DNA of 64,000 nucleotides from Candidatus Bathyoplasma sp. NZ (GCA_013332095.1 JABENI010000002.1:1-64000); one strand, 5' to 3'; positions 1 through 64,000 are shown, numbered from the stretch's first letter. Translations and numbers: made by a program. The notes: generated by a model not told the origin, from the sequence alone.

Positions 1-68
1 ACTATTGTTAATGTTAGTATCATCAATAAATAACCTATTTTATTTAAAACATTTTTTCTTTCTTTCAT
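1..68 (-). CDS. N-terminus of a fourth Ig-like surface protein (partial)
   Basis: The reverse complement starts at an ATG (66-68) and reads MKERKNVLNKIGYLLMILTL before leaving the window. This matches the N-terminal signal segment of the intact surface proteins at 2723-5245 and 18396-19811 (MKERKSIFKRIGYLLMI), so it is the beginning of another family member whose body lies outside the left edge. A strong ribosome binding site (AAAGGAG) lies upstream, followed further up by the family promoter. Only the signal region is visible, so size and repeat content cannot be stated. Confidence 0.8.
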   Translation of the reverse strand, partial: MKERKNVLNKIGYLLMILTLTI

Positions 69-114
69 TAAAACCCTCTCCTTTGTTAATTTCTATTATA
101 TTATTTCACATTCT

Positions 115-123
115 ATTATATCA
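115..123 (-). promoter_or_regulatory. Extended -10 promoter of the partial surface gene
   Basis: On the minus strand the sequence reads TGATATAAT, an extended -10 (TGnTATAAT) 47 bases upstream of the start codon. The same TGnTATnnT element, embedded in a CATAATATG-like context, lies 32-35 bases before the other three surface genes. No convincing -35 is seen, as expected for extended -10 promoters. Confidence 0.5.
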
Positions 124-159
124 TATTTATTTTAAAAAAATGATTTTTTGAAAATTTTT

Positions 160-720
160 TTTTATTCAACAAACTAATGTTGCTAATCACAATGTTACCA
201 TTATTACAAAGTTGTTTTGCTACTGATATGTTTTTCTAATATAATTTTTCACTTTCATTTACTTCAATATATTTTCTATAATTAGATTTGCTTATTTTAG
301 TTTTAACTATTTTTTGTTGGCTGTTATTCGCAAATTCTACTACTCTTTTTAAACACTTTTATTTCTCTTTATAATAACCGTTGTTATCTTTCGTAGTGCA
401 CTATCTTTATAATGGTTCTATTTCTGATTTTTGTCTCATCTCTATCAATAATTTTTTTATGTGAATTTGAACTTGTTAATTTTATTATTTTATGAGAAGC
501 AATGTGAAGTACTTGCAGATAGGTTACTCTCTTCTGTAGTAAATGATATTTTATTTTATTATTCACTGCCTATTCCCCATTATCATCTACTTTTGCTACT
601 GTATTTAATCCTTGTCACATTGCTTCATTATTTATTAATTTTAATGTTGTTAATATAAATTTACTTTGCCAATTAGTTTTATTTCTAAATAATTTCGGCA
701 TTTTTACAGCTCTTTTATAT
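160..720 (-). repeat. U-block copy 1: decayed conserved gene upstream of a surface gene
   Basis: First of four homologous blocks (others near 5330-5900, 16180-16920, 19910-20480), each ending about 90-110 bases before a surface-gene start. The minus strand reads in broken frames as a former protein: the longest open stretch (384-566) contains IIKLTSSNSHKKIIDRDETK, and other copies give LKRVVEFANNSQQK and VIDTIAVGQPLADNT. Stops and frameshifts interrupt every copy, so none is a gene now. The ancestral protein is not recognised. Confidence 0.65.
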
Positions 721-739
721 TAGTAGTTAATCTGAATTA

Positions 740-1815
740 GTCAAGAATCAACTGATAAATAAATATTAATTGAATCCTTGTTGAATTCTAATTCAATAAG
801 GGTTTTATTTTTTAATTTTAAACTAAATCGATTATTGTGGAAATAAGATATATAATCTTTTATTGCTTGATGGATATATTTGCTTTATCTTAATTAAAAT
901 CAGATTCTACTTCTAAGTTAATCTATTTTTTTAATGATGCTATTACAGATTGTCTCTTAGAGTTTCCACTTCAAACATTAATCTTTTTATGTATAATCTT
1001 TATGAGTTTTTTCAAATGTTCTTGAAGTATATAGTAAACCTCGGTCGATGAACAACATTGTGTCATGATTACTGTATCTTTCTTTTCTTTTGTTTTAAAA
1101 GATATTATTTAGTGCTCTGTGATGGCTTATTAAATTCATCTAGGCAGATAATATATTATATTATTAAACAGATTGATATATATTGTTAAATCACACTTTT
1201 TTTTATTACTTATTACTATAGCATCTAATATTATCACTTCAAATGATTTACTTACATTCCAAGAAGTAATTTTTCTTAGAAACTTTATCTCTTCAGATTC
1301 AATTTTCAGATAATTTTTTCTAGATTTTGATTTCATGTTTTTTTTTGACAACAATTATGAGCTAACCAATCTGAAACAATACACCAATTTCTTCTTTCAA
1401 TGTGTTCATTTATCTTTGTGGATGCTTTTTATTCATTTGCAGTATTTCTTTATGTAATTTAAATATTTATGTCCCCCTTTCAGATAATCATCATAGCCAC
1501 TTCTTGAAACTGAAAAAACTTAGATAATGAGTTAATATTATATCCATTTTTAAATTCTCTAGTAACTGAGGATAATTTTCTAATTATTTATTTTAATCAA
1601 TTCCCTTCTTTAAAGTTAATCCTTTTTTTAAAAGGGCGTTTTCTAACTTTAGTTTGATATTTTCATCTTCGCATAATTCAATTTTGGAAGAATTTTTTTA
1701 GATTGTACTCCACCGAATGGATCACCTGGTTTTCTTGTATTATTAAGATATTCAGATACCCCCTTCATAATATTTTTAAATCCAAGGATATAACATATTA
1801 TATGCTATGCTAATC
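740..1815 (-). pseudogene. Decayed IS3-family insertion sequence, copy 1 (orfA tail plus orfB)
   Basis: In broken minus-strand frames the segment reads, 5' to 3': an OrfA coiled-coil end (ENIKLKLENALLKKG), an OrfB start resembling the IS3 OrfB N-terminus (IIRKLSSVTREFKNGYNIN, then a SRSGYDDYLKGG-like stretch), an integrase-core piece (SFEVIILDA...CDLTIYINLFNN, the best preserved frame, 1136-1354) and the OrfB C-terminus (HQAIKDYISYFHNNRFSLKL). These correspond in order to the rve-domain transposase of IS3-family elements. Many stops and frameshifts make it inactive. Two homologous relics occupy the same position in the spacers at 6.1-6.8 and 16.9-17.7 kb. Terminal inverted repeats were not identified. 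Confidence 0.65.
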
Positions 1816-2298
1816 CATTACCGTACTCCTTCTTACAATTTCGATCTGCAGTTAATATATCTGGATTTATTGATTCGGTTTCGCTGTATTCCTAATATAG
1901 AGTCACTATCTGATAAAAGCAATCCTTTAGAAGCGTAAAATAATAGGTTATTATTATTTGTTACTTCTACCTCAATTGGCAATGCATCATTTGAATCACT
2001 TTCAGATTTTTCAACACTAATTGATGTGGTAAATTATCTTCAATAGTAATATGTATATTCACCCTCAACAGGAGAGTCAATTGCTATAAAATTACCTCCG
2101 TCTAGTAAATGTTCTGCTATTGACTTATTTGCTGTAAAAACATACTGTTGTGCTGATATCCAATTTCTCTTATTATTATAGGTTCTGTTCTTGCTACTTT
2201 CGGCATAGAAAACTGTTAACAAGTAAAAAAATTCCTGTTATCAAAAATAATCAATAAATATTATTTAGTTTCATTCTTTTCATTATTTCATTTTCCAT
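1815..2298 (-). pseudogene. Truncated, frameshifted secreted protein with ConA-like module start
   Basis: The minus strand begins with a signal-like stretch (MKRMKLNNIY, a stop, then LFLITGIFLLVNS), shifts frame in a T-run, and continues as YVFTANKSIAEHLLDGGNFI and EGEYTYYY. A further shift leads to DILTADRNCKKEYGNG. These match the start of the large modules in the 2863-aa protein (YVFTASEPIVEYSLDGGSFI and DILDADGNCKNEYGEG, about 10440-10830). Homology stops near 1815, where the IS3 relic begins, so insertion or recombination there probably truncated it. Confidence 0.6.
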
Positions 2299-2593
2299 TA
2301 ATAAATTTTGTTAATATAGTAAATAGATATATCTTTGTAATTGATATGTTGTGAAATTCATAATTTTAATATTTTAATAAAAATATCTTCTTTAGCATTC
2401 TCACTACAAAATATATGAAGAAAAAAGACATCTTAATAAATTAAAATTATTAGGAACAAAATCTGATTTATAATTATTGTTGTAGCATTTAGAGATATTT
2501 TTCAATTCATGAGAACTGACAAAAAAAAGATATTTCTGAAATTAACTTTTGTTTAGTTTTATTTCAGTATAATCTATAAATTTTTTTAAATTT

Positions 2594-2626
2594 ACAAAAA
2601 GAAAAATTGATTTTCATCAACTTTTC
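2594..2626 (-). terminator. Possible terminator after the 840-aa surface gene
   Basis: Arms GAAAAATTGAT (2601-2611) and ATCAACTTTTC (2616-2626) pair with one mismatch around a 4-base loop. On the minus strand the hairpin is followed by a short T-run (complement of 2594-2600). It lies about 100 bases past the stop codon of the surface gene. The stem is AT-rich and the T-run short, so strength is uncertain. The rest of 2299-2722 shows no gene except the frameshifted tail of the 840-aa protein. Confidence 0.4.
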
Positions 2627-2722
2627 TCTTAATTTTAAAATTTTTTGATATTCTTTTACAAGTATCCTTTTTTAACAACACCGAATCCTGCTGTTATATC
2701 ATCTTCTGTTGTAACTATTTTG

Positions 2723-5245
2723 CTACTTCCACACCCTCCACTGCCACCAAATATTTTTTGGACGGCTATAAGTTACTGTTTTCATTTTTGATTCATTGCC
2801 TGCTACATCTTTTACTATAATTTGGTATGATCCATATTTCCCGAAAGATATTCTTACATTATCCCTTGGCGTAGTTACTTTTATCCATGTTTTTCCGTTG
2901 TCAATTGAGTATTCTCTTATGTTTTCATTTGCAGTTATAGTATATATTCGAAATTTAGTTTTACCAACACTTGTGATTATTGGTGCTGTAATATCTCTTG
3001 TTCTAAATGTTGCACTTACTTCTTTTGCTGAGTTTCCTGCTGCATCACTTACATTATACTTTACTACTACACTTCTTCCTGCTGTTAATTCTCTTCTTGC
3101 TGCTGCTAAATTTGTTAATTCGATTGTTTCATCATCTGCATTGAAATATTTTATTGTTATATTTTCTGTTAAATTTCCATCTTTATTATCATTGGCTGTT
3201 GTCTCAGGTGCTGTCCAATTTGAAACAACTTTTGTATCTACTGTTGCATCTTCTACTAGAGCTATTTTTGGTGCTGTAGTATCTAATGCTTCAAATGTTG
3301 CAAATACCTCTGTTGCTACATTTCCTGGTAAGTCACTTACATATTTTACTATTACATTTCTTCCTGCTACTAATTCTTCTCTTGCTGTCGCTAATTCTAT
3401 TTCTGTTAGTCCATCAGCTTTATAGTATTGTCCCTCAACTGTGAAGTCTGGATTTATATTATCTGTTACTGTTGCTAGTGGTGCTGTCCAAGTTGCAGCA
3501 TCTTCTGTAGTTACTGTTGCTCCTGCTACTACTATTGCTGGTGGTGTATAATCTGTAAAAAAATCTATATTTGCAAAAGCAATATTTCCTGCTGCATCGC
3601 TTACATTATATTCTAAGCCGACAATTCCTTTTTCTTTTAATTCTGTTCTTGCTACTGCTAAATCTGTTAATAAATTTCCTCCAACTACATCGAAATATCT
3701 CACTTCTATATTATCACTTACATCTCCATCTATATTATCTGTTGCTTTTAATGTTGGTGGTGTCCAACTTGCAATATCCTCTATTTCTAATTCTATTCTT
3801 AAAATGTTATGCCAATCAAATCCTTCATATCCTTCTAATTCTATTACTGGTGGTATATTATCTGTTACTGGTGTTGGTGGTGTGTAATCTGTAAAAAAAT
3901 CTATATTTGCAAAAGCGGTATTTCCTGCTGCATCACTTACATTATATTCTAAGCCGACAATTCCTTTTTCTATTAATTTTGTTCTTGCTGCTGCTAAATC
4001 TGTTAATAACTTATCTCTTTCAGTTACATCGAAATATCTTACTACTACATTATCACTTATATCTCCATCTGTATTATCTGTTGCTTTTAATACTGGTGGT
4101 GTCCAACTTGAAATATCCTCTACTTCTAGTTCTATTCTTAAAATGTTAGACCAATCAAATCCTTGATATCCTTCTAGTTCTAATACTGGTGGTATATCAT
4201 CTGTTACTGGTGGTGTATAATCTGTAAAAAAATCTATATTTGCAAAAGCAATATTTCCTGCTGCATCACTTACATTATATTCTAAGCCGACAATTCCTTT
4301 TTCTATTAATTTTGTTCTTGCTGCTGCTAAATCTGGTACTAACTTGTCTCTTTCAGTTACATCGAAATACCTTACTACTACATCATCACTTATATCCCCA
4401 TCTATATTATCTGTTGCTTTTAATGTTGGTGGTGTCCAACTTGAAATATCCTCTACTTCTAATTTTATTCTTAAAATATTGGACCAATCAAATCCTTGAT
4501 ATCCTTCTAGTTCTAATACTGGTGATGTATTATCTATTGCGGTAAATGTTGCACTTATTTCTGTTGCAACATTACCTGCTTCGTCATTTACATTATATTT
4601 TACTACTACATTTATTCCTGTTTCTAATTCTATTCTTGCTTCTGTTAGATTTATTGCAGTAATTGCATCTGCCTTGAAGTATGTGACTACTATGTCATTA
4701 CTTATATCTTCATGCATATTATCTCTTGCTGTTGTTATTGGTGCTTCCCAAGTTAAAGCATTTTTTGTATTTATTGGTACTACTGATACTGGATCTATTA
4801 CTGGTCTTGTTTTATCTACCATTACTTTACTTGAATCTGTTGTTGCTGTTACTGGAATACCTGCGTTCCCTGCATCATCAGTATATGTTATGTGGAATAA
4901 TACTTCTCCTTCTAAAGTTCCTTCTACTACTTTATAAGTTGCTTTATAAGTGCTAGGATATACATCTTCTACTACTGCTAGCGTTTCTCCCACTATTGTT
5001 ACTATTGGTGTTTTGGTATCTTCACTAGCTGTTATTGATAAAGTTACTGTATCTCCTAATTTGGCAAATTTTTGATTATTATTATCACTTTTTATCGTTA
5101 CCGTTTGTAATGTCGGCACTGTTCTGTCTACTGCTGCACTTACTTCTTTTTCTAAAACTTTTGGTGCTAAGAACGCTACTATTGTTAATGTCACTATCAT
5201 CAATAAGTAACCTATTCTTTTAAAAATACTTTTTCTTTCTTTCAT
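2723..5245 (-). CDS. Secreted Ig-like repeat surface protein (840 aa)
   Basis: The start is the ATG at 5245 (MKERKSIFKRIGYLLMI), 7-8 bases after a GGAGG; the upstream GTG at 5260 overlaps that site. Layout: signal segment 1-36; a beta-sandwich repeat of the SDNNNQKFAKLGDTVTLS type (~40-145); a domain of a second type, ending in VVVKYNVNDEAGNV (~145-240); three near-identical ~110-aa copies beginning LELEGYQGFDWSN (~235-568); two more second-type domains; and a C-terminal module (~765-840, TITANENIREYSIDNG...IIVKDVAGNES) shared with the other two surface proteins. No LPXTG motif or C-terminal membrane segment is visible. The last residues (KNIWWQWRVWK) look out of frame: one base fewer in the A-run near 2763 would give KIFGGSGGCGSSKIVTTEDD and a later stop. 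The role is probably adhesion or a surface coat, inferred only from architecture. Confidence 0.85.
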   Translation of the reverse strand: MKERKSIFKRIGYLLMIVTLTIVAFLAPKVLEKEVSAAVDRTVPTLQTVTIKSDNNNQKFAKLGDTVTLSITASEDTKTPIVTIVGETLAVVEDVYPSTYKATYKVVEGTLEGEVLFHITYTDDAGNAGIPVTATTDSSKVMVDKTRPVIDPVSVVPINTKNALTWEAPITTARDNMHEDISNDIVVTYFKADAITAINLTEARIELETGINVVVKYNVNDEAGNVATEISATFTAIDNTSPVLELEGYQGFDWSNILRIKLEVEDISSWTPPTLKATDNIDGDISDDVVVRYFDVTERDKLVPDLAAARTKLIEKGIVGLEYNVSDAAGNIAFANIDFFTDYTPPVTDDIPPVLELEGYQGFDWSNILRIELEVEDISSWTPPVLKATDNTDGDISDNVVVRYFDVTERDKLLTDLAAARTKLIEKGIVGLEYNVSDAAGNTAFANIDFFTDYTPPTPVTDNIPPVIELEGYEGFDWHNILRIELEIEDIASWTPPTLKATDNIDGDVSDNIEVRYFDVVGGNLLTDLAVARTELKEKGIVGLEYNVSDAAGNIAFANIDFFTDYTPPAIVVAGATVTTEDAATWTAPLATVTDNINPDFTVEGQYYKADGLTEIELATAREELVAGRNVIVKYVSDLPGNVATEVFATFEALDTTAPKIALVEDATVDTKVVSNWTAPETTANDNKDGNLTENITIKYFNADDETIELTNLAAARRELTAGRSVVVKYNVSDAAGNSAKEVSATFRTRDITAPIITSVGKTKFRIYTITANENIREYSIDNGKTWIKVTTPRDNVRISFGKYGSYQIIVKDVAGNESKMKTVTYSRPKNIWWQWRVWK
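3540..4540 (-). repeat. Three tandem ~335-bp intragenic repeats
   Basis: Copies at about 4210-4540, 3878-4209 and 3540-3877 each encode one LELEGYxGFDWxN...GLEYNVSDAAGN...FFTDYTPP unit. The first two are nearly identical; the third (closest to the C-terminus) has diverged more. Such in-frame direct repeats allow domain number to change by recombination. Confidence 0.85.
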
Positions 5246-5276
5246 TAAAAGTTCCTCCACTTCAATATTTACAATA

Positions 5277-5285
5277 ATTATAACA
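5277..5285 (-). promoter_or_regulatory. Extended -10 promoter of the 840-aa surface gene
   Basis: The minus strand reads TGTTATAAT, a consensus extended -10, 32 bases before the ATG and within a CATAATATG context shared by the family. Confidence 0.55.
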
Positions 5286-5329
5286 TATTATGGATAAAAA
5301 TGGAATTTTTTTAAATTGCTTAAGATTGC

Positions 5330-5900
5330 TAATTGTAATATAGTATTATCAGCCAATGGTTGTCCTACTGCGATTGTATCAATTACTATTTTTTCACTTT
5401 CAGCTACTTCAATTTCTAATGTTATTTTTTCTCCCTAAACTAATTTTTTAAATTTCAACATATCTCTACAATTGAATTTACCTATTTTAGTTTTAATTTT
5501 TTTTGTTGACTGTTATTCGCAAATTCTACTACTCTTTTTAAACTTTTTATATCTCGTTATGATATATCCGCCTGTTATCTGTTGTTGTCTTTAGTAATGT
5601 AGTATCTTTTTTATTAGCTCTATCAATAATTTTTTGTTTGAATTTGAACTTGTTAATTTTATTATTTCACAGGAAGCAATATTAGGTACTTGCAGATAGG
5701 TTACTTTCTTCTGTAGTAAATGGTATTATACTTTATTATTACTATCTCTTTCCAATTGCCATCTACTTTTGCTACTGTGTTTGATACTAAAGTACATTAT
5801 TTCATTATTTACTAATTTTAAGGCTAACAACTTAATTTTACTTTGAGTTGTTAAATTCCTTTGCTACATCCACTTTTATTTCAATTATCCTTATTTTTAA
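5330..5900 (-). repeat. U-block copy 2
   Basis: Homologous to 160-720, 16180-16920 and 19910-20480. This copy keeps the clearest reading at its downstream end: the minus strand gives ITLEIEVAESEKIVIDTIAV and then GQPLADNT, preceded by LKRVVEFANNSQQK and IIKLTSSNSNKK in other frames. It is interrupted by stops and frameshifts and is a decayed gene of unknown identity just upstream of the surface-gene promoter. Confidence 0.65.
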
Positions 5901-6039
5901 TATACTTTCCTTTCTTTTTATAGCGTTTTCGTATTATTTATATCGTATATCGAATATTTTACTATCTAACTCTTTCAATATTTGAGTTTACTTTTTCTAA
6001 TATTTTTATTTCTGAATAACTTTGAGCATTTTTTATTGC

Positions 6040-6800
6040 TATTTTACATTCTATAATTCGTCTGAATTGGTCAAGATTTAAGGGACTATAAATAAATATT
6101 AATTGAAAGCTTGTTAAATTTTATATTCAATAGGATTTTTATTTTTTAATTTAAAATAAATTGATTATTGTTGTATCTGAATTAAAATCAAATTTCAATT
6201 CTACTTAATCAATTTATTTAACGATTCTATTATTGATTATTTCTTGGAGTTTCAGCTTCCATCATTAAGCTTTTTTCCTTATAAACTCTATAGAGTTTTT
6301 TGGAATACTCTTGAGTTATGCATTGAACCTTAGTCGTGGGGTAAAATTGTATTCTGGTCAATATATCCTCTTTTTCTTTTCATCTAAGTTGAATGATATA
6401 ATGCACTATTAAATACATTGATATTCATTGTTAAATCATATCTTTTTTTATTATTTCTTATATAGTGAATAACATTATATCTATTTTTGAATTCTCCAGT
6501 AACTAAGGATAATTTTGTAATTATTTCTTTCGATTAGTCATTCTTCTAAAGTTAATTCCTTTTTCAAAAAATCATTGTCAAACTTTAGTTTAATATTTTA
6601 ATATTCTAATAACTAATTTATTGGAGGATTTTTTAAAATTATAATTCATTGAAAGGATTACTTGATTTTCTTATATTATTAAGAAATTCACAATACTTTT
6701 CATAATATTTTTTAATTCAAAGATATAATATGGAATGTTCTACGCTACTCCTTTAGCAATTGTTTTTTGTGGTTCTTCAAAATTTATATACTATTACATT
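6040..6800 (-). pseudogene. Decayed IS3-family insertion sequence, copy 2
   Basis: The minus strand carries degraded pieces in the same order as the relics at 740-1815 and 16930-17740. They include an OrfA-start-like stretch (MVKINLRAKKINEC, then PQKTIAKGVA) and OrfB pieces ending in LKLKNKNPIEYKI. It is shorter than copy 1, the integrase-core middle being deleted or unrecognisable. No intact frame remains. Confidence 0.55.
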
Positions 6801-6886
6801 CATTAATTTTTTTTGCTCTAAGATTTATTTTTACCATCCTTTAGTCTACTGATAAAATCATTTTTTTGAATATTATATATAAGCAT

Positions 6887-6920
6887 AAAAAAAGTTAACG
6901 GACTTTTTCTGTCCGTTAAC
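6887..6920 (-). terminator. Rho-independent terminator in the spacer (copy 1)
   Basis: A perfect 10-bp inverted repeat GTTAACGGAC (6894-6903) / GTCCGTTAAC (6911-6920) with a 7-base loop is followed on the minus strand by seven Ts (complement of 6887-6893). It terminates transcripts coming from the 2863-aa surface gene. The hairpin is conserved base for base at 17796-17829, although the surrounding spacers have decayed. Confidence 0.8.
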
Positions 6921-7089
6921 AGTATACTAATATATTCAGTTACTAAATCCATTGCTTTAATTCTTGCTAAACTTAATAATTGAAATAATTTCTTTTGTAA
7001 TCTACTATGCTCTTAAAAGCAATCACTACAGTTAAAATAGCGAATAATACTACTCGCTATTTTAAGCATTCTTATTGCTGCTAAATCGA

Positions 7090-7440
7090 TTCCACAATAA
7101 CTTTTACTTTATACTTAAACTTATATATTCTTTCTGCATTTATATTAAGTTTCTGAGATTATTTATCGCCCTAGTTTTAGAATAATCAAATACTTCAGCT
7201 TCTAATTCTTATATGCATCATTTAATTCTATATAAGTTATTGCGGACTTCATTTAGGTTGATTCATGATCCTTCTACATATTTTACTTTTTTGGTTACTG
7301 TTTTTGCTACATCTTTATTTGTTATTTTGTAAACAATTTCATATCTTCTTACTTCATTTTTATTAACGCTACTATTCACTCTTCACTTGAAGCAATATTA
7401 GTTCCATCCACTGAGCAGCATATTATTTTTCAATGTACGC
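7090..7440 (-). pseudogene. Relic of an unknown gene downstream of the 2863-aa surface gene
   Basis: The minus strand reads NEVRRYEIVYKITNKDVAKT and VTKKVKYVEG, then after stops and shifts INLNEVRNNLYRIK and EAEVFDYSKTRAINN. The same broken protein is present at 17990-18330 after the 471-aa surface gene. It has no continuous frame or start. It could be the remains of an extra C-terminal domain or of a short downstream gene; the family is not recognised. Confidence 0.5.
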
Positions 7441-7477
7441 TCCTACCTCTATCTAATTATTTGTTATTTATAAATAA

Positions 7478-10400
7478 TTACGCATCACATATTACTGTTT
7501 TCATGATTGATACATTTCCTGCTACATCTTTTACCATCATCCTGTAAGTTCCACCTGGTGTGAGATTTACTATTATACTATCACTTGGCGTAGGTATTGG
7601 TACCCATGATAATCCGTTGTTAATACTGTACGCTGCTATTTTTTCATTTGCCGTTAGATTATACCCCGTATTGTAAGTAATACTAGGACTTGTGATTATT
7701 GGTGCTGTAGTATCTAAATCTGTTGGTGCTGTAAATCTTGCTTCTACTTCATCTGCTGCATTTCCTGCATTATCAGTTACGTTATATTTTACTATTACAT
7801 TTCTTCCTGCTGCTAATTCTGTTCTTGCTACTGTTAAATCTATTGAAGTTATTCGATCTGCTTTAAAATACGCTGCTGGTGCTATTAACCCTACATCTAT
7901 ATTATCTGTTACTAGTGCTCTTGGTGCTTTCCAATTTTGAATATGATGTGCACTTACTCCTGCTCCATCAACATGATTAATAACAGGAGCAATAGTATCA
8001 TTAACGTTAACATTATAAGTAGCAATGTTTCCTGAAATATCATGTACTCTTAAATCATTTTGTCCACCGCTTAAAATAATATCAGTTATTTGGAAAGTTG
8101 GTTCTACTGTTACCCACTCGCTATTATTTAATTGGTATCCAGAAAGTTCTTCATTAGATTCAAATGTATATATTGGATTGTCAACTATAGTAGCTCCTCC
8201 AGAAGCTGGAACTGAAACATCAATATCATCAGTATTAATTTGTATCCCAAAGTTTTCAATAAGTATTGCTCTATTTGTACCACCTGTACTTCCACTACCA
8301 ATGGAAACTTTATTCCCTGTTGATCCGCCTCCAAATAAGCCAAAGTTCGTTTCTCCAACATAAATTCCATTCACAAATATCTCTGCCTGAGGTAATATTC
8401 CTATTGTTCCTACTATTGAAGGAATGCTAATCTTAAAGTCTAGTGGCTCCCCAATTTTTACTTCTGGTAGATCTACAACTTCCGAATCTCCTATAGTAAA
8501 GCCTGTATTACCATTTAGGATTAAATGCCCTTCGGACGTAGCTATTTTTACATATTCACCTGAATAAGTAATATTCATACCATAACGCCTCTTCGTATTA
8601 CCACCTGGAATCATTTCAGGTTCAAATTGTAATCCTACAAATGCACCATATCCTACCGCTTGAGAATTTCCTGCATAATTCTGAGTATTAGGGTCTCCTA
8701 TTCCTGCATACGTATTTCCATAAGGCAGTATAACTCTCCCTTTAACAGATCCACCATTACTGTATAAATTATTATAATCATCTACATTCAATAATTTAAC
8801 CGTTTGCAGGATAGTAGTAGAACTATCATCCAACTGTTGGAGCACTTTTACTTGTTTTCCATCAACATTAAGTTCATAAATCTTATAACAAGCTGCTCCC
8901 TCACCGTATTCATTCTTACAATTTCCGTCTGCATCTAATATATTTGGAGTTATTGACCCTGTTCCTCTATATTCCCAATTAGCATCACTGTCCCATGGAA
9001 GTAATCCTTTAGAAGCGTAAAACATTAGGTTATCATTACTAGTTGCTTTTGCCTCAATTGGCAATGCATTACTTAAATCATTTTCAGCATCTTTAAGCAC
9101 TAACTGATGTAGTAAATCATCTCCAATAGTAATAGTATATTCACCACCAACAGGAGGGTCAATTGCTATAAAATTATCTCCATCTAGTGAATATTCTACT
9201 ATTGGCTCATTTGTTGTAAAAACATATTGCTTCAATAATGTCCAATTTCCTCTCGTTATTGTAGGCATTCCTAGTCTTTTTACTCTAAATATTACACTTA
9301 CTTCTGTTGCTGCATTTCCTGCTATGTCACTTACATTATATTTTACTACAACATTTCTTCCTGCTGTTAATTCAGTTCTTGCTGCATCTAGATCTGCTAA
9401 TTCGATTGTTTCGTCTGCGTTGAAGTATGTTACTACTATATTATCACTTATATCTCCATCCATATCATCATTTGCTGTTGTTGTTGGTGCAATCCAACTT
9501 GAACCACCTTCCATTTCTATTATTTCTCCATAAATAGGTCTAATAGTAGGTGCAATAGTATCATGATAATATACTGTATAACTGGCAATATTTCCTGAAA
9601 TATCACGTACTCTTAAAATATTTGCTCCACTGCTTAGAAGAATATCAGTTATTTTGAAAGTTGGTGCTATAGTTACCCAATTTTCATAATCCAATTGGTA
9701 TCCTGAAAGTTTTTCATTAGATTCAAAAGTGTATGTTGAATTCTCAACTGCATCGGCTCCTGCAGAAACTGGAGCTAAAACATCAATATCAGCAGTATTA
9801 ATTATTGACTCAAATTTTTCAATAAGTATTGCTATGTTTTCCCCACCTGTACTTCCACTACCAATAGAAAGTTTATTACCTGTTGATCCTTCGCCAAATG
9901 TATTAAAATTCGTTTTTCCAATATAAACTCCATTCACGTATATCTCTGCCTTAGGTAATATTCCTATTGCTCCTGCTGTTTTAGGAATACGAAGTTCAAA
10001 GTCTAGTGGATCCCCAATTTTTACAAAAGGCAGATCTACCCTTTGCATATCATGTCCTATAGGATAACTACTATCACCATTTAGGAGTACACTCCCTTCA
10101 ACCGTAGATATTCTCACATGAGAAAATACTTGAGTAATACTTAAACCATAACGCCTCTTCGCACTACCATCTGGAAGCGTTTCAAATTGCAATCCTACAA
10201 ATGCAACATTACCACTTGAATGATCAGCATTTCCTGCATAATTCCCATTATTAGGGTCTCCTGCTCCTGCATAAGTATCTCCGGAAGGAACTATAAATCT
10301 CCCTTTAACAGATCCACCATTACGATATAAATTATTATAATCATCTACATCCAATTTTCTAATCATTTCCAAGATAACAGTATTACTATCATCTAACTGT

Positions 10401-13400
10401 TGTAACACTTTTACTTGTTCTCCATCAATATCAAGTTCATAAATCTTATAACAAACTGCTCCCTCACCGTACTCATTCTTACAATTTCCATCTGCATCTA
10501 ATATATCTGGAGTTATTAACCCTGTTCCGTTATATTCCCAATTAGAATCACTGTCCCATGGAAGTAATCCTTTAGAAGCATAAAACATTAGGTTATCATT
10601 ACCAGTTCCTTTTGCCTCAATTGGCAATACATCACTTAAATCATCTTCAGCATCTTTCAACACTAACTGATGTCGTAAATTGTCTCCAATAGAAACAGTA
10701 TATTCACCACCAACAGGAGGGTCAATTGCTATAAAACTACCTCCATCTAGTGAGTATTCTACTATTGGCTCACTTGCTGTAAAAACGTACTCTCGAGATA
10801 GTGTCCAATTTCCTCTTGTTATTGTTGGTGTTACTCCTATTATTATTTTAAATGTTGCACTTACTTCTACTGCTGCATTTCCTGCTGAATCATTTACATT
10901 ATATTTTACTATTACATTTCTTCCTGTTGCTAATTCTGTTCTTGCTGCATCTAAATCTGTTAATAAAGTTCCACCTTCTTTGTAGTATGTTATTACTATA
11001 TCATCATTTATTTCTCCATCTACATCATCATTTGCTGTTGCTTCTGGTGCAGTCCAAGTTGGAATATCTTCTAGATTTACTATTGCTCCATCTACTGGAT
11101 ATATTACTGGTGCTATTTTATCTCCTGAAACTACTGGTACTATTTCAACTATTGTTACTGTACTTGAATCTGTTGTTGCTGTTACTGGAGTACCTACATT
11201 CCCAGCTTCATCAACATATGTTATGTTAAATGGTACTATTCCTTCTGAAGTTCCTTCTTCTACCATATAAAACGCAATATACGTACCCTCACTTCCTATA
11301 ACTGTTGCTGCTTGTCCAGCTATTGTTATTGTTGGTGTTTCTATTTGTTCACCAACTGTTATTGATAATATGATTGTATCTTTTGCTATTGCATATTCAG
11401 TATTCAATACATTATTACTTACAATTCTTACAGCTAATAATTTTGATAATGTTTTTTCTACTGTTACTGTACTTGAATTTGTTGTTGCTATTACTGGAAT
11501 ACCCGTGTTCCCTGCCTCATCAACATATGTTATGTTAATTCCTACTACTCCTTCAGGCGTTTCTTCTACTACTGTATAAGTAGCTACATACGTATATCCA
11601 CTTCCTGTTACTGTTGCTGTTGCTCCCACTATTGTTACTGCTGGTGTTTGTATATTTCTACTAGCTATTATTGATATTGTAATTGTATCTCCTACTTTGG
11701 CAAATGCTGTATTAAATTGATTATTACTTTCTATTGTTACTATTGGTAGTGTTGGTAATATTGATTCTGTTATATCTACTGTTACCGTACTTGAGTTTGT
11801 TGTTGCTGTTACTACAGTCCCAGCATGTCCTGCTTCATCAGTATATGTTATGTTAATTGCTGCTTCTCCTTCTGGAGTTCCTTCTACTACTATATATTTT
11901 GCAGTATATTTATCTTCACTTCCTGTTACAGTTGCTGTTTGTCCTGCTATTGTCACTATTGGTGTTTGGATATTTTCATTAGCCGTTATTGACACGGTAA
12001 TTGTGTCTCCTACTTTTGCTAATGCTGTACTAAATCGATTATCACTTTCTATTGTTACTGCTTCTAATGTTGGTACTGCTGTATCTACTGTTACTGTACT
12101 TGAATCTGTCGTTGCTGTTACTGCAGCACCAGCGTTCCCTGTCTCATCATCATATGTTATGTTAATTCCTGCTTCTCCTTCTGGAGTTCCTGCTACTACT
12201 GTATAGATTGCAGTATACGTATCTCCACTTCCTGAAATCGTTGCTTCTTTTCCTGCTATTGTTACTGTTGGTGTTTTTATACTCTCACTAGCTGTTATCA
12301 ATACAGTTATTGTATCTCCTACTTTTGCAAATGCTGCATTATTTCCATTGCTACTAATTGTTACTGCTTTCAATGTAGGTGGTGTTTTATCTACTATTAC
12401 TGTACTTGAATCTGTTGTTGCTATTACTGTAGCTGCGTTCCCTGCTCCATCAGTATATATTATGTTGAACACTACTGCTCCTTCTGAATTTCTTTCTACT
12501 ATTTTATAAGTTGCTGCATATACATGACTATATATTGTTTTTACTGTTGCTGTTTCTCCTGCTATTGTTACTGTTGGTGTTTGGATGTCCTCATCAGTTA
12601 TTATTGTTAACGTAATTAAATCTCCTACTTTTGCTAATTCTGTATTATATCTATTATTACTTGCTATACCAACATATGGTAGTGCTTGTGCGCTGGTATG
12701 AATTCTAACTGTATTTGAATCTGTTGTTGCTGTTACTGCCGTACCAACGTTCCCTGCCTCATCAGTATATGTTATGTTAATTCCTGCTACTCCTTCTGGA
12801 GTTTCCGCTACTACTGTATAAGTTGCAGTATAACTATCTCCACTTCCTGAAATTGTCGCTACTTGTCCTGCTATTGTTACTGTTGGTGTTTGGATGTTTT
12901 CATTAGCAATTATTGTCACGGAAATTTCATCTCCTACTTTTGCTAATGCTGTATTATTATTATTACTTCTAATTGTCACTGTATTTAATGTCGGTTTTGT
13001 TTTATCTACTGTTACTACACTTGAATTTGTTGTTGCTGTTACTACCGTACCAGCGTTCCCTGCTAAATCATCATATGTTATATTAATTTCTGCTACTCCT
13101 TCTGGAGTGCCTACTGCTACTGTATAAGTTGCGGTATATATTTTTCCACTTCCAGTTACATTTGCTATTTTTCCTGCTACTTCTACTGTTGGTGTTTTGA
13201 TGTCCTCACTAGCTGTTATTGATACTGTAATTACATCTAACCCTTTTGCTAATACTGTATTGCTATTATTACTTGCTATTGTTACTGTGTCTAATTTCGG
13301 TAATGTTTTATCTACTTTTACTGTACTTAAATCCGTTGTTCCGGTTACTACCGTACCAGTGTGTCCAGCCTCATCAACATAGGTTATGTTAATTCCGGCT

Positions 13401-16069
13401 ACACCTTCTGATGTTCCTGCTAATACTGTATATGTTGCCGTATATGTATTTCCACTTCCTGCTATTGTTGCTGTTTGTCCTGCTATTGTTACTGTTGGTG
13501 TTTGGATGTCTTCACTAGCTGTTATTGCTAGAGTTATTACGTCACCTGATTTTGCAAGTCTTGTGTTATCATTGTTACTTTCTATTGTTACTGCTTTTAA
13601 TGTTGGTTCAGTTTTATCTACTGTTACTGTACTTGAATTTGTCGTTGCGGTTACTGGCGTACCTGTGTTTCCTGCCATATCAGTATATGTAATCTTAATT
13701 CCGGTTACTCCTTCTGGAGTTCCTCCTCTTACTGTAGTTGTTGCAGTATATCTATCTCCACTCCCTGATATTGCTGCTGTTTGTCCGGCTATTTCTACTA
13801 TTGATATTTCTATGTTCTCCCTAGCTATTATTGTTAGAGTTATTGTATCTCCTAATTTTGCAAATCCTATGTTTTGATTGTCACTTTCTATTGTTACTGC
13901 TTCTAATGTTGGTACTGCTGTATCTACTGTTACTGTACTTGAATCTGTCGTTGTGGTTACTACCGTACCAGCATTCCCTGCCATGTCAGTATATATTATT
14001 TCAAATGTTGCTACTCCTTCTAGAGTGCCTGATTCCACTTTATAAGCTGCATAATACACATGCCCATTTTTTGTTACTGTTGCAGTTTGTCCCGCTATTA
14101 TCACTGTTGGTGTTTGGATATCAATACCTATTATCATTACAGTTATTGTATCTCCTACTTTTGCTGATGTTCGATCACTATTATCACTTTCTATTGTTAC
14201 TGTTGATAATGCTGGTGTTGTTTTGTGTATTACTACTGTACTTGAATTTGTTGTTGCTGTTACTAAAGTCCCAGCGTTCCCTGCTTCATCAGTATATGTT
14301 ATTTCAATTCCTGCTACTCCTTCTGGCGTTGCTGATTCCACTTTATAAGTTGCTGTATATGTGTCTCCACTTCCTGTTATTGTTGCTGTTTGTCCTGCTA
14401 TTATTACTGTTGCTATTTGGATATCTTCACTAGCTGTTATTGATAAAGTTATGGTATCTCTTTCTTTTGCAAAGCCTATGTTATCATTGTCACTTTTCAT
14501 TGTTACTGCTGATAATGTTGGTTTAGTTTTATCTACTGTCACTGTACTTGAATTCGTAGTTGCTGTTATTGGAAGAGCTGCGTTCCCTGCTAAATCATTA
14601 TATGTTATGCTAATTTCTGCTACTCCTTCTGGCGTTCCTGCTACTACGATATAAGTTGCTTCATATGAATCTCCACTTCCTGTCACCTGTGCTTTTTGAT
14701 TTGCAATTGTAACTGTTGGCGTCACTGTTGGTAATGATATTACCTCTTCGCTAGCTGTAAACTTTACTGTAATAGTATCTCCTATTTTTGCGAATGCTAG
14801 ATTATTATTATCACTTTCTACTGTCACTGTTAGTGGTGTTGGTTTTATTTTATCTACTGTTACTGTACTTGAATCTGTTGTTTTTTCTACCGTACCATCG
14901 TTCCCTGCATCATCAATAAATCTTATGTCAATTCCTGCTACTCCTTCTGGAGTTCCTGCTTCTACGATATAAGTTGCTGTATAGGTATCTCCACTTCCTG
15001 TTACTGTTGCTGGTTGTCCTGCTATTGTAACTATTGGTGTTTGGATGTCTTCACTAGCAGTTATTGATAAAGTTATTGTATCTCCTTCTTTTGCAAATCC
15101 TGCGTTATCATTGTCACTTTTTATTGTTACTGCTTCTAATATTGGGACTGCTGTATCTATTGTTACTGTACTTGAATTTGTAGTTGTTGTTCCTGGCGTA
15201 CCAATGTTTTCTGCATCATCAACATATGTTATGTTAATGGCTACTACTCCTTCTGGAGTGTCCTCTACTACGGTATAAGTAGCTACATATGTATCTTCGC
15301 TTCCTGTCACTGTTGCTGTTTGTCCTGCTATTGTTACTGTTGGTATTGTTCTTATATTTTCGCTAACTGTAAAACTTAATGTAATTGTATCTCCTATTTT
15401 TGCAAATTCTGTATTATTGGCATTATCACTTGTTATTGTTGTTGTTAGTAATGTTGGTACTGTATCATCTAGTGTAATCTTCAACATATCAGTTTCTGCG
15501 TAATGTCCTACTAAATCATAAACCTTGTATTTTACATACATATCGTAGTATGAGTTTGTTAAATATTTTCTAACATTTTCTAAAGATACTGTATCATAAT
15601 TACCACTGTCATTATATATATAGTAGTAGATTATGGATAGATCTCCTAGGCCTACATTATCTGTTACTGTTGGCATTGGTGCACTCCAACTTGAAATATT
15701 TTCTGAATTTACTGCTACTCCTGTAGCTATTATTGTCGGTGCTGTTAAGTCCACTATTACAGTTTTAATATATCCATATCCAAGTAGATCCATTATTCTT
15801 ACTATATTAGTTCCCTCTACTAAATCAACACTATGGTATTTGTAATTTGGTGATGAGTCATAATATACCTTAATTCCATTAACATAAATTTCCTCTATAG
15901 AATAAGTGCTCACTACCTTATAACTTAGAGAGTTACTATAACCACTACTAGTAATTTCTGCATTTACCTCTTTTTCTATAAATTTTGGTGTAAAGAATGC
16001 CATTATTGTTAATGTTATTATCATTAATAAATAGCATGTTTTTTTAAAAACTTTTTTCTTTTCTTCCAT
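7478..16069 (-). CDS. Giant secreted Ig-like repeat surface protein (2863 aa)
   Basis: The start ATG at 16069 follows AAGGAGGAGAAG. Layout: N-terminal signal (MEEKKKVFKKTCYLLMIITL...FIEKEVNA); a unique ~160-aa region; 14 tandem ~100-aa Ig-like repeats (~196-1650) with the pattern AKxGDTITLSITASEDIxTPTVTIAGQ...GTPEGVAxINITYxDEAGN; then two copies of a ~520-aa unit made of a second-type Ig-like domain (TANDDVDG...VIVKYNVNDSAGN) and a large module (LPWDSDSNWEY...KAEIYVNGVYIGKTNF...LSIGSGSTGG) that looks like a ConA/LamG-type jelly roll; another second-type domain; and the C-terminal module ending MKTVICDA. No sortase signal, membrane anchor or choline-binding repeat is visible. The whole 8.6 kb frame is open, which argues for selection to keep it. 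Probable role: cell-surface adhesion, with the ConA-like modules possibly binding glycans; both are inferences from architecture. Confidence 0.85.
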   Translation of the reverse strand: MEEKKKVFKKTCYLLMIITLTIMAFFTPKFIEKEVNAEITSSGYSNSLSYKVVSTYSIEEIYVNGIKVYYDSSPNYKYHSVDLVEGTNIVRIMDLLGYGYIKTVIVDLTAPTIIATGVAVNSENISSWSAPMPTVTDNVGLGDLSIIYYYIYNDSGNYDTVSLENVRKYLTNSYYDMYVKYKVYDLVGHYAETDMLKITLDDTVPTLLTTTITSDNANNTEFAKIGDTITLSFTVSENIRTIPTVTIAGQTATVTGSEDTYVATYTVVEDTPEGVVAINITYVDDAENIGTPGTTTTNSSTVTIDTAVPILEAVTIKSDNDNAGFAKEGDTITLSITASEDIQTPIVTIAGQPATVTGSGDTYTATYIVEAGTPEGVAGIDIRFIDDAGNDGTVEKTTDSSTVTVDKIKPTPLTVTVESDNNNLAFAKIGDTITVKFTASEEVISLPTVTPTVTIANQKAQVTGSGDSYEATYIVVAGTPEGVAEISITYNDLAGNAALPITATTNSSTVTVDKTKPTLSAVTMKSDNDNIGFAKERDTITLSITASEDIQIATVIIAGQTATITGSGDTYTATYKVESATPEGVAGIEITYTDEAGNAGTLVTATTNSSTVVIHKTTPALSTVTIESDNSDRTSAKVGDTITVMIIGIDIQTPTVIIAGQTATVTKNGHVYYAAYKVESGTLEGVATFEIIYTDMAGNAGTVVTTTTDSSTVTVDTAVPTLEAVTIESDNQNIGFAKLGDTITLTIIARENIEISIVEIAGQTAAISGSGDRYTATTTVRGGTPEGVTGIKITYTDMAGNTGTPVTATTNSSTVTVDKTEPTLKAVTIESNNDNTRLAKSGDVITLAITASEDIQTPTVTIAGQTATIAGSGNTYTATYTVLAGTSEGVAGINITYVDEAGHTGTVVTGTTDLSTVKVDKTLPKLDTVTIASNNSNTVLAKGLDVITVSITASEDIKTPTVEVAGKIANVTGSGKIYTATYTVAVGTPEGVAEINITYDDLAGNAGTVVTATTNSSVVTVDKTKPTLNTVTIRSNNNNTALAKVGDEISVTIIANENIQTPTVTIAGQVATISGSGDSYTATYTVVAETPEGVAGINITYTDEAGNVGTAVTATTDSNTVRIHTSAQALPYVGIASNNRYNTELAKVGDLITLTIITDEDIQTPTVTIAGETATVKTIYSHVYAATYKIVERNSEGAVVFNIIYTDGAGNAATVIATTDSSTVIVDKTPPTLKAVTISSNGNNAAFAKVGDTITVLITASESIKTPTVTIAGKEATISGSGDTYTAIYTVVAGTPEGEAGINITYDDETGNAGAAVTATTDSSTVTVDTAVPTLEAVTIESDNRFSTALAKVGDTITVSITANENIQTPIVTIAGQTATVTGSEDKYTAKYIVVEGTPEGEAAINITYTDEAGHAGTVVTATTNSSTVTVDITESILPTLPIVTIESNNQFNTAFAKVGDTITISIIASRNIQTPAVTIVGATATVTGSGYTYVATYTVVEETPEGVVGINITYVDEAGNTGIPVIATTNSSTVTVEKTLSKLLAVRIVSNNVLNTEYAIAKDTIILSITVGEQIETPTITIAGQAATVIGSEGTYIAFYMVEEGTSEGIVPFNITYVDEAGNVGTPVTATTDSSTVTIVEIVPVVSGDKIAPVIYPVDGAIVNLEDIPTWTAPEATANDDVDGEINDDIVITYYKEGGTLLTDLDAARTELATGRNVIVKYNVNDSAGNAAVEVSATFKIIIGVTPTITRGNWTLSREYVFTASEPIVEYSLDGGSFIAIDPPVGGEYTVSIGDNLRHQLVLKDAEDDLSDVLPIEAKGTGNDNLMFYASKGLLPWDSDSNWEYNGTGLITPDILDADGNCKNEYGEGAVCYKIYELDIDGEQVKVLQQLDDSNTVILEMIRKLDVDDYNNLYRNGGSVKGRFIVPSGDTYAGAGDPNNGNYAGNADHSSGNVAFVGLQFETLPDGSAKRRYGLSITQVFSHVRISTVEGSVLLNGDSSYPIGHDMQRVDLPFVKIGDPLDFELRIPKTAGAIGILPKAEIYVNGVYIGKTNFNTFGEGSTGNKLSIGSGSTGGENIAILIEKFESIINTADIDVLAPVSAGADAVENSTYTFESNEKLSGYQLDYENWVTIAPTFKITDILLSSGANILRVRDISGNIASYTVYYHDTIAPTIRPIYGEIIEMEGGSSWIAPTTTANDDMDGDISDNIVVTYFNADETIELADLDAARTELTAGRNVVVKYNVSDIAGNAATEVSVIFRVKRLGMPTITRGNWTLLKQYVFTTNEPIVEYSLDGDNFIAIDPPVGGEYTITIGDDLLHQLVLKDAENDLSNALPIEAKATSNDNLMFYASKGLLPWDSDANWEYRGTGSITPNILDADGNCKNEYGEGAACYKIYELNVDGKQVKVLQQLDDSSTTILQTVKLLNVDDYNNLYSNGGSVKGRVILPYGNTYAGIGDPNTQNYAGNSQAVGYGAFVGLQFEPEMIPGGNTKRRYGMNITYSGEYVKIATSEGHLILNGNTGFTIGDSEVVDLPEVKIGEPLDFKISIPSIVGTIGILPQAEIFVNGIYVGETNFGLFGGGSTGNKVSIGSGSTGGTNRAILIENFGIQINTDDIDVSVPASGGATIVDNPIYTFESNEELSGYQLNNSEWVTVEPTFQITDIILSGGQNDLRVHDISGNIATYNVNVNDTIAPVINHVDGAGVSAHHIQNWKAPRALVTDNIDVGLIAPAAYFKADRITSIDLTVARTELAAGRNVIVKYNVTDNAGNAADEVEARFTAPTDLDTTAPIITSPSITYNTGYNLTANEKIAAYSINNGLSWVPIPTPSDSIIVNLTPGGTYRMMVKDVAGNVSIMKTVICDA
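7990..11120 (-). repeat. Two-copy ~1.57-kb intragenic duplication (Ig plus ConA-like module)
   Basis: The segments at about 9560-11120 and 7990-9560 encode the same order: second-type Ig domain, TITRGNWTL strand, ConA-like module, FESNEKLSGYQL segment. DNA similarity is obvious by eye (for example around 8980 and 10540, both containing the sequence encoding LLPWDSD), but many substitutions show the duplication is not recent. Confidence 0.8.
11120..15480 (-). repeat. 14 tandem ~300-bp repeats encoding Ig-like domains
   Basis: I count 14 units in the translation, each opening with a VTIxSDNxN or VTIxSNNxN motif and AKxGDTI. Units differ by scattered substitutions and by 1-3 residue length changes in the loop before AKxGD (for example SNNRYNTELAK versus SNNSNTVLAK). 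Confidence 0.85.
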
Positions 16070-16102
16070 TTTACTTCTCCTCCTTATTGTTTATCTGTTT
16101 TA

Positions 16103-16111
16103 ATGATATCA
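16103..16111 (-). promoter_or_regulatory. Extended -10 promoter of the 2863-aa surface gene
   Basis: The minus strand reads TGATATCAT, 34 bases before the ATG, preceded by CCATAATA. This is the same context as at the other surface genes. Confidence 0.5.
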
Positions 16112-16179
16112 TATTATGGTAAAAAATGGTATTTTTTATTTTTTTTATTTTTTCGGTTAATTAATACTGTTAATTTTAA

Positions 16180-16920
16180 TATTATTAGCCAGTTGTTTTC
16201 CTACTGTGATTGTATTATTTATTAATTTTTCACATTCCTCTCCTCCAATTTCTAATTTTTTCTCCCTAAACTAATTTTTTTAATTTCAACATATCGGTTA
16301 TAATTAGATTTGCTATTTTGTTTTAACTATTTTTTAACATATTTCTATTTTTTGTTGAATGTCATTCGCAAATTCTACTACTCTTTTTAACCCGTTGTAT
16401 TTCTCTTTATACTATATACGACTGTCATCTGTTGTTGTCTTTGATAATGTGTTATCTTTTTTATTAGTTCTATCTCTATTTTTTGTCTCATCTCTATCAA
16501 TAATTTTTTTATCTGAATTTAACTTGTTAATTTCACTACTTTAGGAGAAGCAATGTTAAGTCTTACAGATAGGCTACTTTCTTCTGTAGTAAATGATATT
16601 CTATTTTATTAATGCGCTCCTTTCCAATTAACATCTACTTTTGCTACTGTGTTTGATACTAAAGTACATTACTTCATTATTTATTAAATTTAAAAGTTGT
16701 TACCTTAAATTTACTTTGAAGTTATTAAATCCCTTTGCTAAATTGACTTTTATTTCAATTATCTTCTTTTTAATGTACTTTTTTTCTTTCTATAGCGTTT
16801 TCGTGTTATTAATATCGTATATTGAATATTTTACTATCTAATTTCTTTCAATATTTGAGTTTATTTTTCCTATTATTTTTATTTCTGAATAACTTTCAGC
16901 ATTTTTTATTGCTCTTTCAT
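16180..16920 (-). repeat. U-block copy 3
   Basis: Homologous to the blocks at 160-720, 5330-5900 and 19910-20480, and likewise placed directly upstream of a surface-gene promoter. Readable pieces on the minus strand include NSDKKIIDRDETKNRDRTNK and KDNTLSKTTTDDSRI. No intact frame remains. Confidence 0.65.
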
Positions 16921-16929
16921 ATTCTGTAA

Positions 16930-17740
16930 TTCATCTTAATTGTTAAAGAATCAAAAGACTTAAATAAATATTAATTGAAAGTTCATTGAATTCTCTATTC
17001 AATAGGATTTTTATTTTTTTAATTTAAACTAAATTGATTATTGTTGTAATAAGACATATATTCTTTTATTGTCTGGAGAATATTATTGCTTTATCTGAAG
17101 TAAAATCATATTTTGATTCCCCTTAATTAATCTATTTAATGATTCTATTTAATGATTCTATTATTGATTATATCTTGGAGTTCCCACTTCTAGGCATTGA
17201 TCTTTTTTTGTTATAATCTTTATGAACTTTTTCGAATGCTTCTAGGTTATATATTGAATTTTGGTCACTATACAAAATCGTATCCTAGTTAATATGTCCT
17301 TTTTTTCTTTTGTTTTTTAAGATATTATTTACTGCTCTGTGATGTGTTTAAATACTATTTAAAATTAAGTCAATGCTACAATACACTACCAAATACATTG
17401 ATATAGATTGCTAAATCATATCTTTTTCTATTATTTCTTATTATTGTATTATAACTTCAAATGATTTACTTCCATTCAAACAAGCAATTTTTCTAGAAAC
17501 TTTATCTCTCAAGCCCGTTTTCTGATAATTCTTTCTAGATTTTGATTTAACGTTTAATTTTAAATCATACTTATAAAATAACTAATCTAAAACAATATAC
17601 AAATTCTTTTTATAATATTTTTTAATCCAAGGATATACCATATCATGTGCTATGCTACTCCTTTAGCAATTGTTTTTTGTGGTTCTTCAAAATTTATATA
17701 CTATTACATTCATTAATTTTTTTTGCTCTAAAATTTATTT
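16930..17740 (-). pseudogene. Decayed IS3-family insertion sequence, copy 3
   Basis: This copy gives the best family diagnosis. The minus strand reads KGHINQDTILYSDQNSIYNL, then EAFEKVHKDYNKKRSMPRSG and SIIESLNRIIK. These fit the IS3-family OrfB core (ILHSDQGSxYxSxxF...SMSRxGxxxDNxxIES), including the second acidic residue of the DDE triad in SDQ. Upstream, KSKSRKNYQKTG and SKSFEVI match copy 1. Stops and frameshifts are frequent. Confidence 0.7.
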
Positions 17741-17795
17741 TTGCATCCTTTAATCTACTGATAAAATCATTTTTTTGAATATAATATATAAGCAT

Positions 17796-17829
17796 AAAAA
17801 AAGTTAACGGACTTTTTCTGTCCGTTAAC
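17796..17829 (-). terminator. Rho-independent terminator in the spacer (copy 2)
   Basis: Perfect inverted repeat GTTAACGGAC (17803-17812) / GTCCGTTAAC (17820-17829), 7-base loop, then a minus-strand T-run (complement of 17796-17802). Identical to the hairpin at 6887-6920. Confidence 0.8.
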
Positions 17830-17989
17830 AGTATACTAATATATTCAGTTACTAAATCCATTGCTTTAATTCTTGCTAAGTTTAATAATGCTGGACTAAT
17901 TTTTGTAATCTCCTATGCTCTTAAGGCAATCACTACAGTTAACAATAGTGAAATAGTACTACTCACTATTTTAAGCGTTCTTATTGCTG

Positions 17990-18330
17990 TTAAACGTTTC
18001 CTACAATAACTTTTACTTTATCCTTAAACTTATATATTCTTTCTGCATTTATATTAAGTTCCTGAGATTACTTATCGCCCCAGTTTTAGAATAATCAAAT
18101 ACTTCAACTTCTAATTCTCATATACATCATTTAATTCTATATAAGTTATTGTGGACTCCATTTAGTTTGATTGATGATTCTTCTACATTTTTTACTTTTT
18201 TTGTTACTGTTTTTGCTACATCTTTATTTGTTATTTTGTAAACAATTTCCGATGCTCTTACTTTATTTTTATTAACGCTACTATTTATTACTCACTTCAA
18301 GTAATATTAGTTTCACTCACTAAACAATAT
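17990..18330 (-). pseudogene. Relic of an unknown gene downstream of the 471-aa surface gene
   Basis: The minus strand reads NKVRASEIVYKITNKDVAKT and VTKKVKNVEESSIKLNGVHN before losing frame. It is homologous to 7090-7440 and sits at the same place relative to the upstream surface gene. The region from here to the IS3 relic (17830-17990) holds no other recognisable content. Confidence 0.5.
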
Positions 18331-18395
18331 ATCCTTTTTCAGAGACGTACTTCTTACCTCTTCTAATTGTTGTTTTCTTATTAATTTGATACTAA

Positions 18396-19811
18396 CTATC
18401 TTCTTTTTATATAAGCATTGCAAATTACCCTGTGCATAATTGATTCATTTCCTGCTATATCTTTTACTATAATTTTGTATATTCCTGTTGTTGGGAATGT
18501 TATTGATATACTATCACTTGGTGTAGTCACTTGTATCCATGTTGCTCCTTCATCAATACTGTACTCTCCTATTTTTTCATTTGCACTTAAAGTATAACTT
18601 AAACCTATAATTTCCGGAGAACTTATGATTACTGGTGCTTCATTATCTACTGTTACTGCACTTGAATCTGTTATTGTTACTTCCGTACCATAGTTCAATA
18701 CCATATCTTTATATATTATGTTAATTCCTGCTAGTCCAGCTGGTGTTTCTGCTACTACTTTATAAGTTGCAGTATATCTAAGTATCGGAGGGTTATTTAT
18801 ATCAAGCCAATCTCCTCCTATCATCGTTGCTCTTATTCTTGCATTTTGCCCTGCTATTGTTACTGTTTCGATATATGACATCTCACTAGTTGTAAAATGT
18901 ACTGTGATTGTATCTCCTACTTTTGCAAATGTTGAATTATTAATATTATCACTTTCTATTGTTACTGTTGGTAATGTCGGTGCTGTATTATCTACTATCA
19001 TAATTTCATATTCTAATCCTGTTGTTGCAGAGCTCCCAGCGTTCCCTGCTTCATCAGTATATGTTATGACACCTTCTGCTAATCCTTCTGGAGTTTCCTC
19101 TACTACATCAAGTCTTGCATAAAAATGATGAATGTACTTATTAGTTATTGATGAATAAAACCCATTATCTATTACTGTTGCTGTTTGTCCTGCTATTGTC
19201 ACTGTTGGTAATGTTGCTGGTTCTTCAGTAAGACTAAAAAATAATATAATTATTTCTCCTGTTTTTGCATAGTCTTCCGCTGCACTATGATACCAATAAT
19301 CACTATCATATTCACTATAACTCCTCATTACTATTCTTCCTGATAATGCAGGTATTGTTCTATCTACTCTTACTTTACTTAAATCTGTTGTTACTACTAC
19401 AACAGTGCTCCCTAACTCATCATCATATGTTATATTAAATTTCACTACTCCTTCTGTAGTACTTGATGTTACTGTATATGCTGCGATATATGTATCTCCA
19501 CTTCTAGTTACATCTACTGTTTTTTCTGCTATTCTCACTTTTAGTCCTTGTATGTCCTCATTAGCTGTTATTGATAGTGTAATTGTATCTCCTACTTTTG
19601 CTAATTTTGGATTCGCATTGTCACTTGCAATTGTTACTTGTGATAGTGTAGTTCCTTTAGCAAATGGCTTATCGTACACATCTTTCCCTTTAATTTCAAC
19701 TGCATTTACCTCTTTTTCTATAAATCTTGGTGCTAAGAACGCTACTATTGTTAATGTTATTATCATCAATAAGTAACCTATTCTTTTAAAAATACTTTTT
19801 CGTTCTTTCAT
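18396..19811 (-). CDS. Secreted Ig-like repeat surface protein (471 aa)
   Basis: The start ATG at 19811 follows AAGGGGGAAGAAG. The signal segment (MKERKSIFKRIGYLLMIITL...FIEKEVNA) is almost the same as in the 840-aa protein. It is followed by three Ig-like repeats (AKVGDTITLSITANEDIQG; AKTGEIIILFFSLTEEPA; AKVGDTITVHFTTSEM) and the family C-terminal module (YTLSANEKIGEYSIDEGATW...IYKIIVKDIAGNES), ending ICNAYIKRR. This is the minimal member of the family: signal, a few repeats and the shared C-terminal module, which suggests that the constant module carries the function common to all members. No LPXTG or membrane anchor is visible. Confidence 0.85.
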   Translation of the reverse strand: MKERKSIFKRIGYLLMIITLTIVAFLAPRFIEKEVNAVEIKGKDVYDKPFAKGTTLSQVTIASDNANPKLAKVGDTITLSITANEDIQGLKVRIAEKTVDVTRSGDTYIAAYTVTSSTTEGVVKFNITYDDELGSTVVVVTTDLSKVRVDRTIPALSGRIVMRSYSEYDSDYWYHSAAEDYAKTGEIIILFFSLTEEPATLPTVTIAGQTATVIDNGFYSSITNKYIHHFYARLDVVEETPEGLAEGVITYTDEAGNAGSSATTGLEYEIMIVDNTAPTLPTVTIESDNINNSTFAKVGDTITVHFTTSEMSYIETVTIAGQNARIRATMIGGDWLDINNPPILRYTATYKVVAETPAGLAGINIIYKDMVLNYGTEVTITDSSAVTVDNEAPVIISSPEIIGLSYTLSANEKIGEYSIDEGATWIQVTTPSDSISITFPTTGIYKIIVKDIAGNESIMHRVICNAYIKRR

Positions 19812-19845
19812 TTTACTTCTTCCCCCTTATTGTTTGTTTCTATTG

Positions 19846-19854
19846 AAAATATCA
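19846..19854 (-). promoter_or_regulatory. Extended -10-like promoter of the 471-aa surface gene
   Basis: The minus strand reads TGATATTTT, 35 bases before the ATG, in the family context CCCATATTA. It is weaker than the other three because the -10 hexamer is TATTTT. Confidence 0.4.
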
Positions 19855-19909
19855 TAATATGGGAAAATTTGCTATTTTTTAGTTTTTTTAGTCAATTAGT
19901 TAACATTTT

Positions 19910-20480
19910 AAATTCTAATACTAATATTATTAGTCAGTTTTTTTCTACTACGGTTGTACAACTACTACTTTCCACTTTCATCTACTTCAATTTCTAATGT
20001 TATTTTTTTCTTAAACTAATTCTTTTAATTTCAATATATACACTACAATTAAACTTACCCATTTTAGTTTTAATTATCTTTTAACATATTTCTAATTTTT
20101 GTCTCATCTCTATCAATAATTTTTTTATATCAATTCGAATTTGTTAATTTTATTATTTCACAGGAATCAATGTTAAGCACTTGCAGATAGATTACTTTCT
20201 TCTGTAGTAAATGGTTATTATTCACTATCCCTTTCCAATTACCATCTACTTTTGCTACTTTATTTGATTCTAGACACATTACTTTATTATTTACTAATTT
20301 TAATTTTGTTAACTTAAATTTACTTTGAGTTGTTAAATCCCTTTGCTACATCCACTTTTATTTCAATTATCCTTATTTTTAGTGTACTTTCCTTTTCTTA
20401 ATCTATAGTGTTTTCGTGTTATTAATACAGTATATCGAATATTTTACTATCTAATTTCTTTCAATATTTGAGATTACTTC
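19910..20480 (-). repeat. U-block copy 4
   Basis: Homologous to the blocks at 160-720, 5330-5900 and 16180-16920. Unlike those, it is not followed by an IS3 relic: similarity ends near 20480. From 20481 to about 20800 no gene is seen, only an unplaced broken minus-strand reading (NSFNKIFKKLSSYIREVISN). Confidence 0.6.
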
Positions 20481-20801
20481 TCTAATATAACTGCTTGATA
20501 ATTTTTTAAATATTTTGTTAAAACTATTATTTGTCTGATGTCTCACTGCTTCTGGTTTTTCATGTTGCATTTGCTATTATTACTAACTAGGTTACATCAT
20601 CTATTTTTTTGTTTTTTATAAAAATAATTATTTCTACAATATTTTTATTTCAACAAGATAACTATTTAAATATTTATATCTTATCATCTCTTACGTAATT
20701 AGGTTTTTGGTGTATTTTAATATTTTTTTTATTTCTTGATATAGAGGTAATTTTATCTTTTTTATTTCTAATTGATGTGTGCACCAATTTATAGATAAAT
20801 T

Positions 20802-20826
20802 AAAAATAGAGAGTTTACTCTCTATT
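20802..20826 (-). terminator. Second terminator downstream of spoIIQ-like gene
   Basis: A 9-bp perfect stem AATAGAGAG (20805-20813) / CTCTCTATT (20818-20826) with a TTTA loop is followed on the minus strand by TTTTTAATTTA. It lies exactly 100 bases beyond a near-identical hairpin at 20905-20926. Confidence 0.75.
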
Positions 20827-20900
20827 AATTTTCAATATTTTAAATATTATTTTTTTATTTTTGACCTTTTAATTAAATAGGTCTATCAATTATGACAAAA

Positions 20901-20926
20901 TTAAAATAGAGAGTTTCCTCTCTATT
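20901..20926 (-). terminator. Terminator overlapping the stop codon of the spoIIQ-like gene
   Basis: Stem AATAGAGAG (20905-20913) / CTCTCTATT (20918-20926), loop TTTC, then TTTTAATTTTG on the minus strand. The TAG stop of the gene (20922-20924) lies inside the upstream arm. Confidence 0.8.
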
Positions 20927-21602
20927 CAATTTCTGATAATTTAGTTCCTACGTTTTTCTCAGCATTGACTTTTTTATCATCTTTGATCATTGTTAACCTT
21001 ATATGTTTTCCATTAGTTTCTTCAATTTCACAAATACCAGCTGAACCTATAACATCACCTTGTTTAACTGTTTGGTCTAATTCAACATTGATTTTTTCTA
21101 AGCTAGCATATTTTGTAATCAAACCGTTAACATGTGTGATTTCAATTTCATTTCCGTATAGTATGCTTGTACTAATGTCTGTTACCGTACCACTAAATAC
21201 ACTAACTACGTTAAAATTATCTTTACTAACTGCTTTGTAATTTGTAGATGTACTGTTTTGTACTACATTTTTGTAAACTATTAATGCACCTAATCTTTCT
21301 TCTTCACTTGCATTAACATCGTAAAATCTACCGATAACTTCAAAATCCATACCTGTTTCTACTGGGACAACCATCTTTTCTTCTTGTGGTTGTTCATTTT
21401 TTATGTCTGTGTCATCATCGTCGAACTCGTCATTATAATCCATATCGTCATTAATTAGACCATCCACTGGTTGTGGTATTTCTTCAGGAGTATTAGTTAA
21501 TACGTTTATTAGTGAAAAAGTACTAAATGCCACTAACAATATTCCTAAAAAAACAAAAACTTGTCTCTTCTCTTTGAATGCTTTAACCATAAAATCTTTC
21601 AT
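20922..21602 (-). CDS. spoIIQ: SpoIIQ-like LytM/M23-fold protein, probably non-catalytic
   Basis: 226 aa: a short cytoplasmic start, one membrane helix (~16-36, VFVFLGILLVAFSTFSLINV), an acidic Asp/Glu linker (~45-75), and a degenerate M23/LytM beta-barrel (~120-215) with GNEIEITHVNGLITKYASLE and VKQGDVIGSAG. In active M23 peptidases an HxxxD and an HxH motif bind zinc. Here the first is absent (the matching stretch is SKDNFNVVSVFSGTV) and only one His (GKHIRL) remains, so it is probably structural. In Bacillus, SpoIIQ in the forespore membrane binds SpoIIIAH across the septum. Position next to spoIID, 53 bases downstream and past the atp operon, matches Bacillus gene order and supports the name. 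Terminators follow at 20905 and 20805. Confidence 0.75.
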   Translation of the reverse strand: MKDFMVKAFKEKRQVFVFLGILLVAFSTFSLINVLTNTPEEIPQPVDGLINDDMDYNDEFDDDDTDIKNEQPQEEKMVVPVETGMDFEVIGRFYDVNASEEERLGALIVYKNVVQNSTSTNYKAVSKDNFNVVSVFSGTVTDISTSILYGNEIEITHVNGLITKYASLEKINVELDQTVKQGDVIGSAGICEIEETNGKHIRLTMIKDDKKVNAEKNVGTKLSEIE

Positions 21603-21655
21603 TTTATCACCTCATGTTTAGTATGTTTAGGTAATTAATAATTTATTCAAAATTT

Positions 21656-22684
21656 TTACATTTTATAGTTAATAATTTCGATATTGGAATAATAATGATT
21701 TAAAATTTGTCTATAAGAGTATCCTTCTAAACTCATTCCATAAGCTCCATACTGACTCATTCCTACTAAATGACCATTGCCGTAATTAGTTATAATTACT
21801 GTATCATCTACAATTTCAGTAGTAAAGGATGGTGATTTTAAACTCAATGCTCTCCTTAAATCATCATTTGAGACTTCTCTACTTTGAATCGTTATGCTAC
21901 TAAAAAGACCTGTATCACCACTGACAAATTTTATTTCTTCCGGATTGTTAATATCTGTGGAAAAATAGTCATTTATCAAATCAATATATTGATCTAAATC
22001 ATAAGTAGTATAAGTTTCTAAAGTTGTAACATTAACTTCATAAGGAGATATTACGCTTTTCAAATATGCTTTTTCAAACCAAATGTAACTTGAATCTTGC
22101 GTGTAGCCATTACTTTTAGCAAAATAGACAGCATCAATTAATTTGTCTTGATAACTTAATACTTCATTTTGAGTACTTAAAACAACATTTTTTAATTTTT
22201 GATAATAAAGGTCGTAATCTAACCCATATTTTTCTTTCATTTCATTTTTAGACATGTAAACTTGATTTAAAGTCGAATTTTCAATATAACTGTGAGTTTT
22301 TAAATATTTGTACACGTAGGTTCTCGCAGCCACTGCCTGAGCTTTTAAAGCTTCACAATCCCATGATGCCGGCATCTCTTTCCCTACTACTCCGATTAAA
22401 TAATTGTCTAAACCGATATTAAATTCGTTATCAACATTAACCACGAAGCTGTTATTTAGACTTAAGTCAGAACTGTTTTCAAAACTGCATACATCATTAT
22501 TTTTAACCATAAATGGTTCTTCGTCTAAAACTATTTTTTCTTCATTTTCGGTGAGATTATCTTTACTAGAATCAAAGCCAAAATATTTTCCTATTCCAGT
22601 TTTCCCAACGAAAAAATTTATACTAAAATAAGGAATACTATAAATTAGCACAATTATTAATATAAATTTTAAGGTCTTTTTCAT
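21656..22684 (-). CDS. spoIID: Stage II sporulation protein D, peptidoglycan lytic transglycosylase
   Basis: 342 aa with an N-terminal membrane helix (~5-25) and an external SpoIID domain. Recognisable motifs are LDNYLIGVVGKEMPASWDCE (containing the catalytic Glu known from the family), ALKAQAVAARTYVYKYL, and near the C-terminus GNGHLVGMSQYGAYGMSLEG followed by YRQILNHYYSNIEI. In Bacillus it cleaves septal peptidoglycan during engulfment with SpoIIM and SpoIIP, from the mother-cell side. It lies between atpC and the spoIIQ-like gene, as in Bacillus except that murA and ywmB are absent. The upstream region carries a candidate sigma-E promoter. Confidence 0.93.
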   Translation of the reverse strand: MKKTLKFILIIVLIYSIPYFSINFFVGKTGIGKYFGFDSSKDNLTENEEKIVLDEEPFMVKNNDVCSFENSSDLSLNNSFVVNVDNEFNIGLDNYLIGVVGKEMPASWDCEALKAQAVAARTYVYKYLKTHSYIENSTLNQVYMSKNEMKEKYGLDYDLYYQKLKNVVLSTQNEVLSYQDKLIDAVYFAKSNGYTQDSSYIWFEKAYLKSVISPYEVNVTTLETYTTYDLDQYIDLINDYFSTDINNPEEIKFVSGDTGLFSSITIQSREVSNDDLRRALSLKSPSFTTEIVDDTVIITNYGNGHLVGMSQYGAYGMSLEGYSYRQILNHYYSNIEIINYKM

Positions 22685-22760
22685 TTAATCACTACTTACA
22701 AGTAAATTATTTGCCGTATTTATGTAAATATTTTAACAAAAAAAAACATAAACACACTAA

Positions 22761-22790
22761 ATAGTATGAATTTATTTAGTAAAAATATAC
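22761..22790 (-). promoter_or_regulatory. Candidate sigma-E (mother-cell) promoter of spoIID
   Basis: The minus strand has a -35-like GTATATT (complement of 22784-22790), a 15-base spacer, and CATACTAT (complement of 22761-22768). This resembles the Bacillus sigma-E pattern (xATATT, 14-15 bases, CATACAnT). It lies 77 bases upstream of the spoIID start, and no sigma-A -10 is as good nearby. In Bacillus spoIID is a sigma-E gene. Confidence 0.5.
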
Positions 22791-22842
22791 TGAAACTTAA
22801 AAATAAAAATGTTTTTTTCTACCTTATAATGATTGTTGTTCT

Positions 22843-22868
22843 AAAAAAAAAAAGCTAATAAATTTAGC
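22843..22868 (-). terminator. Terminator of the atp operon
   Basis: On the minus strand GCTAA-ATTTA-TTAGC, extendable to about 8 pairs with one G-U using flanking A/T bases, is followed by 11 Ts. It starts four bases after the atpC stop codon. Confidence 0.85.
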
Positions 22869-22871
22869 CTT

Positions 22872-23264
22872 TTATTTTATTTCACTTGCTTTAATTTTTT
22901 TAATATTTTTTTGTAAATCACGTTCATTAATTAAAAAATTTACATTTTTCTTTTTAAGTGATTGATCGGTTTTTTTTCTGTTTTCGAGTAAAAGTTTTTT
23001 TGCTTCTTCTAGTGTACTTGCGCTAGTAGCTTCTTGAGCAATAACTGTTACCACGTTATTCGATTGTTCAAGTACTCCTCCTGCTATAAAAATAAACGTT
23101 TCTTGATTCTCATCTCTAGTTTTAATGTACCCTTCAGTAATTGCTGCTACAACAGGTACATGGTCTTTTAAAATTGCAAATTCACCTTCAGCCGCTGACA
23201 CTAAAACAAATTTACTTTCACCTTCGAATACTAGCCCGTTAGGAGCTGAAATTGAAATTTTCAT
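22872..23264 (-). CDS. atpC: F-type ATP synthase epsilon subunit
   Basis: 130 aa, last gene of the atp operon, 14 bases after atpD. The N-terminal beta-barrel is clear (ISAPNGLVFEGESKFVLVSA, GEFAILKDHVPVVAAITEG, FIFIAGGVLEQSNNVVTVIA), followed by the C-terminal helical hairpin (TLEEAKKLLLENRKK and a lysine-rich tail). It belongs to the central stalk of F1 and modulates ATPase activity. Usual length for the family. Confidence 0.95.
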   Translation of the reverse strand: MKISISAPNGLVFEGESKFVLVSAAEGEFAILKDHVPVVAAITEGYIKTRDENQETFIFIAGGVLEQSNNVVTVIAQEATSASTLEEAKKLLLENRKKTDQSLKKKNVNFLINERDLQKNIKKIKASEIK

Positions 23265-23278
23265 TTTCTCACGCTCCT

Positions 23279-27065
<3,787 letters not shown>

Positions 27066-27082
27066 TTAATTTCACCCCGATC

Positions 27083-27601
27083 TTAAACTAATTTAGATTT
27101 CAAATCTTCTAATTTTCTTTTAAAAGTATCATCCAATATCTTGCCATTAAATTCTAAACGAATTCCACCGATAACAGTATTATCAACTATCGGCTCTAAC
27201 TTGATTTTCTTTTTATGAATACTTTCTAGTTTTTGTTTTAATTCGTCTTGTTTACTACTATTTATCTTTTCTTTAGTAAATACTTTAACGACCATTATAT
27301 TATTATCTTTATTAATTAAAGAAACAAATTCATCATAAACTATATTTATAATTTCAAATCGGCCATTATCAATTAACACATAGATAAAATATTTAAAATC
27401 AACATCAAATGATTTTAAAATATCTTTAATCAGTTCTTTTTTCTCACCAACATTAATTTTAGGATGAGACATAATATTTATAAAACCATCATTTTCCTTG
27501 ATAGAATCAGCAAATACCTTAAATTCATCAAATATCAAATCTAATTTATTTAAGTCTCTTGAAAAATCAAAGAGAGCCAAAGCGTACTCTTTACTTAGCA
27601 T
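27083..27601 (-). CDS. atpH: F-type ATP synthase delta subunit
   Basis: 172 aa from the ATG at 27601 (MLSKEYALALFDFSRDLN), nine bases after GGAGG. A TTG at 27610 is also in frame but directly abuts the GGAGGT, so it is a poor start. It overlaps the end of atpF by 11 bases, suggesting translational coupling. The C-terminal part (VDNTVIGGIRLEFNGKILDD...LEDLKSKL) is the conserved delta/OSCP signature. It connects F1 to the b-subunit stator. Confidence 0.93.
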   Translation of the reverse strand: MLSKEYALALFDFSRDLNKLDLIFDEFKVFADSIKENDGFINIMSHPKINVGEKKELIKDILKSFDVDFKYFIYVLIDNGRFEIINIVYDEFVSLINKDNNIMVVKVFTKEKINSSKQDELKQKLESIHKKKIKLEPIVDNTVIGGIRLEFNGKILDDTFKRKLEDLKSKLV

Positions 27602-28124
27602 CCTGATCAACCTCCGAAATAAATTGATTAATTACACTCTCGTGTTTGTCTTTATCAACTTCTTCGTCTATAATTTTTTCAGCTACTTTAAAAGCCACAT
27701 TAACAATTTCATCTTTAAGATCTTTCTTAGCTTTTTCTATTTCTAATTCAATATCTGCTTTTGCTTTATTTAGTTTTTCAACTGCCTCTAAATTAGCATC
27801 TTTTAAGATGTCAGATTTCTCTACTTCTGCTCTTACTTTCGAAGCTGCTAAAATGTTTTTAGCTTCATCTCTTGCGCTTGCCAATTTACTCTCTAACTGT
27901 TCTTTAATTGCATTAGCATCTTCATTAGCTTTTTTCGCTCCCTCTAAATCATTGACAACTAGTTCTTGACGTTGTTCTAATAATTCAGTAACAGGTTTCC
28001 ATAAAAACTTCCATATGAAACCAAATAAAATAAGAGTTGCTAATAACTGTATACCGATTTGTCCGATATCAATCCCTAATCCATCTTCTATAAAAACAGG
28101 TATTTTCTTAAGGAATTCATCCAT
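27591..28124 (-). CDS. atpF: F-type ATP synthase b subunit
   Basis: 177 aa: an N-terminal membrane helix (~24-44, IQLLATLILFGFIWKFLWKP) and a long charged coiled coil (EQRQELVVNDLEGAKKANED and following), the stator stalk of Fo. It lies 29 bases after atpE. Length and composition are typical. Confidence 0.95.
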   Translation of the reverse strand: MDEFLKKIPVFIEDGLGIDIGQIGIQLLATLILFGFIWKFLWKPVTELLEQRQELVVNDLEGAKKANEDANAIKEQLESKLASARDEAKNILAASKVRAEVEKSDILKDANLEAVEKLNKAKADIELEIEKAKKDLKDEIVNVAFKVAEKIIDEEVDKDKHESVINQFISEVDQDAK

Positions 28125-28153
28125 AGCAAGACCTCCTTATTCTTCTATTTAAA

Positions 28154-28429
<276 letters not shown>

Positions 28430-29095
28430 CTAATTTTCCTCTAAATCTAATTGCATTGACACAAATATCGTTGTCAATAAAACAAATACTACTGCTTGAA
28501 TTCCTCCAAAGAAGATATCAAATATTCCGTGAAGAGCTGGTGTTACCAAAAAGGCCCAATTGCCTAAAACACCATAAACCAATCCTGTGATAATCATTCC
28601 TGATAAGATATTCCCAAACAAACGCAAACTAAGTGATATCGGCATGGCTATTTCTCCGATAATGTTCATCGGTAATAAAAAACTCATCGGTTCTAAATAT
28701 CCTTTCAGATAACTTTTAATTCCCTGTGAAAAAATTCCGCTTATGTGAACTATAAAAAAGCTGATTAAGGCTAATCCAAAAGTTACATTAAGACTTGCCG
28801 TCGGTGGTCTAACACCGAATAACCCCGCCATATTACTCACGATTAAAAACAGTCCTAGCGTGAGAATATACGGGGCATAAGTCCGCCAGTATTTCCCAAA
28901 GTAATTTTTTGAATAATTATTAACAAACCCAACGATTAACTCTAGTAATAACATTATTCCTTTAGGTTTATCAGTTGGTTTTACCTTCCTTATTTTAAAT
29001 CCTAAAATAAAGACCAATAAGCAAAGAATCACCGTAATTAATATCGACACATTTATGCTGGGTGAAAAAAATTTCTCAAAAACGGTTATGTTCAT
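28430..29095 (-). CDS. atpB: F-type ATP synthase a subunit
   Basis: 221 aa, five to six membrane helices. It contains the essential Arg in SLRLFGNILSGMI and the C-terminal helix GIFDIFFGGIQAVVFVLLTT. It forms the ion half-channels beside the c-ring. The stop of atpI touches its start codon (shared base 29095). Twelve bases separate it from atpE. Confidence 0.96.
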   Translation of the reverse strand: MNITVFEKFFSPSINVSILITVILCLLVFILGFKIRKVKPTDKPKGIMLLLELIVGFVNNYSKNYFGKYWRTYAPYILTLGLFLIVSNMAGLFGVRPPTASLNVTFGLALISFFIVHISGIFSQGIKSYLKGYLEPMSFLLPMNIIGEIAMPISLSLRLFGNILSGMIITGLVYGVLGNWAFLVTPALHGIFDIFFGGIQAVVFVLLTTIFVSMQLDLEEN

Positions 29096-29457
29096 TAATC
29101 CCCCCTCCTCACAATTAAAATATATATAAACAGAACAATTTTAACAGACAACATTCCGATAAAAGTAGGTATAATAAAAAACCTACTATCGTAATAGGCA
29201 ACTGCTAAAATAGACCCGTATATAACAAATCTAATAATTTGCATGGACATAGAATATCCCATTCTAGTCCCGACTTCTCTGCTCAACGAAACTTTAATAT
29301 TTTTGATCAAAATAGAATAATTAAACAACGTCGTCGCCGTTCCTAAAATAAAACTAGTGACAAAAATAGGTTTAATAAAGTATAAAATAACTCCCACTAC
29401 TGCTGCATACAGCAGGACTATCGGTATTACTCTATAATATATTTCATTATTTTTCAT
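29095..29457 (-). CDS. atpI: ATP synthase protein I (AtpI)
   Basis: 120 aa, four predicted membrane helices (for example VIPIVLLYAAVVGVILYFI and FFIIPTFIGMLSVKIVLFIY). AtpI proteins assist c-ring assembly or stability. Position between atpZ and atpB is the usual one. It overlaps atpZ by 11 bases and touches atpB. The sequence is weakly conserved, so the call rests on length, topology and context. Confidence 0.85.
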   Translation of the reverse strand: MKNNEIYYRVIPIVLLYAAVVGVILYFIKPIFVTSFILGTATTLFNYSILIKNIKVSLSREVGTRMGYSMSMQIIRFVIYGSILAVAYYDSRFFIIPTFIGMLSVKIVLFIYILIVRRGD

Positions 29458-29671
29458 CCTTTTTTCCCCGCTTCATAACATAAATAATCATCGAGCCCAA
29501 TCCTCCATATATTCCTATTATTCCAAACAGGAAGGCGAGTAAATCGTTTTCGATACCCAATTTTTTATCTAGCCAATTCCCAAAATATAACCCTAAAATA
29601 ACTAACACAATAGTTTGAATTAAAAATTGGGTTACGATGGCATACAACTTAAAATATTTTTTAAATTTCAT
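29447..29671 (-). CDS. atpZ: AtpZ/AtpR-type small membrane protein of the atp operon
   Basis: 74 aa with two membrane helices (FLIQTIVLVILGLYFGNWLD and LLAFLFGIIGIYGGLGSMII) around a GNWLDKKLG motif, typical of AtpZ/AtpI-family proteins. Its ATG follows the rpiB stop by one base (TAAGATG), so translation is probably coupled. AtpZ has been implicated in ATP synthase assembly or ion handling. Confidence 0.85.
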   Translation of the reverse strand: MKFKKYFKLYAIVTQFLIQTIVLVILGLYFGNWLDKKLGIENDLLAFLFGIIGIYGGLGSMIIYVMKRGKKDEK

Positions 29672-29672
29672 C

Positions 29673-30101
29673 TTAGTTCTCGATGGCCTGAATTCTTCTC
29701 AGGTGCCGTCCACCGGCAAATTCTGTTTTTAACCAAATATCGACAATCTCCAATGCTGTATCATGGTCTACAATTCTTCCTCCCATAGCTAAAACATTAG
29801 AATCATTGTGTTCTCTGGTCAATTTTGCACTTGTAATATCATGAACTAAAGCACAACGAATGCCTTTTACTTTATTAGCAGCGATACTAATTCCTATTCC
29901 CGTACCACAAACTACTATTCCTCTATCGTATTGCTGATCGCTGACTGCCACTGCTACTTTTTTCCCGTATTCAGGATAATCAACACTTTCAGTGCTGTAA
30001 CATCCGGCGTCAAAAAAGTCCAAATTTTGCTTTTTTATGTGGTCAATTATCTTCTTTTTCAGACTAAAACCGCCATGATCTGAGCCAATTATTATTTTCA
30101 T
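29673..30101 (-). CDS. rpiB: Ribose-5-phosphate isomerase B
   Basis: 142 aa, the length of RpiB/LacAB-family enzymes. His9 in GSDHGG and Cys65 in VVCGTGIGIS are the catalytic positions of the family; HDITSAKLTREHNDSNVLAM and the Arg-rich HLRRIQ end also match. It converts ribose-5-phosphate and ribulose-5-phosphate in the pentose phosphate pathway. First gene of the transcription unit leading into the atp genes. B. subtilis also has rpiB (ywlF) just upstream of atp, with glyA and upp between; here these are missing. Confidence 0.95.
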   Translation of the reverse strand: MKIIIGSDHGGFSLKKKIIDHIKKQNLDFFDAGCYSTESVDYPEYGKKVAVAVSDQQYDRGIVVCGTGIGISIAANKVKGIRCALVHDITSAKLTREHNDSNVLAMGGRIVDHDTALEIVDIWLKTEFAGGRHLRRIQAIEN

Positions 30102-30123
30102 TTGTTTGTCCTCACTCTAAAAA

Positions 30124-30152
30124 ATATTATCATATTTTATCAACATAATCAA
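30124..30152 (-). promoter_or_regulatory. Candidate promoter of the rpiB-atp operon
   Basis: On the minus strand TTGATT (complement of 30147-30152) lies 15 bases before GATAAT (complement of 30126-30131), or 17 bases before the overlapping TAATAT. Both sit 20-30 bases upstream of the rpiB start and between that gene and the terminator at 30189-30209. Confidence 0.45.
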
Positions 30153-30188
30153 ATATTTTTTTTAAATATCTCTCACATTCTTATAAAA

Positions 30189-30209
30189 TAAAAAACAACT
30201 TAAAAGTTG
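30189..30209 (-). terminator. Terminator after the GNAT-like gene
   Basis: The minus-strand stem CAACTT-TT-AAGTTG (30196-30209) is followed by TTTTTTATTTTAT. It separates the prmC-sua5-spoIIR unit from rpiB-atp. Confidence 0.75.
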
Positions 30210-30217
30210 CTTTTTCA

Positions 30218-30655
30218 TTAATTGCTAATTTTATATTCTAAAACTTTAGAATTTTTCATACTGGTATGAATTAAATTTTTTTCTGTTAAAATCACTTTTT
30301 CATTTGCTAACTCTTTAAATCCTAACTCTTTTAATAAGTTATAGACATTGTCGTCGTTGATGATTGCCACTATTTGTTCAAATTTATTTTCAACAATGTT
30401 TCTTTTAACATCTTCAATTAAATGTAAAATATCTTCTTGATTAATTTTGCTTTTAAAAATAAAATACCTGAGCAGTGCCAGATGGTTAAAATCCTCAAAT
30501 GCCAACAATCCCATAATTTCTTCATCTATGGCAATTGAACCATTTATCAAAACTTTTTCATCAAACGACTCTAAACTTTTTACTCCGTCTAAAAAAATTT
30601 TTAAACTTTCTAATTCACTATCATTCATTTCATTAATTCTCTTTATTTCATTCAA
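30218..30655 (-). CDS. Small GNAT-like protein, possibly the YwlB counterpart
   Basis: About 145 aa. I place the start at the TTG at 30655 (MNEIKRINEMNDSELESL), five bases after AGGTGATAAC; the GTG at 30664 lies inside that ribosome binding site. The fold pattern resembles a diverged GNAT acyltransferase: beta hairpin EEIMGLLAFEDFNHLALLRY, helix ILHLIEDVKRNIVE, strand QIVAIINDD, helix VYNLLKELGFKEL. The canonical acetyl-CoA loop (Q/RxxGxG/A) is not seen. Position beside spoIIR matches ywlB, a GNAT gene, in B. subtilis. Function is unknown; it may not bind acetyl-CoA. Confidence 0.55.
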   Translation of the reverse strand: MNEIKRINEMNDSELESLKIFLDGVKSLESFDEKVLINGSIAIDEEIMGLLAFEDFNHLALLRYFIFKSKINQEDILHLIEDVKRNIVENKFEQIVAIINDDNVYNLLKELGFKELANEKVILTEKNLIHTSMKNSKVLEYKISN

Positions 30656-30685
30656 AGTTATCACCTATATAAACATATGTTATAT

Positions 30686-31159
30686 TTATTTAAATAATTC
30701 GTTTAATTTTTCTAATACCCAAAAACTTATTTTTACTTCCTCACCTTGCAGCACTTGATCACTAACGATGAACCAAGAATTTTTACCATTAGCTACTCCT
30801 AATTTAACAACCAGCGAGGGATATTCTTTATTTTCTAAAATTTTTCCCTCGTACGCTTTTATCGGAAAATAATTTTCCCCCACATTTACTGTGAAATCAT
30901 CGGTATATTTCGCAATAACATTTTCGATGTAACCACGGTATTTTCTAGAATAACTCAAAGGATCTTCAACATCTTGATAGACCTTTTTTAATTGTTCAAT
31001 AATCTCTTCCTTAAGCTCAATATTTTCCTCATTATTATTTTCAGCAATTACTCTAACTCTAAACTCCTTGCTGTAGTCCACTTGCTCATCACTTTTTGAT
31101 CCACTGCTAACAACCGATATCACTATTAAACAAATTGCTAAACCAAAAATATATTTCAT
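30686..31159 (-). CDS. spoIIR: Stage II sporulation protein R
   Basis: 157 aa from the ATG at 31159 (MKYIFGLAICLIVISVVSSG), which has AGGGGTGAT upstream; the open frame extends eight codons further without a ribosome binding site. A signal segment is followed by the SpoIIR domain: RVRVIAENNNEENIELKEEI near the N-terminus (usual RVIANSDxxxDQxLKxxVRD) and, later, YPSLVVKLGVANGKNSWFIV (usual LPAGxYxALRVxIGxGxGxNWWCV). In Bacillus it is made in the forespore and signals through SpoIIGA to activate pro-sigma-E. The domain is shorter and more diverged than in Bacillus, but context (sua5/ywlC on one side, the ywlB-like gene on the other) agrees. Confidence 0.8.
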   Translation of the reverse strand: MKYIFGLAICLIVISVVSSGSKSDEQVDYSKEFRVRVIAENNNEENIELKEEIIEQLKKVYQDVEDPLSYSRKYRGYIENVIAKYTDDFTVNVGENYFPIKAYEGKILENKEYPSLVVKLGVANGKNSWFIVSDQVLQGEEVKISFWVLEKLNELFK

Positions 31160-31211
31160 AAAAATCACCCCTAAATATAGCATTTAAAGATGACTTATTT
31201 TTTATACCTAT

Positions 31212-31796
31212 TTAATTGATATTTTTAATTTCCTTTTGTAATACCGCTTTAGAAATACTTCCTTTTCGTAAAATATTTGGACAGTCTGTCGTTAAATCAA
31301 TAACGGTAGAAGATAAACCGGACAACTCCTCTTCCTCGCAAATTAAATAATCAATCTTAAATTTTTCCACTTCGCTTAAAGAAGTAGCACTTTTTTCTCC
31401 ACTTAAATTTATACTTGTGACCGCCATCGGACCAAAATAGTTTAAAACGGTTAAAGCAATTCGGCTATTTGGTATTCTAATTCCTACTGTCTTTAAATTG
31501 CTTGTAACTAAATCTAAAACATTTTGTTTTTCAAAAACAAAAGTTACCGGACCGGGCCAAAATTTACTAAAATCTAAATCTCCTTGATAAGTGGTCAAAT
31601 GCTCTAAATATTTAAGATCATCGATTAAACAAGCCAATGGTTTAGTATAATCACGCCCCTTTAATTGATATATTTTTTCAATAGCTAGATGATCATCGAT
31701 TAAAGCACCAACACCAAAGACAGTATCAGTACTAAATCCTATCGTTTTACCTCGCAAATTAATTTTTCTTATTTCCGCTAATTTAATTTTTTTCAT
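31212..31796 (-). CDS. tsaC: Threonylcarbamoyl-AMP synthase (Sua5/YwlC/YrdC family)
   Basis: 194 aa YrdC-like domain: TIGFSTDTVFGVGALIDD (the usual start of the ATP/threonine pocket), KGRDYTKPLACLI, WPGPVTFVFEKQN, VGIRIPN and AVTSINLSGEKSAT. It makes threonylcarbamoyl-AMP for the t6A37 tRNA modification. The C-terminal Sua5 domain is absent, so this is the short TsaC-like form. It overlaps the end of prmC by 14 bases, as adjacent genes of one transcript. Confidence 0.92.
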   Translation of the reverse strand: MKKIKLAEIRKINLRGKTIGFSTDTVFGVGALIDDHLAIEKIYQLKGRDYTKPLACLIDDLKYLEHLTTYQGDLDFSKFWPGPVTFVFEKQNVLDLVTSNLKTVGIRIPNSRIALTVLNYFGPMAVTSINLSGEKSATSLSEVEKFKIDYLICEEEELSGLSSTVIDLTTDCPNILRKGSISKAVLQKEIKNIN

Positions 31797-32643
31797 TTTT
31801 GTCTCTATTGATAATAATGGTCATTCTATCTTTACCTTGTAAATCCTTTAACGTTCTGATTTCTGCATCTTCAAAATACTGCAATGCTAATTGTTTTATT
31901 TGACTAGCAGTATTAAAAGCATGCTCAAAGGCGATAAAATTAGGGATATTTAAAACTTCTTTGGCGCCCCTTAAAATCAGCTGATAAAACTTCAAGCCAT
32001 CCTCACCACCAAATAACGCTAAATTGGGTTCATTATCTATCACCAGTGAATCCACTTTTTCACTCAACGGTATATAAGGAGGATTAGAAACTAAAATATC
32101 AAATTTTTTTCCTTTTAAAGGCTCTAACATATCGCCTAAAAAAAATTCTACATCTGCTTCTAACTTCTGATTATTTTTTTGCGCTACCTTTAAAGCATTT
32201 TCACTAATTTCACTAGCGTAAACTTTCATTTTTTTTTCTTCTAAAGATAAAGAGATGGCAATTGCTCCACTACCAGTCCCTACATCGACCACTTTAACCT
32301 CTTTCCCTTTGAATACTTCATCGTAAGTTAACAGTACATTGCTGACTAATTCTTCAGTTTCAAATCTCGGTATCAAGACATCTTCATTAACATAAAAATT
32401 GTAACCATAAAAATATTCTTCGTTCGTTAAATACTGTATTGGAATGTTTTCAACTACGTACATATTGAGCAATTTTTTAAATAATTTTTCTTCCTCAATT
32501 GAAACTTCTTCGTTCATCTTATTGAGTAAAATATGACTTTCTACCTTAGTTACGTACAACATTAATATTTTAATAGCACTGTCTTCTCTACTGTTTTTTA
32601 AAGCAATTTCGCTACCATAATTTAATAATTCAATGTATTTCAT
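31783..32643 (-). CDS. prmC: Release factor glutamine methyltransferase
   Basis: 286 aa from the ATG at 32643 (MKYIELLNYGSEIALK) behind AAGGTGAG; a GTG at 32655 overlaps that site. An N-terminal helical domain contains PIQYLTNEEYFYGYNFYVNE. The SAM-binding domain has VDVGTGSGAIAISLSLEE, and the catalytic NPPY is in ILVSNPPYIPLSE. It methylates the Gln of the GGQ motif of release factors, including PrfA encoded just upstream. prfA and prmC are separated by a terminator. Confidence 0.95.
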   Translation of the reverse strand: MKYIELLNYGSEIALKNSREDSAIKILMLYVTKVESHILLNKMNEEVSIEEEKLFKKLLNMYVVENIPIQYLTNEEYFYGYNFYVNEDVLIPRFETEELVSNVLLTYDEVFKGKEVKVVDVGTGSGAIAISLSLEEKKMKVYASEISENALKVAQKNNQKLEADVEFFLGDMLEPLKGKKFDILVSNPPYIPLSEKVDSLVIDNEPNLALFGGEDGLKFYQLILRGAKEVLNIPNFIAFEHAFNTASQIKQLALQYFEDAEIRTLKDLQGKDRMTIIINRDKNEKN

Positions 32644-32703
32644 ATCTCTACTCACCTTCCATTATTTTTATCACAACAATTTACCAATAAAAATATTTTG
32701 TAA

Positions 32704-32736
32704 ATAAAATAAAAACTGTTAATCAATTAACAGTTT
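32704..32736 (-). terminator. Terminator after prfA
   Basis: A perfect 11-bp inverted repeat AAACTGTTAAT (32713-32723) / ATTAACAGTTT (32726-32736) starts at the prfA stop codon and is followed on the minus strand by TTATTTTATTTA. It marks the end of the gdpP-rplI-dnaB-MATE-prfA unit, so prmC probably has its own promoter in the 60 bases that remain. Confidence 0.75.
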
Positions 32737-33796
32737 ATTCACCTTTTAATTTTCTTTTTAACTCTTCTGCCTGCAACGCTTCAATAACGGGAAGTAGTTT
32801 CCCTTCCATCACTCTGTCGAGTTGTTGGATCGTAAAACCAATGCGGTGATCTGTTACTCTATTTTGGGGGTAGTTGTAAGTTCTTATTTTTTCACTACGG
32901 TCTCCCGTACCGATTTTACTTCTTCTTTCAGCACCTTCCGCTTCTAATTTTTCTTGCAATATAGAATCGTATATTCTAGCTCTTAAGATTTTTAAGGCAC
33001 TTGCTTTGTTTTCATGTTGACTTTTTCCATCTTGGCAACTCGCTCCTATTCCAGTAGGAATATGCGTTAATCTTACAGCTGATTTAGTAGTGTTTACACT
33101 TTGCCCTCCTGGTCCACTAGAACAAAACGTATCGACTCTAATTTCGTGCATATTTAGTTCAACTTCAACTTCTTCAGCTTCTGGCATTACTAGTACCGTT
33201 GCGGTAGAAGTGTGAATTCTTCCTTGGGACTCTGTTTGGGGAATTCTTTGCACACGATGAGCACCTGATTCATATTTCATTTGCGAATATATTCTTTCTC
33301 CTGAAACAATAAATTCAATTTTACTAAATCCACCTGTTCCTGATTCTTCAGCATTTAAAAGTTCAAATTTCCAATTGTTTTGCTCACCGTATTTACTGTA
33401 CATTCGGTATAAATCACCAGCAAAAATATTAGCTTCATCTCCACCTGCTGCTCCTCTAATCTCCACAATAACATTTTTTTCATCATTTGGATCTTTTGGA
33501 ATCAGTAGTATTTGTAACTTATCTTCTAATTGTTTGGGCATATCTCTTAATTCCATCAATTCCATTTCAGCCATTTCTACCATCTCTTGATCTTCTTCTT
33601 TTAACATTGATTCTAAAGAGATGATCTCTGCTAAACAATTTTTATATTCTCTGTAAATTTCTACTGTTTCTGCTAATGTCCTTTGTTCTTTGGACAATTC
33701 AGTCATTTTTTTAATATCCGTAATTATTTCTGCTGACATTAATAATTGATTAATCTTTTGATATCTCTGTAAAATCGACTCTAATCTATCTATCAT
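32735..33796 (-). CDS. prfA: Peptide chain release factor 1
   Basis: 353 aa. I take the ATG at 33796, which overlaps the MATE stop as TGATG and has GAGGT upstream. The GGQ motif ([13 protein letters not shown]) and [20 protein letters not shown] are conserved, and the anticodon-like domain precedes them. It terminates translation at UAA and UAG. It is the substrate of PrmC, encoded next. Confidence 0.95.
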
Positions 33797-35154
33797 CACG
33801 AAACCTCACTTTTAAATTTTAAATACGACTTATTATTTAATGCTTTCACCCAGATAATATATAATACCACACCTTTAAAAACAGTTGTTATCGAAATGGC
33901 AATCCAAATTCCATTTAAACCATAATATTTGGACAAGATGATGGCAATTGGAATTCTAAATAAATTAAATACTGTTCCCACAACAGCTGATGGCATCGTT
34001 TTTCCTGCTCCATTTAATGCTCCCTGGGTAGCTATCTCAATAATCATAAATATTTGAGAAAAACTCAATATTCTTAAATAAGTTACTCCTAATCTCAATA
34101 GTTCTTCATCAGGATTAAAAATATTAATTATTATTTCTGGGGCAAAAAATAAAATCAAACTGGTAATCAAACCATATATTCCGACAATTACGATCGTTTT
34201 ATAATATCCTTCTTTTACTCTTTCGTGGTTCTGTGCCCCAATATTTTGTCCAACATAGGCTGCTAAGGCGACACCAAATCCTCCGGCCATCCGCCAAGTT
34301 ATCGCTTCAACTTGCACCCCAATTCTTTGAACTGCAATACCAACTTCTCCGAATTGGGAAATTATAATTCCTAATATCAAGCCAATCACTGTAAAGACAA
34401 CTCTTCTGACAGTTAAGGGATAACCTACTTTAAGAATATCTTTAACATATTTAAAATCTATCTTATTAAACTTAATTTTAAGCGGTGCGTATTTGCTGAC
34501 TAAAATAATTATATAAAGCAGTGCCACAACAGCTTGGGCAATTACGGTCGCAATTGCTGCCCCTTTAACTCCTAACTCTAAGTTAACGATTAGTATTGGA
34601 TCTAAAACAATATTGATAAATATCCCAATCGCATTGATAATTAAAGGGACTATCGCTCTTCCTAAACCGTTAAAAACTGAAGTAATTATTGGATTAAAGA
34701 ATTGAAAATAAATAAATATCGCTAATATTCTGATATAATCTACGGCATATTTACTAACAGTTTCATCAAAACCGTATAAACCGATAAATTCTTCTTTGAA
34801 AAGCAATCCTATCATACTGTAGATAAAAGCTAAAAATAGCATTATGTAAAGTCCATTAACAACATAATTATTAACTTTTTTTTCATCATTTCTAGCTACA
34901 TTTTTAGGAATAAAACTGCCAAATGCAACTCTAACTAAATTCATCAAAGCAAGCGCCATCATAATATATAAACTGGCTGTTCCAACTGCAGCAATTGCTT
35001 TAACATTGTCAATTCCTACTACTCCAACTCTAGAAATCCAAAATAAATCAGTCAGATTATAAAGTAATTCCAGCAACGATGTTAATATTGAGGGAACGGC
35101 TATCATCAAAATACTTTTTATGACACTGCCTTTAGTTAAATCTTTTTTTTTCAT
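33796..35154 (-). CDS. MATE-family multidrug/organic cation exporter
   Basis: 452 aa, about 12 membrane helices in two halves. The MatE-type start [20 protein letters not shown] (then [20 protein letters not shown]) and the central [20 protein letters not shown] are typical; the second half repeats them ([36 protein letters not shown]). It is an antiporter exporting drugs or metabolites against Na+ or H+. It overlaps prfA by one base (TGATG) and follows dnaB by 10 bases, so it is co-transcribed with replication and translation genes, an unusual neighbourhood. The substrate cannot be told. Confidence 0.9.
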
Positions 35155-35164
35155 GTTACTGCCC

Positions 35165-36490
35165 CTAATCTATTTCTTCAACCTTACTCCTATTTCTCAA
35201 TAAACTTATCTGTTTAGCAAACAATAATTCCACTTTTCCGGTTTCCCCAGAACGATTTTTGGCAATATTAATTTCTACCAAGTTCGGAGTTTCTGATTCT
35301 TTATTGTAGTAGTCATCACGGTACATAAACATCACGATGTCTGCATCTTGTTCAATTGAACCTGATTCTCTTAAATCAGCCATATTCGGTCTTTTATCCT
35401 GTCTATTTTCAACTTGACGTGATAATTGACTTAAAGCAATTACCGGTACATTCAAATCACGTGCTAAATTTTTCAATTTACGAGAAATCTCCGAAACTTC
35501 TACCACTCTATTCCCGGCATATTTTCCTGAACCTGATAGTAATTGTAAGTAGTCGATGACAACTAAATCTAGTTTTTCTTCTTGAAATAAATCGCGACAT
35601 TTAGCGTACACTTCATTAATATTAACACCAGATTTATCATCAAAATAAATATTTTTCCCTTTTAACAAGGTTCCGGCATGACCTATTTTTCTCCACTCAT
35701 CATCTGATATATTTCCACTTTGAATTTTCATTCCCTCTACGCTAGAAACACTAGCCAACATTCTTTGAACAATTTGCTCAGCAGGCATCTCTAAAGAAAA
35801 TATCGCTACGTGTTTATCAGTTTCAGCTACGTTGTAAGCTAAATTAATCGCTAACGCTGACTTCCCTACCGAAGGTCGCGCTGCTAGTATTAGTAAAGAA
35901 CCTTTTTGTAATCCCAATAAGTATTTATCTAAATCATAAAAACCAGTGCTGAGACCAACGATGTCCGCACCTCTTTTTTTCTTTTCCTCAATATCACTCA
36001 ATACGCTGTTAACAATATTAGTTATCTTTTTAAATTCTATCGATCTTCTTTTTTTAGTAAGCCCTAAAACTTCATCTTCAACGATATCCAAAATTTCATC
36101 TGCAGTAATGTTTTGAGCGTAGGTCTTTTCGACAATACTATTGCATGTTCTAATAATCAATCTAGCAAATGATTTATCTTTTACTAAATGGCCATACGTT
36201 TCAGAGTTAGCAGCTGAAGGTAGTAATTCACTCAATTCTATTAAATAATTAATTCCGCCGGTATCGCTCAACTGATTTACATTATTTAATCCATTTTCAA
36301 CAGTTGCGTAGTCAATAGCTAATTCATTTTTATATAAATCTAACATAACGCGGTAAATCATTTGATGTTTAGGCATATAAAAATCTTCCGGACTAACAAT
36401 ATCCGAAATTCTTCTTATTGCATTTTGGTCTACTAATATCGAACCTAATAGACTCTGTTCTGCTTCCATACTAAACGGTACTTTTTTCAT
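35165..36490 (-). CDS. dnaB: Replicative DNA helicase (DnaB; DnaC in Bacillus)
   Basis: 441 aa: an N-terminal domain (SMEAEQSLLGSILVDQNAIR) and a RecA-like ATPase domain with Walker A ARPSVGKSALAIN, EMPAEQIVQRMLAS, Walker B LVVIDYLQLLSG, the ALSQLSRQVE motif and SGSIEQDADIVMF. The hexameric helicase unwinds DNA at the fork. It lies directly after rplI (nine-base gap), as in B. subtilis. Confidence 0.97.
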   Translation of the reverse strand: MKKVPFSMEAEQSLLGSILVDQNAIRRISDIVSPEDFYMPKHQMIYRVMLDLYKNELAIDYATVENGLNNVNQLSDTGGINYLIELSELLPSAANSETYGHLVKDKSFARLIIRTCNSIVEKTYAQNITADEILDIVEDEVLGLTKKRRSIEFKKITNIVNSVLSDIEEKKKRGADIVGLSTGFYDLDKYLLGLQKGSLLILAARPSVGKSALAINLAYNVAETDKHVAIFSLEMPAEQIVQRMLASVSSVEGMKIQSGNISDDEWRKIGHAGTLLKGKNIYFDDKSGVNINEVYAKCRDLFQEEKLDLVVIDYLQLLSGSGKYAGNRVVEVSEISRKLKNLARDLNVPVIALSQLSRQVENRQDKRPNMADLRESGSIEQDADIVMFMYRDDYYNKESETPNLVEINIAKNRSGETGKVELLFAKQISLLRNRSKVEEID

Positions 36491-36499
36491 GATTTTTCA

Positions 36500-36943
36500 C
36501 TAATTTCCTTCTATTTTTACAACCAACTCTGCTACTGTTGTTTTATGTAGTTGAACTTTCAATCGATACGTCCCTAAAGCATTCATTATTGAGTCAGTAA
36601 TAATTTTCTTTTTATCTAATCTAATATTGTATTTCTTTTGATAATCATTTACCAGTTGTTTGGTACTAATACTACCAAAAATCCTCCCATTTTCCGATGT
36701 TCTAACTTTAATCGTTAAGGGATTTTTTTCGATAAATTTTTTTGTTTCTTCCACCTGGGCTATTAATGCTGCTACTTCTTTTTCTTTTTGGATATTTTCC
36801 ATTTTTATTTTTTCTAAATTTTCTTTTGTTGATTTTATCGCTGTTTGATTTCTAAACATGAAGCCGGCATAACCGTTCGCAACTTCAATTATATCGCCTT
36901 TTTTTCCTTTATTTTTCACATCTTTTATTAAAATTATTTTCAT
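36500..36943 (-). CDS. rplI: 50S ribosomal protein L9
   Basis: 147 aa. The N-terminal RNA-binding domain KIILIKDVKNKGKKGDIIEV ANGYAGF is characteristic; a long connecting helix (KSTKENLEKIKMENIQKEKE) and a C-terminal domain (SENGRIFGSISTKQLVNDYQ) follow. It sits three bases after gdpP, the same gdpP-rplI-dnaB order as Bacillus. Confidence 0.95.
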   Translation of the reverse strand: MKIILIKDVKNKGKKGDIIEVANGYAGFMFRNQTAIKSTKENLEKIKMENIQKEKEVAALIAQVEETKKFIEKNPLTIKVRTSENGRIFGSISTKQLVNDYQKKYNIRLDKKKIITDSIMNALGTYRLKVQLHKTTVAELVVKIEGN

Positions 36944-36946
36944 TTT

Positions 36947-38893
36947 TTATCCCTCACTCATCAGTGTATTTAATACTTCTTTTAATTTTTCATACATTTC
37001 CTCTACAGTTGATTCAATTTGGCATGCTGCACTGGTAAAGTGACCTCCTCCTCCAAATTCTTCCATTAAAAGTTGCACATTAATTTCACCAAAACTTCTC
37101 GCCGAAATCCCCACGATAGTATCGTTGAGTTTTCCGATTACAAATGTCGCATCTACTGAATCTATCATCAATAATTCTTCACATGTTTTAGCTAAAAGAA
37201 CACTACTTATATGTTCTTCGGATTTAATTATTGCAAAATTTTTATACACCTCGCTCGTAGTCAGCAAGTTATTTAGTTCACTAAAACGCTGATAACTATC
37301 TCTAAGTAACATTTTAACTTTAACATTATCGGCTCCATTCAATCTCAAGAAAGATGCTGCATTGTATGTTCTAGCTCCTGTTCTTAAAAAGAAATTACTA
37401 GTATCTACCACGATTCCCGCTAACATCAATGTTGCTTCTAAAGGAGTTATCTGTAAATTACTTTCGTGAAACATTAAAATTTCCACTACAATCTCCGTTG
37501 AACTAGACACGTATGGCTCTACGTATAAGACATCACTTTTAATTGAATTTTCACTTCTCCGGTGATGATCTATTACCACGGTTTTATTTTCTTTTACCGG
37601 ACCGTATAAAATGTTTAAATTATTAACATCGACAACGATTATCAAAGTATCTTTATCGATAAAATCCTCAATTACATCAACCTTTGCCGTTATATTATTT
37701 TTAACCTCAAAAAGTAATTTTAAAATTCTTTTCATCGACTCATCACTTTTGATGTAATCTAACAAAATCATACTTTCTTTTCCTAAACTTTTACACAAAC
37801 TATCTAAACCAACTATTCCACCGATACCGTCTTGGTCAGGGCTTTTATGAGTTAAAAAAACTACTTTGCTAGCACTTTCAATCATTCCTGTCAACTGTCC
37901 AGCAAATACTCTTGAGCGAATTCTTGAACGTTTACTTTGAGCCTGACTTTCTCCCCCAAAATATTTTAATTGTTCACCTTGAATATTTACAATTACTTGG
38001 TCTCCACCACGCTCATAGGCAATGTCGACACATTCATCTAATTTTTCTTGTAATTCTAAAACTGGTTTATCAAAACAAACCAGTCCGATACTAACTGTGA
38101 TTTGTAACTTTGTTTGAACCGATATCTTTCGCACTTCATCTAAAACTTCAAATTCTTCTTTGATTAGTTCTTGAAGTTTTTGATAGTCCATTAGTAACAA
38201 AAATTTATCAGTTGCAAAACCTTTTAGATAAATTTGTTTTTTTTCTGCCCATTTTCCAATTTCAGAAAAATACTCACTTTGAATTTTTGCTCTTTTTTCA
38301 ACATCTAATTTAGATAGACTTTCACTAAAATTGTCTAAAATCAGTTGTCCTAGAACTAAACGCCTTTCTAAATATTTATTTTCTAAATTTTTTAAATCGG
38401 TCACTCTTTCAAAGTAAATTACATCGTATTCTTCATTATAAGAAGTTAAAAATTCCTCTTCTTTAAACATAATTTCAAATTGCTCAATACTGTCGTTAAT
38501 ATTTTGATATAATTCCCGACTAATAAGTTCAATATGCGTACCGACAAAACTTCCATCTAAAATATTTTCTAAAATATTATTTATCCACACAATCTTTTTA
38601 TCTTTATTTATCGCCATTATACCTATCGGTAAATTATTTAAATATATTTCAGTTGATTTATTCAAGTTATGCGTTATTTCATATAGTTGTGTTAATTTTA
38701 TTTCTAACCATTTAACTTGACTTTTACCACAATTATTAATCCAAATAACGGTTGCTACAATAAACGCGTTCACAAAAAGAGAGAAGACAATATAGATAAA
38801 CGCATTATTAGGTCTAGAAAAATAATAGTAACCTAAAAACAAAATTAGTTGCAATGCACTTATTGTAATTATCCTCAGAGTTAATTTATTCAA
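36947..38893 (-). CDS. gdpP: Cyclic-di-AMP phosphodiesterase GdpP (YybT)
   Basis: About 648 aa. Two N-terminal membrane helices (~10-52), a PAS-like domain (~70-150, NLPIGIMAINKDKKIVWINN), a degenerate GGDEF domain (~165-300; the GGDEF position reads AYERGGDQVIV), then DHH (SPDQDGIGGIVGLDSL; VVIDHHRRSE) and DHHA1 (GGGGHFTSAACQIE) domains that hydrolyse c-di-AMP. I favour a TTG start at 38893, five bases after GAGGTGATTAC; the GTG at 38902 lies within that ribosome binding site. It implies c-di-AMP signalling in the cell, though no cyclase is in this window. Confidence 0.92.
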   Translation of the reverse strand: MNKLTLRIITISALQLILFLGYYYFSRPNNAFIYIVFSLFVNAFIVATVIWINNCGKSQVKWLEIKLTQLYEITHNLNKSTEIYLNNLPIGIMAINKDKKIVWINNILENILDGSFVGTHIELISRELYQNINDSIEQFEIMFKEEEFLTSYNEEYDVIYFERVTDLKNLENKYLERRLVLGQLILDNFSESLSKLDVEKRAKIQSEYFSEIGKWAEKKQIYLKGFATDKFLLLMDYQKLQELIKEEFEVLDEVRKISVQTKLQITVSIGLVCFDKPVLELQEKLDECVDIAYERGGDQVIVNIQGEQLKYFGGESQAQSKRSRIRSRVFAGQLTGMIESASKVVFLTHKSPDQDGIGGIVGLDSLCKSLGKESMILLDYIKSDESMKRILKLLFEVKNNITAKVDVIEDFIDKDTLIIVVDVNNLNILYGPVKENKTVVIDHHRRSENSIKSDVLYVEPYVSSSTEIVVEILMFHESNLQITPLEATLMLAGIVVDTSNFFLRTGARTYNAASFLRLNGADNVKVKMLLRDSYQRFSELNNLLTTSEVYKNFAIIKSEEHISSVLLAKTCEELLMIDSVDATFVIGKLNDTIVGISARSFGEINVQLLMEEFGGGGHFTSAACQIESTVEEMYEKLKEVLNTLMSEG

Positions 38894-39085
38894 AGTAATC
38901 ACCTCACTATTCCTAAATTATATCATATAAACACAGTATTTTAATTCAAACAGATAAAAAATGATTAGAAAAAAAAAAATTTCTGTTTAAGTTTTACCTT
39001 TTTGCTAATAATCTTTAATCTAAAACTACTATTCTTTTAATTTTTTATTTAAATAACGATATTTTTTTTCAAAAATTAGCCTAAC

Positions 39086-39110
39086 AAAAAAGAGATGATT
39101 TTCCATCTCT
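39086..39110 (-). terminator. Terminator of rpsF-ssb-rpsR
   Basis: The minus-strand stem AGAGATG (complement of 39104-39110) / CATCTCT (complement of 39091-39097), loop GAAAAT, is followed by TTTTTTG, 10 bases after the rpsR stop. The remaining gap to gdpP (38894-39085) is AT-rich and shows nothing further. Confidence 0.8.
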
Positions 39111-39120
39111 AAAATTTTTA

Positions 39121-39354
39121 TTATTGAACAAATGGTATTAGAGCCATATGTCTTGATCTTTTAATTGCTATTGCTAATTTACGTTGGTATTTAGCCGTAG
39201 TCCCAGTAACTCTTCTCGGTAATATTTTTCCACGATCAGAAATAAATCTTTTTAATAATTCTGCTTCTTTATAATCAATGTGTTTTATTTTATTTTTTTT
39301 AAAATAACATTCTTTTTTTCTTCTTCTACGAAAGTTTCCTCTACGTTGTTCCAT
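39121..39354 (-). CDS. rpsR: 30S ribosomal protein S18
   Basis: 77 aa. Conserved core [20 protein letters not shown] and [20 protein letters not shown] followed by [13 protein letters not shown]. It pairs with S6 on the platform of the 30S subunit. RBS GGAGGAGA; 14 bases after ssb. Confidence 0.97.
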
Positions 39355-39368
39355 TTACATTCTCCTCC

Positions 39369-39857
39369 TTAAAATGGTATGTCATCATCATTAACAACTA
39401 TATTAGTTGCATTTGAAAACGGATTAAAATCATCGTCATCATTTAATTGCTCATTTGATGAAAAATCATCTTTGCCTTTATTTCCTGTAAAATCATTAGT
39501 TTGAAAATTATTTTGATTCGAACTAGGTGCTGATGAAGATTTTGAATCTAAAAATCTAACGTTATCACAAATAACTTCAGTAGTATATCTTTTACTACCA
39601 TCTTGTGCCTCGTAACTTCCAGTCTGGATTCTACCATCTACTCCAACTAAACTTCCTTTTTTCATATACTTGCCAACACTCTCTGCTGTTTTTCTCCAAG
39701 CCACACAAGAAATAAAATCTGCTTCGTTTTTACCCTCTTGCGTAGTAAAATTTCTATTTACCGCAACAGTAAACGAAACTACAGCAAGATTGCTTTGAGT
39801 ATATCTCAATTCTGGATCTTTAGTTAATCTTCCTACTAAAACTGCTCTATTAATCAT
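39369..39857 (-). CDS. ssb: Single-stranded DNA-binding protein
   Basis: 162 aa: an N-terminal OB fold ([53 protein letters not shown]), a disordered Ser/Asn/Gln/Asp linker, and the conserved acidic tail DDDIPF that binds replication and repair partners. Four bases after rpsF, within rpsF-ssb-rpsR. Confidence 0.97.
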
Positions 39858-39861
39858 TTCC

Positions 39862-40137
39862 TTAATCTCCTAATCTTACAATCATAAATCTGATAACATC
39901 TTCTTTAATACGACAAACACGCTCAAATTCATTAACTTCTTCACTGGTAGCATCAGTAGTAATCAATACGTAGTATCCACTGCGATGTTTTTCAATTTCA
40001 TAAGCTAATTGACGCGTTCCCATTTCTTCAAGTTCTGTTTCACTAGAAAAAACTCCATTAATATCACTAATCAAACTTTTTCTAACTTCTTCAACACAAT
40101 TTGGTTGAACGATAAACATTGCTTCATATTTTCTCAT
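39862..40137 (-). CDS. rpsF: 30S ribosomal protein S6
   Basis: 91 aa, [20 protein letters not shown] and [18 protein letters not shown] are diagnostic. First gene of rpsF-ssb-rpsR, with GAGGGGG upstream and a consensus promoter at 40199-40227. Confidence 0.97.
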
Positions 40138-40139
40138 AT

Positions 40140-40198
40140 TTTTTTCCCCCTCTTGGTCTGATGGCCTGTTAAGGCAAGGCGCAAATACTTGCTCAATA
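40140..40198 (-). promoter_or_regulatory. rpsF leader, possible S6:S18 autoregulatory element
   Basis: The leader between the promoter and rpsF contains, on the minus strand, GCGCCTTGCCTTAACAGGCC, which can form a GCC(T)/(A)GGC hairpin, followed by ATCAGACCAAGAGGGGG leading into the ribosome binding site. Many bacterial rpsF leaders carry a hairpin with a CCG-type bulge bound by the S6:S18 complex. Position and size fit, but I could not establish the bulge by hand. Confidence 0.35.
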
Positions 40199-40227
40199 AT
40201 TGTACACTATAATTTGAAAAATGTAAA
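40199..40227 (-). promoter_or_regulatory. Promoter of rpsF-ssb-rpsR
   Basis: TTTACA (complement of 40222-40227), 17-base spacer, TACAAT (complement of 40199-40204): a good sigma-A promoter just after the stop of the neighbouring hydrolase gene. Confidence 0.75.
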
Positions 40228-40234
40228 GAATTTA

Positions 40235-40945
40235 TTAAGATGTTTTGTTTTTTACCCACGATAAACAATCTTGCAACATTTTTTTATTAACAGTGTGGTC
40301 AACCTTATAGAGTTGAAAGTTAACATTCCCTTTATTTTTTATTTTATTGTAAAAATTTTGAGCATAAACTGCTGAAACTTGCTTATCGTAAATTCCATTT
40401 TGAAATAAAATATTTTTATTACAGTATTTGTTTAAATTGTAATAAGGGTCGAGCATTGTAAAATACGCTAATTCTTTTTGAGGAATTTGAATCCCCTTTT
40501 TCCCAGTTTCAACCTTTAAAAAATCGACTAAGGAAGGGCTTCCAATAATCGAAACATAACCTTTAAAGTTGGTTAAACTAGAAGTTAAAACAGTTATTGC
40601 CCCTCCCATTGAAACCCCGATAACAAAAATGTTGTCCAAATCAATATTTCGTTTTTTTCTAATGTAATCTTTATATAAATAAAATATATCTAAACTAGTA
40701 TTGATGACAATATATGGGTACATCTCTTCTACATTAACATTTTTTTTCCGCTCACCGTGTAAATAAGCATCAATACTTATAATGTTATATCCACTTTTTA
40801 CAATTTTATCCGCTACCGTTTTAATATCTTCTTTGCTTCTTGTTAAACCATGGACAAATATAATCAGTGGTGATACTTTATTTTTTATCTCGTATTCTAA
40901 AAAAGGTATTCCCATAATTTTTTTATTAACTGAAAAATATTTCAA
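40235..40945 (-). CDS. Alpha/beta hydrolase (prolyl oligopeptidase/esterase-like)
   Basis: 236 aa with the oxyanion HG motif (IIFVHGLTRSKEDI), the nucleophile elbow GVSMGGAITVL (Ser in GxSxG), an acidic segment QNGIYDKQVSA and the catalytic His region VDHTVNKKMLQDCLSWV. There is no signal peptide, so it is probably a cytoplasmic esterase or peptidase; the substrate is unknown. The start is a TTG at 40945 (MKYFSVNKK), nine bases after GGGGGG. The gap from ychF holds a 15-bp palindrome (40960-40974). Confidence 0.85.
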   Translation of the reverse strand: MKYFSVNKKIMGIPFLEYEIKNKVSPLIIFVHGLTRSKEDIKTVADKIVKSGYNIISIDAYLHGERKKNVNVEEMYPYIVINTSLDIFYLYKDYIRKKRNIDLDNIFVIGVSMGGAITVLTSSLTNFKGYVSIIGSPSLVDFLKVETGKKGIQIPQKELAYFTMLDPYYNLNKYCNKNILFQNGIYDKQVSAVYAQNFYNKIKNKGNVNFQLYKVDHTVNKKMLQDCLSWVKNKTS

Positions 40946-40959
40946 AATAATCCCCCCTT

Positions 40960-40974
40960 ATATACTATGTATAT
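40960..40974. promoter_or_regulatory. 15-bp palindrome upstream of the hydrolase gene
   Basis: ATATAC-TAT-GTATAT, perfectly symmetrical, in the 47-base gap between ychF and the hydrolase. It could be an operator or chance in AT-rich DNA; no second copy was noticed nearby. Confidence 0.25.
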
Positions 40975-40992
40975 TCTCTAAGGAGGTTAATT

Positions 40993-42090
40993 TTAAACGT
41001 TAAATCTAAAGTGCAAGACATCGCCATCTTTAACGATATACTCTTTTCCTTCTAAACGCATTTTCCCTTTTTCTTTAGCTAATTTTTCACTTCCTGCTTC
41101 GACTAAATCTTGATAGGCAATAGTTTCCGCTCTAATGAATCCTTTTTCAAAATCTGTGTGAATAATTCCTGCACATTGTTTGGCCGTCATCCCATCTGCA
41201 TAGGTCCAAGCTCTTACTTCTTTTACTCCTGCCGTGAAATAAGTTTTTAAGCCTAAGAGAGAATATGCTTCTCTGATAACTTTATTTAAACCGGATTCAC
41301 TAATTCCTAAATCTTCTAAAAAAATTTCTTGTTCTTCTTCATCCAATTCACTTAGTTCGGCTTCAATTTGAGCGCTTACTAATACTACTGAGTCGTTATA
41401 TTTAGCTGCATATTCTTCGATGATTTTTACTGATTGGTTACTTCCATCTAACTCATCTTCAGCTACGTTCGCTACGTACATCATCGGTTTTAAAGTTAAA
41501 AAACTATAGTGTTTAATCGCTTTAATTTCATTTTTATCTAACTTCACGCTTCTAGCCGGTAATTCTTGTTCTAAAGCCTCTTGTATTTTTAAAAGAATTT
41601 GGTATTCTCTAGTTATTTCTTTGTCTACTTTCATCTCGGCTTTTTTTTCGATTTTTGGCAGTCTTTTTTCAATAATTTCGATATCTGCTAAAATAAGTTC
41701 TAAATTAATCGTTTCAACATCTCTCAGTGGGTCAATTTCTCCATCGACATGCGTGATGCTTGGGTCTTCAAAACATCTTACGACTTGTGCGATTGCATCA
41801 ACTTCTCTGATATGTGATAAAAACTGATTTCCTAGTCCTTCTCCTTTTGATGCTCCTTTAACTAATCCTGCAATATCTGTAAATTCAAATAAAGTAGGTA
41901 TTAATTTTTCTGGATTACACATTTCTTTTAAAACTTCTAATCTGTGATCTGGTACCTCAACTACCCCAACGTTTGGTTCAATAGTTGCAAAAGGATAATT
42001 AGCAGCTAGTGCTTTTGCTTTCGTTAATGCGTTAAACAAAGTAGATTTCCCTACATTTGGTAATCCTACTATTCCACAAGTTAATGCCAT
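40993..42090 (-). CDS. ychF: Redox-regulated/ribosome-binding ATPase YchF (OLA1 family)
   Basis: 365 aa. The start is ATG 42090 (MALTCGIVGLPNVGKSTLFN), eight bases after GGAG; a GTG nine bases earlier overlaps that site. G1 GLPNVGKST, G3 DIAGLVKGASKGEGLGNQFL, a coiled-coil insert (EIIEKRLPKIEKKAEMKVDK), and a C-terminal TGS domain (TYFTAGVKEVRAWTYADGMT; GKEYIVKDGDVLHFRFNV). YchF prefers ATP and associates with ribosomes. Divergent from the penicillin-binding protein gene. Confidence 0.96.
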   Translation of the reverse strand: MALTCGIVGLPNVGKSTLFNALTKAKALAANYPFATIEPNVGVVEVPDHRLEVLKEMCNPEKLIPTLFEFTDIAGLVKGASKGEGLGNQFLSHIREVDAIAQVVRCFEDPSITHVDGEIDPLRDVETINLELILADIEIIEKRLPKIEKKAEMKVDKEITREYQILLKIQEALEQELPARSVKLDKNEIKAIKHYSFLTLKPMMYVANVAEDELDGSNQSVKIIEEYAAKYNDSVVLVSAQIEAELSELDEEEQEIFLEDLGISESGLNKVIREAYSLLGLKTYFTAGVKEVRAWTYADGMTAKQCAGIIHTDFEKGFIRAETIAYQDLVEAGSEKLAKEKGKMRLEGKEYIVKDGDVLHFRFNV

Positions 42091-42207
42091 GATAATCACT
42101 CCAATCTATTTATCAAACAATTATACAATAGTTTTTAATATTTTTCTAATAAATTACTAATATTTTTTTAATTTAGCGTAAAAATAGATATACAGAGGTG
42201 ATTAAGT

Positions 42208-43968
42208 TTGAAAAAAATTCTATTGATACTTTTTATTTTTTTTACTATAAAAATACTACTGTTTTATAATTCTTTACCTAAAAACTTAATAGATTATCAA
42301 CGAATAAATTACTATGACATTAACGAGATTTTATTTTTTACTGAAATAAATGATTCATCGGTCAAAATAGTCGAAAATGAAAATGTTTCAAATTATTTTA
42401 TTAATTCGCTCATCTCGATAGAAGATCAAAAATTTTACACTCATTCTGGCTTTGATTTAGCCAGAATTACCAAAGCCTTTTTTTCCAATATCAATAGTGG
42501 CGAAATTAAAGAAGGGGCTTCGACGATTACTCAACAATATGTAAAAAACAATTTTCTTACCAATGAAAAAACTTATAGTAGAAAAATAAAAGAAATTTTT
42601 CTCTCAATTTTAGTGGAAATTAAATACAGTAAAGAAGAAATTTTAAACAGCCATCTTAACACCCTTTATTTTGGTCATGGAATTTATAGCATTGAAAATG
42701 CCAGTCAATATTATTTTAATAAAAGTGCTCAAAATTTAACTTTATCCGAAGCTAATTCACTAGTTGTTATTCAAAATGCACCTAGCATATATTCTCCTAT
42801 TATTGATAAAGAGGCTAATTTAAAAAGAACAAACGATTATTTAAAAAGACAAAATGAGGCGGAAGTAGAGGAAATAAAGTTAGATGTTGTCGTTCCAAAT
42901 AGAAATCTTTTATACTATCTCGATGAACTTAAAAAATATTTACCAGAACTAAATAAAAATAGTAAAAAAGATATTTACACTACTTTAGATTATGATCTTT
43001 TTAATTATATCAATACTGAGATTATTACTGATAAAGAATTACAGACTGCTATCTATGTTGTTCAACCTAATACAAATAGAGTTTTAGCACTATTTGGTGG
43101 CAATAATTACGATAGTCAAAAATTCAATCTATCTACTCAATCTTACAGACAGCCGGCTTCTACCATTAAACCTTTGCTTTACTATTATGGCTTAGAAAAT
43201 AATCTTCAACCGTACAACACTCTAATGAGTAAAAAAACAACGTTCAACGTTAACGGTGTAAGTTATACACCTAGTAATTACTCAAGTTATGTCAACGATG
43301 AAATAACGATGACTTTTGCTCTTGCTACTAGTGATAATATTTACGCTGTCAAAACATTACTCTATTTAGGGATAAACAATTTCAATAGTTTTTTAGATAA
43401 TTTTGAATTTAATCAAGAATCTCCCCATTCTCCCTCGCTTGCTTTAGGAACTAACTATATGTCATTAGAAGAGTTAACTTTAATTTACAACGGTTTTGCT
43501 TCTGGTGATTATTCCGATCCAATTTTTATCAACCGAATTTACGAAAATGATAGATTGACTTTCAACAGTATTAAAAATATTATCGTAGATTTAAACGACG
43601 ACTTTTGTATTATCTTAAGCGAGATGATGAAAGAAATGTTTTCTGACTTACCTACACCTATTAATGTCACCGGTAAAAATATTAACCATTTATTAACGCA
43701 CAAATACGCTGCCAAAAGTGGGACAACTAAATACGATGCCTGGATGATTGGTTATTCTCCTTATGTGACTGTTGGCGTTTGGAATGGTTATCCTGACAAT
43801 TTAGAAATTGGCACGATAAACACTAAACAACTATTCGCCAAAATCATTGAATATTATCACCGTGATATCGACTCATATGAGTGGTTTAATAACGACTTAA
43901 ATACAGTAGATGGGAACTTTGTCTACGGTTTAAATGGCGATAATAATTATAAATTTATTGTTAAATAA
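42208..43968 (+). CDS. Class A penicillin-binding protein (GT51 glycosyltransferase plus transpeptidase)
   Basis: 586 aa beginning with an N-terminal membrane helix. The start is TTG 42208, five bases after AGAGGTGATTAAG. The glycosyltransferase domain has SIEDQKFYTHSGFDLARITK and EGASTITQQYVKNNF with the catalytic Glu (SIEDQKFY). The transpeptidase domain has SxxK (PASTIKPLLYY), SxN (ATSDNIYAVK) and KSGT (AAKSGTTKYDAWMIGYSP). It polymerises and crosslinks peptidoglycan outside the membrane, so the organism makes a cell wall. It is the only plus-strand gene in the core region, divergent from ychF and convergent with htrA. Confidence 0.95.
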   Translation: MKKILLILFIFFTIKILLFYNSLPKNLIDYQRINYYDINEILFFTEINDSSVKIVENENVSNYFINSLISIEDQKFYTHSGFDLARITKAFFSNINSGEIKEGASTITQQYVKNNFLTNEKTYSRKIKEIFLSILVEIKYSKEEILNSHLNTLYFGHGIYSIENASQYYFNKSAQNLTLSEANSLVVIQNAPSIYSPIIDKEANLKRTNDYLKRQNEAEVEEIKLDVVVPNRNLLYYLDELKKYLPELNKNSKKDIYTTLDYDLFNYINTEIITDKELQTAIYVVQPNTNRVLALFGGNNYDSQKFNLSTQSYRQPASTIKPLLYYYGLENNLQPYNTLMSKKTTFNVNGVSYTPSNYSSYVNDEITMTFALATSDNIYAVKTLLYLGINNFNSFLDNFEFNQESPHSPSLALGTNYMSLEELTLIYNGFASGDYSDPIFINRIYENDRLTFNSIKNIIVDLNDDFCIILSEMMKEMFSDLPTPINVTGKNINHLLTHKYAAKSGTTKYDAWMIGYSPYVTVGVWNGYPDNLEIGTINTKQLFAKIIEYYHRDIDSYEWFNNDLNTVDGNFVYGLNGDNNYKFIVK

Positions 43969-43991
43969 AATTATTTTATTACAAATTAAAA

Positions 43992-44015
43992 CCCTTGTAG
44001 AATCATCTACGAGGG
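43992..44015. terminator. Hairpin terminator between the penicillin-binding protein gene and htrA
   Basis: Arms CCCTTGTAGA (43992-44001) and TCTACGAGGG (44006-44015), with one G-U pair and a 4-base loop, lie in the gap between convergent genes. T-rich tracts follow on the minus side (TTTTAATTTG) and more weakly on the plus side, so it probably serves htrA and perhaps both. Confidence 0.7.
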
Positions 44016-44041
44016 CTGAGTCTTTTAAACAACTTATTTTA

Positions 44042-45127
44042 TTATTCTAAAATTAAACTTGTTTGAAAGTATTGACCATTTCGGTAATAGGTAAATTCTA
44101 CGGTATCTCCCGCTCTATAATGAAATAAATTATATTTTAATTCTTTGGTATTATCAGTTGTTTTACCTCCAACTTCAGTAATTATATCTCCGGCTTGTAA
44201 ATTTGAAAATCGCGCCACTACTCCACCTTCTATTACTTCGACGATATAACAACCTTTTTTTAATTTTGTCTTAATATTTAAATCTTGAACATTTCCGATT
44301 TGAACTCCTAAAGTTGGTCTTTCTACAACCCCAAACTTCTCTAAATCACTGGTTACTCTTCTAACGATATCTACCGGTATACTAAATCCCATTCCCTCTA
44401 TATTTTCACTAACTAATTTAAGTGAATTAATTCCGATTACTTTACCTGCCAAATTAAATAGTGGTCCTCCACTATTTCCCGGATTTATCGAAGCATCATG
44501 TTGAATCATTTTTACATGAATGTCATCAATATCATCACCGTTTGTGTCTTTGATTCCAATATATCTATCAACTCCAGATATAATTCCAAAACTAACAGAA
44601 TTTATATATTCTTCATCTGTCGGCATCCCAATAGCTAAAACCAATTGTCCTCGAACTATTTCCTCTGTGCTAAATTCAGCTACTTTAACTGGTTCGTCTG
44701 TTTGAAATTTAATAACTGCTAAATCGGTATCTGGGTCTGTGCCGACTAGAGTTGCTGATACTATTTCTTTATTAAATAAATAAACTTTTGCTTGACTATT
44801 TCCATTTATTACATGATCATTAGTAACTGCATAATAATGATCGTCTTGATATTTGTAAATCAAACCTGATCCGGTTGACATTACGGTCCCCACACCGTTG
44901 ACATTTAAAATCCCAATACTGCTCTCTTCAACTTTATCGATTACCGTGATTAACAAATCGTTTATATCCGATATATTTATATCTGCCGTTATTTCTGGCC
45001 TATTATTATTTAAATATTCTTCTACTGCCGCCGCCAGTTGATCTTGTGGAATTTCTATTTGTGAAGGATTCTTTCCACAAGCGGAAAGAATGAGCATAAA
45101 ACTTAGAACGATTAATATTTTATTCAT
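44042..45127 (-). CDS. htrA: HtrA/DegP-type serine protease, lipoprotein
   Basis: 361 aa. The lipobox LSAC is at ~14-17, after a short hydrophobic signal, so Cys17 is probably lipidated and the protease faces outward; most Bacilli HtrA proteins instead use a membrane helix. Catalytic triad: His in YAVTNDHVING, Asp in DPDTDLAVIKF, Ser in NPGNSGGPLF. A C-terminal PDZ domain follows (RPTLGVQIGNVQ; GDIITEVGGKTTDNTKELKY). It is involved in quality control of exported proteins. Overlaps tatD by eight bases. Confidence 0.93.
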   Translation of the reverse strand: MNKILIVLSFMLILSACGKNPSQIEIPQDQLAAAVEEYLNNNRPEITADINISDINDLLITVIDKVEESSIGILNVNGVGTVMSTGSGLIYKYQDDHYYAVTNDHVINGNSQAKVYLFNKEIVSATLVGTDPDTDLAVIKFQTDEPVKVAEFSTEEIVRGQLVLAIGMPTDEEYINSVSFGIISGVDRYIGIKDTNGDDIDDIHVKMIQHDASINPGNSGGPLFNLAGKVIGINSLKLVSENIEGMGFSIPVDIVRRVTSDLEKFGVVERPTLGVQIGNVQDLNIKTKLKKGCYIVEVIEGGVVARFSNLQAGDIITEVGGKTTDNTKELKYNLFHYRAGDTVEFTYYRNGQYFQTSLILE

Positions 45128-45893
45128 TTTTTGATTCTCCTATCTTAAATAATCTCATTGCATTATCATATGTATTTTGCCCTATTAATTGTGAATTTAA
45201 ACCTCGTAATTTTGCTATTTCGTCAATAATATATTTTACATAATTTGCCTTATTTTCTTTTCCTCTAAAAGGAACTGGCGTTAAATAAGGATCATCAGTT
45301 TCAACTAACAATTTACTTAAATCAATATTTTCAGCTATTTCTTTTGGTACTTTAGCATTTTTAAAAGTAACAGGTCCCGCCAACGAGATATAATAATTTA
45401 ATTCGATAAATTTTGAAGCCATTTCTAAACTACCACTGTAACAGTGCATCACTCCAGTACTATTGCTATCTTTTAAAATATTATAAGTATCATTAATCGC
45501 ATCTCTGCAATGTACAATTACCGGTAAATTGTATTTATTTGCTAATTTTATCTGCTCTTTAAAAGAGTACATTTGTTTTTCTTTCGGACAAGTATCCCAG
45601 TGGTAATCTAGCCCACATTCGCCAATCGCAACTACTTTTTTAGATTGTAACATCTTTTCCAGTTGATTTACAGTATCTTGATTAAAAGCATTTGAATCCA
45701 CAGGGTGGATTCCTACACTTGCGTAAACAATACTGTATTTTTCAGCCAGTTCTATCGCTCTTTTACTTGTTTCTATATCGTAACCAACGACCAGTAGTTT
45801 AGTAATACCATTTTTTTTACAATCAGCAATTATTTGGTCCGTCATTTTAATAAATCTTTTATCGTTTAGATGGGTATGAGTATTAAAAATCAT
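45120..45893 (-). CDS. tatD: TatD-family metal-dependent DNase
   Basis: 257 aa from the ATG at 45893 (MIFNTHTHLNDKRF); the frame stays open upstream to 45941, but that part lies inside pncC. Metal ligands are seen in NTHTHLND, GECGLDYHWD, PVIVHCRDA, GVMHCYSG and VETDDPYLTP. It is a 3'-5' exonuclease of the TatD/YabD family. It starts two bases after the pncC stop and overlaps htrA. Confidence 0.93.
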   Translation of the reverse strand: MIFNTHTHLNDKRFIKMTDQIIADCKKNGITKLLVVGYDIETSKRAIELAEKYSIVYASVGIHPVDSNAFNQDTVNQLEKMLQSKKVVAIGECGLDYHWDTCPKEKQMYSFKEQIKLANKYNLPVIVHCRDAINDTYNILKDSNSTGVMHCYSGSLEMASKFIELNYYISLAGPVTFKNAKVPKEIAENIDLSKLLVETDDPYLTPVPFRGKENKANYVKYIIDEIAKLRGLNSQLIGQNTYDNAMRLFKIGESKNE

Positions 45894-45895
45894 TT

Positions 45896-46351
45896 TTATT
45901 CTATCACTTTCATAATTTCTTCTTTTGCCTTTTTGATACACTGTTTTCTGATGGAGTTTCTGTTGCCAGTAAAAATCTCTTTTAAAACAGTAATCTCTTG
46001 ATAGTAAATAGCAATGTAAGTTAATCCAACAGGTTTTTCAGAACTGCCGCCTGTCGGTCCTGCTATCCCTGTAAAGGCAACTGCAATATCAGCTTTACTA
46101 ATTTTTTTAAGACCTATCACCATTTCTTTTGCGCATTGATAAGAGACAGCTCCATCATGTTTTAAAGTCTTTTCTGAAACTTTTAAATATTTTACTTTAG
46201 CTTCATTGGCATAAGTGATTATTGCTTCTTTAAACACTTCTGAACTGCCACTTATCGCTACAATTTCACTAGCAAATAAACCCCCTGTTACACTTTCAGC
46301 ACTGGAAATTGTTAATTTCTTTTTCTTTAATTTCTCAATTAATTTTTTCAT
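45896..46351 (-). CDS. pncC: Nicotinamide-nucleotide amidase (CinA C-terminal domain)
   Basis: 151 aa, the stand-alone CinA C-terminal domain: SSAESVTGGLFASEIVAISG, ITYANEAKVKYLKVSE, GAVSYQCAKEMVIGLK and AFTGIAGPTGG. It deamidates NMN to nicotinic acid mononucleotide in NAD salvage. The N-terminal COG1058 domain of full CinA is absent. First gene of the pncC-tatD-htrA unit. Confidence 0.92.
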   Translation of the reverse strand: MKKLIEKLKKKKLTISSAESVTGGLFASEIVAISGSSEVFKEAIITYANEAKVKYLKVSEKTLKHDGAVSYQCAKEMVIGLKKISKADIAVAFTGIAGPTGGSSEKPVGLTYIAIYYQEITVLKEIFTGNRNSIRKQCIKKAKEEIMKVIE

Positions 46352-46412
46352 ATTGTCCTTATTATACTCTTTTTTTATCCAAATGCCTATTATTTTAAGA
46401 TAAAATTCTAAT

Positions 46413-46438
46413 AAAAAAGTGCCCTTTTACAAGAACAC
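46413..46438 (-). terminator. Terminator of the str operon
   Basis: The minus-strand stem GTGTTCTT / AAGGGCAC (complement of 46431-46438 and 46419-46426, two G-U pairs) with a GTAA loop is followed by TTTTTTATT, 14 bases after the tuf stop. Confidence 0.75.
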
Positions 46439-46451
46439 CTTACAAATTTAA

Positions 46452-47636
46452 TTATTCTATTATTTCGGCAACTACTCCCGCACCTACTGTACGTCCACCT
46501 TCACGGATAGAAAACTTAGTTCCTTGCTCAATAGCAATTGGAGCAATTAAGTTTACAACCATTGATACGTTATCTCCAGGCATTACCATTTCAATACCAC
46601 TTGGTAATTCAATTACACCGGTAACATCTGTCGTTCTAAAATAAAACTGTGGTCTGTAATTAGCGAAGAACGGAGTATGACGTCCACCTTCTTCTTTGCT
46701 TAATACATAAACTTCAGTATTAAATTTAGTATGAGGAGTAACAGAACCTGGTTTAACGATTACTTGTCCACGTTCGATTTCATCACGTTTAGTACCACGT
46801 AATAAACACCCTACATTTTCACCAGCATCAGCGTAATCCAATAATTTACGGAACATTTCAATTCCTGTAATAGTCGTTGTTTGAGTTTCTTTTACTCCAA
46901 CGATTTCACAAGTATCTCCAACTTTAATTTTACCACGCTCAACACGTCCAGTTGCTACTGTTCCACGACCAGTGATACTGAATACATCTTCAACTGGTAA
47001 CATAAATGGTTTATCAATATCTCTTACTGGAGTAGGAATATATTCATCTACTGCAGCCATTAATTCTAAAATTTTTGCTTCATGATCCGCATCACCTTGT
47101 AAGGCTAATAAAGCAGAACCTTGGATTATTGGAATTTCATCACCTGGGAATTCGTATTCATTTAATAAATCGCGAATTTCCATTTCAACTAATTCTAATA
47201 ATTCTTCATCATCAACTTGGTCAACTTTGTTTAAGAACACAACTAATTTTGGTACTCCTACTTGACGTGATAATAAAATGTGTTCTCTCGTTTGAGGCAT
47301 TGGTCCATCAGAAGCAGAAACAACTAAGATTCCACCATCCATTTGAGCAGCACCGGTAATCATATTTTTAACATAATCGGCATGTCCAGGACAATCCACA
47401 TGTGCGTAGTGACGTTTTTCAGTCTCATACTCAACATGAGAAGTGTTGATTGTAATACCTCTTTCTCTTTCTTCTGGTGCTCCATCAATTTCATCATAAG
47501 CTTTTACTTCAGCTCCTGTTACTTTAGACAAGGCTAAAGTTATAGCTGCAGTTAAAGTCGTTTTACCATGATCTACATGACCAATTGTTCCAACATTAAC
47601 ATGCGGTTTAGTTCTATCAAATTTTTCTTTTCCCAT
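46452..47636 (-). CDS. tuf: Elongation factor Tu
   Basis: 394 aa. GTP-binding motifs [28 protein letters not shown] and [12 protein letters not shown]; the C-terminal barrels end in [19 protein letters not shown]. It delivers aminoacyl-tRNA to the ribosome. Last gene of the str operon, 98 bases after fusA. Confidence 0.99.
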
Positions 47637-47734
47637 TATTTAATTCCTCCTAATTATAGTCTTTAATTCATTTCATATTTATTTTAACTTAATACACTTC
47701 TTTAAGCAAGTATATTATCAACATCTGCTAATTT

Positions 47735-49804
47735 TTATCCTTTACGCTTTTTAATAATTTGTTCAGCTATTGATTGTGGACACTCCATATAATGACTGAA
47801 TTTCATTGAGTAATTACCTCTACCTTGCGTGTTAGATCTCAATGAAGTTGCGTATCCAAACATTTCAGCTAATGGTACAAACGACTTAATGATTTGCGCA
47901 TTCCCTCTAGCATCTTGTCCTTCCATACGTCCACGACGTTTTGTAATATCTCCAATTACATTTCCTAAATAATCATCTGGAACGGTAACTTCTACTTCCA
48001 TTACTGGTTCTAATAACACTGGATTACATTTACTTGCTGCATTTTTAAGTGCCATAGTAGCCGCGACTCTAAAGGCCATTTCATTTGAATCAACATCATG
48101 GTAAGAACCATCATATAAAGTAGCTTTAATATCGATCATCGGGTATCCTGCTAAAATACCATTACTTAGGGCACCTTCTAATCCTTTTCCTACAGCAGGA
48201 ATATATTCTCTAGGAACTACTCCCCCTACAATTGCATCAACAAACTCAAATCCTTTGTTTGTATTTGGTTCAAATCTAATCCATACGTGTCCATATTGTC
48301 CACTACCACCTGTTTGACGGACAAATTTACCTTCAATTTCAGCTTCTTGAGTAATAGTTTCACGGTATGAAACTTGTGGTGCTCCAACAGTTGCTTCAAC
48401 TTTAAATTCCCGTTTCATTCTATCAACGATAATATCTAAATGTAACTCACCCATACCAGCAATGATTGTTTGACCTGTTTCATCATCAGTATAAGTTCTG
48501 AATGTTGGATCCTCTTCTGCTAATTTTTGTAGTGCTACACCCATTTTATCTTGGTCACCTTTTGAGTTTGGCTCAATAGCAACAGAGATAACTGGTTCTG
48601 GAAATATCATTGATTCTAAAATAATTTCATGTTTTTCAGCACACAAAGTGTCTCCAGTTGTAGTATTTTTAAGACCTATCGCTGCTGCGATATCTCCTGC
48701 ATACACTGCTGAGATTTCCTCACGGTTATTGGCATGCATTTGTAAAATACGTCCAATTCTTTCTTTTTTACCTTTATTAGCATTTAAGATGTAAGACCCT
48801 GAATGTAACACCCCAGAGTAAACTCTAAAAAATGTTAATCTTCCCACGAATGGGTCAGTCATTACTTTGAATGCTAATGCGCTAAACGGTTCTTCATCAT
48901 TTGATTTTCTACTAGTTTCTTCTCCGTTTGGTAAAACCCCTATGATATCGGCAACATCTGTCGGTGCTGGTAAATAATCGATTACTGCATCCAATAATCT
49001 CTTAACACCTTTATTTTTAAAAGCACTACCACATAGTACGGGAAACATCTCAACACTAAGTGTCGCTTTTCTAATCGCTGCTTTTAAAACTTCTTCAGAA
49101 ATGTCTTCACCTTCTAAATATAACATCATCAAGTCTTCATCGAATTCTGCTACTGTTTCAATCATTTCATCTCTTTTTTCTTGAGCAATATCTTCCAAAT
49201 CAGATGGAATTGAAATTTCTGTAGAAATTTCATCTGCATCACCATTATATTCGTATGCTTTCATCTCTACTAAATCGACTATCCCACTAAATTTATCTTC
49301 AGCACCAATTGGCCATTGTAAGGGCACTGCATTAGCACCTAATCTATCTTTAATAGAATTAACTGAGTACTCAAAATCCGCCCCAATTTTATCCATTTTG
49401 TTAACAAAACAAATTCTAGGAACTAAATATTCAGTAGCTTGTCTCCAAACTGTCTCTGTTTGTGGTTCTACTCCTGCTTGTGCATCTAATAGAGCAACTG
49501 CTCCATCTAATACCCGAAGTGATCTAGAAACCTCAACGGTAAAATCGACATGTCCTGGAGTATCAATAATATTTATTCGATGATTGTTCCAATGAGCAGT
49601 AGTAGCTGCAGAAGTAATCGTAATTCCACGCTCTTGCTCTTGTTCCATCCAGTCCATTTGTGATGCCCCATCATGTGTTTCTCCAATTTTATGAGTAACA
49701 CCTGTATGGTATAAAATACGTTCAGTACAAGTAGTTTTTCCCGCATCAATGTGAGCCATAATTCCAATATTACGTGTTTTGTCTAAACTAACTTCACGAG
49801 CCAT
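47735..49804 (-). CDS. fusA: Elongation factor G
   Basis: 689 aa, full length. Motifs [39 protein letters not shown] and [13 protein letters not shown]; domain IV loop ([20 protein letters not shown]) and C-terminal [19 protein letters not shown]. It catalyses translocation. It lies 15 bases after rpsG. Confidence 0.99.
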
Positions 49805-49819
49805 GCTTTATTCCTCCTT

Positions 49820-50290
49820 TTACCAACGATAATGTGCAAATGCTTTATTAGCTTCTGCCATTCTATGTGTATCTTCACGTTTTTTAACTGATGCTCCAAC
49901 ATTATTTGCAGCATCCATAATTTCTTTTGCCAATCTCTCTTCCATTGTTTTTTCATTTCTATTACGAGAATATTGTGTTAACCATCTTAATCCTAAAGTA
50001 GTTCTTCTTACAGGTCTAACTTCAACTGGAACTTGATAATTAGAACCCCCAACTCTTCTAGCTCGTACCTCTAATACTGGCATAATATTATCTAGTGCTT
50101 CTTCAAATACCTCTAGAGGATTACGATCTGTTATTTCTTTAATTTTAGTAAACGCTCCATACAAAATTGATTGAGCAGTTCCTTTTTTACCATCTAACAT
50201 AATATTATTGATTAATTTTGAAACTAATTTTGAATTATATATTGGATCCGGTAATACATCTCTTTTTGGTACATTTCCTTTACGTGGCAT
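49820..50290 (-). CDS. rpsG: 30S ribosomal protein S7
   Basis: 156 aa. [40 protein letters not shown] and [19 protein letters not shown] are diagnostic. 18 bases after rpsL in the str operon. Confidence 0.99.
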
Positions 50291-50308
50291 ACCAATCTCC
50301 TCCTTTCG

Positions 50309-50719
50309 CTATTTGGCTCTTCTCGTTCCGTATTTAGAACGTGATTGTTTACGATTTTCTACTCCCGTTGTATCTAAAGTTCCACGAACTATATGATAAC
50401 GTACTCCTGCTAAATCTTTTACACGACCACCACGAATTAAAACAACACTATGTTCTTGTAGTGAATGTCCAATTCCAGGAATATAAGCTGTTACTTCATG
50501 TCCATTTGTTAAACGAACACGAGCAAATTTACGTAATGCAGAGTTAGGTTTACGTGGTGTCATAGTTGATACACGTGTACATACTCCTCTTTTTTGTGGC
50601 GAATATGTCATAGTTGTTTTCTTCTTTAATGAATTTATCCCAACATTTAAATGTCTTGATTTAGATTTTTTAACTTTGCTGGTACGTCCTTTTCTAATTA
50701 ATTGATTAATAGTAGGCAT
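50309..50719 (-). CDS. rpsL: 30S ribosomal protein S12
   Basis: 136 aa from the ATG at 50719 ([12 protein letters not shown]), with GGAGAAAAG upstream. The open frame runs 28 codons further back through the leader, but the S12 family starts at MPTINQ. Conserved [12 protein letters not shown]-type stretch ([20 protein letters not shown]), GHNLQE-type [20 protein letters not shown] and YHIVRGTLD. The streptomycin-relevant Lys in [11 protein letters not shown] is unchanged. Confidence 0.98.
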
Positions 50720-50810
50720 TTCTTTTCTCCTTTCACACAACATTTCCAGGCGTTTCATTTTCCTGGTTTTAATAACCCTTACTTTCGTAAAGGCGATATA
50801 CAATCTCGTA

Positions 50811-50839
50811 ATTATATATCATCTATTTTCTTATGTCAA
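50811..50839 (-). promoter_or_regulatory. Consensus promoter of the str operon
   Basis: TTGACA (complement of 50834-50839), exactly 17 bases, TATAAT (complement of 50811-50816): a perfect sigma-A promoter about 90 bases upstream of rpsL. The leader can form two hairpins on the minus strand, CTTTAC-GAAA-GTAAGG and CCAGG...CCTGG, which may play a regulatory role. Confidence 0.85.
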
Positions 50840-50963
50840 TTTTTTTTTATCTTTTTTAATCTTTTATATTTTTTTTCATTTCTTTTTATTTATGAATATT
50901 ACTAAACAATCTGTTATTATTTTATTCACTTACCAGTAATTTCTGGTATTTTTGGGAGTTATC

Positions 50964-50992
50964 TTGTCAAAATGTATATTTTCTTATATAAT
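50964..50992 (+). promoter_or_regulatory. Promoter of the two small membrane-protein genes
   Basis: TTGTCA (50964-50969), 17 bases, TATAAT (50987-50992), 33 bases before the ATG at 51025, which has GGAGG upstream. Confidence 0.75.
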
Positions 50993-51024
50993 GTTGATAT
51001 AAATAAATATTGTGGAGGTTTTTT

Positions 51025-51381
51025 ATGAGAAGTTTAATAACAAAAATTCAATTTCTTTTTAGTATTTTACTGTTTACAACTATTGTCCTTACATTGATTG
51101 CCAGTTATATCTTCAAAGATGCAACGTTTTTAGATAAAGTACCATTAATTACTAAAGAATCGTTAGTAGAGAATTTTCCTTTAATGCTTAGATTGTTAAT
51201 TATCAATATTGGTCTTTCTGGTCTTTTAACAGTTATTAATTATATTGGAGATGAAGAGTACAGTCATCTGACAAAAATTTCTTTTTTTAGTTTAGTTATT
51301 AATTTTATTATTTATATTATCCTTATCTTCATCCTTTGTAAGTTATCAAATAAAAAAATGTCAATGATGAAATTATTTTAG
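51025..51381 (+). CDS. Small membrane protein of unknown function (118 aa)
   Basis: The start is ATG 51025 (MRSLITKIQFLFSILLFT), eight bases after GGAGG. Three membrane helices: ~8-30, ~55-75 (LLIINIGLSGLLTVINYIG) and ~88-108 (VINFIIYIILIFILC), with a loop DATFLDKVPLITKES between the first two. Same length and topology as the next gene and weak similarity to it, so the two look like an old tandem duplication. No family recognised. First gene of a two-gene unit behind a good promoter. Confidence 0.75.
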   Translation: MRSLITKIQFLFSILLFTTIVLTLIASYIFKDATFLDKVPLITKESLVENFPLMLRLLIINIGLSGLLTVINYIGDEEYSHLTKISFFSLVINFIIYIILIFILCKLSNKKMSMMKLF

Positions 51382-51389
51382 GTGAAATT

Positions 51390-51767
51390 ATGAAATCTAT
51401 CTACAAACTGTACGCTTTAATTTCTGTTTCTATTACTTTTATTCTCCTAACTTTAATTGCTGTTTATCCGATGGAATTTAAGGATCTTGTTATTGCTTTT
51501 TACGACCAAATAGTAAACTCAACACCAGTTCTCATCAGTGATTTAAGCGTTCCGCAAATAGTGATGTATAACTTAATAATTGTTTTTTGTATAAACATCG
51601 GTTTAAATTTAATAATTATGCTCTTTTCTTTTTTACACAAAGACCAGTTCAACTTTAAAGTAGTAAGATTATCCCTAATTATTAATACCATTGTCCTTTT
51701 ATCTATCTTTTTCCTGATTAAATTAATATTACAATTAGTTGTTAATCTAATTCAAAAATTCCTATAA
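51390..51767 (+). CDS. Small membrane protein of unknown function (125 aa)
   Basis: Eight bases after the previous gene, with AGGTGAAATT before the ATG. Three membrane helices (~10-28, ~60-85 MYNLIIVFCINIGLNLIIML, ~96-120). Spacing of helices and the external loop (IVNSTPVLISDLSVPQ) parallel the upstream paralogue. Function unknown; presumably the two proteins act together. Confidence 0.75.
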   Translation: MKSIYKLYALISVSITFILLTLIAVYPMEFKDLVIAFYDQIVNSTPVLISDLSVPQIVMYNLIIVFCINIGLNLIIMLFSFLHKDQFNFKVVRLSLIINTIVLLSIFFLIKLILQLVVNLIQKFL

Positions 51768-51869
51768 ATACTATAAAAAAAAATGAAAAATATTCAGAAA
51801 AAGTAATTTTAAAAAAATATCATAATTCTATAATTATTTATAGTTACATCCACTATTTTAAATAAGCTT

Positions 51870-52330
51870 TAAAATGAGAAAATTATTTATCTTTTAAAAA
51901 CACAACAAATAATATTGTTAAATTGCAGATAAATAATCAATCCTATACTTCTACTTCCATCTTGAACGAAAAAAGAATTTTGTCCTTTGAGCAAGAGATA
52001 TAAAAACATTGAATATTATTCAACTTGTAAATAACAAATATCAATCAGATTGAAAAAAGTTCTAAATATTTATCAATAGTATCGATTCAATAATAGAAAT
52101 AGAAAAAATAAAATATTCAAAAGATGATTATTATATTCCTTTTAATCTTTCCAAGCCACCAAGCACATTTAAGATAAACGGTAAGATGAAAATATTGGCG
52201 AATTTCTCGGTGATAGTAGTTTTATAAATAATTACCTAATAGTAAATCTGGATAAATATCTATATACTGTTACTCGACTGAAAATATATTTGAAAAAACA
52301 TTTAATATCAAAAATATAATTGAACAGTTA
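51870..52330 (+). pseudogene. Decayed copy of the C-terminal module of the fifth array protein
   Basis: Base-level similarity to 57060-57470 is clear. Both contain AAAACACAACAAA(T/C)AATATT, a stretch around ATATCAATC(A/G)GATtGa, TTTTTAATCTTTCC-type sequence (here CCTTTTAATCTTTCCAAG) and a degraded TGTATTTGAAAAAACATTT counterpart. Stops and deletions break every frame. It lies at the left edge of the five-gene array, so it marks where an earlier array member ended. The rest of 51768-52613 holds the leader of the first array gene and nothing else recognisable. Confidence 0.7.
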
Positions 52331-52499
52331 AAAAAATAACAAGTTTATGAGCAATTGTTAAATTTATATTATTGTTGTTAATTTTTTTGATTGTAAGTTA
52401 ATATTAAAAAAATGTAAGATAACCCCAAACCGGTAATAAAAATTAAAAATTATAGTAAAGTATAAATAGTCGAGAAAGTTTTTCTATTTCAATTAGTAT

Positions 52500-52613
52500 T
52501 GTTCTAGATAAAATGTTGTTTATAGATGTTAACTAAATCTAGCAGTTAATAAAATGCTTAAGCATTTATAGTTCTCGCAAAAATTTCTATATTTTAAATT
52601 GGGAGATGATATA
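52500..52613 (+). repeat. Type A leader of the paralogue array, copy 1
   Basis: About 110 bases (AGATAAAATGTTG...AACTAAATCTAGCAGTTAAT...TTCTCGCA(A/G)AAATTTCTATATTTT...GGGAGATGATATA) shared with 54226-54339. It includes a 16-bp palindrome AAATGCTTAAGCATTT that is degenerate in the second copy. It probably carries the promoter and ribosome binding site. Confidence 0.7.
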
Positions 52614-53501
52614 ATGAAAAAATTTAGAAAATTGTTTTTTATTTTGTTAGCACTATTGATTTGTGGAGGTGTTACGGTTTCTGTTGTAGTAAATAACATC
52701 CGTTTAAATAACACACCTTTAGATATTGCCAGAAGAGATAAATTAAAAATGATTGAACCATTTTTAGAAGATATTGGTGAAGATAACTATATAGTCCTCA
52801 GCAGTCAATATGATGGTAAAGATATATCCCATTATGACCATAAATCTGGCTGGCAAGACGTATATCTTCAATTAAAACAGGACCAAAATTTGATATTAGA
52901 GTTTTTTAAGAGGAGTGACGCACTAGCAGTGAATTCTGTTTTTAGGTCAGAGACAGGTATTAATTTTGTTTTTCCTAATGGGGAAATTCTGAAATATATG
53001 CATGGATTTTTTTGGTTTGGAATGAATATGTACATAATCCAGGACAATGATAGAGAAGATTTTGATAATTTTGTGAATAACATAGGTTTAAATAATATAC
53101 CTTCACAGATTAATAAGTTAAAAATGATTGAACCATTTTTAGAAGATATTGGTGACCATAGTTATATAGTAATCAAGCCTAATTTTACCGATATGTATGA
53201 AAATATAGATAAATTAAATTATAACCATGAAGATTATAAACAGGATGTTTATCTTCAATTAAAAAATGATCAAAAATTTATATTAGGTTTTTTTAAGAAG
53301 AGCATAGCAGTAAAAACTATGTCTTCCCTAATGGGGAGTATTGATTTTGTTTTTCCTAATGGGGAAATACTGCGTTATAAAAATGGATGTTTTTATGATG
53401 TCGAAGGACACTCGATGTACTTTCTTCAGGATCATGATAGAGAAAATCTTGATAATTTTGTAAATAATTTAATTTTACTCGATGATAATTCAGATGATTG
53501 A
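52614..53501 (+). CDS. Array paralogue 1: membrane-anchored two-domain protein of unknown function
   Basis: 295 aa from the ATG at 52614, eight bases after GGGAG (a TTG at 52599 is in frame but precedes that site). A signal/membrane segment (MKKFRKLFFILLALLICGGV) is followed by two copies of a ~125-aa domain joined by NNIGLNNIPSQ. The domain pattern is KLKMIEPFLEDIG, then QDVYLQLKxDQxxIL and FKRS-like, then FVFPNGEILxYxxGxF, then DNDREDFDNFVNN. There are no cysteines in a conserved place and no catalytic motif. The mature part is presumably outside the membrane. No family recognised. Confidence 0.75.
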   Translation: MKKFRKLFFILLALLICGGVTVSVVVNNIRLNNTPLDIARRDKLKMIEPFLEDIGEDNYIVLSSQYDGKDISHYDHKSGWQDVYLQLKQDQNLILEFFKRSDALAVNSVFRSETGINFVFPNGEILKYMHGFFWFGMNMYIIQDNDREDFDNFVNNIGLNNIPSQINKLKMIEPFLEDIGDHSYIVIKPNFTDMYENIDKLNYNHEDYKQDVYLQLKNDQKFILGFFKKSIAVKTMSSLMGSIDFVFPNGEILRYKNGCFYDVEGHSMYFLQDHDRENLDNFVNNLILLDDNSDD

Positions 53502-53529
53502 TCATTGAAAAAGCTAAAGTTAATAATCA

Positions 53530-53675
53530 TTATTTTATTGGGATGAGTATTAGTTTTTTTAAAAAAGGTTAGTCAGTGAAATGAATTGTGAATTTGATGA
53601 AACAGTAAAAAAAATAATGAAAATAACAAAGGAATTAATCCTTTACATAAATTTCTAAAAAAATGAGGTGATACG
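53530..53675 (+). repeat. Type B leader of the paralogue array, copy 1 (others 54905-55050, 55577-55722)
   Basis: About 145 bases nearly identical before array genes 2, 4 and 5: a TTTTTTTAAAAAAGG stretch, GAATTGTGAATTTGATGAAA, a run ending AACAAAGGAATTAATCCTTT (a hairpin-capable AAAGGA/TCCTTT), then AAATGAGGTGATACG before the ATG. Part of it (AATTGTGAATTTGATG) could be a relic coding piece. Confidence 0.8.
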
Positions 53676-54212
53676 ATGAAAAAGTTTAGAAAGTTGTTTT
53701 TTATTTTATTAGCAATAATGATTTGTGGAGGTGTTACGGTTTTTGTTGTAATAAATAACATACATTTAAATCGCATACCTTCAGATAACACACCTTCAGA
53801 GATTCTCAAAAGAGATAAGTTAAAAATGATTGAACCATTTTTAGAAGATATTGGTCCGTATAGTTATATATCTAAAATGTATGACAATATAGATATGTCA
53901 AATTATAACCATAATTATCATGTGCAGAATGTTAATCTTCAATTAAAACAGCACCAACAGTTCATATTAATGTGTTTTAAGAGGAGCAAAACAGGCCAAG
54001 CTGTTTATTATAAAGCAATACGAATGCCCATAGGTACTACCTTTGTTTTCCCTAATGGTGAAACGCTATATTATCGTTCAGGGTATTTTCTTGTTGAAGG
54101 AGAGGAATACTTAATCCAGAACAATGATAGAAAAAAATTTGATAATTTTGTAAATAATTTAATTTTACTCGATGAAAATACAAATGTATTGGATGAAAAT
54201 TCAGATGATTAA
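53676..54212 (+). CDS. Array paralogue 2: membrane-anchored protein of unknown function
   Basis: 178 aa, one copy of the array domain after MKKFRKLFFILLAIMICGGV. The linker carries an extra repeat (IPSDNTPSEI). Domain landmarks: KLKMIEPFLEDIG, VNLQLKQHQQFILMCFKRSK, TTFVFPNGETLYYRSGYFLV, NNDRKKFDNFVNNLILLDEN. It has a type B leader (53530-53675) and a GAGGTGATACG ribosome binding site. Confidence 0.75.
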   Translation: MKKFRKLFFILLAIMICGGVTVFVVINNIHLNRIPSDNTPSEILKRDKLKMIEPFLEDIGPYSYISKMYDNIDMSNYNHNYHVQNVNLQLKQHQQFILMCFKRSKTGQAVYYKAIRMPIGTTFVFPNGETLYYRSGYFLVEGEEYLIQNNDRKKFDNFVNNLILLDENTNVLDENSDD

Positions 54213-54339
54213 TCATTTAATATTGATTCCAGATAAAATGTTGTTCATAGATTTTAACTAAATCTAGCAGTTAATAAGCTACTTAAGTATTTGCAGTTCT
54301 CGCAGAAATTTCTATATTTTTAAAATGGGAGATGATATA

Positions 54340-54876
54340 ATGAAAAAATTTAGAAAATTGTTTTTTATTTTATTAGCATTATTGATTTGTGGAGGTGTTA
54401 CGGTTTCTGCTGTAATAAATAACAGACGTTTAAATAATATACGCATAAATAACCTACCTTCAGAGATTGCCAGAAGAACTCAGTTAGAAATGATTGAACC
54501 ATTTTTAGAAGACATTGGTGATCATAGTACTATCACAGTTTTTTTGTCTGACTATAATATGACATATCATGAGAATTATAACCATAATAATCAAGCGCAG
54601 AATGTTAATCTTAAATTAAAACAGGACCAACAATTCATATTAAATTGTTTTAAGAGAAGCAAAACACCCATAGGAGCCGGAACTACGCCGACAACAACAG
54701 GACTTATTAATTTTGTTTTTCCTAATGATGAAATTTTGCATTATAGCGAGGGATATTTTTATGCTGGTGTCGGAGGAACCTTGATGTACTTAATTCAGGA
54801 TCATGATAGAGAAAATCTTGATAATTTTGTAAATAGTTTAATTTTATTTAATAAAAACCCAAATATAGATGACTAA
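54340..54876 (+). CDS. Array paralogue 3: membrane-anchored protein of unknown function
   Basis: 178 aa from the ATG at 54340, eight bases after GGGAG; the ATG at 54325 is too close to that site. It has a type A leader like gene 1, and its signal segment (MKKFRKLFFILLALLICGGV) is also closest to gene 1. One domain: LEMIEPFLEDIGDHS, VNLKLKQDQQFILNCFKRSK, a variable loop (AGTTPTTTG), NFVFPNDEILHYSEGYF, DHDRENLDNFVNSLILF. Confidence 0.75.
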   Translation: MKKFRKLFFILLALLICGGVTVSAVINNRRLNNIRINNLPSEIARRTQLEMIEPFLEDIGDHSTITVFLSDYNMTYHENYNHNNQAQNVNLKLKQDQQFILNCFKRSKTPIGAGTTPTTTGLINFVFPNDEILHYSEGYFYAGVGGTLMYLIQDHDRENLDNFVNSLILFNKNPNIDD

Positions 54877-54954
54877 TCATTGAAAAAGTTAAAGTTGATA
54901 ATTATTATTTGATCAAGATACTCATCAATTTTTTTAAAAAAAGGTTAATCAATA

Positions 54955-55480
54955 AATGAATTGTGAATTTGATGAAACAGTAAAAAAAATAATGAAAATA
55001 ACAAAGGAATTAATCCTTTACATAAATTTCTAAAAAAATGAGGTGATACGATGAAAAAATTTAGAAAATTATTTTTTATTTTATTAGCAATATTGATTTG
55101 TGGAGGTATTACGGCTTATGTTGTAATAAATAACACACCTTCACAGATTACCAGAAGAGATAAGTTAAAAATGATTGAGCCATTTTTAGAAGATATTGGT
55201 GAGTATAGTTATACAATAATCAAGACTATCTCTGCCGATACATATGTCAGTAATTATTATAATCAGGATGTTTACCTTCAATTAAAACAGGATCAACAGT
55301 TTATATTAGGATGTTTTAAAAGAAGTAAAGCACAAGGACTTAATATGTTTGATAGAATACCGGGAGGAGATATTGACTTTGTTTTTCCTAATGGTGAAAT
55401 ACTGGATTATAATTCAGGATATTTTGAAGTTGAAGGAGAGGCATACTTACTCAAAGACAATGATAGAGAAACTCTTGATA
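54955..55480 (+). repeat. ~526-bp direct repeat (second copy 55627-56152), 672 bp apart
   Basis: The leader and first ~430 coding bases of gene 4 recur without a difference that I could see at 55627-56152. This is a very recent duplication or gene conversion, in contrast with the diverged genes 1-3. Confidence 0.85.
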
Positions 55481-55548
55481 AGTTTGTAAATAATTTAATT
55501 TTACTTGATGAAAATTTAGATGTATTGGATGAAAATCCAGATGATTAG
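55051..55548 (+). CDS. Array paralogue 4: membrane-anchored protein of unknown function
   Basis: 165 aa with a type B leader. The first ~143 residues are the same as in gene 5, and the DNA from about 54955 to 55480 repeats at 55627-56152. One domain: KLKMIEPFLEDIGEYSYTII, DVYLQLKQDQQFILGCFKRS, DFVFPNGEILDYNSGYFEVE, DNDRETLDKFVNNLILLDEN. It ends in an acidic tail (DENPDD). Confidence 0.75.
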   Translation: MKKFRKLFFILLAILICGGITAYVVINNTPSQITRRDKLKMIEPFLEDIGEYSYTIIKTISADTYVSNYYNQDVYLQLKQDQQFILGCFKRSKAQGLNMFDRIPGGDIDFVFPNGEILDYNSGYFEVEGEAYLLKDNDRETLDKFVNNLILLDENLDVLDENPDD

Positions 55549-55722
55549 TCATTTAAAAAACTAAAGTTGATAAAATTATTTGATTAGGATGTTCATCAAT
55601 TTTTTTAAAAAAAGGTTAGTCAGTGAAATGAATTGTGAATTTGATGAAACAGTAAAAAAAATAATGAAAATAACAAAGGAATTAATCCTTTACATAAATT
55701 TCTAAAAAAATGAGGTGATACG

Positions 55723-57546
55723 ATGAAAAAATTTAGAAAATTATTTTTTATTTTATTAGCAATATTGATTTGTGGAGGTATTACGGCTTATGTTGTAATA
55801 AATAACACACCTTCACAGATTACCAGAAGAGATAAGTTAAAAATGATTGAGCCATTTTTAGAAGATATTGGTGAGTATAGTTATACAATAATCAAGACTA
55901 TCTCTGCCGATACATATGTCAGTAATTATTATAATCAGGATGTTTACCTTCAATTAAAACAGGATCAACAGTTTATATTAGGATGTTTTAAAAGAAGTAA
56001 AGCACAAGGACTTAATATGTTTGATAGAATACCGGGAGGAGATATTGACTTTGTTTTTCCTAATGGTGAAATACTGGATTATAATTCAGGATATTTTGAA
56101 GTTGAAGGAGAGGCATACTTACTCAAAGACAATGATAGAGAAACTCTTGATGAGTTTGTGAATACAATAGGTTTAAATAATATACCTTCCAACATTGCCA
56201 AAAGAGATAGGCTAAAAATAATTGAGTCATCTTTAAAAGATATTGATGAATATCGTTATATTGGTAAATATAGTTATATAGTAATGGAGCCTAACATAAT
56301 TGATACATTTCCCGATATTTCAACTTATGACTATAATCATCATTTGCAAGACATTGTCCTGCAATCAAAAAAAGACCAAGATTTCATATTAAACTGTTTT
56401 AAGAGGAGCGAAGCATTAAATCTTGAAATCCCTCCATCGCTAGGAGGTATTAATTTTGTTTTTCCTAGTGGTGAAGTACTGGATTATAGTTCAGGATATT
56501 TTTTGGTTGGAGGTTGGATGTACTTCCTACAAGAAAATGATAAAGAAGATTTTGATAAATTTGTTAATAATCTAATTTTAAGAGAATACACACTTAATAA
56601 ACTATCTTCTACACCAAAACGTGTTTCAAACTTTAACTATTTTAAAGTTTTAAAAAAACCTACAATAGATCCAAATATGCAACTAAAAGGTGTTTTACAC
56701 AATAGCGAAAAAGATTCTAGTAAAATAAAATCAAATTTAATTGTTGATATTGATGATAATGAAGATTTATTCATAGATGCTTCAATAGACGGCATTATCA
56801 ATATGATGGAATTAATTGATGAAAACGGTCAAATAGTTAAAAATATTACTAACCTTGGTTCTTCTGGAGTCACAAAAATAAGCGGTCTAAGTAAAGGTAA
56901 ATATACTATTTCACTTAAAACTGTTGAAGATATAGTGAACGTACCATTTTATATAAATATATATGCTTTACCATCTGTTCCAGATTTAGATTTTTCAAAA
57001 ATAATAAATAAAAATGATTTATATCTTACAAAAATGACAAATAAAAATGATTTTGATTTTGAAAACACAACAAACAATATTGTTAAATTGAGAATAAATA
57101 GTCAACCCTATACTATTTACCCTGAGCAAAAAATAACTTTGTATTTTGGTGAGAAGTATAATATTATCGAATATTACTCAACTTTAGTAAATGGCACATA
57201 TCAATCGGATAGTAAGCAAATCATAATATTTGTTGATAGTATCGCTCCAACAGTGGAACTAGAGGAAATAAGGTCTTCAAGAGGCGGTTATTATTATATT
57301 TTTAATCTTTCCGAAATGCCAAGCGTATTTAGAGTAAATGGCGAAGATGAATTTGTTGGCCAATGTTTCGACGATTGTAGTTTTTTCTACAGTTACATAA
57401 TAGCAAATCCAGATACCTACCTGTATACTGTTTATTTAGAAGACTCGACTGGAAATGTATTTGAAAAAACATTTTTCCTGCGCTCTTTTTATATTTCTTC
57501 TTTTTTAAAGTATCTTCCTATTATTCCCTCTTTCTTTTTAGTTTAA
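55723..57546 (+). CDS. Array paralogue 5: two array domains plus a large C-terminal module
   Basis: 607 aa: signal/membrane segment, array domain 1 (same as gene 4), linker TIGLNNIPSNIAKR, array domain 2 (~165-290), then a unique ~320-aa extension. The extension contains a beta-rich segment resembling bacterial PPC folds (LFIDASIDGIINMMELIDEN; GLSKGKYTISLKTVE), a segment with NKNDxYLTKMTNKNDFDFEN, an Ig-like stretch opening DSIAPTVELEEI, and a hydrophobic C-terminus (YISSFLKYLPIIPSFFLV) that might anchor the protein. The extension is also found, decayed, at 51870-52330. Two Cys (FVGQCFDDCSF) are in the last Ig-like part. Function unknown; it looks like the most complete or ancestral member. 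Confidence 0.78.
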   Translation: MKKFRKLFFILLAILICGGITAYVVINNTPSQITRRDKLKMIEPFLEDIGEYSYTIIKTISADTYVSNYYNQDVYLQLKQDQQFILGCFKRSKAQGLNMFDRIPGGDIDFVFPNGEILDYNSGYFEVEGEAYLLKDNDRETLDEFVNTIGLNNIPSNIAKRDRLKIIESSLKDIDEYRYIGKYSYIVMEPNIIDTFPDISTYDYNHHLQDIVLQSKKDQDFILNCFKRSEALNLEIPPSLGGINFVFPSGEVLDYSSGYFLVGGWMYFLQENDKEDFDKFVNNLILREYTLNKLSSTPKRVSNFNYFKVLKKPTIDPNMQLKGVLHNSEKDSSKIKSNLIVDIDDNEDLFIDASIDGIINMMELIDENGQIVKNITNLGSSGVTKISGLSKGKYTISLKTVEDIVNVPFYINIYALPSVPDLDFSKIINKNDLYLTKMTNKNDFDFENTTNNIVKLRINSQPYTIYPEQKITLYFGEKYNIIEYYSTLVNGTYQSDSKQIIIFVDSIAPTVELEEIRSSRGGYYYIFNLSEMPSVFRVNGEDEFVGQCFDDCSFFYSYIIANPDTYLYTVYLEDSTGNVFEKTFFLRSFYISSFLKYLPIIPSFFLV

Positions 57547-57660
57547 TTTATTAACCTTATTATCACCTTTCGCTAACTAACTTATATGCATAGTCTTTAT
57601 ATTTTTTATATTCCAAAACAAACTCAGAATACCCTTTTACTAACAATTCCTTATTGATTA

Positions 57661-58053
57661 TTAATGGTTTAATATCAAATTTTCACCTAGCCAAACAATA
57701 TTATAGTACACAACATCTTTTACATTGTGACACAAAAAATGATAAAATCTTTCTAGCATATTATCTGTAAAACATACTGAATAGATATATTTCTTTTCTT
57801 TATATGAACTGGTATCATCATACCAACTTTCTACATCAATTGTAAACTCTTTCATTTCATCTTTACAATATATTATCTTCATATCATCGCTTACTTTTAG
57901 ATTTTTTAAGAGAGGCGATTGTTGAGCCTCCATCATTAAGTCTTGAACCTCCATATTTAACTCTTTAGTTTCTCCATAACTCAAAACTATATTATTACTT
58001 TCATAGGCTTCTTTTAATTCATAATCACATTGTATAAAATAAAAATAACTCAT
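57661..58053 (-). CDS. Small acidic protein of unknown function (130 aa)
   Basis: The start ATG at 58053 (MSYFYFIQCDYELKEAYESN) follows AAGGAGATG. It is a soluble alpha/beta-looking protein without signal or membrane helix, with aromatic-rich ends (ERFYHFLCHNVKDVVYYNIV). Its small size, acidity and position beside a decayed Sel1-repeat gene and other fragments resemble immunity-type genes of contact-dependent toxin loci, but I recognise no family, so this is only a suggestion. Confidence 0.6.
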   Translation of the reverse strand: MSYFYFIQCDYELKEAYESNNIVLSYGETKELNMEVQDLMMEAQQSPLLKNLKVSDDMKIIYCKDEMKEFTIDVESWYDDTSSYKEKKYIYSVCFTDNMLERFYHFLCHNVKDVVYYNIVWLGENLILNH

Positions 58054-58084
58054 TTTATCTCACATCTCCTTGATATTAATATTT

Positions 58085-58500
58085 GCTTAATCATATCATG
58101 AATGTTACAAAAAATCGGCACCTAAGTCCTTGCACCCTCTTTTTTCCTAGATTTTTTATCAGTAATCGCTCTGACTGACCCAATGTATCAATTTTAAAGA
58201 TTATTTCTTTTGCAATTTCATTCCCTAGATTAACTGATTTTTCGAGATATTCTTTAGCTTTTTCTTTATCTCTATTTACATTTTCTCCAATTAAATAAAT
58301 TATCCCAAGTTTTAAAAGTGCGGACTCACTGTTTTTTCTGCCGACTTTTCAAGATAATCTATAGATTTACCAATATTTTTTCCACAGCCACTTCCCATGT
58401 GGTACATTGTTCCAATCTTATACTGCAAATTATCTTCCATAGAAAAGCCCGCTAATGCGCCCTCAAAGCAGTCTAAAACAGCAGAAAGGTAACAAGGTTA
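58085..58500 (-). pseudogene. Sel1-like repeat protein, frameshifted and truncated
   Basis: The minus strand reads MEDNLQYKIGTMYHMGSGCG and KNIGKSIDYLEKSAEK, then shifts frame near 58335 and continues NSESALLKLGIIYLIGENVN, EKAKEYLEKSVNLGNEIAKE. The YxxGxGxxxNxxKSIxYLEKSA spacing is that of Sel1-like (TPR-related) repeats. The upstream end joins the IS3 fragment near 58500, so the N-terminus is lost. Confidence 0.6.
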
Positions 58501-58509
58501 ATTTGATAA

Positions 58510-59098
58510 TATCATCTAAAAACTTTGTTTGGTGTATTTGATTAAAATCTTGATTTATTATATTAGGTGAGTAAAGTCCTCTTTTTTCAGTCTTTGTGAG
58601 TCCTTTTGGGACTCTTTTTCTTTTGATTTGCAAGTCATCATCTTTTATTATTCTGTATGAGTTCTCTCAGAAAAAGCAATGTTATAATTAATTTTAAAAA
58701 CAAGGTATAATCTTGGCGAGCCGTAGTTTTCATTCTCAGCATCTGCTGTATGTATTTCTTTAATGTAGCTCAGAATTTGTTCGTATTTATAAGATTTGTT
58801 ATATTTTTGAACCACTTATAATACCTTTTTTCTGTGACTATTAAGATCTTACAAAGTAATTTTACAGTAAATTTTTTTTGGATAAATATAAATTCAAACC
58901 TTTGTTTTTCACTTACTTCTTCTGGTCTTCTAGAAAAAAATCAAGGACCCTACCCAATATATCGTTGGCTTTTTTTAGTTCTGAAATTTCTTTTTGCAGT
59001 CTTTCGTGTTCAGATAGTTTTATAAATTTTTCCCTCTTCTTTTTAATATACATCTTTGAACTTAGCGACTCCATTTTTATTGTACTATTCCATCTCAT
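58510..59098 (-). pseudogene. Truncated IS3-family transposase fragment (second type)
   Basis: An OrfA tail (58913-59098: HERLQKEISELKKANDILGR, resembling the LKKANEILKKASAFF end of IS3-group OrfA) is followed in other frames by OrfB pieces: KLLCKILIVTEKRYYKWFKN, YIKEIHTADAENENYGSPRL, RVPKGLTKTEKRGLYSPNII. These follow the order of IS3-group transposases (NYGSPRI; KGLTK; SPNLLxRxF). It lacks the 5' part and everything after the start of the integrase core, and differs from the relics at 0.7-17.7 kb. Confidence 0.65.
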
Positions 59099-59854
59099 CT
59101 AGGTTTGATATAGCATTTGTTGGACAATAATTATAGCAACGCATACAAGTTTCACAATCTGAAGAAAATAGAAATTCATTATTTTTATATTGGATGCATT
59201 TGACTGGGCAGTTTCTTATACATTCCATGCATTTCGTGCAAACTTGTATATCAATGTGCATATTTTTATAGTTGTTTTTAAGTTTATTATGTGTTTTTAG
59301 TCGAACAAGTTTTCCGATTAGAAGATGCGGACCTATGCCATTTATATAGTTTTTAGAATTTTCTAAATGTTTAATTAATTTTAATAGTTTTTTTCTGCAT
59401 TTCTTATTATTTTTTCATCAAAGTTTCCTATGCTTATTATTTTTTTATTACTTTTTATTGGTGCACTATTGGGCATTTTTACATTAACATATGCAATGAT
59501 TTTTAAAGAAGTAGCATTTATAATTTTTTTGGTTTCAAAAATTCCATGACCATTAACATATGCGAATGCGTTTACGAAAAAAAGTTTTGTAGATATTGAA
59601 TTATTATTCATTTTATGTGTAAATTTATTAATATAATTTAGCATGATTCTAGGTATATTTGCGCCATAAATATGATAGGCAAACCCAATATAATCAAAGC
59701 TATTAATCGTATCATTTGCGTATTCGTCGATATTTAAATTTTCAATTGCTACAACAGTAATTGTGTGTCCCTGTTTCTTTAACAAGATATCTAATTGATG
59801 AATAACCCATTTAGTATTTCCTATTCCGCTAAAATAAAAAGTTAATATTTTCAT
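59085..59854 (-). pseudogene. EFR1-type flavodoxin plus 2[4Fe-4S] ferredoxin, frameshifted
   Basis: The first 157 residues are a flavodoxin domain: MKILTFYFSGIGNTKWVIHQ with the FMN phosphate loop, FDYIGFAYHIYGANIPRIM, FVNAFAYVNGHG. The frame closes at 59381. One added A in the A-run near 59385-59391 restores it: KKLLKLIKHLENSKNYINGI, then two cluster motifs CTKCMECIRNCPVKCIQY and CETCMRCYNYCPTNAI (CxxCxxCxxxCP twice), ending at a TAG (59085-59087). EFR1 proteins are anaerobe electron carriers. It is either a real frameshift mutation or a homopolymer sequencing error; decay of the neighbours favours the former. Confidence 0.75.
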
Positions 59855-60120
59855 TGTATCTACCTCAATATTAATTATAACACATGTTTAAATCCAAAAT
59901 AACAACTGAATCTCTTGATAATAAAATTCATCCAATAAAATATCAGCAGATATTCAAGCCATTAAATTTACTAATAAAAAAATCTTTAAAACATCGTTTA
60001 CAAATGACATTTTCTGAGGAATGATGATAATGGAAGAAAAAGAAAAACGAATACCTTACACAAAAGAAGAATTTAAAATAGCACAAAGTATTGTAGAGTA
60101 TTATAATGACAGGAGTAGTA
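59855..60120. other. Gap with short unassigned reading frames
   Basis: The plus strand contains SLDNKIHPIKYQQIFKPLNL followed by a stop, then MEEKEKRIPYTKEEFKIAQS and IVEYYNDRSSITS before a stop at about 60131. Neither has a convincing family; they look like fragments of mobile-element genes. No promoter or structured RNA was seen. Confidence 0.3.
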
Positions 60121-60510
60121 TTACTTCTTAGATTCAATTTTCAATTTAAACATATTAATTATTTTAGGAATCCATGGCATTAAAGAATCAATGATATCAC
60201 TGGTATCACTCTCCAAATCATGCTCTTTTAAATATGTTCTAAGTATGCAGGTATCTTTAACTTGTTTTCTTTAGCAGTTTCAACAATTGAATAAATTATA
60301 GAACTCGCTTCTACTCCATTAGGAGTGTTATGAAATAGCCAGTTCTTCTTTCCTATAACATATGGTTTTATACTTTTCTCAGCTGCATTATTATCTATAG
60401 TCAAAATAACCATCAAGAAGATAATTTTTAAATCTAGATATTTTATTTCTATGCAAATTGAGCCAATCCTCAAATTTATCCAATAGATCTCTTTCGAAAC
60501 TCCAGAAAGA
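60121..60510 (-). pseudogene. IS66-family transposase, C-terminal fragment
   Basis: The minus strand encodes TIDNNAAEKSIKPYVIGKKN, WLFHNTPNGVEASSIIYSIV and ETAKENKLK, the hallmark C-terminal part of IS66 TnpC (IDNNxAERxIKPFVIGRKNWLFxNTPxGAxAS). After a frameshift near 60235, RTYLKEHDLESDTSDIIDSL and MPWIPKIINMFKLKIESKK follow, ending at a TAA (60121-60123). Preceding broken pieces (FEDWLNLHRNKISRFKNYLL) fit the segment just before. The first two-thirds of the transposase are missing. Confidence 0.8.
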
Positions 60511-60960
60511 AGTTCCACTCCAGCGATAAGGTTAAAACGTAAAGCAAAACGCTTTCTCCGTCATCATATTTCTCAAACAAATCGTGATGCTTTTCATCAA
60601 TATCATTCTTTAGTTTTTCAAAAACATCATCTCTCTCTTTTTCTGCAACAACAAAATGACAGTAAATTGATTCATTACTTACCAAATATTCCATTAACAT
60701 GGTTTGTGCTTCTATTGACCTATTTTCAATTTTAGGCATATTTAGATATTTGTGTAAATCACTACTAATATCTCTTACGGCACTTTTATAATTTCCAAAC
60801 TCTTCGTCTGTTTCAATATACTTAGTAGAATAATGAGAGATGTTAATGTTTCCTCTAGTTGATTAGTACTTCTTTATATTTTTCTATATTAATCAAAAGA
60901 TATGTTTTATCTATACTTTCATCATCAAATTGATCATTCACAATTACATTAGTATTTTCA
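60500..60960 (-). pseudogene. Fragments of an unrecognised gene
   Basis: The longest open stretch (60476-60739, running on upstream in frame to about 60850) reads SHYSTKYIETDEEFGNYKSA, VRDISSDLHKYLNMPKIENR, CHFVVAEKERDDVFEKLKND. Upstream, in shifted frames, IVNDQFDDESIDKTYLLINI and TNQLEETLTSLIILL appear. The 3' end runs directly into the IS66 fragment. Acidic and soluble; family unknown. It may be a small gene truncated by IS66 insertion. Confidence 0.4.
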
Positions 60961-61741
60961 TAGTTTATTCTCCTTAAAATAAGAGTTACTGCTCGCACTA
61001 AAATTCTAGTACAAAAATTTGGGCTCTATCCTATCCAATTTCACTTTCATAAAATCAGAGAATATCCTAATAACTTCCCTCATTTTTTACACGATATTTT
61101 CCGGATATTTTATATAGGTCTCAACGATTTTTATAAACAGATGGATTATTCCTTAAATTATCTTCAACATTACTCGAAAGTTAATAGCCATAAAACTCAA
61201 TATTTAAGAACAATAGAATCCAAGACCCTACTTTAGAAACACATTTTTTTAAAATCGTAATTTTATTTATCTTTTTTTTCTATATTATTTTATAACTTTT
61301 ATTATTTTCATTAATTAATCAATTTTTTTTCAAGTGTTTATTCTCTACTGTCTGAAAAAACTGATATTGTAAAACTATAAATAAGGTATCGATCGTTCAT
61401 TATTTGCATATGCTTCAATATTTCCCTAAATCAAGGGAAAATCAGTAATCACCTTTTTCGGAGGCGCTACTTTTTCCATACTCCGAAATTTCGACATAAA
61501 AAATGTTACTTTGACAAAATTTTACTTTTTTCAAGCGATTTTTTTCTTTTTTTATCGACTAAATAATTACGCTAAATGTTAAATAAAAAAATTATTGATT
61601 TATATGAAAAAATATGTTATTTTCCTTATATGCAAATTATTTTACAATATAATACTAAAATTCTGATATTATGATTTTTTTTATTTCCTAAAATTTTTAA
61701 TTACTAATAATTTGTATAAAAAAAAGAAAATGGAGGTAGTT
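60961..61741. other. AT-rich intergenic region with hairpins upstream of the PPC-domain gene
   Basis: No gene is visible. Two structures are noticeable: CCCTAAATCAAGGG (about 61423-61437), and an 8-bp inverted repeat TTTCGGAG / CTCCGAAA with a 17-base loop (about 61456-61489). A -10-like TATAAT is present near 61647. The leader of the next gene ends in GGAGG, six bases before its ATG. Confidence 0.4.
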
Positions 61742-64000
61742 ATGTTTAAGAAGATTATAGGTGTTTTATTAATGTGTTTTTTGTTTGCGAACATGAATTT
61801 AGTAGTTTTTGCCAATGAAAAAGAAATTGAAAAAAATTACACAAATAAAGTGGATGCTTTCAAAAAGACTAAGATTACAAAAAAAAATGAAGAATTACAG
61901 AAAGAAAAAGAATTACCTGATGAAATATTACAGAAAGAAAAAAAATTGCCTGATGGAGTATTACAAAAAGAAAAAAAATTTCCCGATAAAGTATCACAGA
62001 AAGAAAAAAAGTTGTCCGATAAAGTAAAAAAAATGATAGAAAGAGATAAAATAACATCAAAAGACAACGACAAAAAGTCATTTAGTAAAGACGATAATAA
62101 CAATATGATTATAAGGACTGAAAGTTCAATAAGAAATGACATAAATTCGCCGTACTATATTAATGTAGGGTCAACCTACTCTGGTTTGTCAATTAATCCT
62201 AGCGGCGATGAAGATTTTTTTAAATTTACAGCTCCTAACTACGGAGTGTATTCAATATATACAACAGGTAGCACTGATACTTATGGATATTTAATGAGTA
62301 GTAGCGGAAACACCACTTACGCATCTAATGATGATGCCGGCCCAAGTACCAACTTTATGATAAAGCGTACACTTACTGCTGGACGAACTTATATGATTAA
62401 AGTAAGAGGTTATAATTCTCGCACCACCGGTTCATATACTATAACAGTAGAACCAGAAGTTTCTCCAGACCAATACGAAAACAATGATAGTGTAAGCAGT
62501 GCTACTTCTATACCCCATTCCAATAATACTGTGTTCTATTATCCTACGTTACATACGTTTTATGATGTAGATTACTTTAAATTTACTATCAATGTCAAGT
62601 CCGGTTTAGATATTGATATGACAAGTATTCCCAGCGGAAGAGACTATGATATGAGACTATACAATGATCGTGGAAATACTCTAGCATCTGCAGTACTCGG
62701 AGGTTCCTTAGACGAAAATATTAGTACAGATAATTTGCTTGCAGGAACATATTACATAAAAGTTTACTCCCATAATGGTTTCAGCGATAGCAATACTTAT
62801 AGACTTGCCATCAAATTGGAGCCTCATGCTAATCCAGACCAATACGAAATCAATGATAGTATGAGTACCGCTACGACTATAAATAGTGGTACAAATTTAT
62901 ATCCTACGTTGCATACGGATAATGATATAGATTACTTTAAATTTTCTATCGACACCATGTCCAGTTTAGAACTTGATATGACAAGTATTCCCAGCGATAC
63001 TGACTATAACATCATACTATATGATTCTAATGGAAATACAATAGAAAGTTCACTAAATGGAAGTAACAGAAGCGAAAATATTGATGAGGATAGTTTGCTT
63101 GCAGGAACATACTACATAAAAGTTTATTCATATAGAAATTCCACCGATAGCAATACCTATAAACTTGCCATCGAATTGGAAACTCATGCTAATCCAGACG
63201 AATATGAAAGCAATGATAGCATGAGTACCGCTACAACTATAGATAATGGCACAAGTTTATATTCTACTTTGGATACGCATGAGGATAGTAGTAAAATCAA
63301 CAGTAGCATTAACGGCACAAGTTTATATTCTACGTTGCATACTCATGAGGATATAGATTACTTTAAGTTTGATATTAGCAGCATTTCCGGTATAGAGATA
63401 GATCTGACAAATATTCCAAGCAATACAGATTATGACATCATTCTATATGATTCTGATGGAACTCAAATAGCATATTCAGAATATTCAAGTAACAGCAGTG
63501 AAAATATTAAAGAGGATAATTTGCCTGCAGGAAAATATTATATAAAAGTGTATTCCTTTACTGGTTACAGCGATAGCATTGCATATAAACTGTATTTAGC
63601 AGTTACATCTCCTGATATTACAATTAATGGTAGAATACAATACAATGTTTATGAAAATTTTGAGGTTTATGACAAGCGTAATGATACTGATTATCCTAAC
63701 AAACCTTATGTTGAAGATTTAAGTAACTATAATATAAGTATTTATGATAAAGATTTGATATATCATGATTTGTTGGCTACTACAACCACTGATGCTGATG
63801 GTAAATTTTCTACCACATTTAATAATCAAAATTTTGATAATGTGGATATTTTTATTAAAGTTACATTGGATAATGAAATTGTCAACATTACCAAAATTGG
63901 AAATGATGGAGATACATATTTTTGGAACAGTCGTGTTGAAAGAAATTTACAAAATGCTACAACATACGATTTTGATACATTCATTATGGATGATACCCGT
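61742..64000 (+). CDS. Large secreted protein with Lys-rich repeats and PPC-type domains (C-terminus outside window)
   Basis: The ATG at 61742 follows GGAGGTAGTT. 753 codons are open to the window edge. Signal peptide (MFKKIIGVLLMCFLFANMNL...VFA, ~1-25); four 11-residue repeats (LQKEKELPDEI, LQKEKKLPDGV, LQKEKKFPDKV, SQKEKKLSDKV; ~52-95) forming a charged helix; then four bacterial pre-peptidase C-terminal (PPC)-like beta domains (~135-240, 245-365, 368-485, 490-625) with the DEYExNDSMSTAT ... DIDYFKF ... LLAGTYYIKVYS pattern. The last has a local duplication (GTSLYSTLDTHED / GTSLYSTLHTHED). A carboxypeptidase-regulatory-like domain may start at ~640 (TTTDADGKFSTTF). PPC domains usually accompany secreted proteases or cell-surface proteins; no catalytic domain is visible yet. 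Confidence 0.85.
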   Translation, partial: MFKKIIGVLLMCFLFANMNLVVFANEKEIEKNYTNKVDAFKKTKITKKNEELQKEKELPDEILQKEKKLPDGVLQKEKKFPDKVSQKEKKLSDKVKKMIERDKITSKDNDKKSFSKDDNNNMIIRTESSIRNDINSPYYINVGSTYSGLSINPSGDEDFFKFTAPNYGVYSIYTTGSTDTYGYLMSSSGNTTYASNDDAGPSTNFMIKRTLTAGRTYMIKVRGYNSRTTGSYTITVEPEVSPDQYENNDSVSSATSIPHSNNTVFYYPTLHTFYDVDYFKFTINVKSGLDIDMTSIPSGRDYDMRLYNDRGNTLASAVLGGSLDENISTDNLLAGTYYIKVYSHNGFSDSNTYRLAIKLEPHANPDQYEINDSMSTATTINSGTNLYPTLHTDNDIDYFKFSIDTMSSLELDMTSIPSDTDYNIILYDSNGNTIESSLNGSNRSENIDEDSLLAGTYYIKVYSYRNSTDSNTYKLAIELETHANPDEYESNDSMSTATTIDNGTSLYSTLDTHEDSSKINSSINGTSLYSTLHTHEDIDYFKFDISSISGIEIDLTNIPSNTDYDIILYDSDGTQIAYSEYSSNSSENIKEDNLPAGKYYIKVYSFTGYSDSIAYKLYLAVTSPDITINGRIQYNVYENFEVYDKRNDTDYPNKPYVEDLSNYNISIYDKDLIYHDLLATTTTDADGKFSTTFNNQNFDNVDIFIKVTLDNEIVNITKIGNDGDTYFWNSRVERNLQNATTYDFDTFIMDDTR

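Follow-up and report, generated by a model that had tools for sequence, protein, structure and literature searches.

Only a few recombining arrays of tandem paralogues are known in Gram-positive bacteria. The TipC arrays of streptococci encode immunity proteins against TelC, a toxin of the type VII secretion system (T7SS); these proteins are multi-copy, membrane-bound and face the outside, and their genes combine conserved ends with a variable middle and recombine with one another (PMC9484751). In the EsaG immunity arrays of S. aureus, successive paralogues are separated by intergenic sequences that hardly vary, and blocks of homology drive gain and loss (PMC9484751); the lpl genes of the same species are tandem paralogues whose conserved and variable parts are thought to aid shuffling (PMC4470592).

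Here, we describe a locus that adds to these arrays a family without detectable relatives. It lies in the window, by which we mean the whole stretch of 64,000 nucleotides that was analysed (C4:1-64000, from a draft genome of 1.82 Mb in 44 contigs that is 97% complete), and comprises five plus-strand open reading frames (ORFs) at 52614-57546 with seven copies of one domain of ~125 aa. With the TipC arrays it shares a membrane anchor, tandem non-identical paralogues and a variable middle, the 5' end and the C-terminal helix being conserved and the loops variable in the TipC pattern; it differs from TipC in that searches of NCBIfam, Pfam and PDB brought up no sequence match for its proteins, that their predicted fold has no significant match, and that their neighbour is a metalloprotease. 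Strings of paralogues and near-constant intergenic regions are shared with EsaG, which, however, counters a nuclease toxin, is not described as membrane-anchored in PMC9484751, and showed no homology to the array. The Lpl cluster, too, is a same-strand tandem of surface-anchored paralogues that combine conserved parts with variable ones, but Lpl proteins carry a lipobox, which the array proteins lack, and Pfam does not match the latter to the lpl family. We regard the TipC and EsaG arrays as the closest published pattern, followed by the lpl lipoproteins; the array itself belongs to neither group.

Anatomy of the array, its leaders and its relatives

The anatomy and the evolution of the array are well supported. 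An earlier note had placed here five genes of an unrecognised, membrane-anchored family, with two domain copies each in genes 1 and 5 and with leaders of two types, and every one of these points was borne out (Table 1). The seven domain copies have a mean column identity of 61% and 35 invariant columns, a likeness far above chance. All five genes open with MKKFRKLFFILLAxxICGG, and the proteins have a single transmembrane (TM) segment at residues 8-26, hydrophobic and 19 residues long; for gene 3, homology and the position of the Shine-Dalgarno sequence place the start at 54340 and not at 54325. The N-termini contain neither a lipobox (no match to [LVI][ASTVIG][GAS]C; Ile precedes Cys17) nor an AxA signal-peptidase site, and are best read as uncleaved signal-anchors; because the N-terminus is positive, the domain probably lies outside the membrane.

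Table 1. Features of the array locus and further copies in the same genome
Feature	Coordinates	Strand	Remarks
Three-TM protein	51390..51767	+	125 aa; passenger
Decayed protease C-terminal tail	51857..52327	+	many stops; just upstream of array
Type A leader of gene 1	52502..52613	+	
Array gene 1	52614..53501	+	signal-anchor, two domain copies; 295 aa
Type B leader before gene 2	53502..53675	+	174 bp; 25-codon ORF MNCEFDETVKKIMKITKELILYINF at 53581-53658
Array gene 2	53676..54212	+	signal-anchor, one domain; 178 aa; modelled with AlphaFold2
Type A leader of gene 3	54227..54339	+	
Array gene 3	54340..54876	+	signal-anchor, one domain; 178 aa from homologous ATG; mosaic
Type B leader before gene 4	54877..55050	+	174 bp; same 25-codon ORF at 54956-55033
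Array gene 4	55051..55548	+	signal-anchor, one domain; 165 aa
Type B leader before gene 5	55549..55722	+	174 bp; same 25-codon ORF at 55628-55705
Array gene 5, whole ORF	55723-57546	+	
Array gene 5, family part	55723..56616	+	signal-anchor, two domain copies
Gene 5 extension	56629..57474	+	metalloprotease C-terminal tail fused in frame, 73% identity
Secreted protease, N-terminal part	61742..64000	+	four PPC domains; gene continues to C4:65977
Further array copy	C4:66727		full gene; beyond window
Further array copy	C4:69740		broken; beyond window
Further array copy	C31:4376		two-domain gene running off contig
Further protease copies	C31:3-2123; C26:3-1604		both at contig starts

At the DNA level, the distinction between type A leaders (genes 1 and 3, ~89% identity) and type B leaders (genes 2, 4 and 5) is real. 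Wherever the locus is copied, its first array gene likewise has a type A leader, which therefore looks like the array's entry leader. Type B is an intergenic region of constant length, and its last ~96 bp are without any difference among the three copies; elsewhere in the genome it gave short AT-rich matches only. The 25-codon ORF sits in this invariant block, whose flanks differ between copies, and may be a leader peptide or the product of recent conversion. An RNA role for the leaders was rejected, as their folding was no better than that of shuffled sequences (z 0.8, -0.2 and 0.1) and Rfam returned no match.

Across all searches, the array proteins are an orphan family with copies in their own genome only. 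The contigs of this one draft genome are broken at repeats of the array locus, so the copy number may be wrong. No credible relative turned up in 60 relatives searched with one protein, in a profile search of ~690 genomes (296 from the class, 392 from the phylum), or among GTDB representatives, viral contigs, plasmids and phages, and Pfam, NCBIfam, PHROGs, PADLOC and PDB held no consistent match to the domain; a strong profile match to a housekeeping family, which the earlier note had named as a possible refuter, did not turn up. Matches to Vsr, NOMO, DUF2606, AbiEi, ThsB and TIFA were rejected as chance-level and inconsistent between copies, and weak matches in single genomes of the class (E ~0.001-0.008) were dropped because they cover different parts of the profile. 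The AlphaFold2 model built from six copies in the window is of moderate quality (pLDDT 71, pTM 0.64) and has the order helix, strand, helix, four strands, helix; for this model, Foldseek found nothing at E<0.001 in PDB or BFVD; a second model, of the ectodomain alone, was poorer (pLDDT 55), and a fold search with it gave no match.

Selection and signs of recombination among the copies

In a codon model, the ecto-core has an omega of 0.30 (vs 1: p=2e-8). It is under purifying selection, and the array genes are therefore real proteins. The differences between copies are concentrated in the variable loops, as the earlier note had it (pN 0.48 in the loops vs 0.14 in the core, permutation p=0.0002), and the second refuter that it had named, loops without excess divergence, did not come true either. 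The note had likened the loops to those of families selected for diversity, but positive selection is not significant: omega does not differ from 1 in the loops as a whole (0.82), and its value of 2.55 in the middle loop has p=0.13. These values come from seven copies with little statistical power and an uncertain loop alignment. Relaxed constraint, as opposed to selection for change, may account for the divergence of the loops.

The copies also seem to swap pieces, which would make the cluster one of recombining tandem paralogues. The 5' part has a lower synonymous difference (pS 0.17) than the sequence downstream of it (0.42; p=0.0002), which points to a 5' block that has been homogenised or whose DNA is constrained. 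Along gene 3, the nearest relative switches from gene 4 at the 5' end (0.89) to gene 2 in helix 2 (0.90), where the C4:66727 copy is also close, and, at the C-terminus, to the second domain copy in gene 1 (0.91). The PHI test (p=0.026 and 0.054) is suggestive of recombination. These signs can be set beside the TipC arrays, which have conserved 5' and 3' blocks and recombination between paralogues. Duplication as such, proposed in the earlier note, is supported, and it was recent in the case of gene 4 and gene 5, whose first domain differs from gene 4 at ~2 sites. The duplication of an A-B pair that was proposed with it agrees with the leaders but is at odds with the bodies of the genes, gene 2 being nearest to the out-of-array copy at C4:66727 and gene 3 a mosaic; the bodies appear to have been reshuffled since the pair was duplicated.

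A large extension of gene 5, also noted earlier, is present but is not part of the array family, being the C-terminal tail of a protease. Beyond 57474 the ORF runs on to 57546 with an unrelated hydrophobic end. Compared with intact protease tails, the extension has a dN/dS of 0.8-1.1 and, on that ground, looks like the product of a rearrangement in near-neutral evolution.

A duplicated locus shared with secreted metalloproteases

The array is part of a segmentally duplicated region that also carries secreted PPC/M36-like metalloproteases of ~1400 aa. The copy on C4 (1412 aa) starts ~4 kb downstream of gene 5 and has a signal peptide, four PPC domains (Pfam E=1.3e-31), a zinc-protease region HEYGHH...SEG and a tail of ~280 aa, the HEYGHH catalytic motif and the C-terminal tail falling past the window. 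The motif is shared with peptidase family M36 (fungalysin), to which the matches are weak (Pfam E=0.0018, below the Pfam cut-off; PDB 7qfy E=0.019), but the tail, found also in gene 5, is the protease's own. No relatives of the protease were found at E<=1e-5 in 395 genomes of the class. Between copies, the catalytic region has diverged (dN/dS 0.74, dS 0.44) while the tail has been homogenised (dS 0.09-0.14).

The secreted PPC protein to which the earlier note alluded is present near the array, and a second protease copy with a downstream array gene occurs on C31 of the same genome. There, as at C4:61742-65977, the array genes lie downstream of the protease on the same strand, whereas the C26 copy has a broken tail and no array gene beside it; an intact glnA lies near this copy. 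C31 and C26 start with the same 100 bases (L016:1-100 and L059:1-100) inside the protease gene, and the protease N-termini are missing from both because the assembly broke at the repeat. Decayed protease tails occur not only upstream of the main array but also before the array genes at C4:66727, C4:69740 and on C31, and arrays and proteases may have been neighbours repeatedly and later been separated by deletions.

Other sequences have been copied with the locus. The three-TM passenger has copies 95-98% identical at C4:68547 and C31:3222, and the two adjacent three-TM proteins at 51010-51767 are alike in layout and possibly paralogues. Pieces of glnA, too, were duplicated along with the array; they lie at L015:7591-8055, L016:2220-2998 and L059:2870-4210. 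The interval between array and protease (58100-60740) holds pieces of an IS66 transposase, other broken frames and a cut-short EFR1-type flavodoxin gene that ends short of its ferredoxin part.

Candidate functions

Our favoured reading, offered tentatively and with rather less than even confidence, is that these lineage-restricted tandem paralogues are loop-variable surface proteins for binding or immunity, with the protease as the first candidate partner. The signal-anchor would hold a small alpha/beta domain outside the membrane; its scaffold is conserved while the surface loops can vary freely, most of all the loop that links FKRS to FVFP. Copies would be gained, lost and shuffled through near-identical 5' blocks (leader, signal-anchor and first helix), and the larger locus duplicates together with the secreted PPC/M36-like metalloproteases. 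The ectodomains may then act as cell-surface binders whose variable loops meet a variable secreted protein, and we infer that they could be immunity or inhibitor proteins shielding the producer in the manner of TipC. The co-duplicated protease is the sole visible candidate for the partner, chosen from the neighbourhood in a single genome. Its own fast divergence between copies speaks for such a shield; against it stand the absence of homology to any immunity or inhibitor family and the small number of protease loci, two or three in one genome, within a jumble of segmental duplications. Because the loci are few, the duplications jumbled, and the TM protein and glnA co-duplicated, the proximity of array and protease may be accidental. 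The earlier note's suggestion of immunity or recognition proteins is kept here as a possibility, binding and recognition themselves being hypothetical.

A bolder form of this reading, which we consider improbable, is an undescribed module for self-protection or recognition in which a secreted PPC metalloprotease and a growing array of loop-variable, membrane-anchored inhibitors co-duplicate, co-diversify and recombine into new protease/shield pairs outside known secretion-linked toxin systems. If the protease is the partner, the locus would represent a new kind of protease/shield arms race.

It is possible, if somewhat unlikely, that the proteins are instead lpl-like variable surface proteins (antigens, adhesins or receptor-like proteins) whose loops escape phage, host or predator, the protease being a mere neighbour. 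A membrane-anchored domain, tandem paralogues, variable loops and recombination via conserved blocks would all suit such proteins, and the lpl paralogues are comparable in their conserved and variable parts (PMC4470592), but the differences from Lpl in lipobox and Pfam match count against this, as does the finding of no start-less silent cassettes, nearly all copies having their own start and leader. We think it unlikely that the array arose by neutral birth and death, by which a small orphan gene would have multiplied by chance amid repeats and decay, with little specific role for copy number or loops. Fragments do lie all around (decayed protease tails, IS66, EFR1-like and glnA pieces, the broken C4:69740 copy), the tail of gene 5 is near-neutral and loop omega does not differ from 1; yet all seven domain copies in the window are open, the genes retain their start sites, leaders and Shine-Dalgarno sequences, and the constraint on the core weakens this explanation. 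A true TipC/EsaG-like array for T7SS immunity has the genetic layout of tipC and esaG in its favour but is largely refuted and highly improbable, as the genome, 97% complete, encodes no LXG-domain protein (PF04740), the EssC model hits a single sub-threshold FtsK/SpoIIIE-type ATPase (120.7 bits vs a cut-off of 778.4), and TipC has no profile or PDB sequence match here. With LXG toxins absent and the EssC match far below cut-off, the nearest known immunity context is missing, and no T7SS or known toxin in the genome accounts for the array that we favour as surface binders.

Elsewhere in the window, the minus strand at 2723-19811 encodes another tandem surface family, made up of three large Ig-like proteins with repetitive sequence (845, 2863 and 471 aa) and similar N-terminal leaders.
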